Assembly (NCBI GenBank): GCA_026993355.1 | Contig: JALWTX010000001.1 | Span: 1 to 64,000 of the forward strand | DNA from: Flavobacteriales bacterium | GTDB lineage: Bacteria > Bacteroidota > Bacteroidia > Flavobacteriales > Flavobacteriaceae | Reading direction: 5' to 3' | Length of the DNA: 64,000 nucleotides | In this document: positions 1 through 64,000 of the stretch, in pieces | How positions within the stretch are numbered: the first letter of the stretch is position 1 | How the letters are laid out: the number at the start of each line of letters is the position of its first letter | Program-made: the position numbers and the translations under genes | The notes under the pieces: generated by a model | What the model was told of the DNA's origin: nothing | What the model saw: only the letters and a program-made list of their open reading frames with translations | Database searches by the model: none

Positions 1-38
1 AAAGTGATATTAAAATAAGAACATATAAATCAAAAAAA

Positions 39-64
39 CCACAGAAAGAAATTTCTTTCTGCGG
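39..64. terminator. Hairpin terminator (likely bidirectional) downstream of the TPR gene
   Basis: Inverted repeat ccacagaaagaaa/tttctttctgcgg flanked by A and T runs. Confidence 0.6.
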
Positions 65-133
65 TTTTAGTTAATAATTTAATTAATTTTGCTAAAAACC
101 TGTAACGGTTATTTAGGACTAGTCATATTTATC

Positions 134-901
134 TTACTCTGTTTGTGTGATAAATATATCTATATTTCTTGCTTCTTTTGATTCAGGATATTTTTCCTTA
201 ATAATTTCAAAATATTTTTTGGCTGCTGACTTATCGCCTTGTTCCATAGCCAATTTGCCGGCTTTTAAATAATATAAGGGTGCTGTATAATCATTGTCAG
301 AAGCTTTAGCAGCTTTTACATAATAATCCAAAGCTTCTTTAGGCTGATCCAGCTCGACAAAAGCATCGCCAATTACACCATAAGCAGTAGGCTGTAAAAT
401 ATCATCATCGGATTTAAATTTAGATAAATAAGAAACTGCTTGTTTATAATCACCATTTTTATAATAAATCAAACCCATATAGTAATTGGCTAAATTTGCT
501 GCTTTAGTACCGCTATATTTTTCTTTAACTTGCGCAAAACCATATTTACCATCGGCACCATTTAAGGCTTTATCAAAATCGGCTTTCATTTCTTTTTCGT
601 CCGATGTATTGATTCCTTTATCAAAATAAGTTTGTGCAGTTGCTAAATTGTTGGCAGCTTCTTTTTCAGTCGGAATTTTTACATTTTGATCATACCAAAT
701 GTAACCGGCTACTAAAACAATAATTGCCGCCAAACCGGTAAAAATCCATTTTTGATTTTTTTCTAAAAATTTTTCTAATTTGGAAGCACCTTCATCTAAA
801 GAAGTAAAAACTTCGGCCGTTGTACTTTCTTTAGATAAATAATCCAAATCATTTCCACTTTTTTTCTCTTTTTTATATCCTTTCTTTTTGTAAGTTGCCA
901 T
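134..901 (-). CDS. Tetratricopeptide repeat membrane-anchored protein (YfgM-like)
   Basis: 255 aa; single TM segment (WIFTGLAAIIVLVAGYIWY) followed by TPR-like repeats. Confidence 0.8.
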   Translation of the reverse strand: MATYKKKGYKKEKKSGNDLDYLSKESTTAEVFTSLDEGASKLEKFLEKNQKWIFTGLAAIIVLVAGYIWYDQNVKIPTEKEAANNLATAQTYFDKGINTSDEKEMKADFDKALNGADGKYGFAQVKEKYSGTKAANLANYYMGLIYYKNGDYKQAVSYLSKFKSDDDILQPTAYGVIGDAFVELDQPKEALDYYVKAAKASDNDYTAPLYYLKAGKLAMEQGDKSAAKKYFEIIKEKYPESKEARNIDIFITQTE

Positions 902-925
902 AATTCAATTTCTTTTTGGTGATTG

Positions 926-933
926 CAAAGATA
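926..933 (-). promoter_or_regulatory. Bacteroidota -7 element (TAnnTTTG) for the TPR gene
   Basis: TATCTTTG on the minus strand (CAAAGATA on plus), 25 bp upstream of the start codon. Confidence 0.45.
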
Positions 934-990
934 AGCCTTATGTTTTAAAAATTAAAATAATTTTTCATAATGCTTTGTGTTTCAAAATTA

Positions 991-1761
991 TCAATTCTTT
1001 GTCAAAATTTCAGGAAGTTTAGCTAAGCCATCAAGTGTCAAATTAGGCGCCACATAATCAATAGCCGTCAATTTATCTTTTAAAATATGCCATAAACCAC
1101 CGGTTATTAAGACTTTATAATGAGGACCAACTGCATTTTTTAAGACAGCAATCATATGATTGACCAAACCGGTATAACCAATTAAAACGCCATTTTGTAT
1201 GGCTGTTTCGGTATTTTTTCCTATAATATTATCCGGAAATTCCAAAGGAACCGAATCTAATTGCGATGTTTTATCGCCCAAAGCATTCATAGCTGTTTTT
1301 AGTCCGGGGGCTATATTTACGCCTAAAATTTCTCCTTTTTTATTGAGCACTGTAAAAGTCAGCGCTGTCCCAAAATCGATGATAATTAAATCTTGATGAT
1401 AAACATGAAAGGCTGCTAATACATTGGCGACTAAATCGGAACCAATCTCATTAGGGCTGGGAATGTCGATATCTAATTGATTAAAAATATTTTGGTCTAA
1501 AATAATGAGCGGTTTGGGGTTCATTTTGTTTAAAATGTTGACAAATTGCGGTTTTAATTCCGGCACGACCGTACTTAATACCTTGGTTTTAATCTCATCA
1601 GGATGAATACCTGCTTCCCACATCGCATTGTGCAATTTTAGGCTATAATCTAATTCTTTGGCATCTTTTTTGGTTTTAAAACGCCAAATTTGCCGCCATT
1701 GTTCATTATATTTTATACCAACAACCACATTCGTATTTCCTATATCGACTACGAGTTTCAT
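991..1761 (-). CDS. coaX: Type III pantothenate kinase
   Basis: N-terminal VDIGNTNVVVGI phosphate-binding motif, IDFGTALTFT and APGLKTAMNAL motifs; length 256 aa. Confidence 0.9.
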   Translation of the reverse strand: MKLVVDIGNTNVVVGIKYNEQWRQIWRFKTKKDAKELDYSLKLHNAMWEAGIHPDEIKTKVLSTVVPELKPQFVNILNKMNPKPLIILDQNIFNQLDIDIPSPNEIGSDLVANVLAAFHVYHQDLIIIDFGTALTFTVLNKKGEILGVNIAPGLKTAMNALGDKTSQLDSVPLEFPDNIIGKNTETAIQNGVLIGYTGLVNHMIAVLKNAVGPHYKVLITGGLWHILKDKLTAIDYVAPNLTLDGLAKLPEILTKN

Positions 1762-1779
1762 AAATAATTCTAAATAAAT

Positions 1780-3702
1780 TTAATATGGTATTTCTATTAT
1801 AACTTTAGTGCCTGCCGGTTGACCATCATGATTATATAAATCTTCAAAAGTAATTTTGTAATCATTTAAAAATTTTCTAGAAAAATAACGCAAACGGTCT
1901 TCCGAAAGCTTTATCCCGATGGACTCCCGTTTAAAAGTTCTGGATTTATTTATTTCTTCAGCTCTTTTTCGGCCTATCCCATTATCGATGATTTCAATAA
2001 CATAATAAAATTCATCTTTAGGATAAATATTTACGGTCAAATTTTTGGGGCCTTTTTTAGGCGACAAACCATGCCACAGGGCATTTTCGATAAATGGTTG
2101 TATCAGTAAAGGCGGAATTTTAATTCTGTTCAAATCCAATTTTTCAGACACATTCAAGTCAAAATTTATCTCGTTAGAAAAACGGATATTTTCTATAGAA
2201 ACGTACATGCGTAAAGTTTCTATTTCTTCTTTCAGGCTTACCTCTCTTACAATAGTTGATTGTAAAATTGTCCGGACTAATTTTGAAAAGGTACTTAAAT
2301 AAGCAACGGCTTCTTTGGGGCGGCCTTGTATGATAAACATTTTTAAAGAATTTAAAGCATTAAAAACAAAATGCGGATTCATACGGGCACGCAACAGACT
2401 TTGTTCCAAATTCATCAATTGGCGTTGATTATTCAACTGTCGTTGTTTATAAAAAATTAAGCCTAAAACAATCATCAGTAAAACCAATAATAAAGTAAAA
2501 TAAAAGGTTTTTTTGGTGCGAATTAATTTAGCTGTAACCAATTGATTTTTTTGGCCCAAAGCAGCAATTTTGTCTTTATTATCTAATTGTATTTGTTTTA
2601 TAATTACATCCGCCACCAATTGACGGTTTTTCTCATTTAATATTTCATTTTGTTTTTCATTAAATTTCTTATAATACGCCAAAGCTTTTTTATAATGACC
2701 TTGTGCCGATTCTATTTCAGCAAATTGTTGGTAGGCAATTTGTGCCACCGAAGGAATCTTTTTGTCCAAAGCAATTGAAAGTCCCTTTTGCAAATATTTT
2801 TTGGCCAAGTTATAGTTGTTTGCCTTTGCATAAGCTTTTCCTAAATTGACATATACATCAGCTAAATAATAGGCATCCCCTAAATTAGAAGCCAATTTAA
2901 GATTGGGTAAAATTTTTTGTATAGCTTTATCTATATTTCCTTTTTTTAAATAAATGTTTCCAATGCTATTATTGCAGATCACCTTGCCGACTGTAGATTT
3001 AATTTGCTGGTTATATGATAAAGATTTTTTATAATATTCTAAAGCTTTTTTTAAGTTACCACGCTTTTCATAAATGCCTCCTATATTCTGATAATTAATA
3101 GCCAAGCCCAATTTGTTATCAAATTTCTTTTCGATCTCCAAAGCTGCCAAAAAATGTTCTAAAGCCAAATCGTCACGTTGTAACAAATGATAAATATTTC
3201 CGATACTATTATGCGAAATGGCAATATTTTCAATAATAGGACGCGTTTTTATTTTCACATTTTTAGCCAAAGCCAATGCCTTGTTATGAAACTCTAGTGC
3301 AGATTTGACTGCATCCATACGACGGTAAATTACGCCAATCATATTCAAACTGTAAATGCGGAAAAAAGGATCACTTATTTTTTTTGCGACATTTAAAGCT
3401 TTTTGATGAAAAAAAATAGCCTGCGGATAATTGGCTGAGATACGGTTGAGTTTACCCAAAGCATTGAAGGCGTAAGCTTCTCCTTCTTTAAAATGATATT
3501 TCTGACTTAAGGAAAGAAAATCTTTTAAAGCAAGTGAATCGTTTTGATAGCGATATAACAAACTGTCTAATGTGTAAACCTTTTTAATCCGTTTTTGGAC
3601 AATGGCCTTAAAAAGACTATCCCGCTTAGATTGCTGTGGAAAAATGCTTGTTGAAAACATAAAGGTCAACAAACACCATAAAACAATTTTACGAGACATC
3701 AT
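1780..3702 (-). CDS. TPR-containing LytS/YehU-type sensor histidine kinase
   Basis: Signal peptide, multiple TPRs, one TM, ARMNPHFVFNALNSLK H-box and PPLLIQPFIENALWHG N-box. Confidence 0.9.
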   Translation of the reverse strand: MMSRKIVLWCLLTFMFSTSIFPQQSKRDSLFKAIVQKRIKKVYTLDSLLYRYQNDSLALKDFLSLSQKYHFKEGEAYAFNALGKLNRISANYPQAIFFHQKALNVAKKISDPFFRIYSLNMIGVIYRRMDAVKSALEFHNKALALAKNVKIKTRPIIENIAISHNSIGNIYHLLQRDDLALEHFLAALEIEKKFDNKLGLAINYQNIGGIYEKRGNLKKALEYYKKSLSYNQQIKSTVGKVICNNSIGNIYLKKGNIDKAIQKILPNLKLASNLGDAYYLADVYVNLGKAYAKANNYNLAKKYLQKGLSIALDKKIPSVAQIAYQQFAEIESAQGHYKKALAYYKKFNEKQNEILNEKNRQLVADVIIKQIQLDNKDKIAALGQKNQLVTAKLIRTKKTFYFTLLLVLLMIVLGLIFYKQRQLNNQRQLMNLEQSLLRARMNPHFVFNALNSLKMFIIQGRPKEAVAYLSTFSKLVRTILQSTIVREVSLKEEIETLRMYVSIENIRFSNEINFDLNVSEKLDLNRIKIPPLLIQPFIENALWHGLSPKKGPKNLTVNIYPKDEFYYVIEIIDNGIGRKRAEEINKSRTFKRESIGIKLSEDRLRYFSRKFLNDYKITFEDLYNHDGQPAGTKVIIEIPY

Positions 3703-3711
3703 TTAATTTAA

Positions 3712-4488
3712 TTAAAGTTTCTTTTTAGCTTCTTTCCAATAGGCTTCCATTTCATCCAAAGACATCTCTTTTAGATCTTTCCCCTCTTCTTTTGCTTTAT
3801 TTTCCAAATATTGAAAACGCTTGATAAATTTTTTGTTGGTTTTTTCTAAAGCTGACTCGGGATTAATACCTTTAAAACGGGCATAATTGATCAAAGCAAA
3901 GAGTAAATCACCGAATTCCTCTTCCATTTTCTCATTGTTACCTTTAACCTCTTCAGCTTTAAATTCTTTGATTTCTTCCAACACTTTGTCCCAAACAGGC
4001 TGCGCTTCTGACCAATCAAAACCAACACCTTTGACTTTTTCTTGAATGCGTAAAGCTTTAATCATGGCCGGCAATGATTTAGGAACCCCTTCCAAAACAG
4101 ATTTTTTACCCTCTTTTAATTTTAATTTTTCCCAGTTTTCTTTTACTTCCTTTTCATCCTTTACTTTTACATCACCATAAATGTGTGGGTGACGATAAAC
4201 TAATTTATCACTGATTGCTTCTGCTACATCTGCTATATCAAAACTTCCGGTTTCAGAACCTAATTTAGCATAAAATACGATATGTAAGAGCAAATCCCCC
4301 AATTCTTTTTTAATTTCGTCCATATCCTTTTCCAAAATGGCATCGGCTAATTCATATACTTCTTCTATAGTTAAATGTCGCAAACTATCAAAGGTTTGTT
4401 TTTTATCCCATGGACAAGATTGACGTAAATCGTCCATAATATCTAACAATCGGGAAAATGCTTGTAATTTCTCTTCTTTGGTATGCAT
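3712..4488 (-). CDS. mazG: Nucleoside triphosphate pyrophosphohydrolase MazG
   Basis: LRQSCPWDKKQTFDSLRHLTIEEVYELADAI and EELGDLL-type motifs; ORF start trimmed to the MHTKEEK methionine. Confidence 0.93.
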   Translation of the reverse strand: MHTKEEKLQAFSRLLDIMDDLRQSCPWDKKQTFDSLRHLTIEEVYELADAILEKDMDEIKKELGDLLLHIVFYAKLGSETGSFDIADVAEAISDKLVYRHPHIYGDVKVKDEKEVKENWEKLKLKEGKKSVLEGVPKSLPAMIKALRIQEKVKGVGFDWSEAQPVWDKVLEEIKEFKAEEVKGNNEKMEEEFGDLLFALINYARFKGINPESALEKTNKKFIKRFQYLENKAKEEGKDLKEMSLDEMEAYWKEAKKKL

Positions 4489-4498
4489 ATGAAAAAAA

Positions 4499-5290
4499 TT
4501 AAATAAGTTGGTTAAAATAATCGATTGCCTGGATCGGATATGAGCCAAACCATGTAAAGGGTTCACCTTTTACAAGTAAAATTCGGGTATGAGGTAATAC
4601 CTTTTGTAGTTCTTCACGATGCTTTTCTTTAAACGGATAAGGTTCCGAAGATAATAAAATGACTTCAGGAGACATTTGTTGTAAATCTTTCAAAGATAAA
4701 ACCGGATATCTTAAACGGTCCTTTAACATATTATCAAAAGCTGCCAATTGCATCATCTGATGAATAAAAGTATCACCTCCGATACTCATCCAAGGATCTC
4801 GCCAAATCATGTAAACCGCACGGAGGGGTTGCCTTGATTTCGATTTCAATAATGTTTCTTTTTTAAGGTTTATCTCTGAAATAATTTGACGCGCTATTTG
4901 TTGCCTTTGCAATATGCTTCCCAAATCTTTTATTAACTGCGCATTGCTTTTAAGATTAAAAACATCGGATACATAAACAGGTGCAATTTCATTTAAAGCC
5001 AAAGTCAATTCTTTTGGATTTTCTTCCTTACTGGCTAAAATCAAATCGGGATTTAAGGCTTCGATACTTTCCTTTTTAAAATTTTTTGTTCCCCCGATAA
5101 TTTTTTTTTGTTTTCGCCAAGGCAAAGGAAATTTACAAAAACGTGTGATACCCACAACTTCTTTGTCCAAACCGAATGAATATAACAAGTGTGTTATAGA
5201 AGGAACCAAGGAAACAATACGTATGGGGATTTCTTCAAAAGAAAGTTTTCGTCCCAGTTGATCCTGAATTTCTAAAATTGTCATAAGCAT
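4499..5290 (-). CDS. Helical-backbone metal receptor / BtuF-like ABC substrate-binding protein
   Basis: RIVSLVPSITHLLYSFGLDKEVVGITRFC and ALNPDLIL motifs; start overlaps the prfA stop (TAATG). Confidence 0.8.
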   Translation of the reverse strand: MLMTILEIQDQLGRKLSFEEIPIRIVSLVPSITHLLYSFGLDKEVVGITRFCKFPLPWRKQKKIIGGTKNFKKESIEALNPDLILASKEENPKELTLALNEIAPVYVSDVFNLKSNAQLIKDLGSILQRQQIARQIISEINLKKETLLKSKSRQPLRAVYMIWRDPWMSIGGDTFIHQMMQLAAFDNMLKDRLRYPVLSLKDLQQMSPEVILLSSEPYPFKEKHREELQKVLPHTRILLVKGEPFTWFGSYPIQAIDYFNQLI

Positions 5291-6366
5291 TAAAGTTGCT
5301 CGCCGGCAGCTTTTAATTTTTCGGTATTATCTGCTAATCTTAAAGCATCAATTATTTTATCCAATTCACCATTGATAATATTTTGCAAATCATATAAAGT
5401 CAAATTAATACGGTGATCGGTTACCCGGCCTTGCGGATAATTATAAGTGCGTATTTTGGCAGAACGGTCACCACTGGACACCATTGACTTTCTAAATTGG
5501 GCATCTGCTTCTTGACGTTTCTTAAGTTCAATTTCATATAAACGCGAACGTAATACGCCCAAAGCCTTTTCATAATTTTTGTGTTGCGATTTTTGATCTT
5601 GACATTGTGCCACTATTCCTGTAGGAATGTGTGTTAACCGTACAGCCGAATAGGTTGTATTAACTGATTGACCGCCCGGGCCTGAAGACATAAACAGATC
5701 CTTCCGGATATCATTGGGATTTATTTGAACATCAAATTCTTCGGCTTCAGGCAATACCATCACTGTCGCTGCAGAAGTGTGTACCCTTCCCTGTGTCTCA
5801 GTTTGTGGGACACGCTGCACACGGTGCACACCTGCTTCGTATTTCATCGTGCCATAAACATCATCACCACTGATCTTAAAAATCATTTCTTTAAAACCAC
5901 CTGAGGTACCTTCATTAAAATCCACTATTTCTGTTTTCCATCCTTTTTTGTCGGCATATTTTGCATACATACGGTACAAATCACCTGCAAAAATACTCGC
6001 CTCATCCCCCCCAGTTCCTGCGCGTATTTCAACAATAACATTTTTAGCGTCTTCGGGGTCCTTAGGTATAAGCATGAATTTTATTTCTTCCTCTAATTCC
6101 GGTAGTCTGCTCTGTGCTTGCTCTATTTCAGCTTTAGCCATTTCTACCATTTCCGGATCGGTTTCTTCGGATAATAATTCTTTGGCTTCCGCCAAATTGT
6201 CTTGTAAAGCTTCGTATTCTTTTATTTTGACCATTAACTTTTCTAAATCTTTATATTCTTTGTTAATGGCAATATATCGTTTTTGATCAGAAATTATATC
6301 GGGTTGAATTATCAAATCTGATACTTCATCAAAACGATTTTTTATTAATTGCAATTTATCTCTCAT
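5290..6366 (-). CDS. prfA: Peptide chain release factor 1
   Basis: GGQ motif [48 protein letters not shown]. Confidence 0.96.
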
Positions 6367-6382
6367 CCGCTATGCTTTTTGA

Positions 6383-6390
6383 CAAAAATA
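6383..6390 (-). promoter_or_regulatory. Bacteroidota -7 element for prfA
   Basis: TATTTTTG on the minus strand, 17 bp upstream of the start. Confidence 0.4.
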
Positions 6391-6417
6391 TAAAATATTA
6401 AGCGATTATAAAATAAA

Positions 6418-6446
6418 AACATCCACCTATTTCAGGTGGATGTTAA
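6418..6446 (-). terminator. Rho-independent terminator of the gldKLMN operon
   Basis: Perfect stem catccacct/aggtggatg with T-run on the minus strand, just after gldN. Confidence 0.75.
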
Positions 6447-6467
6447 TTATTATATTTTGGTATGGGT

Positions 6468-7355
6468 TTAATAATTCCACATATCTTCTTCGTAATTACG
6501 TATTTTCTCTTTGATTCGTTGCGATTCTAAAAGTTGTCTTAAAGCATTATCGTGTATATATTCTTTGATTGCTCTATCACCGTAAACATTATCTTCTTTG
6601 TATATTATCCCACTAAAACGTCTCGCATTCAGCAAATGATCATAATCAATGGGATGCGTGGTATTTCGAGGGTTAAACGCATAGTAATTATGTAAAGTCA
6701 AACGCGCATCAGGAAAAAATACCCAGAAAACTTCCACTAAGTCCGGAGTAACACCGGCAGCCATTCCTTTCGGATCAACAGCAACGGGTGCAATGCCTAA
6801 CAAACGGTATTTAAGCTCACCATATTTTGCATCAAAATACCAGATACCTCTTACATGAAACTCTTCAATCGTCTCGGAATTAACATGGAATTCATTGATA
6901 TATTGCGGATCGACATAACCTTCGTCATTAAATTGATCACGACCTGCATCAGTCGTATCTATGGCAGTCATACGGTCCTTAATTTCATCCAAAGTCAATT
7001 TTTGGGTAAAATAAGAATCAGCATACACCTTTGTAATTTCACCGCTTTTAATACCATGATATAATGCATCGAACAATGAACGAACATTTGGCATTGCTGC
7101 TAAAGTATCGGTCGGATAATATAGGGGTAGATTGAAACGCTCATCTAAATCTATACGTTCCCATACTTGTTTACCCCATAATATATCACGGTCTTCTGTA
7201 TAAGGATAAGGCAATGGCAAGCTAAAGTCCATTTTCTTTTGCTTACTGTTTTTCACCCCTATTTCAGAAGGATCCTTGGCATTGAGAATATTAAATTGCG
7301 CAAAACCTGTAAAGTTTAATGACAAAAATGCAATAATTAAAAATACTTTTTTCAT
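6468..7355 (-). CDS. gldN: Gliding motility / T9SS protein GldN
   Basis: Position after gldM; GldN-like sequence ILWGKQVWERIDLDERFNLPLYYP. Confidence 0.92.
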   Translation of the reverse strand: MKKVFLIIAFLSLNFTGFAQFNILNAKDPSEIGVKNSKQKKMDFSLPLPYPYTEDRDILWGKQVWERIDLDERFNLPLYYPTDTLAAMPNVRSLFDALYHGIKSGEITKVYADSYFTQKLTLDEIKDRMTAIDTTDAGRDQFNDEGYVDPQYINEFHVNSETIEEFHVRGIWYFDAKYGELKYRLLGIAPVAVDPKGMAAGVTPDLVEVFWVFFPDARLTLHNYYAFNPRNTTHPIDYDHLLNARRFSGIIYKEDNVYGDRAIKEYIHDNALRQLLESQRIKEKIRNYEEDMWNY

Positions 7356-7404
7356 TTGATGATGTTTATTTAATCTTTAACGAACTGAATCGCAACTTTT
7401 ATTT

Positions 7405-8979
7405 TTAGTTGATTATTTCGACAATAACCGGTGAAACTTTTTTTATTTGATAACCTGAATTTCCCTTCAAATAAGCTCTAATATTATAAATCTGAACATT
7501 CTGCCCACGTTTTACACGTCGCAACAATTGTTTAGCTTTGCTATCCAAACGGGTCCCATTCACGCGTAAAGTAGGTTGACCTGGAACTTTAAAGTCAAAA
7601 CTTCTAACACCTAATTTAACATCAAAGTCAAAATCTGGCAAAGTAGCATTGATGGTTGACAACTCTAAATTCCTTTTAGGCATTTTAACCACGCCACTTT
7701 CTCCACGAACTGTTCCAACTGGAGGCGGAATGTTTTTCACACGAAAGGTTTTGCTGTCTGTAACAGTCTTGCCGTTTACTTTTCCACTGACCTTGATTTG
7801 GACCTTCTTTCCCTTATATTTGGTCACATTCATAATATATTTACCTGTGCCAACTTTCTTAAGTCCGGGCGCGGAAACAGATATTTTATTATCAGGCACG
7901 CCAGGTATAGAAATAGATAAAGGATTGTCAACACCACGGTAAACGACATTCATTTTGTCAGCAGAAATAACAGCACTATTAGGTACGGGTATAACTGCAT
8001 ACTTAACCACAAAAGGTAATTTTACATCTTTGTTATTTTCGTCAAAAACGATTTCACCTTTCACTTCTTTCTCACCAACATTACCGGCCGGCAAGTTTAA
8101 GTGAACATAACCACTGGTTAATAAATCCTCGGGAACAGGTTTGCCATTAATCATTACTTTTTTGAAAGACATGGTACTATCTACACGACCTAAAGCTACT
8201 TTTCCGGTCACTTTTTCACCAGGGAAATATGCTGATTTATCAAGCACTACAACCGGTTCATAATTGGTTACGGAAACATCTGAAGCCATTTGACCCCGTA
8301 TCATGTTTGATAGTATCTCATTTTCCGTTTCTGCTCCCTTATTTACATAACTATCTAATTTAAAAATAGTAGAAACCGTAGGGAAACCTTCGAAATTTGC
8401 CATTAACCATGGTTCCTTTCTTTTGCCCTTTTTGCCATGTACTTCGTCTTTGGTATCGAATCTTTCTTCAATATTCTTTTTCATGGTGGCAGACAAAGGT
8501 TTGCCATCAATTTTTAAATTGAGTAAATAATTTCTATAATCCTCAATGGCTTTCTTAAATTCCTTGGCTTTCTTGGTTTCCTTACCGTTTAAAAAGAACA
8601 TATTATCCACTGTACTGGATTTGTCCATACTTTCATAATCTAATTTTTTGGGTATTTTCCCATTAAATTCTTTTTTAAGAATTTCGTTTTTCAAGTTATG
8701 AATGTAATTTTGAAAATCCTGTGTTTTTTTCTGTAATTCATTAGCCGTTTTATACTTTTCACCATATTTTGCTGGTTGTTCTTTAGCTTTTACGGCTAAT
8801 GTTTTTAAAAGATAATCATTTGATTGCGACTTCATTTTTGTTGCGGCCACCACTTCTTCTGATGATTTTCCAAAAGCCGAAAGGACTTTTTTAGACATTT
8901 GAAGTGCCAGCATGGCAATAAAAATCAAGTACATCAAATTAATCATTTTCTGTCTTGCTGTTAATTTACCTCCTGCCAT
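7405..8979 (-). CDS. gldM: Gliding motility / T9SS protein GldM
   Basis: MAGGKLTARQKMINLMYLIFIAMLALQMSKKVL N-terminus typical of GldM; 524 aa. Confidence 0.96.
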   Translation of the reverse strand: MAGGKLTARQKMINLMYLIFIAMLALQMSKKVLSAFGKSSEEVVAATKMKSQSNDYLLKTLAVKAKEQPAKYGEKYKTANELQKKTQDFQNYIHNLKNEILKKEFNGKIPKKLDYESMDKSSTVDNMFFLNGKETKKAKEFKKAIEDYRNYLLNLKIDGKPLSATMKKNIEERFDTKDEVHGKKGKRKEPWLMANFEGFPTVSTIFKLDSYVNKGAETENEILSNMIRGQMASDVSVTNYEPVVVLDKSAYFPGEKVTGKVALGRVDSTMSFKKVMINGKPVPEDLLTSGYVHLNLPAGNVGEKEVKGEIVFDENNKDVKLPFVVKYAVIPVPNSAVISADKMNVVYRGVDNPLSISIPGVPDNKISVSAPGLKKVGTGKYIMNVTKYKGKKVQIKVSGKVNGKTVTDSKTFRVKNIPPPVGTVRGESGVVKMPKRNLELSTINATLPDFDFDVKLGVRSFDFKVPGQPTLRVNGTRLDSKAKQLLRRVKRGQNVQIYNIRAYLKGNSGYQIKKVSPVIVEIIN

Positions 8980-9022
8980 TATAATTTTATTTTAATTAAT
9001 TTAAATTTTAATTGAAAAATAC

Positions 9023-9679
9023 TTATTTACGACTTGCATTCATTGCTGAAAGCATTCCACCGTAAACATTGTTCAATTCAGCTAAATTTTCTTTCAATTT
9101 AGCCATATTATCTTTCAACTGTTGGGCATAATGAGCAGTTTCTTCGTTGGCAGTGGCATTTTTATTCACACTTTCCAATTGCACTTTATAAAGGGAATTT
9201 AAACTTTCAAGTTGAGCTGAAGCCAAAGCCAGTTCTTCGGCATATTTTTTAGTTGCACCGGCAGCATCAGTGGCCACATCCATACTTTTTGCCGCTTCAT
9301 GTAATTTATTGATGCTTTCGCCTAAGCTTTTCATCAAATTAGAATCCAACTGTGCTTCTTGTAACATTTTATCTAATTTTTCAGACAAACGTGCTTCCAA
9401 TTCAGCCTCTGTTTTGTCTTTTCTTTGTCTGGGGGCACCACCGGCTAATTCCGGATAGACCAATGACCAGTCAAGTTCTTCCTCTTGAGGTTCAAAAGCA
9501 GAAACAAAGAAAATAAGCGCTTCGGTACCTAAACCTAACATTAATAAGACATCACCCGGAATACCAAAAATAGGCATGTGTAAGATTTTACCTAAAGCAC
9601 CCAAGATAACAACTGATGCACCTATACTATATGCCATATGGAATATAGTCTTAATTTTTTTTGATGATTTTAAAGCCAT
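9023..9679 (-). CDS. gldL: Gliding motility / T9SS protein GldL
   Basis: Two N-terminal TMs and coiled coil; gldK-gldL-gldM-gldN synteny. Confidence 0.95.
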   Translation of the reverse strand: MALKSSKKIKTIFHMAYSIGASVVILGALGKILHMPIFGIPGDVLLMLGLGTEALIFFVSAFEPQEEELDWSLVYPELAGGAPRQRKDKTEAELEARLSEKLDKMLQEAQLDSNLMKSLGESINKLHEAAKSMDVATDAAGATKKYAEELALASAQLESLNSLYKVQLESVNKNATANEETAHYAQQLKDNMAKLKENLAELNNVYGGMLSAMNASRK

Positions 9680-9739
9680 AATAAATAAATTTTAGTAGTT
9701 AGTATTTGTTTTATTTGTGAGTTTTTATTGATTATCCTA

Positions 9740-11113
9740 TTAATTTTGTCCTTTCCGTTTCATATGACGGGCATTAACGCCCATAAAGTCTTGTACACAA
9801 CGGAAGCCAATATAACTTCTGGCTGTATCGGCATACTCATATGCTCTGGAATGTACTTGAATAAAATATTTGACATCTTTCCACGAACCTCCTCTGATAA
9901 TTTTTCTTTTGTTATCATAAGCATCGGTTGTAGGGTTAAATGAGGCGCCAAAATAGTAGGAATCCGGATAATATGATGAGTTAGTCCATTCGGCAACGTT
10001 ACCTGCCATATTATACAAATTGTAACCATTTGGATTATAAGATTTTGCAGGAGCTGTAAACACAGCTTGATCTGAGCCATAATCACCTCTTAGCGGTTTA
10101 AAGTTTGCTAAAAAGCAACCTTGATCATTCATGGTATAAGGACCACCCCACGGATAATCATTACCTTCCATACCACCACGGGCAGCATACTCCCATTCGG
10201 CTTCTGTAGGTAAACGGAATTTATGTAAAGGCGCACGGTTTTTACTTCTTAAAAACCAGGTCATCTTTTTGGTACGGTAATCCGCAAAGGCTGTTGCTTG
10301 ATACCAGTTTACGCCTACCACAGGGTATTCACTGTAAGCGTCATGCCAAAAATAATCGTCGTGCATGGGTTCATTGTACGCATACATAAAATCTTTTACC
10401 CAAACAGTCGTATCGGGATATACTTGCACTATTGTATCTTTTATGTGTTTGGATCTTCTTTCGCCTTTTCTGGCAGCTTCACCCGTATCATACCAACGAA
10501 GTTTATAGACGAATTTCGTCACGTCAAACATACGATCGGCGTCACCGGTTTCTTCGATGGGTAAATACATAGAATCCATCACTTCTGCATAATACTCATC
10601 CGGAAATTTATTGGTGTTAAATATTAATGGAACATCCCAGTTTAAAACTTTTCCGGCATTTTCATCATCCGGGTTACTTAAACTACCATATGTATTCATC
10701 ATATATTTATTATAAGCATTTTTGGTAGTATCCAAGCTTTTAAACATATACTTTCCAATACCTTTCTTTGGTGTTGCTTCCATTTCTTCTGCCAGTACCG
10801 CCAAGCGATAACGGATAATCGAATCGCGGACATAATTTACAAATTCACGGTACTCAGCATTGGTAATTTCGGTTTCATCCATGTAAAATGCGCGGACAGT
10901 AACAGTTCTTGTGGGTGCATTCAAGGCATATTCCTTATCCTCATTTTGCTTACCCATTACAAAAGCGCCACCGGGAATTAAACTCATGCCATATGGGCGA
11001 TAGGGATGCCAGGTGTGCCCTTTAACACCGATGACTTCACCTCTTTGATAGTTATTTCCACATCCAGTTAATAAACTTGCAATAATAGCAGTGAAAGCTA
11101 TGATTCTTTTCAT
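9740..11113 (-). CDS. gldK: T9SS lipoprotein GldK (formylglycine-generating-enzyme-like fold)
   Basis: Lipobox LLTGCG; SUMF1-like motifs FYMDETEITNAEYREFV, RLPTEAEWEYAARGG, IIRGGSWKD; synteny. Confidence 0.94.
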   Translation of the reverse strand: MKRIIAFTAIIASLLTGCGNNYQRGEVIGVKGHTWHPYRPYGMSLIPGGAFVMGKQNEDKEYALNAPTRTVTVRAFYMDETEITNAEYREFVNYVRDSIIRYRLAVLAEEMEATPKKGIGKYMFKSLDTTKNAYNKYMMNTYGSLSNPDDENAGKVLNWDVPLIFNTNKFPDEYYAEVMDSMYLPIEETGDADRMFDVTKFVYKLRWYDTGEAARKGERRSKHIKDTIVQVYPDTTVWVKDFMYAYNEPMHDDYFWHDAYSEYPVVGVNWYQATAFADYRTKKMTWFLRSKNRAPLHKFRLPTEAEWEYAARGGMEGNDYPWGGPYTMNDQGCFLANFKPLRGDYGSDQAVFTAPAKSYNPNGYNLYNMAGNVAEWTNSSYYPDSYYFGASFNPTTDAYDNKRKIIRGGSWKDVKYFIQVHSRAYEYADTARSYIGFRCVQDFMGVNARHMKRKGQN

Positions 11114-11161
11114 AAATATGTTAAATTTAATCGTATTGTTCTATGTATCTATTCTAACGCA

Positions 11162-11169
11162 CAAATATA
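11162..11169 (-). promoter_or_regulatory. Bacteroidota -7 element for the gldKLMN operon
   Basis: TATATTTG on the minus strand, 49 bp upstream of gldK. Confidence 0.45.
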
Positions 11170-11293
11170 AAAATAAAATAATAGTATCAACAAATTTTTA
11201 TGCATTTATATTTGTCTTTTATTTAATTCATAATAAATAAACATCATAAGGATTTAATTTGTAATATTTTATTAAACTTTTTATGAGTACTAT

Positions 11294-12430
11294 TTATAAT
11301 GAGTTTTTTTCAATAAATTTATATATACGCGGTGTTATTTGTCCGGAAATTGCTTGCTGATAATCTTTTTCATTGCATGGAAAAAGTATTTCATTTGTCA
11401 TTTCCGGCAACTTAAACCACCAACGGTTTGTATTCGGATTTTTATAAAAAATCAAGTTAAATAATTTATGTTCCACATGAAATTTAATCATTTCCGACCA
11501 TCTTATATTGGGATAATCAGGCTGATATCTATTCTTTCCCTCGATATAATACCATAATATTTGAGCCATTAACTGGCTGCCAGTATTAGCTTTATCCCAC
11601 AACGGATTATACTCAAATATACCAAAAAATCTGTTTTGTGTCCCGACACCAGCCAGCCGAGACAATCTGCATATATCTATGCCATTAAAACCATTTGGAC
11701 GCCCTTCTTTATGAGCCGGCATATCGCTGTATTTAATACTTCTGGCATCAATACTCACAAAATTTGCTTGACGTAATTCAGGTTCAAAATCCAATATTTG
11801 ATTTTGCATCTCTCCTAATTTATAATAATCAATATAAAGTTGATCAAATATTTTAAATTTGGCCGGATGATTATAATAAGTTTGAACCCCCATTACATTT
11901 AAGTATTGGAAATTAGCTGTTTCTTTATGTAATAAAACCTGCAAATAATTTTCATTATCTATTTCAATATCTGACAGTGAGCTATCTATGATTGCGTCTA
12001 TAACGCTCAGATTATATATATTATTGCCTGAATCTAAAAAATCTGTTACGGCCAAACTTAAATCTTGAGAACCGCCTAATATGACCACACTGGCATCTTT
12101 AGGAAGTTGGGCAAGTACTATTCGGAGTAATTCAAGGCTTTTTAAAGGGGACTCTGTTTCTATCAAATTCCCCAAATCAACCAAATTCAATGACCAATTA
12201 CCGGGAAACAGACGATAAAAACTTTGCCGTATTTGATCAGGAGCAAACTTTGTTCCTTCATTATCTATGGCATTTCGATCCTCGTTTACACCAATAATGA
12301 ATATATCAGCCTCGTAATGGCTTGGCTGAAAACCGGGCAAATGCACGGCTATGTTACCGCCTATTATCCCCAATGATTTAGCTTCATCAAAATCAAAATC
12401 GATTGTAAGAGGCTTTAAATAATCATACAT
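11294..12430 (-). CDS. Formimidoylglutamase / arginase-family protein
   Basis: Ureohydrolase-like features (VVILGGSQDLSLAV, FVSIDARSIKYSDMPA); typical Bacteroidota gene between topA and gldK. Confidence 0.8.
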   Translation of the reverse strand: MYDYLKPLTIDFDFDEAKSLGIIGGNIAVHLPGFQPSHYEADIFIIGVNEDRNAIDNEGTKFAPDQIRQSFYRLFPGNWSLNLVDLGNLIETESPLKSLELLRIVLAQLPKDASVVILGGSQDLSLAVTDFLDSGNNIYNLSVIDAIIDSSLSDIEIDNENYLQVLLHKETANFQYLNVMGVQTYYNHPAKFKIFDQLYIDYYKLGEMQNQILDFEPELRQANFVSIDARSIKYSDMPAHKEGRPNGFNGIDICRLSRLAGVGTQNRFFGIFEYNPLWDKANTGSQLMAQILWYYIEGKNRYQPDYPNIRWSEMIKFHVEHKLFNLIFYKNPNTNRWWFKLPEMTNEILFPCNEKDYQQAISGQITPRIYKFIEKNSL

Positions 12431-12431
12431 T

Positions 12432-14867
12432 TTATTTCAAATTCTTTTTGGCCACTTCCAAAGTAATCGTTTCCGGATCTGTACCTTTAGGCAGCATAAC
12501 TTTCTTTTTGCCTTTTACCACAACCAATCTTCCCCATTTCCCTTTTTGAAGACTTATACCTTCCTCAGGCCACACTTTAATCATTTTTTCTTTTTCCTTA
12601 CGTAGCTTATTTTGAATCAACTCGGTAATGTCGTTATCGGACAAATTATCAAAATCATATTTTTTAGGGACATTAATAAATAAATCATTCCATTTAATAA
12701 AAGGACCGAATCGTCCTTTTCCTTTAAAAACGGGTTTTTCGTCATAAAAAGCAATAGGTTCATCAGCTTTGCGTTTCTTTTCAATCAACTCAATCGCTTC
12801 CTGAAGACTAACATTTAAAGGGTTCAGGTTTTTAGGTATGGAAATAAATTTACCATCATAAATAATATAAGGTCCGTAACGCCCCGTTGCAATTACCACA
12901 TCTTTTCCTTCATACTGTCCAATATTTTTAGGAAATGCAAACATGGCTAAAGCTTGCTCTAAAGTAATATCATTTAAACTGACTCCATGTGGCGCCCCGG
13001 CAAAAACCGGTTTTTCTTCTTCATTTGATTCACCAATCTGCACCAGTGGTCCATATTGCCCTATTTTAACGTAAACATTTTTACCGGTTTTGGGATCTTG
13101 ACCTAACAGACGTTCGCCCCTGGCCCGGGTAGCATTTTTTGCCACATCTTCGACAACCGGGTGAAAGGATTGATAAAATTCTTTTAAGGTATTTTTCCAT
13201 TTTTTTTCACCTTCGGCTATTTTGTCCAACTCCTCTTCTATTTTGGCTGTAAAATGATAATCCAAAATATGATCAAAATGTTGGGTTAAAAACTCATTTA
13301 CAACAATACCGATGTCGGTAGGCACTAATTTATTTTTCTCATTACCAAAAGTCTCTGTTTCCGTTTTTTTTGAAACAACCCCATTTTCTAAAACCCATTT
13401 GACAACCGGTCTGGTTTTGGGCTCAATATTTTTCTTTTCGACATAACCACGTTTTTGGATAGTCGAGATAGTCGGCGCGTAAGTTGAAGGACGTCCAATC
13501 CCAAGTTCCTCCATTTTTTTTACCAAAGCTGCTTCGTTGTAGCGTGCAGGTGGCCGGGCATATTTTTGTAAAACTTCTACATAAATCTCTTTTAGTGCCT
13601 CGCCTTTTTCAAGTTTGGGTAATTGTCCTTTAAATTCAGGTTCATCTCCTGTATCTTTTGACTCATGATATAGTTTTAAAAAACCGTCAAAAACCACAAC
13701 TTCGCCTTTAGCCGTAAAAATATTTTTTACTTTATCATTTTCGATTTTGACCGTTGTTCTATCAATTTTTGCATCAGCCATTTGTGAGGCGAGTGTTCGT
13801 TTCCAAATAAGCTCGTACAAACGATTTGAATCAAAATCCATATTGATTTCTTTCCTGGAAACAACCGTTGGTCTAATAGCCTCATGTGCTTCTTGGGCGC
13901 CTTTTGATTTCGTTTTGTAATTCCGTGGTTTACTGTATTTTTCCCCGAAAAGTTCCGCAATTGTTTTGACGGCTTGATCTTTAGCATCTTTAGATAGATT
14001 GACACTATCGGTACGCATATAAGTGATAAAGCCGTTTTCATATAATTTTTGTGCCAACATCATCGTTTTAGAGACACTAAAACCCAGTTTACGGGCAGCC
14101 TCTTGTTGAAGAGTTGAAGTAGTAAAGGGCGGAGCCGGCGTTTTTTTGGCTGCTTTGGTTGTAATCTCGGCTACTTTATAATTGGCTCCCCGTAGTTTTT
14201 CTAAAAAATCTTCGACTTCTTTTTCCTCTGCAAAATCGGTGTCTAATGATGCTTTAAATTGATGATTGGCATGATTGGCAAAATACCCAAAAACTTTAAA
14301 GGCACTTTTTGCCTGATGATTTCTGATTTCATTCTCACGGTCTACAATCAAACGAACAGCCACGGATTGGACCCGGCCGGCAGACAAACCTTTTTTAATT
14401 TTGCGCCATAAAATAGGCGATAATTCATACCCGACCAAACGGTCTAACAAACGGCGCGCTTGTTGGGCATCAACTAAATTATAATTGATATCGCGCGGAT
14501 TGGCAATAGCATTTTTAATGGCATTCTCGGTAATTTCATGAAACACAATCCGGCTGGTCTTGTCTTCATCTAACTTCAATTGATTTTTTAAATGCCAGGC
14601 AATGGCTTCTCCTTCACGGTCTTCATCACTTGCTAATAAAACTTCCTCAGCCTTGTCCGATAATTTTTTTAGTTTTTTAATAACATCCTTTTTATCCTTT
14701 GAAACGACATATTTTGGTGTGAAATTTTCCAAATCTATACCAATTTCTTTAGACGGCAAATCAGCGACATGGCCATAGCTGGATTCAACATCATAATCTT
14801 TTCCCAAAAATTTTTTGATGGTTTTGGCCTTGGCCGGCGACTCCACTATAACTAATTTTTTACTCAT
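12432..14867 (-). CDS. topA: DNA topoisomerase I
   Basis: KKLVIVESPAKAKTIKKFLG, ASDEDREGEAIAWHL, FITYMRTDS; start trimmed to MSKKLVIV because a -7-like box overlaps the longer ORF start. Confidence 0.96.
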   Translation of the reverse strand: MSKKLVIVESPAKAKTIKKFLGKDYDVESSYGHVADLPSKEIGIDLENFTPKYVVSKDKKDVIKKLKKLSDKAEEVLLASDEDREGEAIAWHLKNQLKLDEDKTSRIVFHEITENAIKNAIANPRDINYNLVDAQQARRLLDRLVGYELSPILWRKIKKGLSAGRVQSVAVRLIVDRENEIRNHQAKSAFKVFGYFANHANHQFKASLDTDFAEEKEVEDFLEKLRGANYKVAEITTKAAKKTPAPPFTTSTLQQEAARKLGFSVSKTMMLAQKLYENGFITYMRTDSVNLSKDAKDQAVKTIAELFGEKYSKPRNYKTKSKGAQEAHEAIRPTVVSRKEINMDFDSNRLYELIWKRTLASQMADAKIDRTTVKIENDKVKNIFTAKGEVVVFDGFLKLYHESKDTGDEPEFKGQLPKLEKGEALKEIYVEVLQKYARPPARYNEAALVKKMEELGIGRPSTYAPTISTIQKRGYVEKKNIEPKTRPVVKWVLENGVVSKKTETETFGNEKNKLVPTDIGIVVNEFLTQHFDHILDYHFTAKIEEELDKIAEGEKKWKNTLKEFYQSFHPVVEDVAKNATRARGERLLGQDPKTGKNVYVKIGQYGPLVQIGESNEEEKPVFAGAPHGVSLNDITLEQALAMFAFPKNIGQYEGKDVVIATGRYGPYIIYDGKFISIPKNLNPLNVSLQEAIELIEKKRKADEPIAFYDEKPVFKGKGRFGPFIKWNDLFINVPKKYDFDNLSDNDITELIQNKLRKEKEKMIKVWPEEGISLQKGKWGRLVVVKGKKKVMLPKGTDPETITLEVAKKNLK

Positions 14868-14882
14868 GAATGATTTTTTTTG

Positions 14883-14890
14883 CAAATGTA
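14883..14890 (-). promoter_or_regulatory. Bacteroidota -7 element for topA
   Basis: TACATTTG on the minus strand, 16 bp upstream of MSKKLVIV. Confidence 0.4.
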
Positions 14891-14917
14891 AGATAAAATA
14901 ATAAGTTAAAAATAAAA

Positions 14918-14939
14918 GCCGGAGAAAACCCCGACTTTT
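14918..14939 (-). terminator. Terminator after gldJ
   Basis: Hairpin aaaagtcgg/ccggctttt on the minus strand between gldJ stop and topA. Confidence 0.55.
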
Positions 14940-14960
14940 AAAGTATTTACAATATTTAAA

Positions 14961-16613
14961 TTAGTTGACAGGTCGTCTATAACCTCGTTTAATGGTCTTT
15001 GTTCCTACACGAGACATGGCACATCTAAAACCAATATCGTTACGAGAGAGATATTGCGGATAAAATCTTCTTTGAGAAGGATCCAACCAATAAGCTCTGT
15101 CCCGCCAAGAACCTCCTTTAATCACCCGCACCTCGTTATTAATTAAGGTAGAACGGTTGTTTGATTTATCATAATTTTTAACCATTTCAGTTGAATCGGC
15201 ATACACCTCATGTACAGGCGCATTATACATACGCAAAGAAGGGTCGGCTTCTACATCTTCTTTTTCTTTCATGTAGTTTCTGGAAGATTCTATATCACCA
15301 TCACGGTAATCACGGTTATCGGCACGATCAAAGTTTTGGCGTAAATATAATTCATTGTCATCAATGGCTTTTTTGCCGGGTGAGCCCGGTAATTGACTCA
15401 CAATAATTTTGCCATTTGGCAGGGTATCCATCGGAATGGAATCCGGCGTAATAATAACTAATTTACCATTTTCATCAAAAGCTTGCTTGGTATAAACATT
15501 ACCACGATAATAATTAAAATCATTAGCATCATCATCTATAATTTGGCGATAAACATCGGCTACCCATTCGTTAACATTTCCTGCCATGTCATACAAGCCA
15601 AAATCATTGGGTGGATAGGTTTTGACCGGTGCCGTAATATCGGCTGCGTCATCTGACCATCCGGCTAAACCGTCATAATTTCCATCATCTATTTTAAAAT
15701 TGGCCATTTCTTTACCTCTGTTTTTACCTTTTTGCAAATTACGGGTAGTCGTTCCTTTCCATGGATAAATTTTACGTCCTTTTAAGGTGTTAAATTCACG
15801 CAAGCCAATATCTGCTTTAGCAGCATACTCCCATTCTACTTCGGTAGGCAAACGGTAGGCTGGTAAAATAATACCGGAAGAACGGTTTACTACATTTAAG
15901 ACCGTATCATTTTTTTTCTTTTTACGCGCTTGATACATCTCTGTATTGCCACCGAAAGCCAATTCGGGTTGTGTCAAATAAGTTTCTGTACTAAATAATT
16001 GGTCTGCAGTGGGATGTTCTAATGCCTCACGACTTAACTTCCCGGACTTGTAAAGTAAATATTCATTTACCCGATCGGTACGCCAATTACAATATTGCAC
16101 AGCTTGTATCCAGTTTACGCCCACAACAGGGTAAAGTGCATAAGCCGGATGCCGCAAATAGTTATTGACTAAATCTTCATTATAACCTAAAGGTGTGCGC
16201 CACACCATCGTATCGGGCAATGCTCCTTTATAAATATTTCTATATTTAGGTTCGTCTGTCGGGAAAACTTTTTTTAACCAATCCAGATATTCTAAATACA
16301 TTAAATTGGTTACTTCAGTTTCGTCCATATAAAACGAACGTACATGTTGTTGATTCGGCACATTATTCCAATCATGCATCACATCGTCTTGCACTTCACC
16401 AAATGTAAAAGTCCCGCCTTCGACAAAAACCAACCCAGGTGCCGTTATTTGATTTCTAAATCTAGGATTAAATTTATATCCTCCTTCTTTTCCATTTAGA
16501 GCACGACCGGTTCCTCGCGACACTTTAAAATCGTTCGATTGTTTTGAGCAACCTGTCAATAATAAACCTAAAACGGCCAAAGAAAAGACACCAAATAAAA
16601 AACTTTTTTTCAT
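14961..16613 (-). CDS. gldJ: Gliding motility lipoprotein GldJ
   Basis: Lipobox LLTGCS; APGLVFVEGGTFTFGEVQDDVMHDWNNVPNQQHVRSFYMDETEVTN closely matches GldJ; SUMF1-like fold. Confidence 0.93.
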   Translation of the reverse strand: MKKSFLFGVFSLAVLGLLLTGCSKQSNDFKVSRGTGRALNGKEGGYKFNPRFRNQITAPGLVFVEGGTFTFGEVQDDVMHDWNNVPNQQHVRSFYMDETEVTNLMYLEYLDWLKKVFPTDEPKYRNIYKGALPDTMVWRTPLGYNEDLVNNYLRHPAYALYPVVGVNWIQAVQYCNWRTDRVNEYLLYKSGKLSREALEHPTADQLFSTETYLTQPELAFGGNTEMYQARKKKKNDTVLNVVNRSSGIILPAYRLPTEVEWEYAAKADIGLREFNTLKGRKIYPWKGTTTRNLQKGKNRGKEMANFKIDDGNYDGLAGWSDDAADITAPVKTYPPNDFGLYDMAGNVNEWVADVYRQIIDDDANDFNYYRGNVYTKQAFDENGKLVIITPDSIPMDTLPNGKIIVSQLPGSPGKKAIDDNELYLRQNFDRADNRDYRDGDIESSRNYMKEKEDVEADPSLRMYNAPVHEVYADSTEMVKNYDKSNNRSTLINNEVRVIKGGSWRDRAYWLDPSQRRFYPQYLSRNDIGFRCAMSRVGTKTIKRGYRRPVN

Positions 16614-16734
16614 ATTATCATTTAATTTATTATGTATTTACTAAAAGTCAAGTAATTAATAATCAAATATTTAACTAAAAATAATTTATATTAATCACTG
16701 ATGTAAATTAGTATTAAACACTAAAATACAACTG

Positions 16735-16742
16735 CAAATATA
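16735..16742 (-). promoter_or_regulatory. Bacteroidota -7 element for gldJ
   Basis: TATATTTG on the minus strand, about 122 bp upstream of the start. Confidence 0.35.
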
Positions 16743-16806
16743 ATATTAATTTTAATTGTCACAACTATCCAAACTTATTTTTTGAATAATTATTGCTTAA
16801 AAAAAA

Positions 16807-16947
16807 CTATGATTCATTTTTTTGTGAATTTTCTTCCGTCTTTTCTATAAAATTGCCTTCCTCATCAAAATATTTAAAAAAAAGATCATCTTCAGGATAC
16901 ATTTTAACGGTGTTTTTGGGCACAAAAGTTTGGATTTTTCTACGATA
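16807..16947 (-). pseudogene. In-frame continuation of the rhomboid C-terminal tail after TAA
   Basis: Reading through TAA at 16948-16950 gives YRRKIQTFVPKNTVKMYPEDDLFFKYFDEEGNFIEKTEENSQKNES then TAG. Confidence 0.65.
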
Positions 16948-17514
16948 TTAAATAGCCAATAACAAACCGGTTACAAAGCCAGACAGATGTCCCTCCCATG
17001 ATATAGTTGGCACTAATGGAAAAAGATACCAAACCAAACCACCATATAAAAAAACGATAATTAAGGATACGGCAATTAAACGATAATAATGACTAAACAA
17101 ACCCGAAAAAAATAAAAAAGACAGCAATAAATAAACAAACCCGCTTGCTCCGACATGATAAGATGGCCGCCCGATAGTCCATGTTAAAAAACCGGTAAAG
17201 AATATACCCAAGATTAAGATTTGCCAGGCAACGCGTCTGTAATGATAAAATAAAAAAGTCATTAAAACAAAAAGAGTAAGGGTGTTGTTAAAAATATGTT
17301 TAAAACCGGCATGAACAAATAGTCCGGACAGGATCCCTTTTAAACCACTGAACTTACGTGGATAAATCCCCCAGTGAATCATGTGTAAATGAAAAACATG
17401 CCCCAGCAGAAAAACAGCCCAAAGTAGAATAATGAACAGTAACGGATAATAAAAATAGAATGCTAAACCGCTGACTTTGGAGGCTGGCTGCTTAAGGTGT
17501 TTATTGGGTTTCAT
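16948..17514 (-). CDS. Rhomboid family intramembrane serine protease (core; in-frame TAA at 3' end)
   Basis: Multiple TMs, catalytic GASG motif (YHVGASGFVYLLLSF), catalytic His in WEGHLSGFVTG. Confidence 0.85.
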   Translation of the reverse strand: MKPNKHLKQPASKVSGLAFYFYYPLLFIILLWAVFLLGHVFHLHMIHWGIYPRKFSGLKGILSGLFVHAGFKHIFNNTLTLFVLMTFLFYHYRRVAWQILILGIFFTGFLTWTIGRPSYHVGASGFVYLLLSFLFFSGLFSHYYRLIAVSLIIVFLYGGLVWYLFPLVPTISWEGHLSGFVTGLLLAI

Positions 17515-17564
17515 AAATTTTCAGCAGAATTAATTTGATATGAAATAATATATAAACTTATTTG

Positions 17565-17572
17565 TAACTTTG
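17565..17572 (+). promoter_or_regulatory. Bacteroidota -7 element for lipA
   Basis: TAACTTTG (TAnnTTTG), 21 bp upstream of ATG; no clear -33 at ideal spacing. Confidence 0.35.
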
Positions 17573-17593
17573 TCAGATAAAATTAATAAAATA

Positions 17594-18442
17594 ATGCAAA
17601 CTACCCGAAAACCTCATTGGTTAAAAGTCAAATTACCCAGCGGAGATAATTTTAAAGAACTTCGTCATATTGTCGAAACCCACAATTTGCATACTATTTG
17701 CAGTAGTGGCCGGTGTCCCAATATGGGTGAATGCTGGGGGGAGCGTACAGCCACCTTTATGATTTTGGGCAATATCTGCACACGTTCATGCGGTTTTTGT
17801 AATGTCTTGACAGGCCGTCCTCTGCCGGCTGATTTGGCTGAGCCTGAAAAGGTTGCCAAATCTATTCAACTAATGGGGGTCAAACATGCGGTTATAACCT
17901 CTGTGGACAGGGATGACTTACCCGACGGGGGGGCACATATATGGGCTGAGACCATTCGTAAGGTTCGTGAATTTAATCCGGGCATTACCATGGAAACTTT
18001 AATTCCTGATTTTCAAGGGAACAAAACACTTTTAGACATTATTATAAAAGAAAGCCCTGAGGTAGTATCACATAATTTGGAAACAGTCAGAAGACTGACC
18101 AAACAGGTTAGAAAGCAAGCCAAATATGATAGAAGTTTGGCTGTTTTGGCCTATCTCAAGCAACAAGGTGTCAACCGAACAAAATCAGGAATTATGTTGG
18201 GCTTGGGTGAGACCGAAGAAGAAGTCATTGAAACCATGCTAGATTTACGTTCAGCGGGGGTCGATGTGATGACAATTGGACAATATTTACAGCCTTCACC
18301 CAAACATTTGCCCGTAATACGCTACCCCCATCCGGATGAATTCAAAAAATATGAAGAAATCGGGTTAGACATGGGTTTTCGTTTTGTTGAAAGCGGTCCA
18401 TTGGTACGTTCCTCTTATCATGCTCATAAGCATATTAAATAA
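17594..18442 (+). CDS. lipA: Lipoyl synthase
   Basis: CSSGRCPNMGECWGERTATFMILGNICTRSCGFC; start trimmed to ATG (MQTTRKPHW). Confidence 0.96.
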   Translation: MQTTRKPHWLKVKLPSGDNFKELRHIVETHNLHTICSSGRCPNMGECWGERTATFMILGNICTRSCGFCNVLTGRPLPADLAEPEKVAKSIQLMGVKHAVITSVDRDDLPDGGAHIWAETIRKVREFNPGITMETLIPDFQGNKTLLDIIIKESPEVVSHNLETVRRLTKQVRKQAKYDRSLAVLAYLKQQGVNRTKSGIMLGLGETEEEVIETMLDLRSAGVDVMTIGQYLQPSPKHLPVIRYPHPDEFKKYEEIGLDMGFRFVESGPLVRSSYHAHKHIK

Positions 18443-18673
18443 AATTTATACCTATTATTTATTATGTCACTTTGCATGAATAAAATATTGTTTGTTTAAA
18501 AAAGATTTATTTTTAATAACTCAAATTCCGGCCTGCCGAGTTAGTTTACATTTATTTTTAATTTTACAACAGATTGAAAATATTTTTTTTAATTTGCTTA
18601 AAATTCTCATGTTATAAGATTCAATCAATATTTTAATAATTGAAATTTTATTATGAGAATAAACAATTAAGGT

Positions 18674-21091
18674 ATGGAAAATAAAGAATTGGATCTGGCT
18701 TGGGAATTTGTCAATTATACACAAAAATCCGTTTTCTTAACCGGAAAAGCCGGAACCGGCAAAACCACTTTTTTACACCGTTTAAAAAATGAAAGTGTCA
18801 AATCAATGGCTATTGTTGCCCCTACCGGTGTAGCGGCTATCAATGCACGTGGAATCACCATGCATTCTTTATTCCAATTACCCTTTGGCCCGATACCCCC
18901 CGATACGGTCATTAAAAGAGATTTCAAACAAAAGTTCAGTAAAAAAAAGATTCAGCTGATAAAATCCTTAGACTTACTTATTATTGATGAAATCAGTATG
19001 GTCCGTGCAGATTTATTAGATGCCATTGACCGCACTTTACGACGTTATAAAAATAAACAAAAAGTATTTGGCGGCACCCAAGTGTTAATGATTGGCGACT
19101 TGCAACAATTGGCCCCCGTGGTAAAACCGCAAGATTGGGAATTGCTTAAAAAATACTACGAAACACCTTATTTTTTTAGCAGTCGTGCTTATCAAGAAGT
19201 CAAACCGGTAAATATAGAACTCAAAAAAATCTATCGTCAAAACGATGAAATTTTTATTAATGTTTTAAATGAAGTTAGAGAAAACCGGTTAAGCAAACGA
19301 ACCACAAGCCTGTTAAATAAACGCTATATTCCCGGTTTTTCGCCACCTGATAATGAAGATTACATTACACTGACGACCCATAATTATAAAGCCGAAAAAA
19401 TCAACCGGCAAAAACTGTCTGATTTACAGGGAAAAACTTTTTATTTTCATGCCTTAATTGAAGGCCATTTTCCGGAAAATGCCTATCCTAATGATTTAAA
19501 ATTGGCCTTAAAAAAAGATGCACAGGTCATGTTCATTAAAAACGACAGTAGTCCGGACAAAAGATATTATAATGGTAAAATAGGCCGGATAACTTTTATT
19601 GACGACAAAAGTATTTTTGTAAAATGTCCCGGTGATGAAGAAGAAATTGAAGTAAACCGAGAAAAGTGGGAAAATATTACCTATGAAGTAGAGGCGGAAA
19701 GTGGTCGTATTACAGAAAAAGTACAAGGCTCTTTCGCCCAAATTCCCCTACGGTTGGCATGGGCTATTACTATACACAAAAGTCAGGGTTTGACATTTGA
19801 CAAAGCGATCATAGATGCGGAACTTTCTTTTGCACATGGCCAAACCTATGTGGCTTTGAGTCGTTGCAAAACATTGGATGGTTTAGTCTTACAATCGCCT
19901 CTTAAAAGCCAAAGTATTATCAATGACCAACGTATTAATAACTTCAATGAATATTTAACGCAAACCGCTCCCGGCCAAACCGAATTGTCCCTTGCCAAAA
20001 AACAATTTTTTATTGAAACTTTGGCCGAATTATTTGATTATACACCTCTGCAATACAGGACTAACCGTCTTTTACACCTCTATAAAACGCAGACAAGCAG
20101 CATACAAGGGAACGTAAAGGTCGAATTAGACCAGTTTAAACAGTTATTAGATGAACTATCTCAAGTCAGTCATAAATTTATCCGTCAAATGCAGCAAATG
20201 GCAGCCCGTACAAAGCATCCTGAACAGGAGGATGAGATACAAAAAAGATTAGAAAAAGCTTTGTCTTATTACCGGACATTTACCCACGAACAATTACAAC
20301 CTGCTTTTGAAAAAATAACTTTTGATATCGAGCAAAAGCAATTGAAAAAAGATTTTGAAAAACATTATTTAGAACTGACGGAACTTCTTGCACAAAAAAT
20401 CTCTTTATTTCAACATTTAAAAATACCGTACACGGTGTTTACCTACCTGAATAGCCGCCGCGAAGCTATTTTGAAAAGCCAAATGATTAAAAAAGAAAAA
20501 AGTATAAAAAAACTGCCTGAGATTGTTCACGACGATCTGTTTGACGCATTAAAAACATTGAGAAGTCATTTGGCTTTAAAAGAAGATATACCTAATTATC
20601 AAGTATTTACACAAGAAAGCCTTTACCAACTCTGTGAAAAATTGCCCGTGACAGAGAGGCAACTAAAAAAAATTAAAGGCATAGGCAAAAACCGCATAAA
20701 AAAATATGGCGAACCAATCATCTCTCTTATTAAAGATTATTGTATCGTAAATAATATAATGTTAAAAGAAGATGAACCCTTAGTAAAAGAAACGAAAAAA
20801 AACACCAAAGAAATTTCTTTGGACATGTTTAAAGCAGGCAAAAATGTAGAAGAAATTGCCAATGAACGTCACTTAACAACCGGCACAATTTGGAATCATT
20901 TAGCATATTTTGTACCAACAGGAGAGATTAAAATGGCAGATTTAATTCCTAAAGAAAAAATAAAGGCAATCCAACAAATTATGACCACAAATAAATTTGA
21001 AAATTTAACTGAGCTAAAACAAATTGCCGGCGATAATTATTCATGGAATGAATTACGGCTGATAATGAAGCAAGTAGAAAATAAAATTTAA
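18674..21091 (+). CDS. Pif1/RecD-like helicase with HRDC-like and C-terminal helix-turn-helix regions
   Basis: Walker A FLTGKAGTGKTTFL, LLIIDEISMVR, AWAITIHKSQGLTFDKAIID, VALSRCKTLDGLVL; C-terminal HTH_40-like segment. Confidence 0.9.
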   Translation: MENKELDLAWEFVNYTQKSVFLTGKAGTGKTTFLHRLKNESVKSMAIVAPTGVAAINARGITMHSLFQLPFGPIPPDTVIKRDFKQKFSKKKIQLIKSLDLLIIDEISMVRADLLDAIDRTLRRYKNKQKVFGGTQVLMIGDLQQLAPVVKPQDWELLKKYYETPYFFSSRAYQEVKPVNIELKKIYRQNDEIFINVLNEVRENRLSKRTTSLLNKRYIPGFSPPDNEDYITLTTHNYKAEKINRQKLSDLQGKTFYFHALIEGHFPENAYPNDLKLALKKDAQVMFIKNDSSPDKRYYNGKIGRITFIDDKSIFVKCPGDEEEIEVNREKWENITYEVEAESGRITEKVQGSFAQIPLRLAWAITIHKSQGLTFDKAIIDAELSFAHGQTYVALSRCKTLDGLVLQSPLKSQSIINDQRINNFNEYLTQTAPGQTELSLAKKQFFIETLAELFDYTPLQYRTNRLLHLYKTQTSSIQGNVKVELDQFKQLLDELSQVSHKFIRQMQQMAARTKHPEQEDEIQKRLEKALSYYRTFTHEQLQPAFEKITFDIEQKQLKKDFEKHYLELTELLAQKISLFQHLKIPYTVFTYLNSRREAILKSQMIKKEKSIKKLPEIVHDDLFDALKTLRSHLALKEDIPNYQVFTQESLYQLCEKLPVTERQLKKIKGIGKNRIKKYGEPIISLIKDYCIVNNIMLKEDEPLVKETKKNTKEISLDMFKAGKNVEEIANERHLTTGTIWNHLAYFVPTGEIKMADLIPKEKIKAIQQIMTTNKFENLTELKQIAGDNYSWNELRLIMKQVENKI

Positions 21092-21168
21092 AACCCCTAA
21101 AATTTAATACATTCATAAAAAAATGTTAATTTTTACACTTAAGACTTAAAAAATAAGCATATAACACA

Positions 21169-21197
21169 TTTGATTTCAATTTAATTTTATATTTTTG
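21169..21197 (+). promoter_or_regulatory. Bacteroidota-type promoter (TTTG-N17-TATTTTTG)
   Basis: TTTG at 21169 and TATTTTTG at 21190, upstream of the 106-aa ORF. Confidence 0.5.
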
Positions 21198-21222
21198 TGT
21201 TTGCATTGTTAAAACAAAAAGG

Positions 21223-21543
21223 ATGTCTAAATTGAAGTATGAGATAATGCTGCCTAAAAATCCGGAACAGTTAGAAGGTCAACTTAAAGATATTTTTAGG
21301 AAAAACACTAATCATATAATGGTTAAAATTCTGGATGAATACATAGCACCGGAAGATTTAAACAAGATATTGCACAAGCTGCAAGCATCTATAAAAAAAT
21401 TTAGAAAGAATAAATCGTTAATTATTCTCACTGACAATTACGAAGCAGTTCCGGATTTTGTCCCTGTTTCACCAACTGAAGAAGAAGGCATTGACATCAT
21501 TGAATTTGAAGAAATTGAAAGAGATTTAATGTTGGATGAATAA
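21223..21543 (+). CDS. Small acidic protein resembling the conserved protein often found beside rnz in Flavobacteriia
   Basis: 106 aa; C-terminus VPVSPTEEEGIDIIEFEEIERDLML resembles the family ending VVVPTLQEAxDIIEMEEIERDLGF. Confidence 0.6.
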   Translation: MSKLKYEIMLPKNPEQLEGQLKDIFRKNTNHIMVKILDEYIAPEDLNKILHKLQASIKKFRKNKSLIILTDNYEAVPDFVPVSPTEEEGIDIIEFEEIERDLMLDE

Positions 21544-21692
21544 TATTTTATAAATTTAACCGTTTAATATTAATAACTTATAAAAGAATCATCAAAAATT
21601 CTTTTAAAATAATCTGAAACAACTCAATAACACGACACATAATTTAAAACAATGCGCTATGATAATTAGAAAGGGAAAACAAAAAATAAATT

Positions 21693-22352
21693 ATGAAAAC
21701 AAAACAAGCGAACAAACACGAACTACGCCGCCAAAAATGGTTGGAGTTGTTACAAGAAGCCATTGACGAAGGGGTTAACCTCCAAGTAAATCACCGTTTC
21801 AAATACAAAGGACAAAATCTAGGAACTTTTTTGGTTGATGCCAAACGAAGAGGTAGCGATGAACTGAAAGAAAAAATTAAGAAAATGGGGCTTGACTTCA
21901 GAAAACACAGCAACAAGCCCGAGGATTATTTGTACAAATACATTCAAGAATTATGGAACGATCCTAACCCAAACAAAGGAAACTACATTACCCGTTTCAA
22001 TACTTGCATCTTACCTAAAAAAGATATCCTTAAAAAACAAACCAAACAAGAATTAGAAGTTGTTTGGAAACTCAAATTTGGGGAAGAACGGCGCTGGAGC
22101 AAACGCGATGATGTTTTAACCCGTGTGTATAAATGGAAACAATTTAGATATAACCGGAAACTAAATCCGGAAAAAAAATGGTTTCAACCAAAATCTAAAA
22201 TGGGCGATTTATATTTCTGGGTCTATTCGCGTAAACACAAACCTTGGTTAATGCAAGCTATTTTAGATCAATTTGACACTTATGAATTAGAAGAATTAAA
22301 AAATGAAGGCTTTGTTAAACAAGCTTGGTTAGACAAACTGGAAAAAAAATAA
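21693..22352 (+). CDS. Hypothetical basic protein, possibly helicase-associated (HA) domain-like
   Basis: 219 aa, Lys/Arg/Trp rich; NHRFKYKGQNLGTFLVDAKRRG resembles HA-domain spacing. Confidence 0.5.
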   Translation: MKTKQANKHELRRQKWLELLQEAIDEGVNLQVNHRFKYKGQNLGTFLVDAKRRGSDELKEKIKKMGLDFRKHSNKPEDYLYKYIQELWNDPNPNKGNYITRFNTCILPKKDILKKQTKQELEVVWKLKFGEERRWSKRDDVLTRVYKWKQFRYNRKLNPEKKWFQPKSKMGDLYFWVYSRKHKPWLMQAILDQFDTYELEELKNEGFVKQAWLDKLEKK

Positions 22353-22362
22353 CTACATAGAA

Positions 22363-22395
22363 ATGAGGCTGTCTTTTGAGGCAGCCTATTTTGAA
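22363..22395. terminator. Hairpin terminator between convergent genes
   Basis: gaggctgtcttttgaggcagcc stem-loop between the 219-aa ORF and YgiQ. Confidence 0.5.
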
Positions 22396-22402
22396 TAAAA
22401 AG

Positions 22403-24325
22403 TTATTTCCTTCTTGCATGGTGCGGTTTAAAAGATTTTTTCTTTTTTTTATAATTGGAGCCATTTTTTTTATGCACCGGTTTTTCTAACAGTTTACGTA
22501 ACAAATCGGTTCGCCCCAGTTCTGTTAGTTTTCGTTTAATCCACTGACGGTTTTCCGGTTTGTACCAGAAGAAAAACTTCCATTGTTCTAATTTCGTTCG
22601 TCTGTCTCTCACAACCCTAACCGGTTTGAGTGTATAAGGATGATAACCTGAATAATAAGCAACTGTAGCCACCGTCATAGGTGTTGGCGTAAAATCTTGA
22701 ACTTGTTCTAATTTAAAACCCATATCTTTGGTTTCGGCAGCCAAATTGGCCATATCTTCCATATCGCTTTCGGGATGTGAAGAAATAAAATAAGGAATTA
22801 ATTGCTGCTTTAAATGATGCTTTCTTAAAATTTTGTCATATACTTTTTTAAAATCATGAAAATATTTAAAAGAAGGTTTTCGCATCATTTTTAAAACACG
22901 GTCAGAGGTATGTTCGGGAGCAACTTTTAAACGCCCTGAAGTATGTTTGGTAATTAATTGTTCCAAATATGCTTCTAACTGCTTTGGATCGGCTTTTTTA
23001 TTAAAAGAAGGCACGGTTAAATCATAACGAATACCGCTACCTACAAAAGCTTTTTTAACTTGCGGATGTGTATCTATCATTTTATAAATAGCCAACAAAT
23101 CTTTATGGGAAGTATCCAAATTACTGCATACTACTGGATTGATACATGAAGGAGCAGTACATTTTTCGCAAATACTCAGGTCCTTACCACGCATTTTATA
23201 CATATTGGCAGAAGGACCGCCAATATCCGAAATATAGCCTTTAAAATCTTCTTGTGTAACAATTTGCTCTAACTCCCGTTTAATAGATGCTTTACTCCTA
23301 CTGGCAATAAATTTACCTTGATGAGCCGAAATAGTGCAAAAACTACATCCGCCAAAACACCCCCGATGGATATTTATAGAGTGTTTAATCATTTCATAAG
23401 CCGGAATCGCCCCCCGTTTACGGTATTTGGGGTGTGGTAAGCGTGTAAAAGGCAAATCAAAGGCAGCATCTATTTCGTGTTCGGTCATGGCCGGATAAGC
23501 CGGGTTTATGACTAATGTTTGGTCACCGATTTTCTGTAAAATACGCTTCTGAGCCACCATTCTATTGGCCTCTATTTCAATAGTTTTGAAATTTTGTGCA
23601 AAAGCTTTTTTATCTTTCAAGCAAACTTCATGGGCATTAAGCCAAACATCTTCCCAATGTTTGTTTTTAGGCAGTTTTTCATCCGATTTTTGTAAAAAGG
23701 CAGTCTGTTTAATCGTTTTTAAAGATGAAAAGGGTACGCCACGTTCCACCAGTTTGACAATCTCTCTTAAAGGCTGCTCTCCCATTCCGTATACCAACAA
23801 ATCTGCCCCTGAATCTTTCAAAATAGAAGGACGTAAGCTGTCACTCCAATAATCATAATGTGTCACACGACGCAAAGACGCTTCTATACCGCCAATTAGA
23901 ACCGGGACATCCGGAAAAAAACGCTTCAAGATTCGGGTATATTCAATACTGGCATAATCGGGTCTGTTTCCCCATTCACCTCCGGGCGAATATGCATCCT
24001 TATCCCGTCGTTTTTTACTGGCGGTATAATTGCTCACCATAGAGTCCATACTGCCGGCCGTAACGGCAAAAAACAAACGGGGTTTTCCTAATTTGGTAAA
24101 ATCTTGCAAATTATCCCGCACATTGGGTTGCGGCACAATAGCGATACGCAAACCGAAACTTTCAAAAATTCTCCCCACTACTGCCGGACCAAATGAGGGG
24201 TGGTCGATATACGCATCACCACTAAATAAAATAACGTCCAATTGGTCCCATCCACGCTTTTTCACTTCTTTGGCAGTAGTTGGCAACCAATCAGTTAAAG
24301 CATATTTTCTAATTTGCATAAGCAT
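22403..24325 (-). CDS. YgiQ family radical SAM protein
   Basis: HSINIHRGCFGGCSFCTISAHQGK radical-SAM motif; WDQLDVILFSGDAYIDHPSFG. Confidence 0.95.
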   Translation of the reverse strand: MLMQIRKYALTDWLPTTAKEVKKRGWDQLDVILFSGDAYIDHPSFGPAVVGRIFESFGLRIAIVPQPNVRDNLQDFTKLGKPRLFFAVTAGSMDSMVSNYTASKKRRDKDAYSPGGEWGNRPDYASIEYTRILKRFFPDVPVLIGGIEASLRRVTHYDYWSDSLRPSILKDSGADLLVYGMGEQPLREIVKLVERGVPFSSLKTIKQTAFLQKSDEKLPKNKHWEDVWLNAHEVCLKDKKAFAQNFKTIEIEANRMVAQKRILQKIGDQTLVINPAYPAMTEHEIDAAFDLPFTRLPHPKYRKRGAIPAYEMIKHSINIHRGCFGGCSFCTISAHQGKFIASRSKASIKRELEQIVTQEDFKGYISDIGGPSANMYKMRGKDLSICEKCTAPSCINPVVCSNLDTSHKDLLAIYKMIDTHPQVKKAFVGSGIRYDLTVPSFNKKADPKQLEAYLEQLITKHTSGRLKVAPEHTSDRVLKMMRKPSFKYFHDFKKVYDKILRKHHLKQQLIPYFISSHPESDMEDMANLAAETKDMGFKLEQVQDFTPTPMTVATVAYYSGYHPYTLKPVRVVRDRRTKLEQWKFFFWYKPENRQWIKRKLTELGRTDLLRKLLEKPVHKKNGSNYKKKKKSFKPHHARRK

Positions 24326-24336
24326 TAATTGTAAGG

Positions 24337-24344
24337 CAAAGATA
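24337..24344 (-). promoter_or_regulatory. Bacteroidota -7 element for YgiQ
   Basis: TATCTTTG on the minus strand. Confidence 0.4.
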
Positions 24345-24391
24345 CAATAGATTTTTCATTTGACTAAAAAGTATAAAATTTATGATTTAAT

Positions 24392-24424
24392 TTTGAAAAA
24401 TCCTTTTTTTTATCTCTATTTTTG
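24392..24424 (+). promoter_or_regulatory. Bacteroidota-type promoter for mobA
   Basis: TTTG at 24392, 21 bp spacer, TATTTTTG at 24417, 20 bp before ATG. Confidence 0.5.
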
Positions 24425-24444
24425 TCCTATCTTAATAAAAATAA

Positions 24445-25005
24445 ATGAATTTATCAGGGATAATAATGGCAGGTGGTAAAAGCAGTCGAATGGGTGTTGA
24501 CAAAACCCATCTCAAACTCCGAGAAGAGAGTTTTTTAAGTCATGCCATAAAACTTTTAGAACATTTTACCGATGATATTATTATCAGTTCAAATCAAAGT
24601 TTATCTACCAAATATAAAGTTGTCCCAGACAAAATTCAAAATATAGGACCTATAGGAGGATTACAAACCTGTCTGCCCCTTATAAAATCTGACAAAGCAA
24701 TTGTTATTCCGGTAGATATGCCCTTGATGACCCCTCAAATTATAAAATATTTGTACGAACAGGCTGACTTGAATCTTTTATTAAATCTATTGGAAATTGA
24801 GGGGCAACCCCAAATGTTAACGGCTATATATGATAAAAAAATATTAGCTTACATAGATGAACTCATTACTAAAAAAAACTACCGTTTACGCAGTTTTTTA
24901 AGCCTGTTTAAAGTAGGCGTTATTCCGGCGGATCATTATAAAAATGAATTGATTAACATTAACCGACCCATCGACTTAAAAAAAATAAGAAAGAATGAAA
25001 AATAA
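24445..25005 (+). CDS. mobA: Molybdenum cofactor guanylyltransferase
   Basis: GIIMAGGKSSRMGVDKTHL, GPIGGLQTCLPL, IPVDMPLM. Confidence 0.88.
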   Translation: MNLSGIIMAGGKSSRMGVDKTHLKLREESFLSHAIKLLEHFTDDIIISSNQSLSTKYKVVPDKIQNIGPIGGLQTCLPLIKSDKAIVIPVDMPLMTPQIIKYLYEQADLNLLLNLLEIEGQPQMLTAIYDKKILAYIDELITKKNYRLRSFLSLFKVGVIPADHYKNELININRPIDLKKIRKNEK

Positions 25006-26668
25006 AACACAAGATGTTTGGCTTAAAGCAGCTGTTATTGGGAGTATTTGGGCCAGTTTTGAGATAATCTTTGGGGGATTTTTTCATAGTCTTCGATTAC
25101 CTTTTGCAGGTACTTTCATGACCTTTACTTCTATTATTCTTTTAATTGCCTTTTCGTATAAATGGCAAGATAAAAATTTATTTATAAAAGCCGGACTTAT
25201 AGCAGCCTTGATGCGTTCTCTTATGCCAACTTCTGTTATTTTGGGCCCTTTACTCGGCATTTTGGGTGAAGCATTTTTTTTTCAGCTGGCAATTAACATA
25301 TTCGGTCGCAATTTTATCGCCTTTGCACTGGCCGGCATTTTGTCTATGTTTAGTGCCATTATCCATAAAATAGTTGGTTTAATCTTGGTTTACGGCTTCG
25401 ACATCGTCAAAATCCTTGAAAATCTGTATTATGTATTTTTACATATAACACATTTTAAGCTTCCTCTAAATCAATTATTGTATTTAGTAATGGCAGCTTA
25501 CACCTTTTTAGGACTACTGGCAGCATTAATCGGTCAATATACCGGCAAAAGATTACTTCATACACAACAAGATGCTAACTTGACTTTAGGGCATATTTCA
25601 TTTAACAATGAATTATTTAGCATGCATAATTTTTCATATAATTCTAAATATCTTATCCTACATACACTTATATTAATAATTTTACTCTTTAGTCTTGATT
25701 TCTTTCCGTTGGGTTACACTTTGTTCCCTCTATCTATTTATTTAGGCTGGCTATGGAAGCGCTATGCATCAGCCATGCATCATTTTGACCGGCCTCTTTT
25801 TTGGCTGCAATTGCTCATTATCGGGTTATTGGCTGTATGGTTATGGCAAGATAAAATGACCGGTCTGATAGTAGGTTTGAAAATGATATTAAGAGCAATT
25901 TTGGTCGTATCAAGTTTAACTGCAATTAGCGTAGAGCTAAAAAATCCGCTGGTAAAAGCTATTCTGTACCGCAAAGGTTATTCACATCTTTATGCCGGTT
26001 TGGGATTGGCAACGTCAGCGGTACCGTACATCATCAAAAATATAGCACAAGACAAAAAAGGTCTTTTAAATCCATTTAAAATTTTACAAAAAGCCATTAC
26101 TTTATCCGATAATTTGCTGCAAGAATTCAGCCGTCAATTTTATAGTCAAACTAAAAATTATATTATCACAGGAGATATCCATAGCGGTAAAACCAGTTTT
26201 TTAAAGCAAGTTTTAGCCATTTTGAAAGAAAAAAATCCGGACTTAAAAGTAGGCGGTATTATTGCACATGGGTTTGATTTTAATGGTGTTAGATACGGAT
26301 TTAACATCGAAAACATTGCTACCGGACAAAAAGAATTTTTATGCGGGCAAGAGCCGGCCGATGATAGCTTAAAAATAGGGCGCTTTTATTTTTCGAAACA
26401 AGGACTGGATTTTGGTCATAAAGCAATTTTAAACAATATAAATAAGCTTGATTTGTTGGTCATAGATGAAGTCGGTTATTTAGAACTGAAAGGCCAAGCT
26501 TGGTTTGAAGCCATAGAAACTGCCCTGAAACAAGATAACTTATCGATTATAATGGTCGTTCGCAAGCGTATTTTAGACAAAATTTTAGCCTTATGGAAAA
26601 CTAAAAATTTTGTCATTATAGATATAGCTACGCATAAGCCGGAAGAAATTGCTGACTTAGTAGTTTAA
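24995..26668 (+). CDS. Polytopic membrane protein (ECF-transporter-like) fused to C-terminal THEP1-type NTPase
   Basis: About 340 aa with many TMs, then YIITGDIHSGKTSFLKQVL (Walker A), KVGGIIAHGF and LDLLVIDEVGYLEL (Walker B). Confidence 0.75.
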   Translation: MKNKTQDVWLKAAVIGSIWASFEIIFGGFFHSLRLPFAGTFMTFTSIILLIAFSYKWQDKNLFIKAGLIAALMRSLMPTSVILGPLLGILGEAFFFQLAINIFGRNFIAFALAGILSMFSAIIHKIVGLILVYGFDIVKILENLYYVFLHITHFKLPLNQLLYLVMAAYTFLGLLAALIGQYTGKRLLHTQQDANLTLGHISFNNELFSMHNFSYNSKYLILHTLILIILLFSLDFFPLGYTLFPLSIYLGWLWKRYASAMHHFDRPLFWLQLLIIGLLAVWLWQDKMTGLIVGLKMILRAILVVSSLTAISVELKNPLVKAILYRKGYSHLYAGLGLATSAVPYIIKNIAQDKKGLLNPFKILQKAITLSDNLLQEFSRQFYSQTKNYIITGDIHSGKTSFLKQVLAILKEKNPDLKVGGIIAHGFDFNGVRYGFNIENIATGQKEFLCGQEPADDSLKIGRFYFSKQGLDFGHKAILNNINKLDLLVIDEVGYLELKGQAWFEAIETALKQDNLSIIMVVRKRILDKILALWKTKNFVIIDIATHKPEEIADLVV

Positions 26669-26710
26669 ATATTTTAAAAAATTTTTGTATTTTTAAAGAA
26701 AAATAAGCTC

Positions 26711-27289
26711 ATGAAAACATTTTTCTTTTTAATTCTGTTAAGCATTCTGACTTTATCTTGTGTAAATGCCAAAAAAGCCGGACGACCAGTTAGCAAACAA
26801 TCTAAGATTAAGCCCCAAAAAAGCCGTCCAAAAACTGACACTAAAATCATAGAAAAATATGGGTTTAAATATAGCATTCCAACCAATTGGCAAAAAACTT
26901 TATCGGATTTTAAAGTGGCCGATTTGCAGGGGCATATAAAAAGTATAGAATCGGACTACCGCTTGCCCGATGGAAAAAGTCGCATTAAAATTATATTTCA
27001 TCCGGGGAAAAGCGGTTTAGTATTATTCAACGCTTATCATCAGTCTAAACGAAAAAACCTAATACACATAAACATCAATGGTATTCCGGCTGTTAAATTA
27101 ACTGAAACGCTTAAATTTGACGGAAAAGGCCACTCGCTACCCCAGCCTGTAATCAGGGAAAAATATTGGCTATTATCGCCCGATAAAAAGGCTTGTTTAG
27201 AAATTGTTGCCGACTATCCCACTGGAAATCAGGATGCTGTCCAAACAATTAATGATTTCATAAAAGGCATTGAGCCGGTAAAGAAGTAA
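26711..27289 (+). CDS. Hypothetical lipoprotein
   Basis: N-terminal LLSILTLSCVNAKK lipobox. Confidence 0.6.
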   Translation: MKTFFFLILLSILTLSCVNAKKAGRPVSKQSKIKPQKSRPKTDTKIIEKYGFKYSIPTNWQKTLSDFKVADLQGHIKSIESDYRLPDGKSRIKIIFHPGKSGLVLFNAYHQSKRKNLIHININGIPAVKLTETLKFDGKGHSLPQPVIREKYWLLSPDKKACLEIVADYPTGNQDAVQTINDFIKGIEPVKK

Positions 27290-27293
27290 GGCT

Positions 27294-28232
27294 ATGAAAA
27301 AATTAGTTATCATTCTACTACTCTCATTAGGTTTTTCTTTAAAAGGACAAAATATTTTGGGGATTGATGTCTCTCACCACCAAAACAGCGTAAATTGGAC
27401 ATTGGTGTATAACGATGGAAAAGTTTTTGCTTTTTGCAAAGCTACGGAAGGCCGCACTTACCAAGATCCTAATTTTAACACTTATATGGTCAACGGAAAA
27501 AATGCAGGCCTGTTAATGGGTGCATATCATTTTGCCCGTCCCGATAATAATACTGCTACTCAAGAAGCCAATAATTTTCTTACACATGCGCAAAATTTTA
27601 TTGGCGATGACTATTTGCCACCGGTATTAGATGTAGAAGATCCACCAAATGGACATTTAGACCAACTATATACTGCTACACAATTAACTAATTGGGTGCA
27701 AACATGGCTAACTGAAGTGGAAAATCAAACCGGTATCAAGCCTATTATTTACACTAATGCGCATTATGCCGCTTATTTAAAACCTTCATTAAACACTTAC
27801 GGCTTATGGATTGCCAATCCGGGAACCAGTCCTTCTACACCGCCCACCAATATTGGCAATTGGCAAACATGGCTCTTTAAACAATATGATTGGTACGGAA
27901 ATGTCAACGGCATAAATGGCAACGTCGACTTAAATGTATTTAATGGAACGGCAAACGACTTGTATAATTTGACACATACTAATGGCATAGAGCAATGGCA
28001 GAACTATTTACATATTTACCCTAATCCTGCTCGAAATAATTTGTATGTCGATAATCAATCTGCTTTTAGATTAGATAAAATTGAAATCCGGGATATGCAA
28101 GGACGCTTATTATATGATCAAAAATATAAAGGTAAAGCCTTAAACATTCAAAAATTAAAACCGGGCATATACATTCTGCAAGTTAGATTATCCAATGGGC
28201 ATTTTCTTAGCAAACGATTTATAAAAAAATAG
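27294..28232 (+). CDS. GH25 family lysozyme with T9SS type A sorting domain
   Basis: ILGIDVSHHQNSVNW, AFCKATEGRTYQDPNF, LDVEDPP; C-terminal IYPNPARNNLYV...MQGRLLY...LKPGIYILQV...KRFIKK. Confidence 0.93.
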   Translation: MKKLVIILLLSLGFSLKGQNILGIDVSHHQNSVNWTLVYNDGKVFAFCKATEGRTYQDPNFNTYMVNGKNAGLLMGAYHFARPDNNTATQEANNFLTHAQNFIGDDYLPPVLDVEDPPNGHLDQLYTATQLTNWVQTWLTEVENQTGIKPIIYTNAHYAAYLKPSLNTYGLWIANPGTSPSTPPTNIGNWQTWLFKQYDWYGNVNGINGNVDLNVFNGTANDLYNLTHTNGIEQWQNYLHIYPNPARNNLYVDNQSAFRLDKIEIRDMQGRLLYDQKYKGKALNIQKLKPGIYILQVRLSNGHFLSKRFIKK

Positions 28233-28253
28233 TTTATCCTCATTTAAACCATA

Positions 28254-28290
28254 AAAAAATCCCGCAACTGGTTGGTTGCGGGGATTTTTT
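28254..28290. terminator. Bidirectional terminator
   Basis: aaaaaatcccgcaactggttggttgcggggatttttt hairpin between convergent genes. Confidence 0.75.
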
Positions 28291-28307
28291 ATTTTGATTG
28301 ACAGCAA

Positions 28308-30374
28308 TTATTTAATCACCACATTGTCCACACGGTAGGTAGAAGTACTATTAGGATTATCACCGCCCACATATTTAAAGGCAATGTAAACTTTTTGTCC
28401 TGCATAGGCTGACAAATCAATATCACCGGAATTAATCCAAGCATGATTAGGATCTGTATTGGTTGCCAATCGGGCATTAAGTGGTTGCCATGTAGCACCG
28501 GGTACATCAACGCCATTAAAATCTGTTGAAATCCAAACACTTAAAGCATTATGCTTCCAATAGGCTTTGGCTGTATCAAAATTGAGAATTGTACCATTAT
28601 CCACTTGAATTGCAGGAGAAACCAACCAACTGATATTCAAGGCTTCACCGGAACGATAAGCATTCATTTCGGCATAATGGTTGGCAGCATTGCCATAAAA
28701 ACCACCAAACCAAGGACGGCTGCCGGCTTCTGTAAAATTGGTCCAACCGGTCAAATCAATAGTTTCATTTTTAACTACGCGGCCAAAACTTTCCATTAAT
28801 TTTTCGGCATGACAACGCGGATTGGTCATATCCAAATCTTGAATATTGCGTAAATAAATTTGATAATCACCATTGTAAACCCCTAAAATTCCTGTAACCG
28901 TTCCATTCAACGCAGGTGTATGTGCATCGGCAAATGCTGCATAACCACTGGTTCTGACAATAACCTGATCGCCGTTGCAATTGGCTAAAATACGGTTGGC
29001 ACTTTTAGGATGTTGTGGATAATTATCACTATCGGAAAAAGCCAATTGTTCGTTAACATCTTGCGGACGGAATTGTACGTTTTGAACTTGCACCAATTTA
29101 CCTAAATCATCTAATGTAAAATCTGTTAACCCCATAACGCTTACTTGCGGCTCGGCTGTTTCGTTTAAAACAAAGATATGATCTTGATCAATATCATCTG
29201 AAATACGGCCAATACCACCATTATAAATATCGCCTAAAACATATTCATCATACTTTTTGGCAATGTATAATCCTTGCGTTTGGATACGTAGTTTGTTACC
29301 GACTTTATAACCTCTGCGGAACAAATCACGCATATTTAAACCGACTTGTAAACCGCCTGTAGCATCTTGCACATAGATTTTTTTATAGAAATTACCAAAT
29401 TCATCATCGGCTGTGACGACTACATCTATTACTTTGTCTGTCGTAATTTGCGTCAAATTACCGGTCGGCGATAAGGCTTTGATATCCGCTATTGTGGCAT
29501 TAGCAGCCGCCGGTGGTGCACAGTAATCAGCGGCTGTTGTACCGTCGCAACGCGGGTCATTAAACTGCACATCATTGGTATCTCTAATATATAATTGAAA
29601 ATCAGAATTGTACTTACCCATCACAGCTACAATACTTCCATTTCCGGCGGGGATTTTCTGATTGGCAAAATCGGCATAACCGCTGTTTCGTAAAATAATA
29701 TCGCGACCTGCACAGTCTTCGATATATTTGTTAACACCCGAAACGCCTTCATAGGCATAGGTAGAACATAAATCCGATTTGGCAAATTGCACATTTTCAA
29801 ATTTTACCAATTGATTAAGATCAGCATCAGAGAAACTGGTCATATCAACAACCTTAGGAACAATTTCACTGGGGGCATCACAGGAGGCAATCAAACGTCT
29901 TTTAGCTTGTTCGGGTGACATTCTACCAATACCGATACCGCCATGCGTCAAAGTAAAAGCTTCTCCTACTTTATACACCCCATGTTCTTTAGCCACAAAC
30001 AAACCTTTGGCTTTGACATAAACTTTTTTTCCTACCGGAAATTCAGTGTACATATCTCTTTTATCAACCGATATACTGATACCGGCAGTTGGATTATCCG
30101 GACTGTCTTGCAAGATTAACGTCGTATAAAAATTACCATGCTCATCACTGGATATTACATAACCGGCAAAAATCATGTCGGTGGTGATCTGTTTTATTTC
30201 ACCGGTAGGACTTACAGCCAACACATCACTGATAGTGGCATTTGGCGTAATATTTTCTGCCTGACAAGTAGTTTTGGGCGCATCCCAATTATCATCATGC
30301 ACACATGACGTTACTGAGATAAAACCCAGCAAAATCAATAAAGCTTTGAAGTTTTGTTTAAATATATTTTTCAT
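28308..30374 (-). CDS. DUF5689 (OB-fold-like) domain-containing lipoprotein, two tandem copies plus C-terminal jelly-roll-like domain
   Basis: Lipobox SVTSCVHD; two copies of NATI.D..A.SPTG...QITTD...VV.S.DE.GNFY; C-terminal choice-of-anchor-J-like region. Confidence 0.8.
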   Translation of the reverse strand: MKNIFKQNFKALLILLGFISVTSCVHDDNWDAPKTTCQAENITPNATISDVLAVSPTGEIKQITTDMIFAGYVISSDEHGNFYTTLILQDSPDNPTAGISISVDKRDMYTEFPVGKKVYVKAKGLFVAKEHGVYKVGEAFTLTHGGIGIGRMSPEQAKRRLIASCDAPSEIVPKVVDMTSFSDADLNQLVKFENVQFAKSDLCSTYAYEGVSGVNKYIEDCAGRDIILRNSGYADFANQKIPAGNGSIVAVMGKYNSDFQLYIRDTNDVQFNDPRCDGTTAADYCAPPAAANATIADIKALSPTGNLTQITTDKVIDVVVTADDEFGNFYKKIYVQDATGGLQVGLNMRDLFRRGYKVGNKLRIQTQGLYIAKKYDEYVLGDIYNGGIGRISDDIDQDHIFVLNETAEPQVSVMGLTDFTLDDLGKLVQVQNVQFRPQDVNEQLAFSDSDNYPQHPKSANRILANCNGDQVIVRTSGYAAFADAHTPALNGTVTGILGVYNGDYQIYLRNIQDLDMTNPRCHAEKLMESFGRVVKNETIDLTGWTNFTEAGSRPWFGGFYGNAANHYAEMNAYRSGEALNISWLVSPAIQVDNGTILNFDTAKAYWKHNALSVWISTDFNGVDVPGATWQPLNARLATNTDPNHAWINSGDIDLSAYAGQKVYIAFKYVGGDNPNSTSTYRVDNVVIK

Positions 30375-30392
30375 TTTACAATTTTTTTATGA

Positions 30393-33128
30393 TTAAAATC
30401 TTACACTTAATTGAACGTAATAAGTTCGTCCGTAACCATACCAATATTTATTACCGAAAACAGGAGTCGGATTTAAGACTTTGTCTTGGTAATATTCAGG
30501 AAATGACGCTTTGCGCGATTGTTCAAACCCACCTGTACGGGCTTGGGTATCCAAAGCATTGGTGATAACCCCAAATAAGCCAATGTAATATTTTTTAACT
30601 TTCCAAGATTTTCCCCCTACTAAATTAAGGTGAAAGAAATCTTCCAATTTTTCTTGTGCCCATACTTGTGCTAAAGTTTTATCATTTACACCCGGATAAG
30701 GTTCGTTTAAAATAGGATTGGTATAAAACTGTTTGGTACGGATAAGAGGTGAGATAGACACATAATTACGATTGTAATAATTCAAATTAGCACCAACAAA
30801 CCAATAATGCGGGTCACGGTATTCCAAGCCTAAACTGTAAGCATCTTGCGGACCGTTAGACAAATTATAATCTTTTAACAAACTTTTGCCTTGATATTGC
30901 GCATCAAAAACATCGGATGCCAAATATAAATCAGGATTGTTGCGGTAAGTATGTTTACCATAAGTAGCAGCAAAAGTGGCTTTGACCGTTGGTGACAATT
31001 GTGCTTCGACGCCCAATTCTAATCCGCGGTCTGCTTTATCTTCATTGGTCAAAATTTGTGTCACAAAATAACTGGCTACATTGTTACCTAAATTGACATT
31101 TTGAGCATAATAACGGCTGATTTCGGTCGCTTGACTTATATAATAGTAGTAAGCTGACAGTCTTGCTTTGACCAATGAAGACCGGAATACGTAACTGGCA
31201 TCTATGCCGGTCATTTTTTCATTTTTAATATCCGGAGTAATGGCATTGTTTACTCGGGCATTATAAAAAACATTTTTCCATTCGGGGGCTTGTGAAGTGG
31301 TGGCAAAATGCATATCTATTAAATGTTTGCCCGAAAATTTAAAGGTTGCCCCCATTTTTAACCCATAATTATTAAAGTTGAGTTTCTCACTTTTACCGTA
31401 AGAGTTGTTTTCAAATAATTCATTCTTGAACAAACCATCTCTCTGATAATTGGTAAACCCATAGCTACCGGTTACAAAAAAATCTATTTTTTTGCCTGAA
31501 ACTTGAACTTGGGCAAAAGATTTTAAATCATTGCCGTAAATATTAAAATCGTAATAAAATTTTTCATCTTCTTTGACTTTCGGATCATTATCTAAAAGGT
31601 TGTAAGCTTTATTAGTGTATTGATCAATATCCAAAGCATATTGACTGCCTAACAAATCGCGCATTTTAGCATAACCCTCATTGGTATAATTTTTAAATTG
31701 AATGCCGGCATTCAGTACAATATTATCTTTTAGTACGCGATCATAAATACTGCTGAGCGTCAAAACGCGGTCGTCAATACGGTCGTCATACCAAAAATAA
31801 CGGGCTGCTCCATTATAGTTTTTATTGATGAAATAAAGATTGTCCCAATCTATTTGACCATCATTGATGAAATCTTGTTTAGCATAATAGGCTTGTACCG
31901 GATCGTTTTTAGATTCCCAATAGCTCGGCAAATAACGATAATAAGTAGGGTCCGGATTAGGAGCATTATAATATTGCAAGCGACTGTTGGCAGTGTAGCC
32001 TTTTTGGAAAGCGACATTGGTTTGTAAGTTAGAAATATCATCTATATGCCAAAAATCACTTAAGATAACAGTTGGTTCAAAAATACGTTTAATCCGTGCA
32101 TTACGTTTTTCTCCGTTTTGATATCCCCAATATGAGTTATATTTAGTGCCTTTTAAATTAAATACCTCTTGTGTTTGCGGAGCCGATTTACCTCTTCTGT
32201 TCGGCGTCACAAATGCCGTAAGGTTTAAACTGTGTTTATCATTCAATTTTTTTTCGGCAGCTACAAACAAACTGTTTGCATCGTAAAATGTGCCTTCAAA
32301 ATGGCCTTCTTGTGCCCAACGTCTTGAAGCTGAAACGGCCAATGCCCATCCATTTGGCATTAATCCCGTCGCATAACTTCCCATTATACGGTTACGGTAG
32401 CTACGATTGGTAGCTGCGTAAGAGAATTTTTTGGTGGCACGTATTTGGGATGCTCTTAAAACAAAATTGGTAGTCCCTAATACCCCACCGAAATTATAAT
32501 CGGATGGCGACATACCTTTGTATATTTCACGGTTTCTGAACATATCATTCAAACCGCCCCATTCACTCCATTGCGGTCTGTAATCATAGGCTTTATTCAT
32601 TTCAACACCATTCATTAATACAGAACCATATTTTGAATCCAAACCTCTGAGTTTAAACCGGGCAGAACTGAATTGATATGAAACTGCTCTGTCATAAGCA
32701 TCAGATGAGGCTTGTAACAAACCGGAAATATTTTCGGAACCAGTATTATCGTCACTCAAATTTTCATCATCTAAACTGATAATGCCTTGTTCATCCAAAT
32801 CTTCAATGGCCGGAACCAAAATAATATTGCCTAAATCAGTCACCTCATTGGGTCTAATAACGACCGGCAATTGTTGTGTATCATAGCCCGGTTGTTGGAC
32901 TACCACAACCTGATTACCAACCGGCACCCAGACAATTTCGAAAGCGCCTTTTGTATCGGTTTTGCGGTGTAAATCAGTATTCAAAATTTTTACGACAATA
33001 CCACTTAGGGGTTTGCCGGTGTCTGCATCAATAATAATTCCTCTGACTGTTCCTTTTTTGTTTTGCGCGTAAGTGAGCGAAACAAAGAACAAAAGAATTA
33101 AACTTATAAACTTGTTTAGTTTTTGCAT
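30393..33128 (-). CDS. TonB-dependent receptor with carboxypeptidase-regulatory-like N-terminal domain
   Basis: KGTVRGIIIDADTGKPLSGIVVKI; plug RLRGLDSKYGSVLMNGVEMNK; C-terminal YGRTYYVQLSVRF beta-strand ending in F. Confidence 0.92.
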   Translation of the reverse strand: MQKLNKFISLILLFFVSLTYAQNKKGTVRGIIIDADTGKPLSGIVVKILNTDLHRKTDTKGAFEIVWVPVGNQVVVVQQPGYDTQQLPVVIRPNEVTDLGNIILVPAIEDLDEQGIISLDDENLSDDNTGSENISGLLQASSDAYDRAVSYQFSSARFKLRGLDSKYGSVLMNGVEMNKAYDYRPQWSEWGGLNDMFRNREIYKGMSPSDYNFGGVLGTTNFVLRASQIRATKKFSYAATNRSYRNRIMGSYATGLMPNGWALAVSASRRWAQEGHFEGTFYDANSLFVAAEKKLNDKHSLNLTAFVTPNRRGKSAPQTQEVFNLKGTKYNSYWGYQNGEKRNARIKRIFEPTVILSDFWHIDDISNLQTNVAFQKGYTANSRLQYYNAPNPDPTYYRYLPSYWESKNDPVQAYYAKQDFINDGQIDWDNLYFINKNYNGAARYFWYDDRIDDRVLTLSSIYDRVLKDNIVLNAGIQFKNYTNEGYAKMRDLLGSQYALDIDQYTNKAYNLLDNDPKVKEDEKFYYDFNIYGNDLKSFAQVQVSGKKIDFFVTGSYGFTNYQRDGLFKNELFENNSYGKSEKLNFNNYGLKMGATFKFSGKHLIDMHFATTSQAPEWKNVFYNARVNNAITPDIKNEKMTGIDASYVFRSSLVKARLSAYYYYISQATEISRYYAQNVNLGNNVASYFVTQILTNEDKADRGLELGVEAQLSPTVKATFAATYGKHTYRNNPDLYLASDVFDAQYQGKSLLKDYNLSNGPQDAYSLGLEYRDPHYWFVGANLNYYNRNYVSISPLIRTKQFYTNPILNEPYPGVNDKTLAQVWAQEKLEDFFHLNLVGGKSWKVKKYYIGLFGVITNALDTQARTGGFEQSRKASFPEYYQDKVLNPTPVFGNKYWYGYGRTYYVQLSVRF

Positions 33129-33163
33129 TTTATTTCAATTTTTATTTTTATTTGGTTATACTG

Positions 33164-33171
33164 CAAACTTA
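33164..33171 (-). promoter_or_regulatory. Bacteroidota -7 element for the TonB receptor
   Basis: TAAGTTTG on the minus strand. Confidence 0.35.
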
Positions 33172-33287
33172 CATCTTTTTTTGATATTTATTTTGTAATT
33201 TTGACAGGTTTTGCAAAAATAAACCGTTCAAAATTTATATAATTATACATTAAATATTATATTACAAACAAAAAACAATTTTAAACA

Positions 33288-34376
33288 ATGAAAAGGATTT
33301 TAATTTTAGGGTGGTTAACCATATTTTTTTTCTCATGTGGCACAACTAAAACAACCACAACCGGCCAATCATCAAAAAAAACAGTTACCGGTAAAAAATA
33401 CTTGGCACGTACCATTGCATTTTATAATTTAGAAAATTTATTTGACACCATTGACGACCCCAACAAACGCGATGAAGACTTTACACCCAATGGCCGTGAT
33501 CACTGGACCAGTGCCAAATACCATAAAAAATTACATAACTTGGCAACTGTTTTAGCCGATATAGGCAAAAAAGAAACCCATACCTCACCGGCTCTGATTG
33601 GTGTAGCCGAAGTAGAAAACCGCGGTGTATTAGAAGATTTATTGAAAACCCCGCCCTTAGCCGGCAAACAATACGGCATTATTCATTTTGACTCACCCGA
33701 CAGACGTGGTATCGATGTGGCTTTACTCTATAAAAAAAGATTTTTTAAGCCTATTAATTACAAAAAATATCCTTTACTTATTTATGATAATAATACCGGG
33801 CATCGTATTTACACCCGTGACCAACTGGTTGTTACCGGTATGTTAGATGGCGAAAAAATTCACGTCATTGTAGACCACTGGCCCTCCAGACGTGGTGGTG
33901 AAGCACGTAGTCGTCCTAAACGGATTAAAGCAGCCCAATTGACAAAAAAAATAACCGATTCCATTTTAAGAGAAGAGCCCAATGCCAAAATTGTCATTAT
34001 GGGCGATTTAAATGACGACCCGAACAGTCCAAGCGTGAAACAGGTTTTTCATTCAACAGCTGACAAAAGCAAAGCTAATTTGACCGGTTATTACAACACA
34101 ATGGAACACTTTTTTAATCGTGGTATTGGCACTTTAGCCTATAGAGATGGTTGGAATTTATTTGACCAGATTATCATTACCCCGGGACTATTGAATAACA
34201 CCAACGATTATCAGTTTCATTTTTGGAAATCGGGCATTTACAGTAAGCCTTTTATGAAAAACAGGAAAGGACGATACAAAGGATATCCCAAAAGAACATT
34301 GGTAGGCGGTCAATTTATAGGCGGCTACAGCGACCACTTCCCTACTTACATTATTATAGTCCGCGCTGTGGAATAA
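33288..34376 (+). CDS. Endonuclease/exonuclease/phosphatase (EEP) family lipoprotein
   Basis: Lipobox FFFSCG; FYNLENLFD, GVAEVENR, VIMGDLNDDPNS, GGYSDHFP active-site motifs. Confidence 0.9.
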   Translation: MKRILILGWLTIFFFSCGTTKTTTTGQSSKKTVTGKKYLARTIAFYNLENLFDTIDDPNKRDEDFTPNGRDHWTSAKYHKKLHNLATVLADIGKKETHTSPALIGVAEVENRGVLEDLLKTPPLAGKQYGIIHFDSPDRRGIDVALLYKKRFFKPINYKKYPLLIYDNNTGHRIYTRDQLVVTGMLDGEKIHVIVDHWPSRRGGEARSRPKRIKAAQLTKKITDSILREEPNAKIVIMGDLNDDPNSPSVKQVFHSTADKSKANLTGYYNTMEHFFNRGIGTLAYRDGWNLFDQIIITPGLLNNTNDYQFHFWKSGIYSKPFMKNRKGRYKGYPKRTLVGGQFIGGYSDHFPTYIIIVRAVE

Positions 34377-34391
34377 AAAGATGATTGATAC

Positions 34392-34425
34392 AAAAAACCC
34401 TGCATGATTTTCGTGCAGGGTTTTT
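34392..34425 (+). terminator. Terminator after the EEP gene
   Basis: aaaaaaccctgca...tgcagggtttttt hairpin. Confidence 0.75.
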
Positions 34426-34433
34426 TATTTTTT

Positions 34434-34473
34434 AAAAAAGGCTGTCTCAAAAATAATAGAGACAGCCTTTTTT
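34434..34473 (-). terminator. Terminator of tRNA-Ser transcript
   Basis: aaaaaggctgtctc...gagacagcctttttt hairpin directly 3' of the minus-strand tRNA. Confidence 0.65.
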
Positions 34474-34476
34474 CTG

Positions 34477-34561
34477 CGGAGAGTGAGGGATTCGAACCCC
34501 CGGTGGGTTGCCCCACAACGGTTTTCAAGACCGCCGCATTCGACCACTCTGCCAACTCTCC
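34477..34561 (-). tRNA. tRNA-Ser (anticodon TGA)
   Basis: GGAGAGTTGGCAGAGTGGTCGAATGCGGCGGTCTTGAAAACCG...GGGGGTTCGAATCCCTCACTCTCCG; long variable arm. Confidence 0.95.
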
Positions 34562-34621
34562 TTCAACCAATAGTCCAACAGACTATTATATGTTTCAAGC
34601 GAGGTAAAATATCGCTTTTAG

Positions 34622-34695
34622 TAGCGAGGGCGGGAATTGAACCCGCGACCTCCGGGTTATGAATCCGACGCTCTAACCGTCTGAGCTACCTCGCC
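34622..34695 (-). tRNA. tRNA-Met (anticodon CAT)
   Basis: GGCGAGGTAGCTCAGACGGTTAGAGCGTCGGATTCATAACCCGGAGGTCGCGGGTTCAATTCCCGCCCTCGCTA; Ile2 (lysidine) assignment not formally excluded. Confidence 0.9.
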
Positions 34696-34713
34696 ATTGT
34701 TGGTTTCGGAGTG

Positions 34714-34721
34714 CAAATATA
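34714..34721 (-). promoter_or_regulatory. Bacteroidota -7 element for the tRNA pair
   Basis: TATATTTG on the minus strand, 18 bp before tRNA-Met. Confidence 0.45.
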
Positions 34722-34800
34722 AAAAGATTTTTAATATTTGAAACTAAAAATGAAAGATTATTTTTTAAAGGAAATAATTAAAAACCTATAAAATTGAGTA

Positions 34801-35289
34801 TCAGTCAAAAGAAACACCGGGATGTGAAATAAAATATTGTTCTTCATTGTTTATGTGGACTAAAAAACTGAGTTTTTCAATCTTCTGTTTCATCAATAGA
34901 ATTAACAAAAGCGCATAAGCGGCAAAAAACATAAATAGCAAATTAGCAGTGGAGCTAAATATTATAATATTAATCAGACCATATATAAAAATTAACATTA
35001 GATTTAAGAAAAAAAATCTTGAAAAGTAAATTAATTTGAGCCTGAAATTTGTGATTTTAAAAGTTTTCTTTGATAAAAGTTTTTTTATAAAGCCTGAAAA
35101 CAGATAAAGCAACAAACCCATCACTATATCTAAATAAAAAAATATAATCTGATCATCATTTACCTGTAAAGAATGCTTCCCTGCCCAAACATAAGACAAC
35201 GTCATACATAAAAGGAAAGTAAATAATAGAATCATGTAAATGGCGTTTAAGCGCTTAAAATAAACCCCAAAGTTCGACCAAGTCAACAT
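34801..35289 (-). CDS. Hypothetical membrane protein
   Basis: 162 aa, four hydrophobic segments; TATCTTTG -7 box at 35313-35320. Confidence 0.55.
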   Translation of the reverse strand: MLTWSNFGVYFKRLNAIYMILLFTFLLCMTLSYVWAGKHSLQVNDDQIIFFYLDIVMGLLLYLFSGFIKKLLSKKTFKITNFRLKLIYFSRFFFLNLMLIFIYGLINIIIFSSTANLLFMFFAAYALLLILLMKQKIEKLSFLVHINNEEQYFISHPGVSFD

Positions 35290-35682
35290 TATTTTTTGTG
35301 TTATTAGGTTGCCAAAGATAAAGGATATTTATGGGAAAATAATGGGATATAGCTTATTTATTTATAAAAAATTTAATAACCTACAACACCACTTACTATT
35401 TAAAGAAACTTTAGTTATGTTAATACAGGTTCCCATTTATTACCTATACTACAATAATTTTACGCCCTTTTCATCTCAATATAATTTTTTTAACAAAACT
35501 TACCTAAAATTAGGCTTGTTACTTGCCAAATTGTTAAAATGTATTTCTTGAAATTTAAAATGCAAAAAATTAGATTTTAACAAAAATTTAATTTTAACAC
35601 TGTTTTACCAATAAATATTGTCATTTAAACAATAAACTAAACATTTACCTGACATTAATTCAACAACCGAAAAGTTATTAAC

Positions 35683-35709
35683 AAAGTGGTAAAAAGTGGT
35701 AAAAAGTGC
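35683..35709. promoter_or_regulatory. Candidate MraZ operator: three direct repeats
   Basis: AAAGTGGTAA|AAAGTGGTAA|AAAGTGC, period 10 bp, just upstream of a TAATTTTG -7 box (35721-35728) and mraZ. Confidence 0.75.
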
Positions 35710-35720
35710 AGAATAATTAG

Positions 35721-35728
35721 TAATTTTG
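35721..35728 (+). promoter_or_regulatory. Bacteroidota -7 element of the dcw operon
   Basis: TAATTTTG (TAnnTTTG), 20 bp before the mraZ start. Confidence 0.5.
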
Positions 35729-35747
35729 AGTAATAAAGAAATGCCAA

Positions 35748-36215
35748 ATGATTAATCCGCTAAATGGAACATATTATTGCAAAATGGATGCTAAGGGCAG
35801 AATCATGCTCCCGGCAGAATTGCGCAAGCAATTATCTGATTTGCAAATGGATAGTTTCATTCTAAAAAGAGCGGTTTTTCATGATAATTTAGAAATGCAT
35901 CCCAAATCGGAATGGAGCAAATTAATGGAAAAATTGAACAAATTAAACCGGTTTAAAAAGAAAAATGTCGATTTTCTGACTCGCTTTCTGGCCGGTGTTC
36001 GAAATGTTAACATTGATGCAACAGGACGTTTGCAAATACCAAAAGATTTGGTCGAAAAAGCCAAACTAAAAAAAGAAGTCGTGATAGCTTCTGCTATTAA
36101 TATTTTACAAATTTGGGATAAAGATATATATGAACAATTTTTGCAAAACAGTATAGACGATTTTTCAGATTTAGCAGAAGAAGTAATGGGCGAAATAGAT
36201 TTTGATGATGAGTAA
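35748..36215 (+). CDS. mraZ: Transcriptional regulator MraZ
   Basis: GTYYCKMDAKGRIMLPAELRKQL and NVNIDATGRLQIPKDL; first dcw gene. Confidence 0.93.
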   Translation: MINPLNGTYYCKMDAKGRIMLPAELRKQLSDLQMDSFILKRAVFHDNLEMHPKSEWSKLMEKLNKLNRFKKKNVDFLTRFLAGVRNVNIDATGRLQIPKDLVEKAKLKKEVVIASAINILQIWDKDIYEQFLQNSIDDFSDLAEEVMGEIDFDDE

Positions 36216-37137
36216 CCAAAAACAGACATATCATGTTCCGGTACTATTGAAAGAAAGTGTAGACGGTTTAAACATTAAACCGGATGGCACCTATGTCGAT
36301 GTAACCTTTGGCGGCGGTGGTCATTCAAAAGAAATCTTGAAACGACTCGGCCCAAAAGGTCATTTATATGCTTTTGATCAAGATGAAGATGCCGTTGCAA
36401 ATAAAATAGACGATCCGCGTTTTACCCTTATTGAAGGTAATTTTGCCAATCTGAAAAACTATTTAAGATTGGAGGGAGTAAAAGAAATCGATGGCCTTCT
36501 GGCCGATTTAGGCATTTCATCACACCAAATAAATGAACCGCAAAGAGGTTTTTCGACCCGTTTTGATGAAAAATTGGATATGCGCATGAACCAGTCTGCC
36601 AAAATTTCCGCTTTTGATGTGGTCAACAAATATGACGAATATGCGTTGCGAAAAATATTTTCACAATATGGCGACCTGAAAAATGCTGCAACACTCGCCA
36701 AAAGTATTGTTAAAGCCCGTGAGGATGGTCCTATTGAAACAACCGGCCGGTTAAATGAAATTGTAAGTAAACATTTTCCAAAATTAAAATTGAATAAATT
36801 TTTAGCCAAATTATACCAAGCACTGCGCATAGAAGTTAATGGAGAAATTGAAGCACTTAAAAAAATGCTGCAACAAGCCGCTATGATAATTAAACCGGGC
36901 GGACGATTAAGTGTTATTTCATACCATTCACTAGAAGACCGATTGGTCAAACGCTTTATACGGGATGGTTTGTTTGAAGGGCAACCCGAAAAAGATTTTT
37001 ATGGCCACACAAAAGTGCCATTTAAAAAAGTGAGTAAATTGATTATTCCTTCTACCGAAGAAATAGAAAAAAATCCAAGGGCCAGAAGTGCCAAGTTGCG
37101 TGTAGCCGAAAGAACTGAATCGCCTTACAAACTATGA
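36202..37137 (+). CDS. rsmH: 16S rRNA (cytosine(1402)-N(4))-methyltransferase
   Basis: HVPVLLKESVDGLNIKPDGTYVDVTFGGGGHS; dcw synteny. Confidence 0.95.
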   Translation: MMMSNQKQTYHVPVLLKESVDGLNIKPDGTYVDVTFGGGGHSKEILKRLGPKGHLYAFDQDEDAVANKIDDPRFTLIEGNFANLKNYLRLEGVKEIDGLLADLGISSHQINEPQRGFSTRFDEKLDMRMNQSAKISAFDVVNKYDEYALRKIFSQYGDLKNAATLAKSIVKAREDGPIETTGRLNEIVSKHFPKLKLNKFLAKLYQALRIEVNGEIEALKKMLQQAAMIIKPGGRLSVISYHSLEDRLVKRFIRDGLFEGQPEKDFYGHTKVPFKKVSKLIIPSTEEIEKNPRARSAKLRVAERTESPYKL

Positions 37138-37445
37138 GCATATGGTCAATTATAAAGGCAGATTATTTAACCAACGAAAATGCCGCCAAAAACTGGAGTT
37201 TTATTTTAATGTTGGTTATCATGGGGCTCAGTATCATCAATTTGTCACATTTGGCTGATGCTAAAGTAAAAAAAATAGTCAAACTAAATAAAGAAGTTAA
37301 AGCTTTACGTTCTGAATATGTGGAACTTAAAGCAAAAGTCATCAAACAAAAAATGGTGACCAATGTCTATGAACGGTTAAAAAACGAAGGCTTTGTTTTG
37401 CCTAAAAAACAACCCATAAAGATTAAATTTAAAGAACAAAAATGA
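37134..37445 (+). CDS. FtsL-like cell division protein
   Basis: 103 aa, single TM plus coiled coil between rsmH and ftsI. Confidence 0.85.
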   Translation: MSIWSIIKADYLTNENAAKNWSFILMLVIMGLSIINLSHLADAKVKKIVKLNKEVKALRSEYVELKAKVIKQKMVTNVYERLKNEGFVLPKKQPIKIKFKEQK

Positions 37446-39403
37446 ATCGCGAAGAAATAAATATTACCAAAAGAAGCGGGATTGTATTCAGCCTGCTGTT
37501 CTTCTTTGCTTTGCTTATTGTCGCAAAGTTGATTCATATTCAATATATAGAAGGGAACAAATACCGCGCGTTAGCCCAAAAATATACGCTTAAAGAATTC
37601 AAAATTAAAGCAAACCGCGGCAATATATATGCGGGTGATGGTAGTTTATTGGCTACATCTGTACCAAAATACGACATTGCCTTTGATCCGACAGCCCCAT
37701 CAGATCAAAACTTTAACCGGTATATTGATGTCCTTTGCCAAAAACTCTCAAGGCAAACCGGAAAACCGGCCGAAAAATTTAAAAGAACTTTTGCCTCGGC
37801 CCGTAAACATAACCGTAAATATATAAAGATATTGAAAGGTGTTGATTATACTACCTATCAAAAAGTTAAAAAATACCCTTTGTTTAAATTGGGAGTTAAC
37901 AAAGGAGGTTTTATTGCTGAACTGCATACGAAGCGGGCTTATCCTTTAGGCAATATTTTAAAAAGAACCATAGGTTTTGATCACGGCAAAGGGAACAGCG
38001 CCGGTATAGAAGGGACTTACAGCAGTTATTTACGTGGAAAGGATGGAATGCAAAAGAAACAAAAAATAAAATATGGCGTTTGGAAACCACTAAGTGACAT
38101 AAATGATATTGAACCACAAGATGGTTATGATATAGTCACAAATATCGATTTAGATATGCAAAGTATGGCACATTATACTTTGCTCAACCAATTAAAAAAA
38201 TTTGAAGCAGAGCATGGCAGTTTGGTTATAATGGATGTTAAAACCGGGGCTATTAAAGCCATGGTAAATTTAGGACGGACGGCGGACGGCACTTACAAAG
38301 AACGCCGGAATTATGCCGTTTTCGAAACACATGAACCCGGTTCAACCTTTAAATTATTCTCTATCATGGCACTGTTAGAAGACAAACGAGTCAAACCCTC
38401 AGACATAGTTGATACAGGGAACGGTCTTTATAAAATCTATAACAAAAATGTGAGGGATGCCCATAGACATGGCTTAGGCAAACTTAGTGTTCAACAAGTT
38501 TTTGAAAAAAGCTCAAATGTCGGCGTTGTTAAATTGGTTTATAAAAATTACAAGGACAATCCGCAAGCTTTTGTCAACAGACTTTACAATTTCGGTTTGC
38601 ACGAAAAAGTACATATAGACATAAAAGGCGAAGGGCAGCCTTATATTCCCGATCCGAAAGATAAAAAATGGAGCGGCATCTCACTCCCTTGGATGGCTTA
38701 TGGCTACGGCGTTGAAATGACCGACATTCAGATTTTGTCTTATTACAATGCGATAGCCAATAACGGAAAAATGATGAAGCCATACTTGGTCAATAAAATT
38801 AAATCCTTCGATCATACCATAAAAGACTTTAACCCAAGAATATTAAACAGTTCTATTGCATCCGGCCCAACAATACATCAAATGCAAAAAATGCTGAGAG
38901 GCGTGGTCACAGAAGGAACAGCTACTAATATTAATAGTCCATTTGTAAAAATAGCCGGTAAAACAGGGACCGCACAAACAGAATATTGGAAAGGCAAGGG
39001 GCAATATATTGCCTCATTTGTCGGTTATTTCCCGGCAGATGAGCCTAAATATTCCATGATTGTGGTTGTGCATAAACCTAATCCCGAAAAAGGTTATTAT
39101 GGCAATATTGTAGCCGCACCGGTATTTAAAACAATGGCAGAATATATTTATGGCAGGATGCCCAAAAATATAAAATTGGCCGCTTTAAATTCGAAAACAG
39201 CTAAAAAAACCGAACAAATTGCAGAGAAATACAAAACCATAATGCCCGATTTAAAGGGATTGCCCTCTAAAGATGCGCTCTACATTTTAGAAAACATGGG
39301 TTTGAAAGTGCATTTAAATGGTCATGGCAACGTTATAAAACAATCGATACCCCGTGGACAAAAAATCAGAAAAAATCAATTGGTTGAACTTAAATTAACA
39401 TGA
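37442..39403 (+). CDS. ftsI: Penicillin-binding protein (FtsI-type) with PASTA domain
   Basis: HEPGSTFKLFS (SxxK), EKSSNVG (SxN), AGKTGTAQ (KTG), C-terminal MPDLKGLPSKDALYILENMGLKV. Confidence 0.94.
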   Translation: MNREEINITKRSGIVFSLLFFFALLIVAKLIHIQYIEGNKYRALAQKYTLKEFKIKANRGNIYAGDGSLLATSVPKYDIAFDPTAPSDQNFNRYIDVLCQKLSRQTGKPAEKFKRTFASARKHNRKYIKILKGVDYTTYQKVKKYPLFKLGVNKGGFIAELHTKRAYPLGNILKRTIGFDHGKGNSAGIEGTYSSYLRGKDGMQKKQKIKYGVWKPLSDINDIEPQDGYDIVTNIDLDMQSMAHYTLLNQLKKFEAEHGSLVIMDVKTGAIKAMVNLGRTADGTYKERRNYAVFETHEPGSTFKLFSIMALLEDKRVKPSDIVDTGNGLYKIYNKNVRDAHRHGLGKLSVQQVFEKSSNVGVVKLVYKNYKDNPQAFVNRLYNFGLHEKVHIDIKGEGQPYIPDPKDKKWSGISLPWMAYGYGVEMTDIQILSYYNAIANNGKMMKPYLVNKIKSFDHTIKDFNPRILNSSIASGPTIHQMQKMLRGVVTEGTATNINSPFVKIAGKTGTAQTEYWKGKGQYIASFVGYFPADEPKYSMIVVVHKPNPEKGYYGNIVAAPVFKTMAEYIYGRMPKNIKLAALNSKTAKKTEQIAEKYKTIMPDLKGLPSKDALYILENMGLKVHLNGHGNVIKQSIPRGQKIRKNQLVELKLT

Positions 39404-40890
39404 AAAAATCATTCGACATATTAAAAGATATCGAAGTTCTTAAAAGTGAAGGCGATAAAAACCGCCCTCTGAATCATATTCAATATGACTCAAGAAAAGT
39501 TGTGCCCGGTGACTTGTTTATAGCTTTAGAAGGCGTACAAACTGATGGTCATCAATACATTGAAAAAGCTATTGAAAAAGGTGCTAAAACCATTATCGTA
39601 GAAAAATGGCAAGAAAACCTACCGGCTGATATTACCCAAATTAAAGTGCCAAACACACATGCAGCATTAGCCATCATGGCGTCAAACTACTATAATCGTC
39701 CTTCCGCTAAATTAAAACTAATAGGTATAACCGGCACCAATGGCAAAACCACAACAGCAAGCCTGTCTTATCAGCTTTTTAAAAAAGCAGGTTATAAAGC
39801 CGGATTACTGTCAACCGTAAAAATTTTGGTTGACGATCAAACTTATCCGGCAACTCATACCACGCCCGACCCACTGATGATTAACTATTATTTAAATAAA
39901 ATGGTTAAAGCCGGCGTAACACACGCCTTTATGGAAGTCAGCTCGCATGGAATAGACCAACACCGTATTGTGGGATTAGATTTTGACGGTGCTGTTTTCA
40001 CCAACTTGACTCATGACCACTTGGATTATCATAAAACCTTTATCCAATACCGTGATACCAAAAAACAATTTTTTAATCAATTGAAAAAAGAAGCATTTGC
40101 CTTGGTTAATGCCGATGATAAAAACGGTCTGTTTATGCTGCAAAATACCGCAGCACGCAAACTTACATATGCCCTGAAAAATCCGGCTGATTACAAAGCC
40201 AAAATATTGGAACAAAATTTCTCAGGCATGTTACTTTCTATCAACAATATGGATGTTTGGGTACGCTTAGTGGGCTTATTTAATGCCTATAATATCTTAG
40301 CTGTTTTTGCCATTGCCGACCAACTTGGGACAGAAGCTTTTGAAAGTTTGCAAATCATTAGTCAATTGGAAAGTGTTGATGGCCGGTTTGAACTTATTTT
40401 ATCGCCAGAAGGTAAAATTGCCATAGTTGATTATGCTCATACACCCGATGCTTTAGAAAATGTGTTGAAAACAATCAACCGTATTCGCCCTAAAAATCAA
40501 GAAAAACTAATCACCGTTGTAGGAGCAGGTGGCAACCGCGACAAAACCAAAAGGCCGGAAATGGCTGCCGTTGCTGCCAAACTCAGTGACAGTGTCATAT
40601 TTACCTCCGACAATCCGCGTAATGAAAATCCGGAAACGATTATAGATGACATGGAAAAGGGTGTACCGGCTGAATATTACCGGAAAACCTTGCGTATTAC
40701 CGATAGACGGCAAGCCATTAGAGCTGCCGGCAGTTTAGCCAATCCGGGCGACATTATTTTAGTTGCCGGCAAAGGACATGAAGACTATCAAATCGTCAAT
40801 GACATAAAATCTCATTTTGATGATAGAGAAGAAATAAAAAAAGTTTTCGGTCTTACCGAAACCAAAATTTCACCTAAAAAACCAAACTAA
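39400..40890 (+). CDS. murE: UDP-N-acetylmuramoyl-L-alanyl-D-glutamate--2,6-diaminopimelate ligase
   Basis: [36 protein letters not shown] (meso-DAP DNPR motif); full length. Confidence 0.95.
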
Positions 40891-42107
40891 TGTTATATTA
40901 TTTTTTTCAACATATATGGCCTGATTTTCCGGGTGCCGGTTTGTTTAATTATCTCTCTTTTAGAGCTGGCATGTCCTTTATTACCGCACTCTTGTTTTCG
41001 TTATTGGTGGGAAAAAGAATCATCAAAATTTTACGAAATATGCAAATTGGCGAAACGGTACGCGATTTAGGTTTGGAAGGTCAAAAATCTAAAGAAGGAA
41101 CACCGACAATGGGCGGTATAATTATTATTTTGGCCACCCTAATTCCTGTTTTATTATTTAATGACCTGAGCAATATCTATGTGCAACTCTTATTGATCAC
41201 TCTTTTGTGGATGGGCCTTATAGGTTTTACCGATGATTATATCAAAGTCATCAAAAAAAATAAAGAAGGTTTGGCCGGCAAATTTAAAATATTGGGACAA
41301 ATTATCTTGGGAATAGTTGTGGGTACAGTGATGCTTGTCAACCAAAACGTAACTATCCGGACTGAAGATTTTTCGGCTCAAACCAAAGTTCATAAAAAAT
41401 TGGGTGAAAATTTTAAACCGGCAGAAAAATCCTTAAAAACTACTATTCCATTGATTAAAAATAATGAATTCAATTATCAATCAATTTTGAATGCTGTTAA
41501 TCATAATTGGGTAAAATATACCGGTATTTTATTTATTCTGATCGTTATTTTCATCATAACTGCTGTGTCAAATGCCGCAAATTTAACCGATGGCATCGAT
41601 GGTTTAGCAGCCGGAACCTCGGCGATCATCATTTTAGCATTAGCTTTGCTTGCCTGGATTTCAGGAAACATACTTATTGCCGATTATTTGAATATTATGT
41701 ACATCCCAAACATCGGCGAAGTCTCGGTATTTATTAGTGCATTTGCCGGCGCACTCATTGGTTTTTTATGGTTTAATGCATATCCGGCACAAGTTTTTAT
41801 GGGTGATACCGGCAGCTTAACCATTGGAGCCATCATTGCAGTAGTCGCCTTATTTATCCGTAAAGAATTACTATTGCCTTTATTAGCTGGTATTTTTGTT
41901 ATAGAAAATGCCTCTGTCATTATGCAACGGTTTTGGTTTAAATATACCAAAAAGAAATATGGAACCGGGAGAAGAGTTTTCTTAATGGCCCCCATTCATC
42001 ATCACTTTCAAAAAAAAGGTTGGCATGAAAATAAAATTGTCGTACGCTTTTGGATTATGGGAATCATTTTAGCGGCAATCAGTATTATAAGTTTGAAAAC
42101 AAGATAA
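40890..42107 (+). CDS. mraY: Phospho-N-acetylmuramoyl-pentapeptide-transferase
   Basis: [46 protein letters not shown]. Confidence 0.96.
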
Positions 42108-42124
42108 CACAAAAAAACAACGAG

Positions 42125-42646
42125 ATGCATACACAAACCGAACATAAAAATTTAGCTGCAATGACAGCCAAATTATTACAAAAAAGAAAACAGGCGTTTA
42201 AAAAACCCTTTCAGTCTTTCACCAATGTGGCACACAGGCTTGAGTCAGTTTACACTAAAAACGGGATTGTTTTCATCAACGATTCTAAAGCCGAAAACAT
42301 TAATGCCACTTATTTTGCCTTAGAAACCATACAAAAACCGGTTGTTTGGATTGCAGGTGGTGAAGATGCCGGTGCAGACTATTGGGAATTAATGGCTTTG
42401 GTCCGTCAGAAAGTAAAAGCCATTATTATGATTGGTCAAGACAATGAACGATTATTTCATATTTTTTCTCCGGTAATAGCTCAAATATTTGAGGCCGAAA
42501 ATATGGAAGAGGCGGTCAAACTTGCTTATAAAAACAGCCAGCCCGGGACACAAGTTTTGATGTCACCGGCTAGTAAACCGGACGAGCGTTTTATAGACTA
42601 TATGGAACGCGGAGAACAATTTAGAGAAGCGGTTAATAATTTATAA
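42125..42646 (+). CDS. MurD C-terminal ligase domain only (lacks UDP-binding and ATPase domains)
   Basis: 174 aa: SFTNVAHRLESVYTKNGIVFINDSKAENINATYFALETIQKPVVWIAGGEDAGADY...SPASKPDERFIDYMERGEQF matches MurD domain 3; no P-loop; position between mraY and ftsW. Confidence 0.85.
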   Translation: MHTQTEHKNLAAMTAKLLQKRKQAFKKPFQSFTNVAHRLESVYTKNGIVFINDSKAENINATYFALETIQKPVVWIAGGEDAGADYWELMALVRQKVKAIIMIGQDNERLFHIFSPVIAQIFEAENMEEAVKLAYKNSQPGTQVLMSPASKPDERFIDYMERGEQFREAVNNL

Positions 42647-42651
42647 TTAAA

Positions 42652-43839
42652 ATGAATAGATTTATCAAAGATTTAGGCGGTGATCGTCAGTTATGGGTCT
42701 ACACCATTCTACTGATGCTTTTTTCCTTTTGGATTGTCTATAGTGCCAGTAGCAATTTGGCAAATGTATATGGCAAAACATCTCCCTTTTTCTTTGGGAT
42801 AAAACATTTTATACATGTCTCAATCGGTTTTCTAATCATTTATTTTACCCATAAAATCACCCCCAAATATTTTTCGCATGTATCACGAATTGCGATGCCG
42901 GTCATAGTTTTGGTATTATTTTTCACCATTACACGCGGCTTAACTATGGGCGGAGCTAATGCCAGCCGTTGGATACACTTACCCGGCTTAGGCAGTGTAC
43001 AACCTTCGACTGTGGCATTTGTCTTATTAATGATGTTTACAGCCCGCTTTTTTGGTAAAACTAATTTTGCTAAAATGAGTTTTGCCGAGAGTTTCAAAAA
43101 TTATTGGATATGGGTTTTTGCTGTTGTTGGTTTAATATTACCGGCTAACCTGTCAACGGCTGCCTTGATTTTTACCATGGTAATTATTATCAGTATCATA
43201 GCCGGCTATCCGTATAAAGAATTGTTAAAAGTATTTGGGATTGGGCTGTTAGGCATAATTATGATGATTTTGGTTTTGAAAGCTTTTCCCGGACGATTCT
43301 CAAACCGTTTAGATACGTGGCAAAGTAGAATTGAAAGTTATTTTACATCAGATAAAGGAAAAGCAACCGGGATAAATGACAAAAATTATCAACAAGTACA
43401 AGCCAAAATAGCTATTGCTAAAGGAGGTTTATTGGGGTTCAGACCCGGTAAAAGTGTTCAAAAGAACTTTCTACCACAATCAGTTTCAGACTTTATTTAT
43501 GCTATCATAATCGAAGAATACAGCCTAACGGGCGGACTAATTATTCTGTTCGTATATCTTTTATTAGGCTTACGGATGTTTTTTATTGCCAAAAGAACCC
43601 CCGATCGGTATTATAAGTTATTGGTATTGGCCGTTGGGCTACCCATTATAGTCCAAGCACTGGCCAATATGGCTGTAGCTGTAGGCATATTTCCGGTTAC
43701 AGGTCAGCCTCTTCCATTGCTCAGCTCCGGTGGAACGGCTATTTGGATGAGTAGTTTTGCGATAGGTATTATTTTAAGTATTAGTCGATATACAGAGGTC
43801 AAAGAAAAGAAAGATTTAGATAATTTTATAAATGATTAA
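42652..43839 (+). CDS. ftsW: Lipid II polymerase FtsW (SEDS family)
   Basis: Ten-TM SEDS protein; GKSVQKNFLPQSVSDFIYAIIIEEYSL; GQPLPLLSSGGTA. Confidence 0.94.
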   Translation: MNRFIKDLGGDRQLWVYTILLMLFSFWIVYSASSNLANVYGKTSPFFFGIKHFIHVSIGFLIIYFTHKITPKYFSHVSRIAMPVIVLVLFFTITRGLTMGGANASRWIHLPGLGSVQPSTVAFVLLMMFTARFFGKTNFAKMSFAESFKNYWIWVFAVVGLILPANLSTAALIFTMVIIISIIAGYPYKELLKVFGIGLLGIIMMILVLKAFPGRFSNRLDTWQSRIESYFTSDKGKATGINDKNYQQVQAKIAIAKGGLLGFRPGKSVQKNFLPQSVSDFIYAIIIEEYSLTGGLIILFVYLLLGLRMFFIAKRTPDRYYKLLVLAVGLPIIVQALANMAVAVGIFPVTGQPLPLLSSGGTAIWMSSFAIGIILSISRYTEVKEKKDLDNFIND

Positions 43840-44942
43840 TGAGGAACGAAAAACAACATATTAAGGTAATCATTAGCGGCGGCGGAACCGGTGGGCATAT
43901 TTTTCCTGCTCTGGCTATAGCTGATGAAATAAAAAAGCGTAAGCCTCAAGCGGAAATCTTGTTTATTGGGGCCAAAGATCGTATGGAAATGGAAAAAGTG
44001 CCGGCGCACGGCTATCCTATAAAAGGTTTATGGATATCAGGTATAAACAGACAGCATAAATGGCGCAACTGGCAATTTCCGCTCCAAATTTTGAGTAGCC
44101 TGATAAAAGCCAAAAAAATTGTTAAAAATTTTAAACCCGATGTGGTTATCGGAACCGGCGGCTTTGCCAGTGGCCCCATATTATATGCGGCACAGCAAAA
44201 AAACATTCCGACTTTTATACAAGAACAAAATTCATATCCGGGTATTACCAACAAAATTTTGAGCAAAAAAGCACAAAAAATATTTACGGCTTATGATCAT
44301 CTTGAGCGTTTTTTTGCATCCGATAAAATAATAAAAACCGGCAATCCTGTTAGAGAAGATTTGCATAAGCCACTCAACGATGCCAAGAAATCGCGGCAAT
44401 TTTTTGGGTTAAAACCCGATAAAAAAACAATTTTAGTTTTAGGTGGTAGTTTAGGTGCCCGACCGATAAACGAAGCTATAAAAGAAAAACTACCCTCTCT
44501 TTTAGCTAATGGCTATCAATTAATATGGCAAACCGGACCTAAAGATTTTGATAGATATAAAGATCTGGGAAATGAACAAGTAAAAGTCGTCCCTTTCATT
44601 AAAAACATGCACGAGGCCTATGCTGCTGCCGACATGATTATCTCACGTGCCGGAGCCGGAACTATTTCAGAATTGGCCATGGTAGGCAAACCGGTAGTGC
44701 TGGTGCCTTCGCCATATGTAGCAGAAGACCACCAAACCAAAAATGCACAAGCATTGGTTGAAAATAAAGCCGCCATCCTTGTACCCGAAAAAAAATTAAA
44801 GGAAAAACTTTGCCCGGCTGTCAAAGAAATTTTTGGACAACCCGGAAAAGCAAATGAATTAAGTCAAAATCTAAAAAAAATGGCACAACCAAAGGCAACC
44901 CAAAAAATAGTAGACGAAATTTTTAAAACAATAAACTTGTAA
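43839..44942 (+). CDS. murG: UDP-N-acetylglucosamine--lipid I transferase
   Basis: ISGGGTGGHIFPALAIADE; SRAGAGTISELAMVGKPVVLVPSP. Confidence 0.96.
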   Translation: MRNEKQHIKVIISGGGTGGHIFPALAIADEIKKRKPQAEILFIGAKDRMEMEKVPAHGYPIKGLWISGINRQHKWRNWQFPLQILSSLIKAKKIVKNFKPDVVIGTGGFASGPILYAAQQKNIPTFIQEQNSYPGITNKILSKKAQKIFTAYDHLERFFASDKIIKTGNPVREDLHKPLNDAKKSRQFFGLKPDKKTILVLGGSLGARPINEAIKEKLPSLLANGYQLIWQTGPKDFDRYKDLGNEQVKVVPFIKNMHEAYAAADMIISRAGAGTISELAMVGKPVVLVPSPYVAEDHQTKNAQALVENKAAILVPEKKLKEKLCPAVKEIFGQPGKANELSQNLKKMAQPKATQKIVDEIFKTINL

Positions 44943-45641
44943 ATGAAAAAAAAGTTTTACATAATCGGCCTGTTATTTTTTCTTATTCTGACTATCGGTT
45001 TGGGCAGTATATTTGATCGACTTATAGAAGATGAACCGGTCAGAATTAAAAATGTCTATGTCTTTCCGTTAGACAAAACTTTTATTTTACCTAAAGAAGT
45101 AGCCAAACTGATCCCTATTAAAGGAAAAACTTACAAAAATATCGATATAAACGAAATAGAGAAAAAATTAGAAAAAAACAATTTTATCCAAAATGCCGAA
45201 GTGTATAAAGATTTAAACGGTCGATTAACAGCCAAAATAAAACAATATCAACCCATTGCCAGGGTGGTAAATAACAGCAACTCATACTACTTAGATAAAA
45301 AGGTCGATAAAAAACCGCTTTCAACCCATTTTACTGAAAATGTTGTCTTGGTTTTTGGCAAAATCCAAGACAAAGAAAAAAATAACCTTGTTGAACTTAT
45401 TAAAACTATTAACCACGATAAAATATTAAAAAACATTGTGACTGAAATACACATCAAAAATAATCTTATAGAAGTAAAAACCGATTTGTTAGCTGCCGAT
45501 ATGCTAATTGACCTAAATACTGACTTAAAAAAGCAATTAATTAAATTGAAAGCTATTTATGCTTATTTAACCAAAAAACATCAAACACAAAAATATCACC
45601 ATATCGATTTAAGATATGCCCGACAAGCCGTTTGTAAATAA
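44943..45641 (+). CDS. ftsQ: Cell division protein FtsQ/DivIB
   Basis: Single N-terminal TM, POTRA-like region, position before ftsA; start codon directly follows murG stop (TAA ATG). Confidence 0.85.
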   Translation: MKKKFYIIGLLFFLILTIGLGSIFDRLIEDEPVRIKNVYVFPLDKTFILPKEVAKLIPIKGKTYKNIDINEIEKKLEKNNFIQNAEVYKDLNGRLTAKIKQYQPIARVVNNSNSYYLDKKVDKKPLSTHFTENVVLVFGKIQDKEKNNLVELIKTINHDKILKNIVTEIHIKNNLIEVKTDLLAADMLIDLNTDLKKQLIKLKAIYAYLTKKHQTQKYHHIDLRYARQAVCK

Positions 45642-45661
45642 AAAACCTAAAATTCCAAAAT

Positions 45662-47089
45662 ATGAAACGCATGAACACTGACAGCATACCAGATTACTTT
45701 AAACAGGAAGAAGCCCCCTCCCCTTTTAGAAAACAAGACGAACGTTTTGAAGTCGTTGGCTTGGATATTGGCACCACCAAAGTTGTAGCCATAATCGGCC
45801 GGAAAAATCAATATGGCAAAATTGAAATATTAGGCTATGGCAAAGCTAGCAATAAAGGCGTGAAAAATGGCGTGGTCGTTAATTTAACCGAAACCGTAAA
45901 AGCCATCAATGAAGCGGTCAGAAAAGCCGAATACAATGCCAAAATACAGATCAAAAAAGTTATAGTAGGTATTGCAGGGCAACACATTCGCAGCATACAA
46001 ACCAGCGAATATATAATGCGCGAAAAACCGGATGAAATTATAAGCCATGAAGAAGTTGACAAATTGATCAATCAAGTAAAACGTATTCATGTCGAACCGG
46101 GCGAAAAAATTATACATGCTTTACCCCAAGAGTTTAAAGTTGATGATGAAGGGAACATCCCCGATATTCCCATAGGGATGGCCGGCACCCGGTTAGAAGC
46201 CAATTTTCATGTGGTGGTCGGTAAAATTGCTGCCATCCAAAATCTGGTTCGTTGTGTAGAAATGGCTAATCTTGAGGTAGCTGACATTACCTTAGAACCT
46301 TTGGCATCGGCAGAAGCGGTTTTGGTAGATGAAGAGCGTGAAGGCGGAACCGTTTTGATAGATATTGGTGGCGGTACAACAGATATTGCTATTTTTAAAA
46401 ATAATATTATACGACACACAGCCATCATCCCGTACGGGGGAAATATTATCACCAAAGATATTGCCAATGGGATTTATGTCTTAGAACGTAATGCCGAAAG
46501 AATAAAAGTTAAATTCGGGTCGGCATGGCCGGCTGAAGCCAGCGACATGGATGTCGTTTCTATTCATGGCTTACCCGGCAGACCACCGGTCGAAATCAGT
46601 TTTAAAAGTATTGCACGTATTATTAAAGCACGTGTCGAAGAAATCATTTTAATGGTCGATGCCGAAATAAGACAGTATCAAGAAATGAATAATGATCCGG
46701 TTTTACTTGGCGGGATTGTACTGACCGGCGGCGGTTCTGAGTTAAAACATCTACCACAACTGGTTAATTTAATAACCGGACATTATACGCGGCTTGGCCT
46801 CCCCGGACAACATTTGGCAGGTGGCACCGAGCGTGACCTGATCAGTCCAAAGTATGCCACCGCAATCGGTTTGCTAATAAAAGGCTTAGCAAACAAAAAA
46901 AATTATGAATATTATGAATATGAAGATGAAAACAATGCGACACAAAAAAATATTGATAAAGAAGAGGACATGGCATCCGTTTCTACTGACCCTGACAACA
47001 AAACGGACCAATCTACCAATCAAAAGATAAAAAAACAGCGCTTTTCAATATTCAATACTATAATGAAATTTATTGACAAGTTAGAATAA
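45662..47089 (+). CDS. ftsA: Cell division protein FtsA
   Basis: VVGLDIGTTKVVAIIG, GGTVLIDIGGGTTDIAIF, GGIVLTGGGSELKHLPQL. Confidence 0.96.
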   Translation: MKRMNTDSIPDYFKQEEAPSPFRKQDERFEVVGLDIGTTKVVAIIGRKNQYGKIEILGYGKASNKGVKNGVVVNLTETVKAINEAVRKAEYNAKIQIKKVIVGIAGQHIRSIQTSEYIMREKPDEIISHEEVDKLINQVKRIHVEPGEKIIHALPQEFKVDDEGNIPDIPIGMAGTRLEANFHVVVGKIAAIQNLVRCVEMANLEVADITLEPLASAEAVLVDEEREGGTVLIDIGGGTTDIAIFKNNIIRHTAIIPYGGNIITKDIANGIYVLERNAERIKVKFGSAWPAEASDMDVVSIHGLPGRPPVEISFKSIARIIKARVEEIILMVDAEIRQYQEMNNDPVLLGGIVLTGGGSELKHLPQLVNLITGHYTRLGLPGQHLAGGTERDLISPKYATAIGLLIKGLANKKNYEYYEYEDENNATQKNIDKEEDMASVSTDPDNKTDQSTNQKIKKQRFSIFNTIMKFIDKLE

Positions 47090-47102
47090 GAAATTAAGGC
47101 AA

Positions 47103-48713
47103 ATGGAAAATATAAACAAGTTTAATCTAAATTTAGAATTTGATTTGGCCAAAAACAAATCGAATGTGATAAAAGTCATCGGTGTTGGCGGTGGCGGCGG
47201 TAATGCCGTCAATTATATGTATCAAAAAGGTATAAAAGACGTCGATTTTGTGGTGGTAAATACTGATTCGCAAGACTTGGCCAAAAGTCCTGTACCCCTC
47301 AAAATACAGATAGGAAAATCGTTGACTGAAGGTTTAGGGGCCGGCGCTAATCCCGAAATTGGCGAAAAAGCAGCCATGGAAGACCTCAATGCCATTAAAA
47401 GTGTTTTAGCGTCCAACACTAAAATGATTTTTATTACAGCCGGCATGGGTGGCGGAACGGGTACCGGTGCTGCTCCTATTATTGCCAAATTGGCTAAAGA
47501 AATGGGTATATTAACGGTAGGGATCGTTACCAGTCCCTTCAGTTACGAAGGACGCAAACGAAATTTATATGCCCAAAAAGGAATAGAAAATTTAAGAGAA
47601 TATGTGGACTCGCTTATTATTATCAACAATAATAAACTGCGAGAAATTTATGGCAACCTGACCTATAAACAAGCCTTTGCCAAATCGGATGAAGTCTTAG
47701 CCTCAGCCGCTACCAGCATAGCCGAAGTCATCACGCGCAACTATACCGTGAATGTAGATTTCAAGGATGTCAATACCGTCCTCGAAAATAGCGGAACGGC
47801 CATTATGGGATCAGCCAAAGCCAGTGGCGAAAACAGGTCAAAAAAGGTGATTATGGACGCACTTGATTCGCCCCTTTTAAATGACAATAAAATTACCGGT
47901 GCAAAAAATGTCTTATTGTTGATTTTGTCAGGCACCGGTGAAAATGAAATTACAATTGACGAAATAAGTGAAATAAATGAATATATTCAAGAAGAAGCCG
48001 GAAACAGTGCAGATGTTATAATGGGTGTTGGTGAAGATGATAGCTTAGGTGAAGCGATATCAGTAACTATAATTGCAACCGGTTTTAATAAGAATCAACA
48101 AGATATGATTGCCAATGCCGAACCTGATAAAATTGTCCACGTATTAAAAGATGAAAAAAGCAGCGAAATTCCATCTCTTAATAATAAACCAAAAGAGGTA
48201 ACGACTAAAGAGCCACAAAAATATACCGGCACTGAAAATCACCCCGAAATCATTATCGAAAAAGACGATTTTGGCAATGATCAATTTGCCATAGATTTTA
48301 AGGTCAATAGTGAAAGTGAAACAGATGAAGAAATTCGATTAATTAGAAAAAAACCGACTGAACCAAGAAATAAACCAAAAGTTATAGAAGAAAAGCGGGT
48401 AGAACAGCCACTTTTGTTTAACCTGGAACCGGTTCAAACGTCTTCAGATTACGAGGATATTGACGACTTAACAGAACTGCCGATAGAACTTGCCTTGAAA
48501 TTGCGTCAGAAAAGGAAAAATTATATGAAAAATTATGAAACAAAATTGGATGTGAATCTGGACAATAAAGATATGCCGGCCTTTAAGAAAAAAGGCATAA
48601 ATGTAGATTTATCGCCAAAATCCTCAAGCGAAATTCATAAAATAGAAATGGATAATGATGGAAATTTTAAACTTCGCGACACCAATTCTTTTTTAGATGA
48701 TAATGTAGACTAA
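47103..48713 (+). CDS. ftsZ: Cell division protein FtsZ
   Basis: GVGGGGGNAVNYMY, GMGGGTGTGAAPIIA, NVDFKDVNTVLENSGTAIMG. Confidence 0.97.
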   Translation: MENINKFNLNLEFDLAKNKSNVIKVIGVGGGGGNAVNYMYQKGIKDVDFVVVNTDSQDLAKSPVPLKIQIGKSLTEGLGAGANPEIGEKAAMEDLNAIKSVLASNTKMIFITAGMGGGTGTGAAPIIAKLAKEMGILTVGIVTSPFSYEGRKRNLYAQKGIENLREYVDSLIIINNNKLREIYGNLTYKQAFAKSDEVLASAATSIAEVITRNYTVNVDFKDVNTVLENSGTAIMGSAKASGENRSKKVIMDALDSPLLNDNKITGAKNVLLLILSGTGENEITIDEISEINEYIQEEAGNSADVIMGVGEDDSLGEAISVTIIATGFNKNQQDMIANAEPDKIVHVLKDEKSSEIPSLNNKPKEVTTKEPQKYTGTENHPEIIIEKDDFGNDQFAIDFKVNSESETDEEIRLIRKKPTEPRNKPKVIEEKRVEQPLLFNLEPVQTSSDYEDIDDLTELPIELALKLRQKRKNYMKNYETKLDVNLDNKDMPAFKKKGINVDLSPKSSSEIHKIEMDNDGNFKLRDTNSFLDDNVD

Positions 48714-48730
48714 ACCTTAAAAAAATTAAA

Positions 48731-49177
48731 ATGAGCTTAGAAAACGAAGTTATGGCTAAACTTAAAGAAGCCATGAAAGCCAAAGATCAGACAGCCTTAG
48801 CGGCATTACGTGCCATAAAATCGGCTTTGTTGATAGAAAAAACAAAATCTGCCGCCCAAAATTTGACCCCTGCTGATGAGATGCGAATATTGCAAAAACT
48901 AGTCAAACAACGCAAAGAAAGTGCTGAAATATATAAAAGCCAAAACCGTGATGATTTGGCTGAAACAGAAATTGCACAAGCCAAAGTAATCGAACAATTT
49001 TTGCCTGCACAATTATCCATGGAGGAAATTGGACAAATTGTAAATGAAATAATAGCACAAACCGGCGCGCAAACCATGAAAGATATGGGTAAAGTAATGG
49101 CCATTGCCACTAAAAAATTAGCCGGCAGAGCCGATAGTAAGACGATTTCACAATTGGTTAAAGAAAAATTATCATAA
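48731..49177 (+). CDS. GatB/YqeY domain-containing protein
   Basis: MSLENEVMAKLKEAMKAKDQTALAALRAIKSA; EIAQAKVIEQFLPAQLS; 148 aa. Confidence 0.93.
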   Translation: MSLENEVMAKLKEAMKAKDQTALAALRAIKSALLIEKTKSAAQNLTPADEMRILQKLVKQRKESAEIYKSQNRDDLAETEIAQAKVIEQFLPAQLSMEEIGQIVNEIIAQTGAQTMKDMGKVMAIATKKLAGRADSKTISQLVKEKLS

Positions 49178-49225
49178 AAAACTTGTTTCTCTGCACAAGA
49201 AACAATATTTTTGCAGCATTAAAAA

Positions 49226-49299
49226 GCCCGCGTGGCGCAACTGAATAGCGCATCGGATTTCGGCTCCGAGGGTTGGGGGTTTGAATCCCTCCGCGGGTA
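49226..49299 (+). tRNA. tRNA-Arg (anticodon TCG)
   Basis: GCCCGCGTGGCGCAACTGAATAGCGCATCGGATTTCGGCTCCGAGGGTTGGGGGTTTGAATCCCTCCGCGGGTA; stem TCGGA/TCCGA, loop TTTCGGC. Confidence 0.93.
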
Positions 49300-49311
49300 C
49301 TTTTAATTTTT

Positions 49312-49351
49312 AAGCAGCGATAGATCATAAAGTACCTATCGCTGCTTTTTT
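49312..49351 (+). terminator. Terminator after tRNA-Arg
   Basis: Perfect 12-bp stem aagcagcgatag/ctatcgctgctt plus T-run. Confidence 0.85.
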
Positions 49352-49580
49352 ATTAAAATTTCTTTATTGAATAAATTCATAATTAAAAATTATTTTGTTC
49401 CTAAATTATGAATACATAAGGTAAAACTACTTTTTCAACCAATTATTCAACAAAATACCCTTATTAATTATTTTATTTCAATTTATTGTCAAATTGAAAT
49501 GAATATTGACACATTTCATCAAATTATTTACATAAAATTAATATCTTTAAGAAATAAAATTTTTAACCAAAACTTTAATT

Positions 49581-52500
49581 ATGAATAAATTTAAGCTCTT
49601 ATTCTTGGTGTTAAGCTTAACCTTTGCGCAATTTATTACAGCACAAGAGGTAAGTGTATCCGGGAAAGTAACCGATACCAAAGGTGAACCTATTCCCGGT
49701 GCGAATGTAACTGTTCAAGGACAAAACAAAGGAACAGCAACAGACTTTGACGGTCAGTACCAAATCAAAGTCCATCCCGGTGATGTATTGGTATTTTCCT
49801 CAATTGGATACCAGATAGTCAAAAAACCTGTAAAAAAAGGTGGCACACTAAATGTAAAATTGAAAGAAAGTTCGGATTTGCTCAATAAAGTTGTGGTAAC
49901 CGCCATGGGTATAAAAAAAGAAGAGAAAGCCATTGGTTACGCCACTCAACAAGTTAAAATAAATGATTTGAAGCAAACCAATCAAAATGTCTTAGCCAAC
50001 TTACAAGGACAAATATCAGGAGTACAAATAAATCAATCATCAGGAGCCGTTGGTGGCGGTGTTGACATATTAATTCGTGGTGTAAAATCTTTAGATCCTT
50101 CGGTTAGTAATCAGCCACTTATTATAGTTGACGGGGTCCGTATCAGTAATGATATTGTAGCCGGAAACGTATTACCATCGGCAGGTAGTAATGCCCCCAG
50201 TAGTGCTGAGCAGTTTTCATTTGCCAACCGTGCTATTGATATAAATCCGGATGATATCGAAAGTATTAATGTACTTAAAGGTGCAGCGGCGGCGGCCCTG
50301 TATGGTATTGATGCGGCTAATGGTGCTATTGTTATCACCACCAAAAAAGGAATTAAAGGCAAACCGCAGTTTACATTTACCGCAAAAACCTCTGCCAGCC
50401 AAGTTAACAAATATTTAGAATTGCAAAGCAAATGGCGTGAAGGACGCGGAAAGACTTCTCGTGTTACTTTAGATCCGAATAATCCAAATATTAATCCGGT
50501 CCAATCCCGCGGATATGGTGCTCAAAAAGGATTCTGGCTTATCAATGGCGCAACTTATAGTTTTCATACATGGGGACCAGAATATGGTGATGATCCAACG
50601 ATTAAATTTCATGATATCTATCGCGACTTTTTCCAAACCGGTATAAATAATAATATCAATTTCAGCGTCCGGGGCGGCGCAGACAAATATACTTATTATC
50701 TTTCTTTAGGTGATAACATCAGTAGCGGAATTGTGCCAAATACTGACTTTAGCAAAATTAACGCACGTTTTAAAGGCAGTTACCAATTGACGCCTAAATT
50801 TAAATTAGGCCTCTCTACATCTTATACCAATTCAAAAGGGAAATTGCCAAATAATGGTGACAAATCGATTATGAGTTCTATGTCTTATTGGTCTCCCTCT
50901 ATTGATGTAAACGATTATTTATTGCCGGATGGCAGTCAAAAAAATTACACACCTAATTGGATAGACAACCCCCGGTATTTTGCCGAAAAAAGTAACCTTC
51001 AAACCAAAGTTAACCGCTTTATTAACAGTGCTAATGCCAATTGGAAAATAAACGACCGGCTTAATTTAAACTATCGCTTGTCTAATGACCAATATGTTGA
51101 TGCACGAAACCGTTTTGTACCGGCTGATTTGGATGTCGGGACACAAGTAAAAGGCTTTATTGTCAACCAAAATATACGCTTTAATTTGCTAAATTCATTA
51201 TTAATGGTTAATTATAAATATAACCTTAACAATGATATGAACCTTACATTTATTGCAGGTAATGAAATAACCAAACAAAATCACGTTTTTGACACACAAA
51301 GAGCTGAAACCCTCATTTTACCTTATTTAAATAATATTTCAAATGGAGAAAATTTTTATACTTTCAGCAAAGAAATAGGTAAAAACCGGGTTGGTGTATT
51401 TGGCGAAGTAGATATGAATTATAAAGATAAATTGTTTGTGACCGTAACCGGACGTAATGACTGGAGTTCCACCCTTCCTGCCCAAAACAGATCTTTCTTT
51501 TATCCATCAGTAAATGTGTCTTACATAGCAACTGATTTATTTGATAAAAGCAATGATATTTTATCTTTAGCCAAATTCCGCTTCTCATGGGCTAATGTTG
51601 GTAAAGATGCACCGGCAGGTGTACTGGGCACCCATTGGGGCATCAGCAATTATCCGACCAACAATGGATCCGCAGGGGGTATTTACCCTTATACGGTTGA
51701 AGGCGATGTTAATTTAAAACCCGAAAATCAACGTACAACTGAAGTCGGATTTGACTTGCGCTTTTTTAACAACCGTTTTCGTATAGATTATACTTATTAC
51801 GACAACTTAAATACCGATTTGATTGCAAAAATTCCGGTTTCACTGACCTCGGGCAAAACAGCTATTTGGAAAAATGCCGGTAGTTTGCAAAACAAAGGAC
51901 ATGAAGTTATTTTAAGTGGCCGGTGGATAGATCAGAATGATTTTTCATGGAGTTCCACCTTAAATTGGTCCACCAACCAAGGAAAAGTAACAAATTTGCC
52001 TGATGGAATTGAATCTATTATTTATGCCAGTAGTGGTTATGCCGGTATCGTATCTATGGTAAAAGAAGGTGACGAACCCGGCACATTATATGGTTACAAA
52101 TGGAAATATAATGATCAAGGACAAAGAATTATTGACAGTAACGGCCTGCCTATTATAGACACCAGTAAAAAAGTCGTAGTCGGTCATGCGTTCCCCGATT
52201 GGGTTGGGTCATTATCTAACAGTTTTACATACAAAAATTTCAATTTTAATTTTATGATTGAATATAAAAAAGGTGGTGATGCCTACGATGCCGGACAACG
52301 AAATTCTATTCGTAACGGAACCATAAAACTAACCGAATTACGTTATGAAAATGTCGTTTTGGAGGGCGTACAAGATGATGGCAATGGTGGTTGGAAACCC
52401 AATGAAACCCCAGTTTATATTGATGAAAACTATTACCGTAGTTCGAGCCATTATAACCGTGCTGCCGAAATATTGGTACAAGATGCTTCTTGGGTTAAGT

Positions 52501-52730
52501 TAAGAAATATCTCATTAACTTATACATTGCCTAAAAACCTACTTAAAAATTCTTTTATTAAGAAAGTACAATTTAATGCAACCGGCAGCAATTTCTTACT
52601 ATGGACACCCTTTAGAGGTTTTGACCCGGAAGGCAGTCAATATTCAGCAGGTTCTAATACTTATGGATTTACCGGTTTGAATATTCCACTGACACAAACC
52701 TATAGCTTAGGTGTTAAATTCCAATTTTAA
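49581..52730 (+). CDS. SusC/RagA family TonB-linked outer membrane protein
   Basis: VSGKVTDTKGEPIPGANVTVQGQNKGTATDFDGQYQI; LIIVDGVRI; NVLKGAAAAALYGIDAANGAIVITTKKG. Confidence 0.96.
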   Translation: MNKFKLLFLVLSLTFAQFITAQEVSVSGKVTDTKGEPIPGANVTVQGQNKGTATDFDGQYQIKVHPGDVLVFSSIGYQIVKKPVKKGGTLNVKLKESSDLLNKVVVTAMGIKKEEKAIGYATQQVKINDLKQTNQNVLANLQGQISGVQINQSSGAVGGGVDILIRGVKSLDPSVSNQPLIIVDGVRISNDIVAGNVLPSAGSNAPSSAEQFSFANRAIDINPDDIESINVLKGAAAAALYGIDAANGAIVITTKKGIKGKPQFTFTAKTSASQVNKYLELQSKWREGRGKTSRVTLDPNNPNINPVQSRGYGAQKGFWLINGATYSFHTWGPEYGDDPTIKFHDIYRDFFQTGINNNINFSVRGGADKYTYYLSLGDNISSGIVPNTDFSKINARFKGSYQLTPKFKLGLSTSYTNSKGKLPNNGDKSIMSSMSYWSPSIDVNDYLLPDGSQKNYTPNWIDNPRYFAEKSNLQTKVNRFINSANANWKINDRLNLNYRLSNDQYVDARNRFVPADLDVGTQVKGFIVNQNIRFNLLNSLLMVNYKYNLNNDMNLTFIAGNEITKQNHVFDTQRAETLILPYLNNISNGENFYTFSKEIGKNRVGVFGEVDMNYKDKLFVTVTGRNDWSSTLPAQNRSFFYPSVNVSYIATDLFDKSNDILSLAKFRFSWANVGKDAPAGVLGTHWGISNYPTNNGSAGGIYPYTVEGDVNLKPENQRTTEVGFDLRFFNNRFRIDYTYYDNLNTDLIAKIPVSLTSGKTAIWKNAGSLQNKGHEVILSGRWIDQNDFSWSSTLNWSTNQGKVTNLPDGIESIIYASSGYAGIVSMVKEGDEPGTLYGYKWKYNDQGQRIIDSNGLPIIDTSKKVVVGHAFPDWVGSLSNSFTYKNFNFNFMIEYKKGGDAYDAGQRNSIRNGTIKLTELRYENVVLEGVQDDGNGGWKPNETPVYIDENYYRSSSHYNRAAEILVQDASWVKLRNISLTYTLPKNLLKNSFIKKVQFNATGSNFLLWTPFRGFDPEGSQYSAGSNTYGFTGLNIPLTQTYSLGVKFQF

Positions 52731-52740
52731 ATTTAAAAAA

Positions 52741-54225
52741 ATGAAAAAAATGAAACATATAAAAATTTTACTTCTTGCTTTGTTGTTGGTATTTACAGCA
52801 TCGGGGTGTAAAGACTTCTTCGATGTTAATGAGCCCTCAAACGTGGTTCCACCTAATGAACATAAACTAAACTTGCTTTTACCATCGGCCGAATATTATA
52901 CCATTAATATGCAGTTTGCAGAAGCCTTTTCAATAGGTCAGGTACAGCAACATATTGCTTCTTATTTTGACCACGGTATAGATCAACATTATGAGTCATC
53001 GGTATCAGGGGTTTGGCGCAATTTTTACACCAAAGCTTTATATACCCTCAGACGCATGGATGAATTGGCACAACAAAAAAATGCCGTTCACTATCAAGGT
53101 ATTATCAATGTTTTAAAAGCACTGAATTTAGGTATGACCACTGATTTATATGGTGATATCCCTTATTTTGAAGCTTCAATGGGATCTAACAATTTACAAC
53201 CGGCTGTAGATAGTCAACAAACCTTGTACAATGAAATTCAAAGTTTATTAGACAATGCTATTGCTCAGTTAAATGCCACTGACAATTCAGGTTTAGCAAA
53301 TATTAAAGGAGACGGCGTTTACAATGGTGATTTGGGTAAATGGACCCGATTGGCTTACACCCTAAAAGCACGCTATGCTATGCATTTAATTAAAAGAAAC
53401 GGCGCCGTTGCAGCTGCAAATGAGGCACTGAATTATTTACAAAATGGCTTTACATCTAATGCTGACGATTTTCAACTAAAATTTAATGAAAAACAAAAAA
53501 ATCCTTGGCACACTTCGGTTGTTTTAGCCTCAAATACAGGAAATATTTCGGTCCTGTTTTCAGAGCAGTTGGTGAATTATATGAATAGTAGTATTTATCC
53601 GACAGCCAATTATGATCCACGTATTTATGATTACATCGACAATGGTGGCGCACCTACATTTGATGGTGCTTTAAATGGAAATGAAGGCAAAACAGCAGCT
53701 AACACACCGGCTAATACAGAATTTAATGCCAATAGCTATTATTTTAAACAAGACTCGCCGATTGTCATGGTTAGTTATGCCGAGGCACTTTTCTTAAAAG
53801 CCGAAGCCGAATTTTTAGCCAATGGTGGCACAACGACTTCAACAGGTAGTACACAAGCCGCTTATGATGCTTACAAAGCCGGAATAGAAGCTAATATGAA
53901 TAAAATAGGCATTGATTCGGCTTTACGTGATGCTTACCTGTCTGACCCTGCAATAGATATGGGTGTGGCAAACTTGAAATTGAAAGACATCATGGTCCAA
54001 AAATATATCGCCTTACTTTTAAATCCGGAAGTCTTTACCGATATGCGACGCTACGATTTTTCAACCGATGTTTATCCCGGATTGAACTTACCGGCTAACC
54101 AAAATCCGGATATTGCCGGAGATTGGTTCAAGCGTGCCATTTATCCTGTTTCAGAATTGAATCGTAATCCGAATCTCAATGCAACTTTCCAACCGATTAA
54201 TGTGCCGGTTTGGTGGGAACAATAA
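52741..54225 (+). CDS. SusD/RagB family nutrient-binding lipoprotein
   Basis: Lipobox LVFTASGCKD; ALNLGMTTDLYGDIPYFEA; pairs with upstream SusC; start trimmed to downstream ATG. Confidence 0.94.
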   Translation: MKKMKHIKILLLALLLVFTASGCKDFFDVNEPSNVVPPNEHKLNLLLPSAEYYTINMQFAEAFSIGQVQQHIASYFDHGIDQHYESSVSGVWRNFYTKALYTLRRMDELAQQKNAVHYQGIINVLKALNLGMTTDLYGDIPYFEASMGSNNLQPAVDSQQTLYNEIQSLLDNAIAQLNATDNSGLANIKGDGVYNGDLGKWTRLAYTLKARYAMHLIKRNGAVAAANEALNYLQNGFTSNADDFQLKFNEKQKNPWHTSVVLASNTGNISVLFSEQLVNYMNSSIYPTANYDPRIYDYIDNGGAPTFDGALNGNEGKTAANTPANTEFNANSYYFKQDSPIVMVSYAEALFLKAEAEFLANGGTTTSTGSTQAAYDAYKAGIEANMNKIGIDSALRDAYLSDPAIDMGVANLKLKDIMVQKYIALLLNPEVFTDMRRYDFSTDVYPGLNLPANQNPDIAGDWFKRAIYPVSELNRNPNLNATFQPINVPVWWEQ

Positions 54226-54250
54226 TAAATAGCACTTATCAAATATGGAA

Positions 54251-54277
54251 AAGCTGCCTTAACCGGCAGCTTTTTTA
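54251..54277. terminator. Bidirectional terminator after susD-like gene
   Basis: aagctgcc/ggcagctt stem with T-run. Confidence 0.75.
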
Positions 54278-54831
54278 TTTTCAAAATAATTTAAAACTTT
54301 AGGATAAATCCAAAGCAAAATTTTAAAAAGAATTAATCCCCATAAAATACCAAATATAATATCAAGTGGATAATGAACTCCAACATATATACGGCTATAC
54401 ATAAATAAAAGCCACCAAACTAATAAAATATAGATCCATTTAGCTTTTTGTCGTAAAAGATAAATACTAAACCAAACAAAAAGTGTGGAGTTAGAGGCAT
54501 GACCCGAAATAAAACTAAAATTATGCGGGTGTAAAAGCGCACGTATATTATTTTTGAAGATGGGATCTTGCCAAGGCCTTAACCGGTGTACCGAAAACTT
54601 AATTAAATTGGTTGTTTGGTCGCAAATACCTAAGAAAGCAGCTGCTAATAATAAAGCAACTAAAGCTTTACGCCACCCCAGATAATAAAAATAGCTCAAG
54701 GCTATTAAAACATAAAGAAAAACCCAATGTCGTTGATTGGTAATCCATAACCAAAAGGCATCAAAATTACGGGAACCTAAATGATTGAGAAAACTAAATA
54801 CGATCTGGTCCCAATGCAAAATTTGATCCAT
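54259..54831 (-). CDS. Phosphatase PAP2 family protein
   Basis: KFSVHRLRPW, SFISGHASNS, SRIYVGVHYPLDI tripartite motif. Confidence 0.93.
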   Translation of the reverse strand: MDQILHWDQIVFSFLNHLGSRNFDAFWLWITNQRHWVFLYVLIALSYFYYLGWRKALVALLLAAAFLGICDQTTNLIKFSVHRLRPWQDPIFKNNIRALLHPHNFSFISGHASNSTLFVWFSIYLLRQKAKWIYILLVWWLLFMYSRIYVGVHYPLDIIFGILWGLILFKILLWIYPKVLNYFENKKAAG

Positions 54832-55131
54832 TTATTGACGTTTAATAGTATTGGTTATTTCCTCCTTAACATTCATTATTTTTTTAGCTTCTTTCAGTTC
54901 CTTTTTCATTTTTTCTATTGCTTCAGTATCCAAACCGGCTTTTTGTGTTTCCTTTAGCATTTCTTTTTTAACATTGTTACTGGCATCCCTCAGCTGACGA
55001 ATACCTTTGCCTAGATTTCGGGCAATTTCAGGCATTTTTTCAGGGCCGAAAATCAACAGCATGACAAAAAACACAACAAATAACTCGCTATAACTGATAA
55101 ACAAAAACATGATGGCAATTTTTTTTGACAA
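54832..55131 (-). CDS. Twin-arginine translocase TatA/TatE family subunit
   Basis: Single TM then LLIFGPEKMPEIARNLGKGIRQLRDA. Confidence 0.9.
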   Translation of the reverse strand: MSKKIAIMFLFISYSELFVVFFVMLLIFGPEKMPEIARNLGKGIRQLRDASNNVKKEMLKETQKAGLDTEAIEKMKKELKEAKKIMNVKEEITNTIKRQ

Positions 55132-55136
55132 AGTTA
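55129..55136 (-). promoter_or_regulatory. -7-like element near the tatA ORF start
   Basis: TAACTTTG on the minus strand; overlaps the annotated ORF start, implying translation starts at a later Met. Confidence 0.35.
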
Positions 55137-55307
55137 AACAATATATTTTTAAATCATTTGTATTCTGACCTTTAAAAGCTTGTTAAATTTGTTTAAAAAG
55201 GAACCACTTTAAGTAAAATCCAGTACTTTTGCATTTAATGTATTTGTAAAATACAGTTTAATAATTTAGTATCACCAACTATTATCAGCCACCTACATTA
55301 CCAGCAA

Positions 55308-58100
55308 ATGACAGACCTAAACAAAAAATTTGATCCGGAAAAACACATTTTGATAGAAGAAGCAACTGAAAACAACCTTAAAAATGTCAGCTTACTTATA
55401 CCTCGTAATAAATTGGTTGTTATTACGGGTGTTTCAGGTAGTGGCAAATCCAGTTTGGCCTATGACACCTTATATGCTGAAGGACAACGCCGTTACATCG
55501 AAAGTTTATCTTCATATGCACGTCAATTTTTAGGCAAAATACAAAAACCAAAAGTTAAAAGTATCAAAGGGATTGCACCTGCTATTGCCATAAAACAAAA
55601 AGTAAACACAGCCAATCCACGCTCAACGGTCGGTACTGCAACAGAAATCTATGATTATTTAAAACTCTTATTCGCCCGTATCGGCAAAACCATTTCACCG
55701 GTGTCGGGACAAGAAGTCAAAAAACATAGTGTCTCAGATGTCATTAACTTTTTAAAGGAACAAAAAACCGGCAGCCGTTGGATTTTATCGGTTGATTTAA
55801 AAGCGCATCACGGTAAAGACTTAAAAACCATTATCCGTATTTTGGAACAACAAGGCTATGCCCGTGTCAAAATCCAGGACCAATTGGTATCAATTTCCGA
55901 GGTTTTGCGTTTAAAAAAAATGCCTGAGAATATGGCTTTGGTCATTGACCGTATTCAACTTAAAGAGGATCCTGATTATTGGAACCGTTTGGCAGATTCC
56001 ATTCAAAAAGCTTTTTTTGAAGGACATGGACAATTAAGCCTAACGGATTGGCAGACACAAAAAACTTACCAATTTTCGCAAAATTTCAATTTAGACGGCC
56101 TTGATTTTCCCGAACCCAGCATACATTTATTTAGTTTTAACACGCCTTATGGCGCTTGCCATGTTTGTGACGGATTTGGCAGCATTTTGGGTATTGACCC
56201 GCAAAAAGTTATACCCAATACCACCTTATCGGTATATGAAGATGCCATTGCTTGTTGGAGAGGCAGCAGCTTAAAATATTACAAAGACCAGTTGTTAGAA
56301 CACGCCCACAAATTCAATTTTCCTGTCCATAAACCTTGGTTTGAATTAAGCCCTGAAGAACAAGCACTTGTTTGGAATGGCAACCAATATTTCACCGGAA
56401 TAAATGATTTCTTTAAAGAATTAGAACAAAAAAGTTACAAAATACAAAACCGTGTATTATTGGCCCGATACCGTGGCAAAACCACTTGTCCGTCTTGCAA
56501 AGGCAAGCGTTTGCGTCAAGAAGCATTTTATGTACAAGTAGGCGGTAAAAATATAGGAGATTTAATTGATTTGCCAATCGAAGAACTCCAAGAATTTTTT
56601 AAAAAATTAAACCTCTCCGAAGCAGAACAAGAAATAGCCAAACGCATTTTATATGAAATTAATAGCCGTATCACATTTTTAATAAATGTCGGTTTAGGCT
56701 ATTTAACCTTAAATCGCCCTTCAAATACCTTATCCGGTGGCGAAACGCAACGAATCAATTTGGCTACCTCGCTAGGCAGTAGTCTTATTGGGTCCATTTA
56801 TGTTTTGGATGAACCCAGTATCGGCTTACACCCAAAAGATACCGAACGGCTTACCGGTGTACTGCAAAATCTGCGCGATTTGGGTAATACAGTTATCGTC
56901 GTCGAACATGATGAAGACATTATGAAAGCTGCCGATTACATCATTGACATGGGCCCTGAAGCCGGTACTTTCGGGGGTGAAGTGGTAGCAGCAGGAAATT
57001 ATCAAAATATTCTGAAAAGCACTTCATTAACGGCCAAATACCTTAATGGTCAAGAAACTATCGCCCTCCCGGCTTTACGCCGTCAACCTAAAGATTTTAT
57101 CAAAATAACCGGCGCAAGACAACATAATTTAAAAAACATAAATGTTAAATTTCCACTACATAGCCTGTCGGTAATTACAGGCGTCTCCGGAAGTGGCAAA
57201 AGCACCTTGGCTTCAGAAATTATTTATCCTGCTATCCATAAAAAACTTTTTGATCACGGGCCAAAGATAGGTGAAATGACTGCTTTGGAAGGTAGCATTG
57301 ACCGGTTGGAACATGTTGAATACCTCGATCAAAATCCAATTGGACGTAGTAGCCGATCCAATCCGGTAACTTACATCAAGGCTTATGATGATATTCGCAA
57401 CTTATTCGCCGCACAACCACTGGCCAAAATAAAACATTTAAAACCCAAGCATTTTAGTTTTAATGTCGAAGGCGGGCGTTGCGAACATTGTAAAGGTGAA
57501 GGAACGGTGACCATTGAAATGCAATTTATGGCAGATGTACATCTCACTTGCGAAGTATGTGGTGGAAAACGCTTTAAAGACGAAATTTTAGAAGTGAAAT
57601 ATCAAGGCAAAAGCATTCATGATATTTTGGACATGCGAGTCGATGAAGCCATTGATTTTTTCAAAATTCACAAACAAGATAAAATTGTCCAAAAACTTAA
57701 ACCCTTACAAGATGTCGGTTTGGGCTATGTAAGTTTAGGCCAATCCTCTTCCACCCTTTCTGGAGGCGAGGCACAACGGATAAAACTGGCTTCTTTTTTG
57801 GTAAAAGGAAATCGTCAGCCCAAAACTTTATTTATTTTTGATGAACCCACTACCGGTTTACATTTTCATGATATCAAAAAATTATTAAACTCGTTTAATG
57901 CTTTAATAGAAAACGGTCACAGTATATTGGTTATAGAACATAATATGGAAATAATTAAATCGGCCGACTGGCTTATCGATTTAGGGCCCGAAGGCGGAAA
58001 AAAAGGAGGTGAATTGGTTTTTGAAGGCACGCCCGAAGCACTGGTTAAAGACGGCAAATCATTATTAACACCTTATCTGAAAGAGAAATTAAAAATCTAA
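55308..58100 (+). CDS. uvrA: Excinuclease ABC subunit UvrA
   Basis: VITGVSGSGKSSLAYDTLYAEGQRRYIESLSSYARQFL; two ABC cassettes and CxxC zinc modules. Confidence 0.97.
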   Translation: MTDLNKKFDPEKHILIEEATENNLKNVSLLIPRNKLVVITGVSGSGKSSLAYDTLYAEGQRRYIESLSSYARQFLGKIQKPKVKSIKGIAPAIAIKQKVNTANPRSTVGTATEIYDYLKLLFARIGKTISPVSGQEVKKHSVSDVINFLKEQKTGSRWILSVDLKAHHGKDLKTIIRILEQQGYARVKIQDQLVSISEVLRLKKMPENMALVIDRIQLKEDPDYWNRLADSIQKAFFEGHGQLSLTDWQTQKTYQFSQNFNLDGLDFPEPSIHLFSFNTPYGACHVCDGFGSILGIDPQKVIPNTTLSVYEDAIACWRGSSLKYYKDQLLEHAHKFNFPVHKPWFELSPEEQALVWNGNQYFTGINDFFKELEQKSYKIQNRVLLARYRGKTTCPSCKGKRLRQEAFYVQVGGKNIGDLIDLPIEELQEFFKKLNLSEAEQEIAKRILYEINSRITFLINVGLGYLTLNRPSNTLSGGETQRINLATSLGSSLIGSIYVLDEPSIGLHPKDTERLTGVLQNLRDLGNTVIVVEHDEDIMKAADYIIDMGPEAGTFGGEVVAAGNYQNILKSTSLTAKYLNGQETIALPALRRQPKDFIKITGARQHNLKNINVKFPLHSLSVITGVSGSGKSTLASEIIYPAIHKKLFDHGPKIGEMTALEGSIDRLEHVEYLDQNPIGRSSRSNPVTYIKAYDDIRNLFAAQPLAKIKHLKPKHFSFNVEGGRCEHCKGEGTVTIEMQFMADVHLTCEVCGGKRFKDEILEVKYQGKSIHDILDMRVDEAIDFFKIHKQDKIVQKLKPLQDVGLGYVSLGQSSSTLSGGEAQRIKLASFLVKGNRQPKTLFIFDEPTTGLHFHDIKKLLNSFNALIENGHSILVIEHNMEIIKSADWLIDLGPEGGKKGGELVFEGTPEALVKDGKSLLTPYLKEKLKI

Positions 58101-59236
58101 ATTTGCCGGTAATCATTCCCTTCTATCAATACCTGCGCCGGAAGCGATTGCAGATTATATTGTGACGCCATTACATAACCATAGGCACCAGCATTTTCGA
58201 TCATCAAAATGTCGTCTTTTTGTACAGGACTTAACTCCCGGTTATAAGCAAAGGTGTCTTCTTCACACAATACGCCTACCACATCATATGTTTGGGTAGG
58301 TACAGAAGTATTTGATAAGTTAACTATTTGATGATAAGCATCATAATACATCGGACGAATTAAGTGATGAAAACCGGAATTTACACCGATAAATTTTTTG
58401 TTATAACCTTGTTTTACCACATTAACTTTGACTAATAGCACACCGGCATTGCTAACGATGAATTTGCCCGGTTCAAATTTTAATTGAATATCTCTATTGA
58501 AGGATTTTAAACTTTTTTGCAAAAAACCGGCATAAGCCTGTAGATCGATCTCCGTATCCGAAGGATGATATTTGACTTTAAATCCGCTGCCTAAATCTAA
58601 ATATTTAAGGTCCGGAAAATGTTTAGAAAAATCCATTAAAACCTCTGCCGAACGGGCTAAATCATGCCAAGTTTTTACATCAGAACCGGTATGCAAATGC
58701 AATGAATCGACCTTTAACCCGGCGTTTAAATATTTTTTAATCAGATTTAATTGGGTAACCGGAATCCCAAATTTAGAATTATAATGTGCTGTGGCTATTT
58801 TTTGATTGCCGGCAATCTTTGTATCGGGATTAATCCGCAAACCAACGGCTTTATGAGGAAAACTTTTCAAAATAAAATCAAAGTATTCGACAGCACCGAT
58901 ATGAACATGAATATCATGGCTAAAAGCAAAAGCCAAATCAGCCTCGGAGGGACAACTCGGGGTAAAAATAATCTGATTCTTGTCAAAACCCAAGCTTAAG
59001 GCATGTTTGATTTCGTTAACAGAAACCGCATCTACTCCTAAATGATTTTCCTTGATAATTTTTAAAATTTCTGGATTTTCATTAGCTTTCATTGCATAAT
59101 GCAATTGATAAGGCAAATTTTTAAAAGCTGTTTTCAAACGATTTATTTGTGCGACAATTCTATCCTTATCATACACATAAACCGGTGTGCCGACATTATT
59201 AGCAATCGCCAAAAGAAGTTTGTGCTCAAATGACAT
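58097..59236 (-). CDS. lysA: Diaminopimelate decarboxylase
   Basis: LHYAMKANENPEILK PLP-Lys motif, LHLHTGSDV, FEPGKFIV, CEEDTFAYNREL. Confidence 0.92.
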   Translation of the reverse strand: MSFEHKLLLAIANNVGTPVYVYDKDRIVAQINRLKTAFKNLPYQLHYAMKANENPEILKIIKENHLGVDAVSVNEIKHALSLGFDKNQIIFTPSCPSEADLAFAFSHDIHVHIGAVEYFDFILKSFPHKAVGLRINPDTKIAGNQKIATAHYNSKFGIPVTQLNLIKKYLNAGLKVDSLHLHTGSDVKTWHDLARSAEVLMDFSKHFPDLKYLDLGSGFKVKYHPSDTEIDLQAYAGFLQKSLKSFNRDIQLKFEPGKFIVSNAGVLLVKVNVVKQGYNKKFIGVNSGFHHLIRPMYYDAYHQIVNLSNTSVPTQTYDVVGVLCEEDTFAYNRELSPVQKDDILMIENAGAYGYVMASQYNLQSLPAQVLIEGNDYRQI

Positions 59237-59247
59237 ATTTCACAGTC

Positions 59248-60456
59248 TTAATCATCAATTTTTATGGAGTCTGTATCTGATAAAATAACAAATTCTGTAT
59301 TCTCCAAAGCCTTAGTAATCAAATCCTCTACAGGCAATTTAGCACATTGTTCCCTGACATATTTCAGTTGCGCTTTGGTTTCGGGCGATTTTGGCGTAAA
59401 CATACTGCAAGCATCATCATGCGGCAAAATGCTAATATCGTAAGTGCCGATTTTTTTGGCTGTTTCAATAATAAATTTTTTATCTAAGGCAACCAACGGG
59501 CGAATCACCAACATATCGGTGGCATCTTCCGTAGCCTTCATATTTTCAAGCGTTTGCGATGCTACTTGCCCCAATGAGTCACCTGTCACTAAGGCTTTTG
59601 CTTTTTCCTCTTGAGCCAAGCGCTCGCCTATTTTCAACATAATACGTCTGAGTAAAATTAACCTCAGGCGTGTGTCCGTGTGTTTAGCAATGGCTTGTTG
59701 AATATCTAAAACCGGAATTAAATACAACTTAATTTGTCCTTGAAAATCAGTCAATTTGCGGGTCAATTGCTTGACTTTTTCAATAGATTGCGGCGAAGTT
59801 TTAGGTACTGAGTGAAAATGTGCGGCTGTTAAATGCAATCCACGGTTCATAGCCATAAATGAGGCTACCGGCGAGTCTATTCCACCGGATAACATCGTAA
59901 TGGCTTTGCCCGATGTACCTACCGGTAAACCACCAATCCCCTTGATTATTTTAGAGTATATAATGGTATAATTACTCCGCACTTTGACATATAATTTGAA
60001 ATCAGGTCGTGTTAAATCGACTTTTTTATGCAGTCTGTCATGTATGGCACTTCCAAGCTCACGTCCCAATTCCATTGAATTATAAGGGACAGATTTGTTA
60101 ATTCGTTTTCCTATCACAGCAAAACTATTAAACTCGCCGGTGTGTTTTTGGGCGTGTTCAACTGCTTTTTCAATAATTTCGTCCATAGCGATGCCGGTAG
60201 TATCGGCCACATAAAATCCGGTAATGCCGGGTGTATTTTTAACTTTATAAATAATTTCTTCCAAAACCGGTTCAGGTATTTCTTTAGTTATTTCGATAAA
60301 ATAAGAACCGCCATGTGCTTGGGTAAATTGAAGATAATCCTGATAAGCATGCAATTTCCGTTTTAAATTACGAATCAATTGCTTGATAAATATTTTTTGA
60401 TTTTTACCTTTGAGATAAATCTCTTCGAAATTGATTATTAAAACTTTTTGGGTCAT
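59248..60456 (-). CDS. thiI: tRNA uracil 4-sulfurtransferase
   Basis: AITMLSGGIDSPVASFMAMNRG PP-loop motif, THUMP region, VTGDSLGQVASQTLENM. Confidence 0.95.
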   Translation of the reverse strand: MTQKVLIINFEEIYLKGKNQKIFIKQLIRNLKRKLHAYQDYLQFTQAHGGSYFIEITKEIPEPVLEEIIYKVKNTPGITGFYVADTTGIAMDEIIEKAVEHAQKHTGEFNSFAVIGKRINKSVPYNSMELGRELGSAIHDRLHKKVDLTRPDFKLYVKVRSNYTIIYSKIIKGIGGLPVGTSGKAITMLSGGIDSPVASFMAMNRGLHLTAAHFHSVPKTSPQSIEKVKQLTRKLTDFQGQIKLYLIPVLDIQQAIAKHTDTRLRLILLRRIMLKIGERLAQEEKAKALVTGDSLGQVASQTLENMKATEDATDMLVIRPLVALDKKFIIETAKKIGTYDISILPHDDACSMFTPKSPETKAQLKYVREQCAKLPVEDLITKALENTEFVILSDTDSIKIDD

Positions 60457-60477
60457 GTATTTTAGTTATATTTTTTA

Positions 60478-60485
60478 CAAAAGTA
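60478..60485 (-). promoter_or_regulatory. Bacteroidota -7 element for thiI
   Basis: TACTTTTG on the minus strand, 22 bp upstream. Confidence 0.4.
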
Positions 60486-60658
60486 ATATAAATTTAATCT
60501 TTCAATGAAATTAGTATTAGAATGTTGCAAAATAAAAAATGATTTTTTATTTAAAATTAGATTTCAATCAACAATGAAGTCTAAGCTTAAAAAAAACTAA
60601 ATTTCTTTTTTCTCTCTCTTTTTTGTGAGATATTTGCAATCTAAAAGTCTGATTAAAA

Positions 60659-61903
60659 ATGAAAAAGAATTTTATTTTACTTGCTCTTTTTCTGCTTAGC
60701 TTAGTAGCTTGTCAAACAAACAAACCCAAAAACAAAAGTTTAAGCGAAAAACCCAAAGATAGTATCGTTAAAGAAATTGCCAAGATTTATGATTATCCCC
60801 GGAAACAATATATTATTGACAAAGATACGGTTGCACCAAATGATACTTTTGGTAAAATTTTAAGTCAATTTCATTTACCTTATGCTTCAATTTATAAAAT
60901 AACACAGAAAATAAAAGACAGTTTTGATGTTCGAAATATAAAAACCGGGCGTCCTTATGTGGTTCTTAGCCGTCAAGATTCATTAGACAGTTTACCACGT
61001 CCTAAAGTTTTTATTTATCAGCAAGATCCCATCCATTATACTGTTATCGATTTTCAAGACTCTATCAAAGTTTGGCACAAAACCAAAAAAATTACCAAAA
61101 AACGGCAAAAGGCTTATGTAAAAATTGAAAAATCACTCTACCAAGACATTGCCGACCATCATTTGAGCCCAAAATTGGCTATGGAACTAAATAATATTTA
61201 TGCCTGGACAGTAGATTTTTTTCATTTAAATAAAGGCGATTCATTTAAGGTTATATATGATGATATTTATATAGATGATACAACCTATGTGGGTATTGGT
61301 CCCATTCATGCTGCTGAATTTAACTATGGCGGCAGAGATTTTTACGCTTTTCGTTATCCCACTGATTCTATACATCATATTTTTGACTATTTTGATGAGA
61401 AAGGAAGGACCTTACGCAAACAATTTTTAAAAGCACCGTTAAAATTCGGAAGAATCAGTTCGCGATACAATTTGCACCGGTTTATTAAATATTATGGCCG
61501 TGTGAAACCACATTTAGGGACTGATTTTGCCGCCCCCACCGGCACGCCTATTATGTCAACCGCCAATGGAACGGTGATTAAAAAAGGTTATACCTCCGGC
61601 AATGGCAATTATATAAAAATAAGGCACAATGCCACTTATACAACCCAATATTTGCATATGAGCCGTTTTGCCAAAGGTATTCATGTCGGCAGCGTGGTTA
61701 AACAAGGTGAAATTATTGGTTATGTGGGTGCAACCGGACATGCTTCGGGTCCGCACGTCTGTTACAGATTTTGGAAAAATGGTCGTCAAGTGGATGCTTT
61801 AAAAGAAAAAATGCCGCCGGCAAAACCTATCGATAGCACTCTACTTCCTCAATATTTACAGTATATAAAACCTTATAAACAACAATTAGACAGCCTGCAA
61901 TGA
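60659..61903 (+). CDS. M23 family metallopeptidase (lipoprotein)
   Basis: Lipobox LVACQT; HLGTDFAAPTGTPIMSTANGTV, GNYIKIRHNATYTTQYLHMS, GHASGPHVCYRF. Confidence 0.93.
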   Translation: MKKNFILLALFLLSLVACQTNKPKNKSLSEKPKDSIVKEIAKIYDYPRKQYIIDKDTVAPNDTFGKILSQFHLPYASIYKITQKIKDSFDVRNIKTGRPYVVLSRQDSLDSLPRPKVFIYQQDPIHYTVIDFQDSIKVWHKTKKITKKRQKAYVKIEKSLYQDIADHHLSPKLAMELNNIYAWTVDFFHLNKGDSFKVIYDDIYIDDTTYVGIGPIHAAEFNYGGRDFYAFRYPTDSIHHIFDYFDEKGRTLRKQFLKAPLKFGRISSRYNLHRFIKYYGRVKPHLGTDFAAPTGTPIMSTANGTVIKKGYTSGNGNYIKIRHNATYTTQYLHMSRFAKGIHVGSVVKQGEIIGYVGATGHASGPHVCYRFWKNGRQVDALKEKMPPAKPIDSTLLPQYLQYIKPYKQQLDSLQ

Positions 61904-62328
61904 AATTATCCGGACAAGCTTTAATCGATTACTTAAACACCCATATTATAAAAGGGACTTTGATGGAAAGCCTTGAGATTAAATACCTAAAGGCTGATGA
62001 GCAAAGCCTTGTAGCCCAAATGCCGGTAACCTCCAAAGTTCTTCAACCGGCCGGTCTTTTACATGGCGGTGCGACTGCTGCCTTGGCCGAAAGCGTCGGG
62101 AGTACGGCATCGCATCTTTTTGTAGATACTGATAATTATGAAATACGTGGTATTGAATTATCAATCAACCATTTAAAAAGTATAAAAGAAGGAATGATTT
62201 ATGCTACTGCCCAACCCATACACATCGGCCGGACAATACATTTATGGGAAATTAAGATTGAGGATGATCAAAAGCACTTGATTGCACATGCCAAATTAAC
62301 CAATATAGTCTTAAAAAAATCAAAATAA
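61900..62328 (+). CDS. Hotdog-fold thioesterase (PaaI/MenI-like)
   Basis: GLLHGGATAALAESVGSTAS; adjacent to isochorismate synthase. Confidence 0.88.
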   Translation: MKLSGQALIDYLNTHIIKGTLMESLEIKYLKADEQSLVAQMPVTSKVLQPAGLLHGGATAALAESVGSTASHLFVDTDNYEIRGIELSINHLKSIKEGMIYATAQPIHIGRTIHLWEIKIEDDQKHLIAHAKLTNIVLKKSK

Positions 62329-63368
62329 TGGAGTTGCAAAAATTGGTACAATCAGATTTACCATTTGTCATTTATAAAGAACCTCATAGCGGTCAAGTCC
62401 ATATTTGGCAACAAAAAAATGAGGTGTTAAATACAACAGATAATTTTGAGGAAAATGGCTTTTATTTTGCTCCTTTCGATCGAAAAAAACACCCGACTAT
62501 TCTTTTTCCGGTTCAACATAGTTACAACCAAAGTGTTTTATTGCGCGATTTGAAAACGGTTCATGTCGATTTTGACCTAAAATGGGAGGCAAATCTGATG
62601 CTAGAAAAAGAAGCTTATGTAAAAAAGATCAAAAAAGCGATTCAAATAATAGAAAGAGGCGAATTGGATAAAATTGTTTTGTCACGCAAACAGAAAATAG
62701 CTTATCAAAATTTTCCTTCCTTTGCAGCCCTCTTAAAATTAATGAACAAATACGAACAATCATACGTATATTTATGGTCGCACCCAAAAGTAGGACAATG
62801 GATGGGTGCCACTCCCGAAATTTTGTTAACCGCTGATACTAATGAAGTTAGAACTATGGCATTGGCCGGGACCCAACCGGTAAGGCCAGAAATGGAGATC
62901 TCTTGGCAAATGAAAGAAATCAATGAACAACGATATGTGGTAGATTATATTGCTGAAATTTTTGAAAAATATAGTGATAATTTTATTATTTCTCCGGCAA
63001 AAACTATTTATCAAGGGAACTTAGCTCATATCCAATCGGTCTTACGAGCTAAAATGCCATTAAAAAAAGTTAATAATCTATTAAAAGAATTACATCCTAC
63101 ACCGGCCGTATGTGGTTTACCGGCTCATAAGGCCAAAGATTATATTGCAGAAATAGAAAATTATGACCGGACGTATTATACCGGATTTTTAGGAACTAAA
63201 ACACATCAAAAAATTGATTTTTATGTTAACTTAAGAAATATGGCTATTAAACCTGATCATCTGGACATATTTGTTGGTGGCGGTATTGTCAAAGACAGCA
63301 ATCCTGAAAAAGAATGGCAAGAGACGGTCTATAAATCTAAAATTTTAAGCAGCATTTTTACCACCTGA
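62328..63368 (+). CDS. Isochorismate synthase / chorismate-binding protein
   Basis: GELDKIVLSRKQKI, WMGATPEILL, ALAGTQPV, HPTPAVCGLPA, YYTGFLG. Confidence 0.9.
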   Translation: MELQKLVQSDLPFVIYKEPHSGQVHIWQQKNEVLNTTDNFEENGFYFAPFDRKKHPTILFPVQHSYNQSVLLRDLKTVHVDFDLKWEANLMLEKEAYVKKIKKAIQIIERGELDKIVLSRKQKIAYQNFPSFAALLKLMNKYEQSYVYLWSHPKVGQWMGATPEILLTADTNEVRTMALAGTQPVRPEMEISWQMKEINEQRYVVDYIAEIFEKYSDNFIISPAKTIYQGNLAHIQSVLRAKMPLKKVNNLLKELHPTPAVCGLPAHKAKDYIAEIENYDRTYYTGFLGTKTHQKIDFYVNLRNMAIKPDHLDIFVGGGIVKDSNPEKEWQETVYKSKILSSIFTT

Positions 63369-63460
63369 ATTTTCTTTTAAAACATATGCTAATTTAAATG
63401 TTAAAAAAGATTTGATTTTAGGGCTTTGTTATTAACTTTGCTTTAACAAAATAATGTAAT

Positions 63461-64000
63461 TTGAATCTTAATAAACTCTACATTAAATTAGCCAGACAAA
63501 TTAAAATATTGGCAGCTAAATCATCACCTCGTTGGGGCGTCCTTCTCATCGATATTTTTTTAGTTTTAAATGCTTTTATTATTGCTTATTTAATCCGTTT
63601 CAATTTTAATTTTCAGTTTGGCCATTATCATTTATGGCCGCAACTTATTTTAATTGCCGTCCTTGCATTTTTAAGTTTTTTAGTCACCGGATCATATAAG
63701 GGAATAGTTCGACACACCGGCTTAAGCGATGCTATAAGTGTAACCAAATCGGCTACTTACATCACTATTTTTTTACTTTTAATCGTTTTTATCAGCCGAA
63801 AGTTACATGTGTTATCAGACTTGAATATTCCGCTTTCGGTTATTGGGTTTAACTTTTTTGTATCTGTCTTTTTATTGATTTCAAGCCGGATTATATATAA
63901 ATCTTTTCATCAAAAAATCGTTTCACATTTAAAAGCACCAAAAAAAATAATTATTCATGGTGCTAATGCCGGAAAAGCTGTTTTTGATGCCATATTGGCT
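63461..64000 (+). CDS. Polysaccharide biosynthesis protein, CapD/WbpM-like (N-terminal part, runs off window; probable TTG start)
   Basis: Translated LYIKLARQIKILAAKSSPRWGVLLIDIFLVLNAFIIAYLIRF...GSYKGIVRHTGLSDA...KKIIIHGANAGKAVFDAI; four TMs then start of Rossmann fold. Confidence 0.82.
   Translation, partial: MNLNKLYIKLARQIKILAAKSSPRWGVLLIDIFLVLNAFIIAYLIRFNFNFQFGHYHLWPQLILIAVLAFLSFLVTGSYKGIVRHTGLSDAISVTKSATYITIFLLLIVFISRKLHVLSDLNIPLSVIGFNFFVSVFLLISSRIIYKSFHQKIVSHLKAPKKIIIHGANAGKAVFDAILA

Follow-up and report, generated by a model that had tools for sequence, protein, structure and literature searches.

A free-standing MurD C-terminal domain and the apparent loss of stem-peptide synthesis genes in a genus of marine flavobacteria

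The murD-C locus and its neighborhood

The 64-kb window (the whole stretch of DNA analyzed here) belongs to a 2.2 Mb genome, 99.35% complete in 22 contigs, from a genus of marine flavobacteria. On its forward strand the dcw cluster includes the transpeptidase gene ftsI (37442..39403), so that cross-linking machinery is still there, a 496-aa DAP-type murE with the DNPR motif (39400..40890), an intact mraY encoding 405 aa (40890..42107), ftsW (42652..43839), murG (43839..44942) and, directly after it, ftsQ (44943..45641). Between mraY and ftsW we identified a single ORF, here termed murD-C (42125..42646, forward strand), which extends from an ATG at 42125 to a stop codon ending at 42646 and encodes 173 aa (174 codons with the stop). 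A 17-bp spacer (42108..42124) separates it from mraY. An earlier note on this DNA had described a 174-codon ORF standing alone between the two genes after a spacer of ~17 bp, and both observations were borne out; the bounds it gave, 42108-42651, mark the right locus but are slightly wide.

The same note recognized in this ORF only the C-terminal domain of MurD, without the P-loop and UDP-binding domains, and the profile searches agree. The murD-C protein aligns to positions 280-440 of the 441 in the TIGR01087 (MurD) profile in a protein scan (150.5 bits) and to positions 250-440 in a whole-genome scan (151.9 bits, E 2e-44), both scores being below the curated cut-off of 211.95 bits. Pfam assigns Mur_ligase_C (PF02875) alone, with 48.2 bits against a gathering threshold of 28.4, and neither Pfam nor TIGR01087 detects an N-terminal UDP-MurNAc-binding domain or a middle ATPase (P-loop) domain in the protein. 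An AlphaFold2 model computed from the window and relative sequences (mean pLDDT 86.8, core >93) confidently predicts the fold of MurD domain 3, and its top 33 Foldseek matches in the PDB are all MurD, aligned over domain 3 only. No second or full-length MurD was found in the source genome, where the other TIGR01087 matches are Mpl, MurF and MurE.

Several other genes of the window are related to the cell wall. The diaminopimelate decarboxylase gene lysA (58097..59236, reverse strand) is conserved beside the dcw cluster. A GH25 muramidase with a T9SS (Por_Secre_tail) sorting domain (27294..28232, forward strand) is a predicted secreted peptidoglycan hydrolase, also present in the relative G011, that may possibly release wall fragments from other bacteria. 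An M23-family peptidase (60659-61903, forward strand) has a Csd3-like second domain and a lipoprotein-like start, and resembles wall enzymes of the DD-endopeptidase type. The window also contains gldK-gldN-like genes of type IX secretion and gliding, judged by sequence alone (6468-11113, reverse strand), and a SusC/SusD-like importer pair (49581-54225, forward strand) that follows ftsZ and a GatB/YqeY-like gene and occupies the same place in G009, with 82-84% identity.

Remodeling and conservation of murD-C

We compared 11 murD-C proteins of the genus with 76 canonical MurD C-domains, using E. coli numbering transferred by alignment. Residues T321, K348 and S415, which contact D-Glu and D-Glu-mimicking inhibitors (PMC3527612), are present in 76/76 canonical MurDs and in 0/11 of the genus proteins. 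The T321 position is occupied by Glu in all 11, the K348 position by Ala, Thr, His, Glu or other residues, and the S415 position by Pro in ten and Ala in one; in the source protein the three are E57, A82 and P152. Lys is found at the A414 position and Asp at position 416 in 11/11. In contrast to the D-Glu contacts, the ATP-side residues R302, D317 and K319 (R38, D53 and K55 in the source protein), the last of which sits near ADP (PMC8788868), are unchanged in every genus sequence. The genus alignment has 50 invariant columns, some of them new and lineage-specific, and the newly fixed residues include E57, W87, K151 and D153.

These changes are visible in the sequence motifs. The earlier note correctly read SPASKPDERF and GGEDAGAD in place of the canonical SPACASxDxF and GGDxK, and thereby two of the altered D-Glu contacts, but it overlooked the third, T321 to Glu, by which INDSKATN became INDSKAEN. 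The usual reading of the former motif in the relatives is SPACKPD. Its claim that divergence is specific to catalytic positions matches the rewritten D-Glu pocket and the fixed ATP side. The D-Glu pocket has thus been swapped for a new set of fixed residues while the remaining fold was held. On its own, murD-C cannot be a D-Glu ligase.

The same truncated ORF, always open, lies between mraY and ftsW in 10 of the 12 further genomes of the genus (160-190 residues, 50-76% amino acid identity to the source), making it intact in 11/11 assembled loci. Three named records fall within the genus, JAMONO010000056, WFZY01000188 and JALVKK010000310; the first derives from sample set 4281-140, collected from deep-sea hydrothermal deposits (PMC9793634). 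Two of the 13 genomes are not assessable at the locus: in G001 the contig ends in murE, and in G007 the only MurD contig is foreign. We rejected G007 as a genus member with full MurD, as the MurG on this contig is only 33% identical. Full-length MurD is present in 71 other genomes of the family, and an order-wide survey found MurD above the cut-off in 288 of 298 genomes. The exceptions are the source genus, three genomes of the g17 clade, a single genus of another family, and six genomes from a single family whose size of ~0.3 Mb suggests that they are endosymbionts.

The median dN/dS of murD-C over all pairs of the 11 sequences is 0.12 (NG86), with synonymous sites near saturation across these pairs; the two closest pairs (0.066/0.76 and 0.091/0.99) agree with this median. 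The value is like that of murG (0.12), and compares with 0.16 for ftsQ and 0.06-0.07 for mraY, murE and ftsW. When murD-C is placed in a tree together with canonical MurD C-domains, the genus proteins form one clade with 100/100 support, whose stem (1.12 changes per site) is long relative to its tips (0.06-0.61). These branch lengths record a burst of change at the origin of murD-C and constraint afterwards. The spacer between mraY and murD-C reaches up to 421 bp in relatives, and the long spacers are stop-ridden. They hold no MurD remnant (best E about 1), so the first two MurD domains were removed outright and did not decay in place. Four of these long spacers (L021, L022, L026 and L030) are species-specific and AT-rich, with stretches resembling interspersed repeats.

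Two mundane readings of the locus can be weighed against these data. It is extremely improbable that a full murD dropped out during assembly or sits in sequence that never entered the contigs. Draft genomes make up most of the relatives, and two of the 13 genomes are not assessable at this locus, but a single structure recurs in 11 independent assemblies, with mraY and ftsW flanking it on the same contig. In addition, MurC, DapA and DapB are absent together, and the murG-ftsQ and DUF5683-lepB junctions are closed. The misassembly considered in the earlier note is excluded by the same gene standing in the same place in 10 more independently assembled genomes, and its other reservation, that relatives might all carry full-length murD here, does not hold inside the genus. 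There is only a very slight chance that murD-C is a decaying pseudogene, a truncated murD drifting to loss. Such decay would fit its faster evolution than mraY, murE and ftsW, the prior disappearance of MurC and the rest of MurD, and the g17 genome G028, which has no such gene at all; it is contradicted by 11/11 intact ORFs over deep divergence, by the low dN/dS, by the invariant columns that include new ones, and by the confident predicted fold. As the earlier note proposed, this is not a simple recent truncation: the ORF is genus-wide, always open and under purifying selection.

We conclude that murD-C is the third domain of an ancestral MurD whose UDP-binding and ATPase domains were lost once, before the radiation of the genus, and that it was then remodeled and retained as an independent protein that is not a ligase. 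Its sequence features identify it as a repurposed domain and not a remnant, because it is intact throughout the genus, evolves under purifying selection, has replaced the D-Glu contacts, retains R302, D317 and K319, and has acquired new invariants.

Lost and retained stem-peptide genes

Gene absences were called by profile HMM searches over draft genomes, with closed gene junctions backing those of murC and dapB only. Neither the 13 genomes of the genus nor the g17 clade has a MurC scoring above the cut-off, the best MurC-like protein being Mpl. In the window, the usual murC slot is empty, as murG ends at 44942 and ftsQ starts at 44943. DapB was not detected by profile searches in any genus genome. 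The canonical gene order parB-DUF5683-dapB-lepB is found in three families, whereas genus members have 38 bp between DUF5683 and lepB. At this junction in the source genome (G000, contig C15; L138:6547-6586) dapB is cleanly gone, and a dipeptide epimerase gene is located downstream, past lepB and a WbqC-like gene. DapA is likewise absent from the genus genomes except for a match in G007 (394 bits), which we rejected as foreign because it scores far above any flavobacterial copy; the LysA match of G007 (552 bits) was set aside for a similarly outlying score.

MurI was found in seven and DapF in nine of the 13 genomes. The genus DapF-like proteins are lower-scoring and longer than those elsewhere (319-338 residues vs about 257-293), and the substrate of the protein encoded at G000:C3:21541-22344 and of its relatives may have changed. 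LysA, which converts DAP to lysine, is kept in 12/13 genus genomes, and several other reduced genomes lack it. MraY, MurE, MurF, MurG, FtsW and FtsI are all retained, murE being strongly conserved though no enzyme known here makes its substrate, UDP-MurNAc-dipeptide. Judged by these searches, MurC, MurD, DapA and DapB are gone from the genus, and the patchy occurrence of MurI and DapF marks an ongoing loss. The source genome thus shows one feature of a Tannerella-like wall auxotroph, loss of essential precursor genes with retention of the downstream wall machinery. An unrelated replacement ligase or reductase is possible behind the absences. In G029, a further reduced genome (1.6 Mb, 92% complete), DapA and DapB are missing but MurC, MurD, MurI and DapF are kept.

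The retained MurC-like ligase is an orthologue of the second, non-dcw MurC-like ligase of Bacteroidota (Mpl), as it scores 468-1022 bits with Mpl orthologues vs 82-114 bits with MurC paralogues. Its NCBIfam Mpl score (176.9) is below the cut-off of 388.7 bits, which may only mean that this model is ill-suited to the Bacteroidota version of the enzyme. Canonical invariants are changed at 0/31 positions of the peptide-binding domain and 26/81 of the middle domain, a comparison for which the Fisher test is post hoc and ignores phylogeny. Eight middle-domain positions are uniformly changed across the genus, and none in the C-domain. A characterized Mpl turns over the DAP tripeptide at 260/min and the dipeptide L-Ala-D-Glu at 1.4/min, a ~180-fold preference (PMC3060825).

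All 13 genomes of the genus and all three of g17 encode an L-Ala-D/L-Glu-type dipeptide epimerase, counts that together with the gene losses represent two phylogenetic events, not sixteen; candidates occur in three of 16 canonical relatives. The genus proteins (337-352 aa) have no evident signal peptide, and their best PDB match is 3iji (E 4e-65). Residues K153, K155, D179, E205, D230, K252/K255, D302 and D304 are invariant in 17/17 aligned sequences and provide the features of the enolase superfamily (KxK, three acidic metal ligands, a second-side lysine and the DxD dipeptide motif), the exact substrate being predicted.

The g17 clade (three genomes, 94-99% complete) also lacks MurC and MurD and possesses Mpl and the dipeptide epimerase, and it lost these enzymes independently of the source genus. 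Its best genome, G028, has no MurI, DapA, DapB or DapF, keeps LysA, and has mraY followed directly by ftsW with no MurD domain. Since G028 manages without this domain, murD-C is not required for a salvage route as such. The g17 MurE reads TDNPRSEE, that is, DNPR is present. In G028 (L141/L133) the epimerase has a signal-like N-terminal extension and adjoins an SH3-NlpC/P60-like protein, which suggests that in this clade wall peptides may be cut outside the cytoplasm.

Peptide supply and the role of murD-C

The explanation that we regard as probable, if by no means assured, is that the genus cannot make the stem peptide and salvages DAP-containing wall peptides, with murD-C as a non-catalytic partner. 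Stem-peptide synthesis would have been lost with MurC, MurD, DapA and DapB, and with no stem peptide left to make, the genus could do without MurD activity. DAP-containing peptides from the peptidoglycan of other bacteria would be taken up, a flow of peptide deduced from the gene content, and Mpl would join them to UDP-MurNAc in place of MurC and MurD, after which MurF and the usual later enzymes would complete the wall. Surplus peptide may be catabolized by the dipeptide epimerase and LysA, the latter turning salvaged DAP into lysine. In the weakest step, murD-C would support the cytoplasmic Mur/MraY machinery encoded alongside, as a scaffold or non-catalytic partner. The protein is dcw-encoded, folded and selected and keeps its ATP-side residues; among its conceivable roles, partnership with the remaining Mur/MraY machinery most probably fits best. 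Against salvage stand the strong purifying selection on a MurE with the DAP-type motif, an enzyme superfluous to a route that uses tripeptide only, and the persistence of MurI in over half of the genus genomes. Of these, the conservation of MurE is the chief difficulty for this reading. The earlier note was right in proposing a repurposed domain but overlooked the genus-wide loss of MurC, DapA and DapB and the partial loss of MurI.

The MurE problem would disappear if L-Ala-L-Glu from protein breakdown were epimerized to L-Ala-D-Glu, ligated to UDP-MurNAc by Mpl, and extended by MurE with salvaged DAP, so that MurC, MurD and MurI were circumvented by synthesis and not by scavenging of whole tripeptides. 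We consider this a minority possibility that deserves attention: it accounts for the kept DAP-type MurE, for an epimerase without evident signal peptide in the genus, for an epimerase in every genome lacking MurC and MurD, and for the missing MurI of G028 and several genus members. However, it relies on the substrate that the characterized Mpl uses ~180-fold more slowly than the DAP tripeptide (PMC3060825), the peptide-binding domain of the genus Mpl is unchanged at canonical invariants, and the signal-like extension of the g17 epimerase misfits a cytoplasmic biosynthetic step. It is more doubtful that murD-C acts in trans, as an exchangeable third domain completing the active site of Mpl or MurE. 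Its fixed R302, D317 and K319 beside an amino-acid pocket rewritten with new fixed residues would suit this role, as would the eight uniform changes in the middle domain of Mpl with none in its C-domain, but Mpl and MurE each have a complete C-domain of their own, the changed Mpl positions are known from alignment, and G028 does without any MurD domain. Least likely of the three is their combination into a new route without MurC, MurD or D-Glu synthesis, in which an epimerized proteolytic dipeptide is ligated whole by Mpl and murD-C is the third domain or specificity subunit, in trans, of Mpl or MurE. If true, this route would involve a split, subunit-swapped Mur ligase, of which we know no example.

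Wall-peptide salvage with a partner role for murD-C, the reading that we prefer, has partial counterparts in known systems. With full-length MurD, murD-C shares the domain 3 fold, R302, D317 and K319, and the dcw position between mraY and ftsW; it differs by the absence of the UDP-binding and P-loop domains, the replaced D-Glu contacts, and a score below the family cut-off. The murein peptide ligase Mpl (PMC3060825), whose Bacteroidota orthologue is found here with its peptide-binding domain unchanged, normally supplements MurC-MurF, whereas in the genus it is the sole candidate for loading peptide on UDP-MurNAc. In E. coli recycling by MpaA, YcjG and Mpl and with Chlamydia YkfC (PMC9928106), the tripeptide is likewise either passed to Mpl or cleaved to DAP and L-Ala-D-Glu, followed by the epimerase; however, the wall recycled there is the bacterium's own, its stem peptide is synthesized by the same organism, and E. 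coli keeps MurC and MurD. Tannerella forsythia, a MurNAc auxotroph without MurA and MurB (PMC5388701, PMC7670621), is another member of Bacteroidota whose wall is assembled from scavenged fragments of peptidoglycan, but there the sugar half is scavenged, whereas here it would be the peptide half, genus-wide and in environmental bacteria. A rewired MurD step is found in the alternative pathway of Xanthomonas, MurD2/MurL (PMC8788868), where K348, A414 and L416 are altered and an epimerase takes the place of the D-Glu supply. MurD2, however, is full-length and MurL depends on ATP; neither applies to the genus, and the TIGR01087 scan revealed no full-length MurD2-like ligase in the source genome.

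Reuse of the Mur-ligase fold as a structural part is exemplified by plastid PAP11, a full-length MurE-like protein of a eukaryotic organelle with no known link to murD-C. The murD-C model has weak Foldseek matches to 8r6s_Q and 8ras_Q, which we take to be this PAP11, a MurE-like scaffold in the plastid RNA polymerase. Our search of the open-access literature returned no description of a stem-peptide auxotroph, of joint MurC and MurD loss, or of a stand-alone or truncated MurD domain.

MurC and MurD are drug targets and, to our knowledge, are held to be universally essential in walled bacteria, and Mpl is regarded as a recycling accessory. If the salvage reading is true, the genus would provide a natural bacterium that lives on the wall peptides of others with a conventional wall-assembly machine, a counterpart of the sugar dependence of Tannerella, and Mpl alone would be able to carry precursor synthesis. 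The murD-C protein offers a direct test of a structural, non-catalytic role for a Mur ligase.

What the first reader, a model, noticed from the sequence alone, without database searches (positions are those of the whole stretch)
44930..44955. murC is cleanly missing between murG and ftsQ
Seen: murG stop and ftsQ start are directly adjacent (ttg TAA ATG aaa). Known: the usual Flavobacteriia dcw order is mraY-murD-ftsW-murG-murC-ftsQ-ftsA-ftsZ. No murC or other full MurC/MurD-type ligase ORF exists in the 64 kb, while murE, mraY, ftsI, ftsW and murG look intact. With the truncated murD, the L-Ala and D-Glu ligase steps are both absent from the cluster. Inference: either relocated copies, a MurC-MurD fusion elsewhere, or an altered peptide-stem pathway.
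Basis: partly seen in the sequence, partly recalled or inferred. Interest (0 to 1): 0.7.

Follow-up and report, generated by a model that had tools for sequence, protein, structure and literature searches.

The report
Wall bacterium lacking MurC and MurD
A whole genus of uncultured bacteria, mostly from deep-sea vents, has lost two supposedly indispensable enzymes (MurC and MurD) that start the peptide of the bacterial cell wall, and probably builds its wall by attaching ready-made wall peptides with a recycling enzyme (Mpl) instead.

Summary
murG stops (TAA 44940-44942) directly before ftsQ (ATG 44943). The genome (2.21 Mb, 99.35% complete) has no MurC and no full MurD anywhere. Its only UDP-MurNAc-type ligases are MurE, MurF and an Mpl-type murein-peptide ligase. 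The same state holds in all 13 held genomes of the genus, while all 24 other family members searched have MurC, so relocation, fusion and misassembly are excluded. A second lineage of the order shows the same pair of losses. The genus also lost dapB, yet this window carries a bona fide DAP decarboxylase (LysA) and an exported GH25 muramidase. The truncated "murD" is not debris: a standalone MurD C-terminal domain is conserved across the genus under purifying selection, with its D-glutamate pocket rebuilt (T321E, K348 lost, S415P). Best explanation: Mpl is now the entry point of peptidoglycan synthesis and attaches preformed L-Ala-D-Glu(-DAP) peptides from other bacteria's murein. A dipeptide-epimerase route, or an unknown D-Glu ligase, remains possible. 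Function is inferred; nothing biochemical is shown.

The parts
44940..44945 (+). murG stop / ftsQ start junction: site from which murC is missing
43839..44942 (+). murG, intact
   Evidence: TIGR01133 340 bits over cut-off 250
44943..45641 (+). ftsQ (weak match to the model, position conserved)
   Evidence: conserved order in the genus
42125..42646 (+). standalone MurD C-terminal domain (murD-C, 173 aa); N-terminal and ATPase domains absent; D-Glu contact residues replaced
39400..40890 (+). murE, intact, DNPR motif (DAP-type)
   Evidence: 623.7 bits to NF001126 over cut-off 373; alignment
40890..42107 (+). mraY
   Evidence: PF00953, PF10555
42652..43839 (+). ftsW
   Evidence: best match TIGR02614, 227.8 bits, below its cut-off of 337.5; position in cluster
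37442..39403 (+). ftsI/PBP
45662..47089 (+). ftsA
   Evidence: TIGR01174 361.9 bits
58097..59236 (-). lysA, diaminopimelate decarboxylase, in a genome without dapB
   Evidence: TIGR01048 316.8 bits over cut-off 297.9; closest PDB chains are DAP decarboxylases
27294..28232 (+). GH25 muramidase with type-IX-secretion sorting domain, predicted exported
   Evidence: PF01183 140.5 bits, PF18962 46.9 bits; TIGR04183 44.1
60659..61903 (+). M23 murein endopeptidase-type lipoprotein
   Evidence: PF01551; MepM/ShyC-type models

Best explanation
The genus no longer builds the first part of the peptidoglycan stem one amino acid at a time. MurC, catalytic MurD and DapB are lost. An Mpl-type murein-peptide ligase, normally a recycling enzyme, is the only remaining ligase that can act on UDP-MurNAc and has become the entry point. 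It attaches preformed peptides (L-Ala-gamma-D-Glu-mDAP and/or L-Ala-D-Glu) to UDP-MurNAc. MurE adds the third residue where only a dipeptide was attached, and MurF with Ddl adds D-Ala-D-Ala. MraY, MurG, FtsW and the PBPs then work as usual. The peptides come mainly from murein of neighbouring bacteria: exported GH25 muramidase and murein endopeptidases digest it, and uptake is by peptide transporters. LysA, dipeptide epimerase and MurI then make sense as users of imported DAP, L-Ala-D-Glu and D-Glu. The conserved MurD C-domain is no longer a D-Glu ligase; it probably kept a binding or scaffold role at the MraY/FtsW/MurG site. Shown: the losses, the retained genes, their genus-wide pattern, the Mpl type of the ligase, and selection on MurD-C. 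Inferred: the substrates, the import, and the role of MurD-C.
For: No MurC or full MurD in the genome or the genus. The single MurC-like ligase groups with Mpl of MurC-containing relatives (57% identity against 22% to MurC), carries the Mpl-specific loop (DEYLSSPIDPRPKF against PaMpl DEYDSAFFDKRSKF; gap in MurC), and sits beside radC as in MurC-containing G019. [quoted passage not shown] DapB absent in 8/8 genus genomes and present in 5/5 relatives, with a clean gap at its usual place (L162, L167, L168, L178 against L205), yet LysA is retained over its cut-off (G009): DAP must enter from outside. GH25 muramidase with T9SS tail (also G011). Dipeptide epimerase in 7/7, closest to the B. thetaiotaomicron enzyme. 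A second lineage lost MurC, MurD, MurI, DapB and DapF but kept Mpl, MurE and MurF.
Against: MurE (pN/pS 0.18) would be idle if only tripeptide were used, so dipeptide entry is at least part of it. MurI with both catalytic cysteines is kept in 5 of 7 genomes, as if D-Glu were still made. DapF plus a cysteine-synthase-like gene is conserved in 8 genomes, which looks like de novo supply of a third residue. No uptake system was shown to be common to the genus; the two POT/MFS transporters beside mpl were seen in G000 only. The peptide specificity of Bacteroidota Mpl is untested, and it scores higher against the MurC model than against the Mpl model.
Confidence: 0.55

Rival explanations
1. De novo dipeptide route. 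L-Ala-L-Glu (from protein breakdown or imported dipeptides) is turned into L-Ala-D-Glu by the cytoplasmic dipeptide epimerase. Mpl attaches it whole to UDP-MurNAc, and MurE adds a third residue (DAP, or meso-lanthionine made by the cysteine-synthase-like enzyme and DapF). No murein from other cells is needed.
For: Epimerase in 7/7 genus genomes against 2 of 5 relatives (my reading), directly behind lepB-wbqC in the operon that lost dapB; catalytic motifs intact against 3IJI. MurE and MurF kept in both MurC-less lineages. DapF and a cysteine-synthase-like gene form a two-gene unit in 7 loci and are jointly absent in G001, G004, G005, G006. Fusobacterium nucleatum lacks DAP synthesis and uses lanthionine (PMC11602996).
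Against: No ATP-grasp dipeptide ligase of the BacD/LAL type found in the genome. MurI is kept although not needed. The DapF/cysteine-synthase pair is missing in about 5 of 13 genomes, so it cannot be the general solution. LysA with no DapB argues for imported DAP.
Confidence: 0.22
2. Step-wise synthesis with replaced enzymes. The Mpl-type paralogue has become the L-Ala ligase (MurC function) and an unrecognised, non-Mur ligase adds D-Glu from MurI, perhaps together with the MurD C-domain.
For: MurI kept with both cysteines. The Mpl-type ligase scores higher against the MurC model than against the Mpl model. Genus-fixed changes in it: V192K, D131N, A136S, S303D, L272M. MurD-C keeps the residues equivalent to R302, D317 and K319.
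Against: No candidate D-Glu ligase known. All three side-chain D-Glu contacts of MurD-C are gone in 10 of 10 sequences. The second lineage lacks MurI.
Confidence: 0.17
3. Assembly or annotation artefact: murC and murD lie in sequence missing from the assemblies.
For: The genomes are draft assemblies (22 contigs for G000, 140 or more for the others).
Against: 13 of 13 genus genomes lack MurC and 6 of 6 named independent assemblies show the same closed junctions. In a class-wide draw of 296 genomes at least 95% complete, only about 4% lacked a strong MurC hit (my count).
Confidence: 0.02
4. The wall pathway is decaying and these cells no longer make a normal sacculus.
For: Loss of two central ligases and of dapB.
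Against: murE, mraY, ftsW, murG, ftsA and murD-C are under purifying selection (pN/pS 0.14-0.28); MurF, Ddl and FtsI-type PBP kept.
Confidence: 0.04

Closest known systems
Murein peptide ligase Mpl (recycling pathway, E. coli, Psychrobacter)
   Same: Orthologous group, Mpl-specific loop, attaches preformed peptide to UDP-MurNAc (activity known from PMC3060825)
   Different: There it is an accessory to MurC-MurD-MurE; here it would be the sole and essential entry enzyme
Tannerella forsythia MurNAc auxotrophy (lacks MurA/MurB, PMC7670621)
   Same: A Bacteroidota member that depends on wall precursors released by neighbours
   Different: There the sugar MurNAc is salvaged; here it would be the stem peptide
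Fusobacterium nucleatum lanthionine peptidoglycan (PMC11602996)
   Same: No DAP synthesis; cysteine-synthase-family enzyme and DapF homologue present
   Different: In F. nucleatum the DapF homologue proved to be a histidine racemase; in this genus the two genes are adjacent, and MurC/MurD are lost too. Lanthionine use here is untested
MurD (UDP-MurNAc-L-Ala:D-Glu ligase)
   Same: The 173-aa protein is homologous to its C-terminal domain (31% identity to 8dp2, E 7.5e-10)
   Different: No N-terminal or ATPase domain; D-Glu contacts replaced
L-Ala-D/L-Glu (dipeptide) epimerase
   Same: Full-length match to 3IJI, E 3.7e-65
   Different: Known role is catabolic recycling; moved into the parAB-lepB-wbqC operon in this genus

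Membership tests
Mpl (murein peptide ligase) | Mpl-specific loop between the ATPase motif DEY and KF..Y, absent from MurC | tested here: met
   DEYLSSPIDPRPKFLWY aligns with PaMpl DEYDSAFFDKRSKFVHY; gap in four MurC chains
Mpl (murein peptide ligase) | Groups with Mpl rather than MurC | tested here: met
   all Mpl-type sequences together (support 0.82); 57% identity to family Mpl, 22% to MurC
Mpl (murein peptide ligase) | Curated cut-off of TIGR01081 (388.7 bits) | tested here: not met
   161-187 bits here, and 181.5 bits for the Mpl of MurC-containing relative G019, so the model does not cover the Bacteroidota branch tested
Mpl (murein peptide ligase) | Ligation of L-Ala-gamma-D-Glu-mDAP to UDP-MurNAc | not testable with these tools
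   needs enzyme assay
MurC | Curated cut-off of TIGR01082 (335.1 bits) | tested here: not met
   best hits 231-249 bits in the genus, an Mpl-type protein; true MurC 340-394 bits in relatives
MurD | Three domains including the ATPase (PF08245) | tested here: not met
   only PF02875 present
MurD | D-Glu contacts T321, K348, S415 | tested here: not met
   T to E, K lost, S to P in 10/10 genus sequences; 71/71 conserved in other Flavobacteriia; contacts per PMC3527612
Diaminopimelate decarboxylase LysA | TIGR01048 over cut-off | tested here: met
   316.8 against 297.9 bits; 311.8 in L028
L-Ala-D/L-Glu epimerase | Enolase-superfamily catalytic lysines (KxK and the later lysine), DxN, ExP and DES motifs | tested here: met
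   KIKLG, VDAN, EQPLP, ADES, VKLVK aligned with 3IJI; NCBIfam equivalog cut-offs not met
Lanthionine-type peptidoglycan | Lanthionine in muropeptides | not testable with these tools
   only gene pairing seen
Obligate murein-peptide auxotrophy | No growth without external murein peptide or DAP | not testable with these tools
   gene losses only

The most novel reading that the evidence does not exclude
A walled bacterium makes its peptidoglycan stem by a different chemistry: the first two residues are attached together as an L-Ala-D-Glu dipeptide (its D-centre made by dipeptide epimerase, not by glutamate racemase plus MurD) by an Mpl that has become the essential entry ligase. In several species the third residue is meso-lanthionine made by a cysteine-synthase-like enzyme and DapF. 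The leftover MurD C-terminal domain has a new ligand and function.
Probability: 0.18. Interest if true: 0.92.

Novelty: new variant of a known kind. Interest (0 to 1): 0.74.

Why it matters
MurC and MurD are regarded as universal, essential steps of peptidoglycan synthesis and are pursued as antibiotic targets. A genus that keeps the rest of the wall machinery but lacks both shows that the first steps can be bypassed through the recycling ligase Mpl. That would be a natural precedent for insensitivity to MurC/MurD inhibitors and a case of stem-peptide dependence on neighbours, comparable with the MurNAc dependence of Tannerella. The conserved MurD C-terminal domain with a rebuilt pocket is a clean case of a catalytic enzyme cut down to one domain and kept for another purpose. 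The idea is directly testable by muropeptide analysis and enzyme assays.

Tried and rejected
Relocation, fusion and misassembly were rejected. A full MurD in G007 (C303, 427 aa, 32% identity to the fragment) was set aside as a probable contaminant: that assembly is 83% complete with 5% contamination and the sequence is unlike Flavobacteriia; not proven. Shared Mpl substitutions in the two MurC-less lineages (HAPSK, AGSHGKT, WDHMN) looked convergent at first, but with 27 reference Mpl proteins from the order only a weak L272M remained shared, so no claim is made. Accelerated evolution of Mpl: its stem branch is long (0.53) but was not compared with other genes of this lineage, so inconclusive. 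BacD/LAL-type ATP-grasp dipeptide ligase: three weak ATP-grasp hits only, one of them the ddl locus. Literature searches found no report of MurC/MurD loss with Mpl retention in the held open-access library; this is not exhaustive. Most of the roughly 11 single genomes without a strong MurC hit in the class survey have congeners with one and are probably assembly gaps.

Full report
OBSERVATION. The junction is as described: murG (43839-44942) ends with TAA at 44940-44942 and ftsQ starts with ATG at 44943. The cluster order is ftsI-murE-mraY-[murD fragment]-ftsW-murG-ftsQ-ftsA-ftsZ. The murD fragment (start codon 42125, stop at 42646) covers only model positions 280-440 of 441.

WHOLE GENOME. 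The window is bases 1-64000 of contig C1 of a 2,209,331-base assembly in 22 contigs, 99.35% complete, 0.01% contaminated. The MurC model finds nothing over its cut-off; the best hit (247.8 of 335.1 bits) is an Mpl-type protein on C15. The Mur-ligase central domain (PF08245) occurs in only four proteins: MurE (this window), MurF (C8, 379 bits to TIGR01143), the Mpl-type ligase (C15:34-36 kb) and FolC (C15:85 kb). So there is neither a relocated MurC or MurD nor a fusion.

GENUS-WIDE. MurC is over cut-off in 45 of 60 relatives; the 15 without are exactly the 13 genomes of this genus and two genomes (G044, G057) of another family of the order. Named records show the genus to be uncultured Flavobacteriaceae MAGs. 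The sample label 4281-140 belongs to a study of deep-sea hydrothermal vent deposits (PMC9793634); the labels S143-S145, A1, A3 and T11 are probably from the same setting (inference). In six named, independently assembled loci with full flanks the murG-ftsA distance is 715-1041 nt and the mraY-ftsW distance 547-784 nt, against at least 2028 and 1337 nt in 69 other Flavobacteriia loci. In a draw of 296 Bacteroidia genomes at least 95% complete, about eleven (G000 included) lacked a strong MurC hit, mostly single genomes whose congeners have one (my count). Loss across a clade is therefore rare.

THE MURD FRAGMENT IS A GENE. It is found in 12 of 13 genus genomes; eleven are the truncated form and the twelfth (G007) is a full-length foreign-looking MurD. 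It lies between mraY and ftsW wherever both flanks could be read. Its pN/pS (0.28) equals that of murG (0.27) (synonymous sites near saturation, so only the comparison counts). AlphaFold2 gives a moderate-confidence model (mean pLDDT 76.8, pTM 0.69) whose best PDB matches are MurD C-terminal domains (E 7.5e-10). Against 71 other Flavobacteriia the equivalents of R302, D317 and K319 are kept. The D-Glu contacts are replaced: T321 to E in 10/10, K348 lost in 10/10, S415 to P in 10/10, with neighbours A to K and L416-equivalent F to D fixed (contacts as in PMC3527612; numbering of the other residues from general knowledge of E. coli MurD). It cannot be a D-Glu ligase on its own; a new ligand or a scaffold role is inferred.

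THE REMAINING LIGASE IS MPL-TYPE. The C15 protein is 57% identical to the Mpl of MurC-containing family members and 22% to MurC. It has the Mpl-specific loop that MurC lacks and lies beside radC, as in MurC-containing G019. The TIGR01081 cut-off is not met here or by the Mpl of G019, so the model does not cover this branch. [quoted passage not shown]

A THIRD LOSS, AND WHAT IS KEPT. DapB is absent in 8 of 8 genus genomes tested and in both genomes of the second lineage, but present in 5 of 5 family controls. Its usual place between DUF5683 and lepB is empty (L162, L167, L168, L178 against L205). Yet this window encodes LysA over its curated cut-off (58097-59236), also in G009 and G011. LysA without DapB implies that DAP enters from outside. 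The window also has a GH25 muramidase with a type-IX secretion tail (27294-28232), also in G011, and an M23 endopeptidase-type lipoprotein (60659-61903). MurI with both cysteines is present in 5 of 7 genus genomes. A dipeptide epimerase closest to the B. thetaiotaomicron enzyme is present in 7 of 7, next to wbqC-lepB.

THE DAPF PAIR. DapF (over cut-off, cysteines kept) sits next to a cysteine-synthase-like gene in seven loci. That gene is at 76-82% identity in 8 of 13 genomes, while the nearest proteins in the family are at 43-45%. Both genes are missing together in G001, G004, G005 and G006. This resembles the lanthionine system of Fusobacterium, where however the DapF homologue proved to be a histidine racemase (PMC11602996). 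Lanthionine in this genus is a hypothesis only.

SECOND LINEAGE. G044 and G057 (1.7 Mb, 97-99% complete) lack MurC, MurD, MurI, DapB and DapF but keep Mpl, MurE and MurF, with the same two genes missing from an otherwise ordinary dcw cluster and no MurD fragment. The parallel supports one logic: Mpl can replace MurC plus MurD.

MECHANISM. Most likely Mpl attaches preformed peptide to UDP-MurNAc, MurE and MurF complete the stem, and the peptides are salvaged from foreign murein. The main tension is the retention of MurE and MurI, which suggests that a dipeptide rather than only a tripeptide is used, and leaves room for the dipeptide-epimerase route or for an unknown D-Glu ligase. No enzyme activity, uptake or muropeptide composition has been shown.

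VERDICT. Observation confirmed and enlarged; ordinary explanations excluded; function inferred. New variant of known kinds (recycling ligase, precursor auxotrophy), with a real chance of a new stem-peptide route.

Noticed in passing
window 58097-59236 (-): lysA (DAP decarboxylase, over cut-off) in a genome and genus without dapB; used in the argument but a finding of its own.
   Followed up: partly
window 27294-28232 (+); L232 8910-9860: GH25 muramidase with type-IX secretion sorting domain, conserved in G011; candidate for attack on other bacteria's walls.
   Followed up: partly
L188 5518-7501 and equivalents L189-L193, L195: Two-gene unit dapF plus cysteine-synthase-like gene, patchy in the genus and jointly lost; candidate lanthionine pathway.
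   Followed up: partly
L162 2306-7811, L167, L168, L178: dapB cleanly missing from parA-parB-DUF5683-(dapB)-lepB-wbqC, with the dipeptide epimerase placed at the end of the operon.
   Followed up: yes
L196, L197 (G044, G057): Second Flavobacteriales family with murC and murD missing, and also without MurI, DapB and DapF; organism not identified.
   Followed up: partly
L107 9912-13385: Two POT/MFS transporters a few kb from mpl in G000; not seen in the stretches fetched around mpl in G003 and G009.
   Followed up: no
L188 2913-3611: M15 D-Ala-D-Ala dipeptidase-type lipoprotein close to the dapF pair.
   Followed up: no
L023 (G007:C303): Full-length MurD unlike Flavobacteriia in a draft genome with 5% contamination; probably a foreign contig.
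   Followed up: partly
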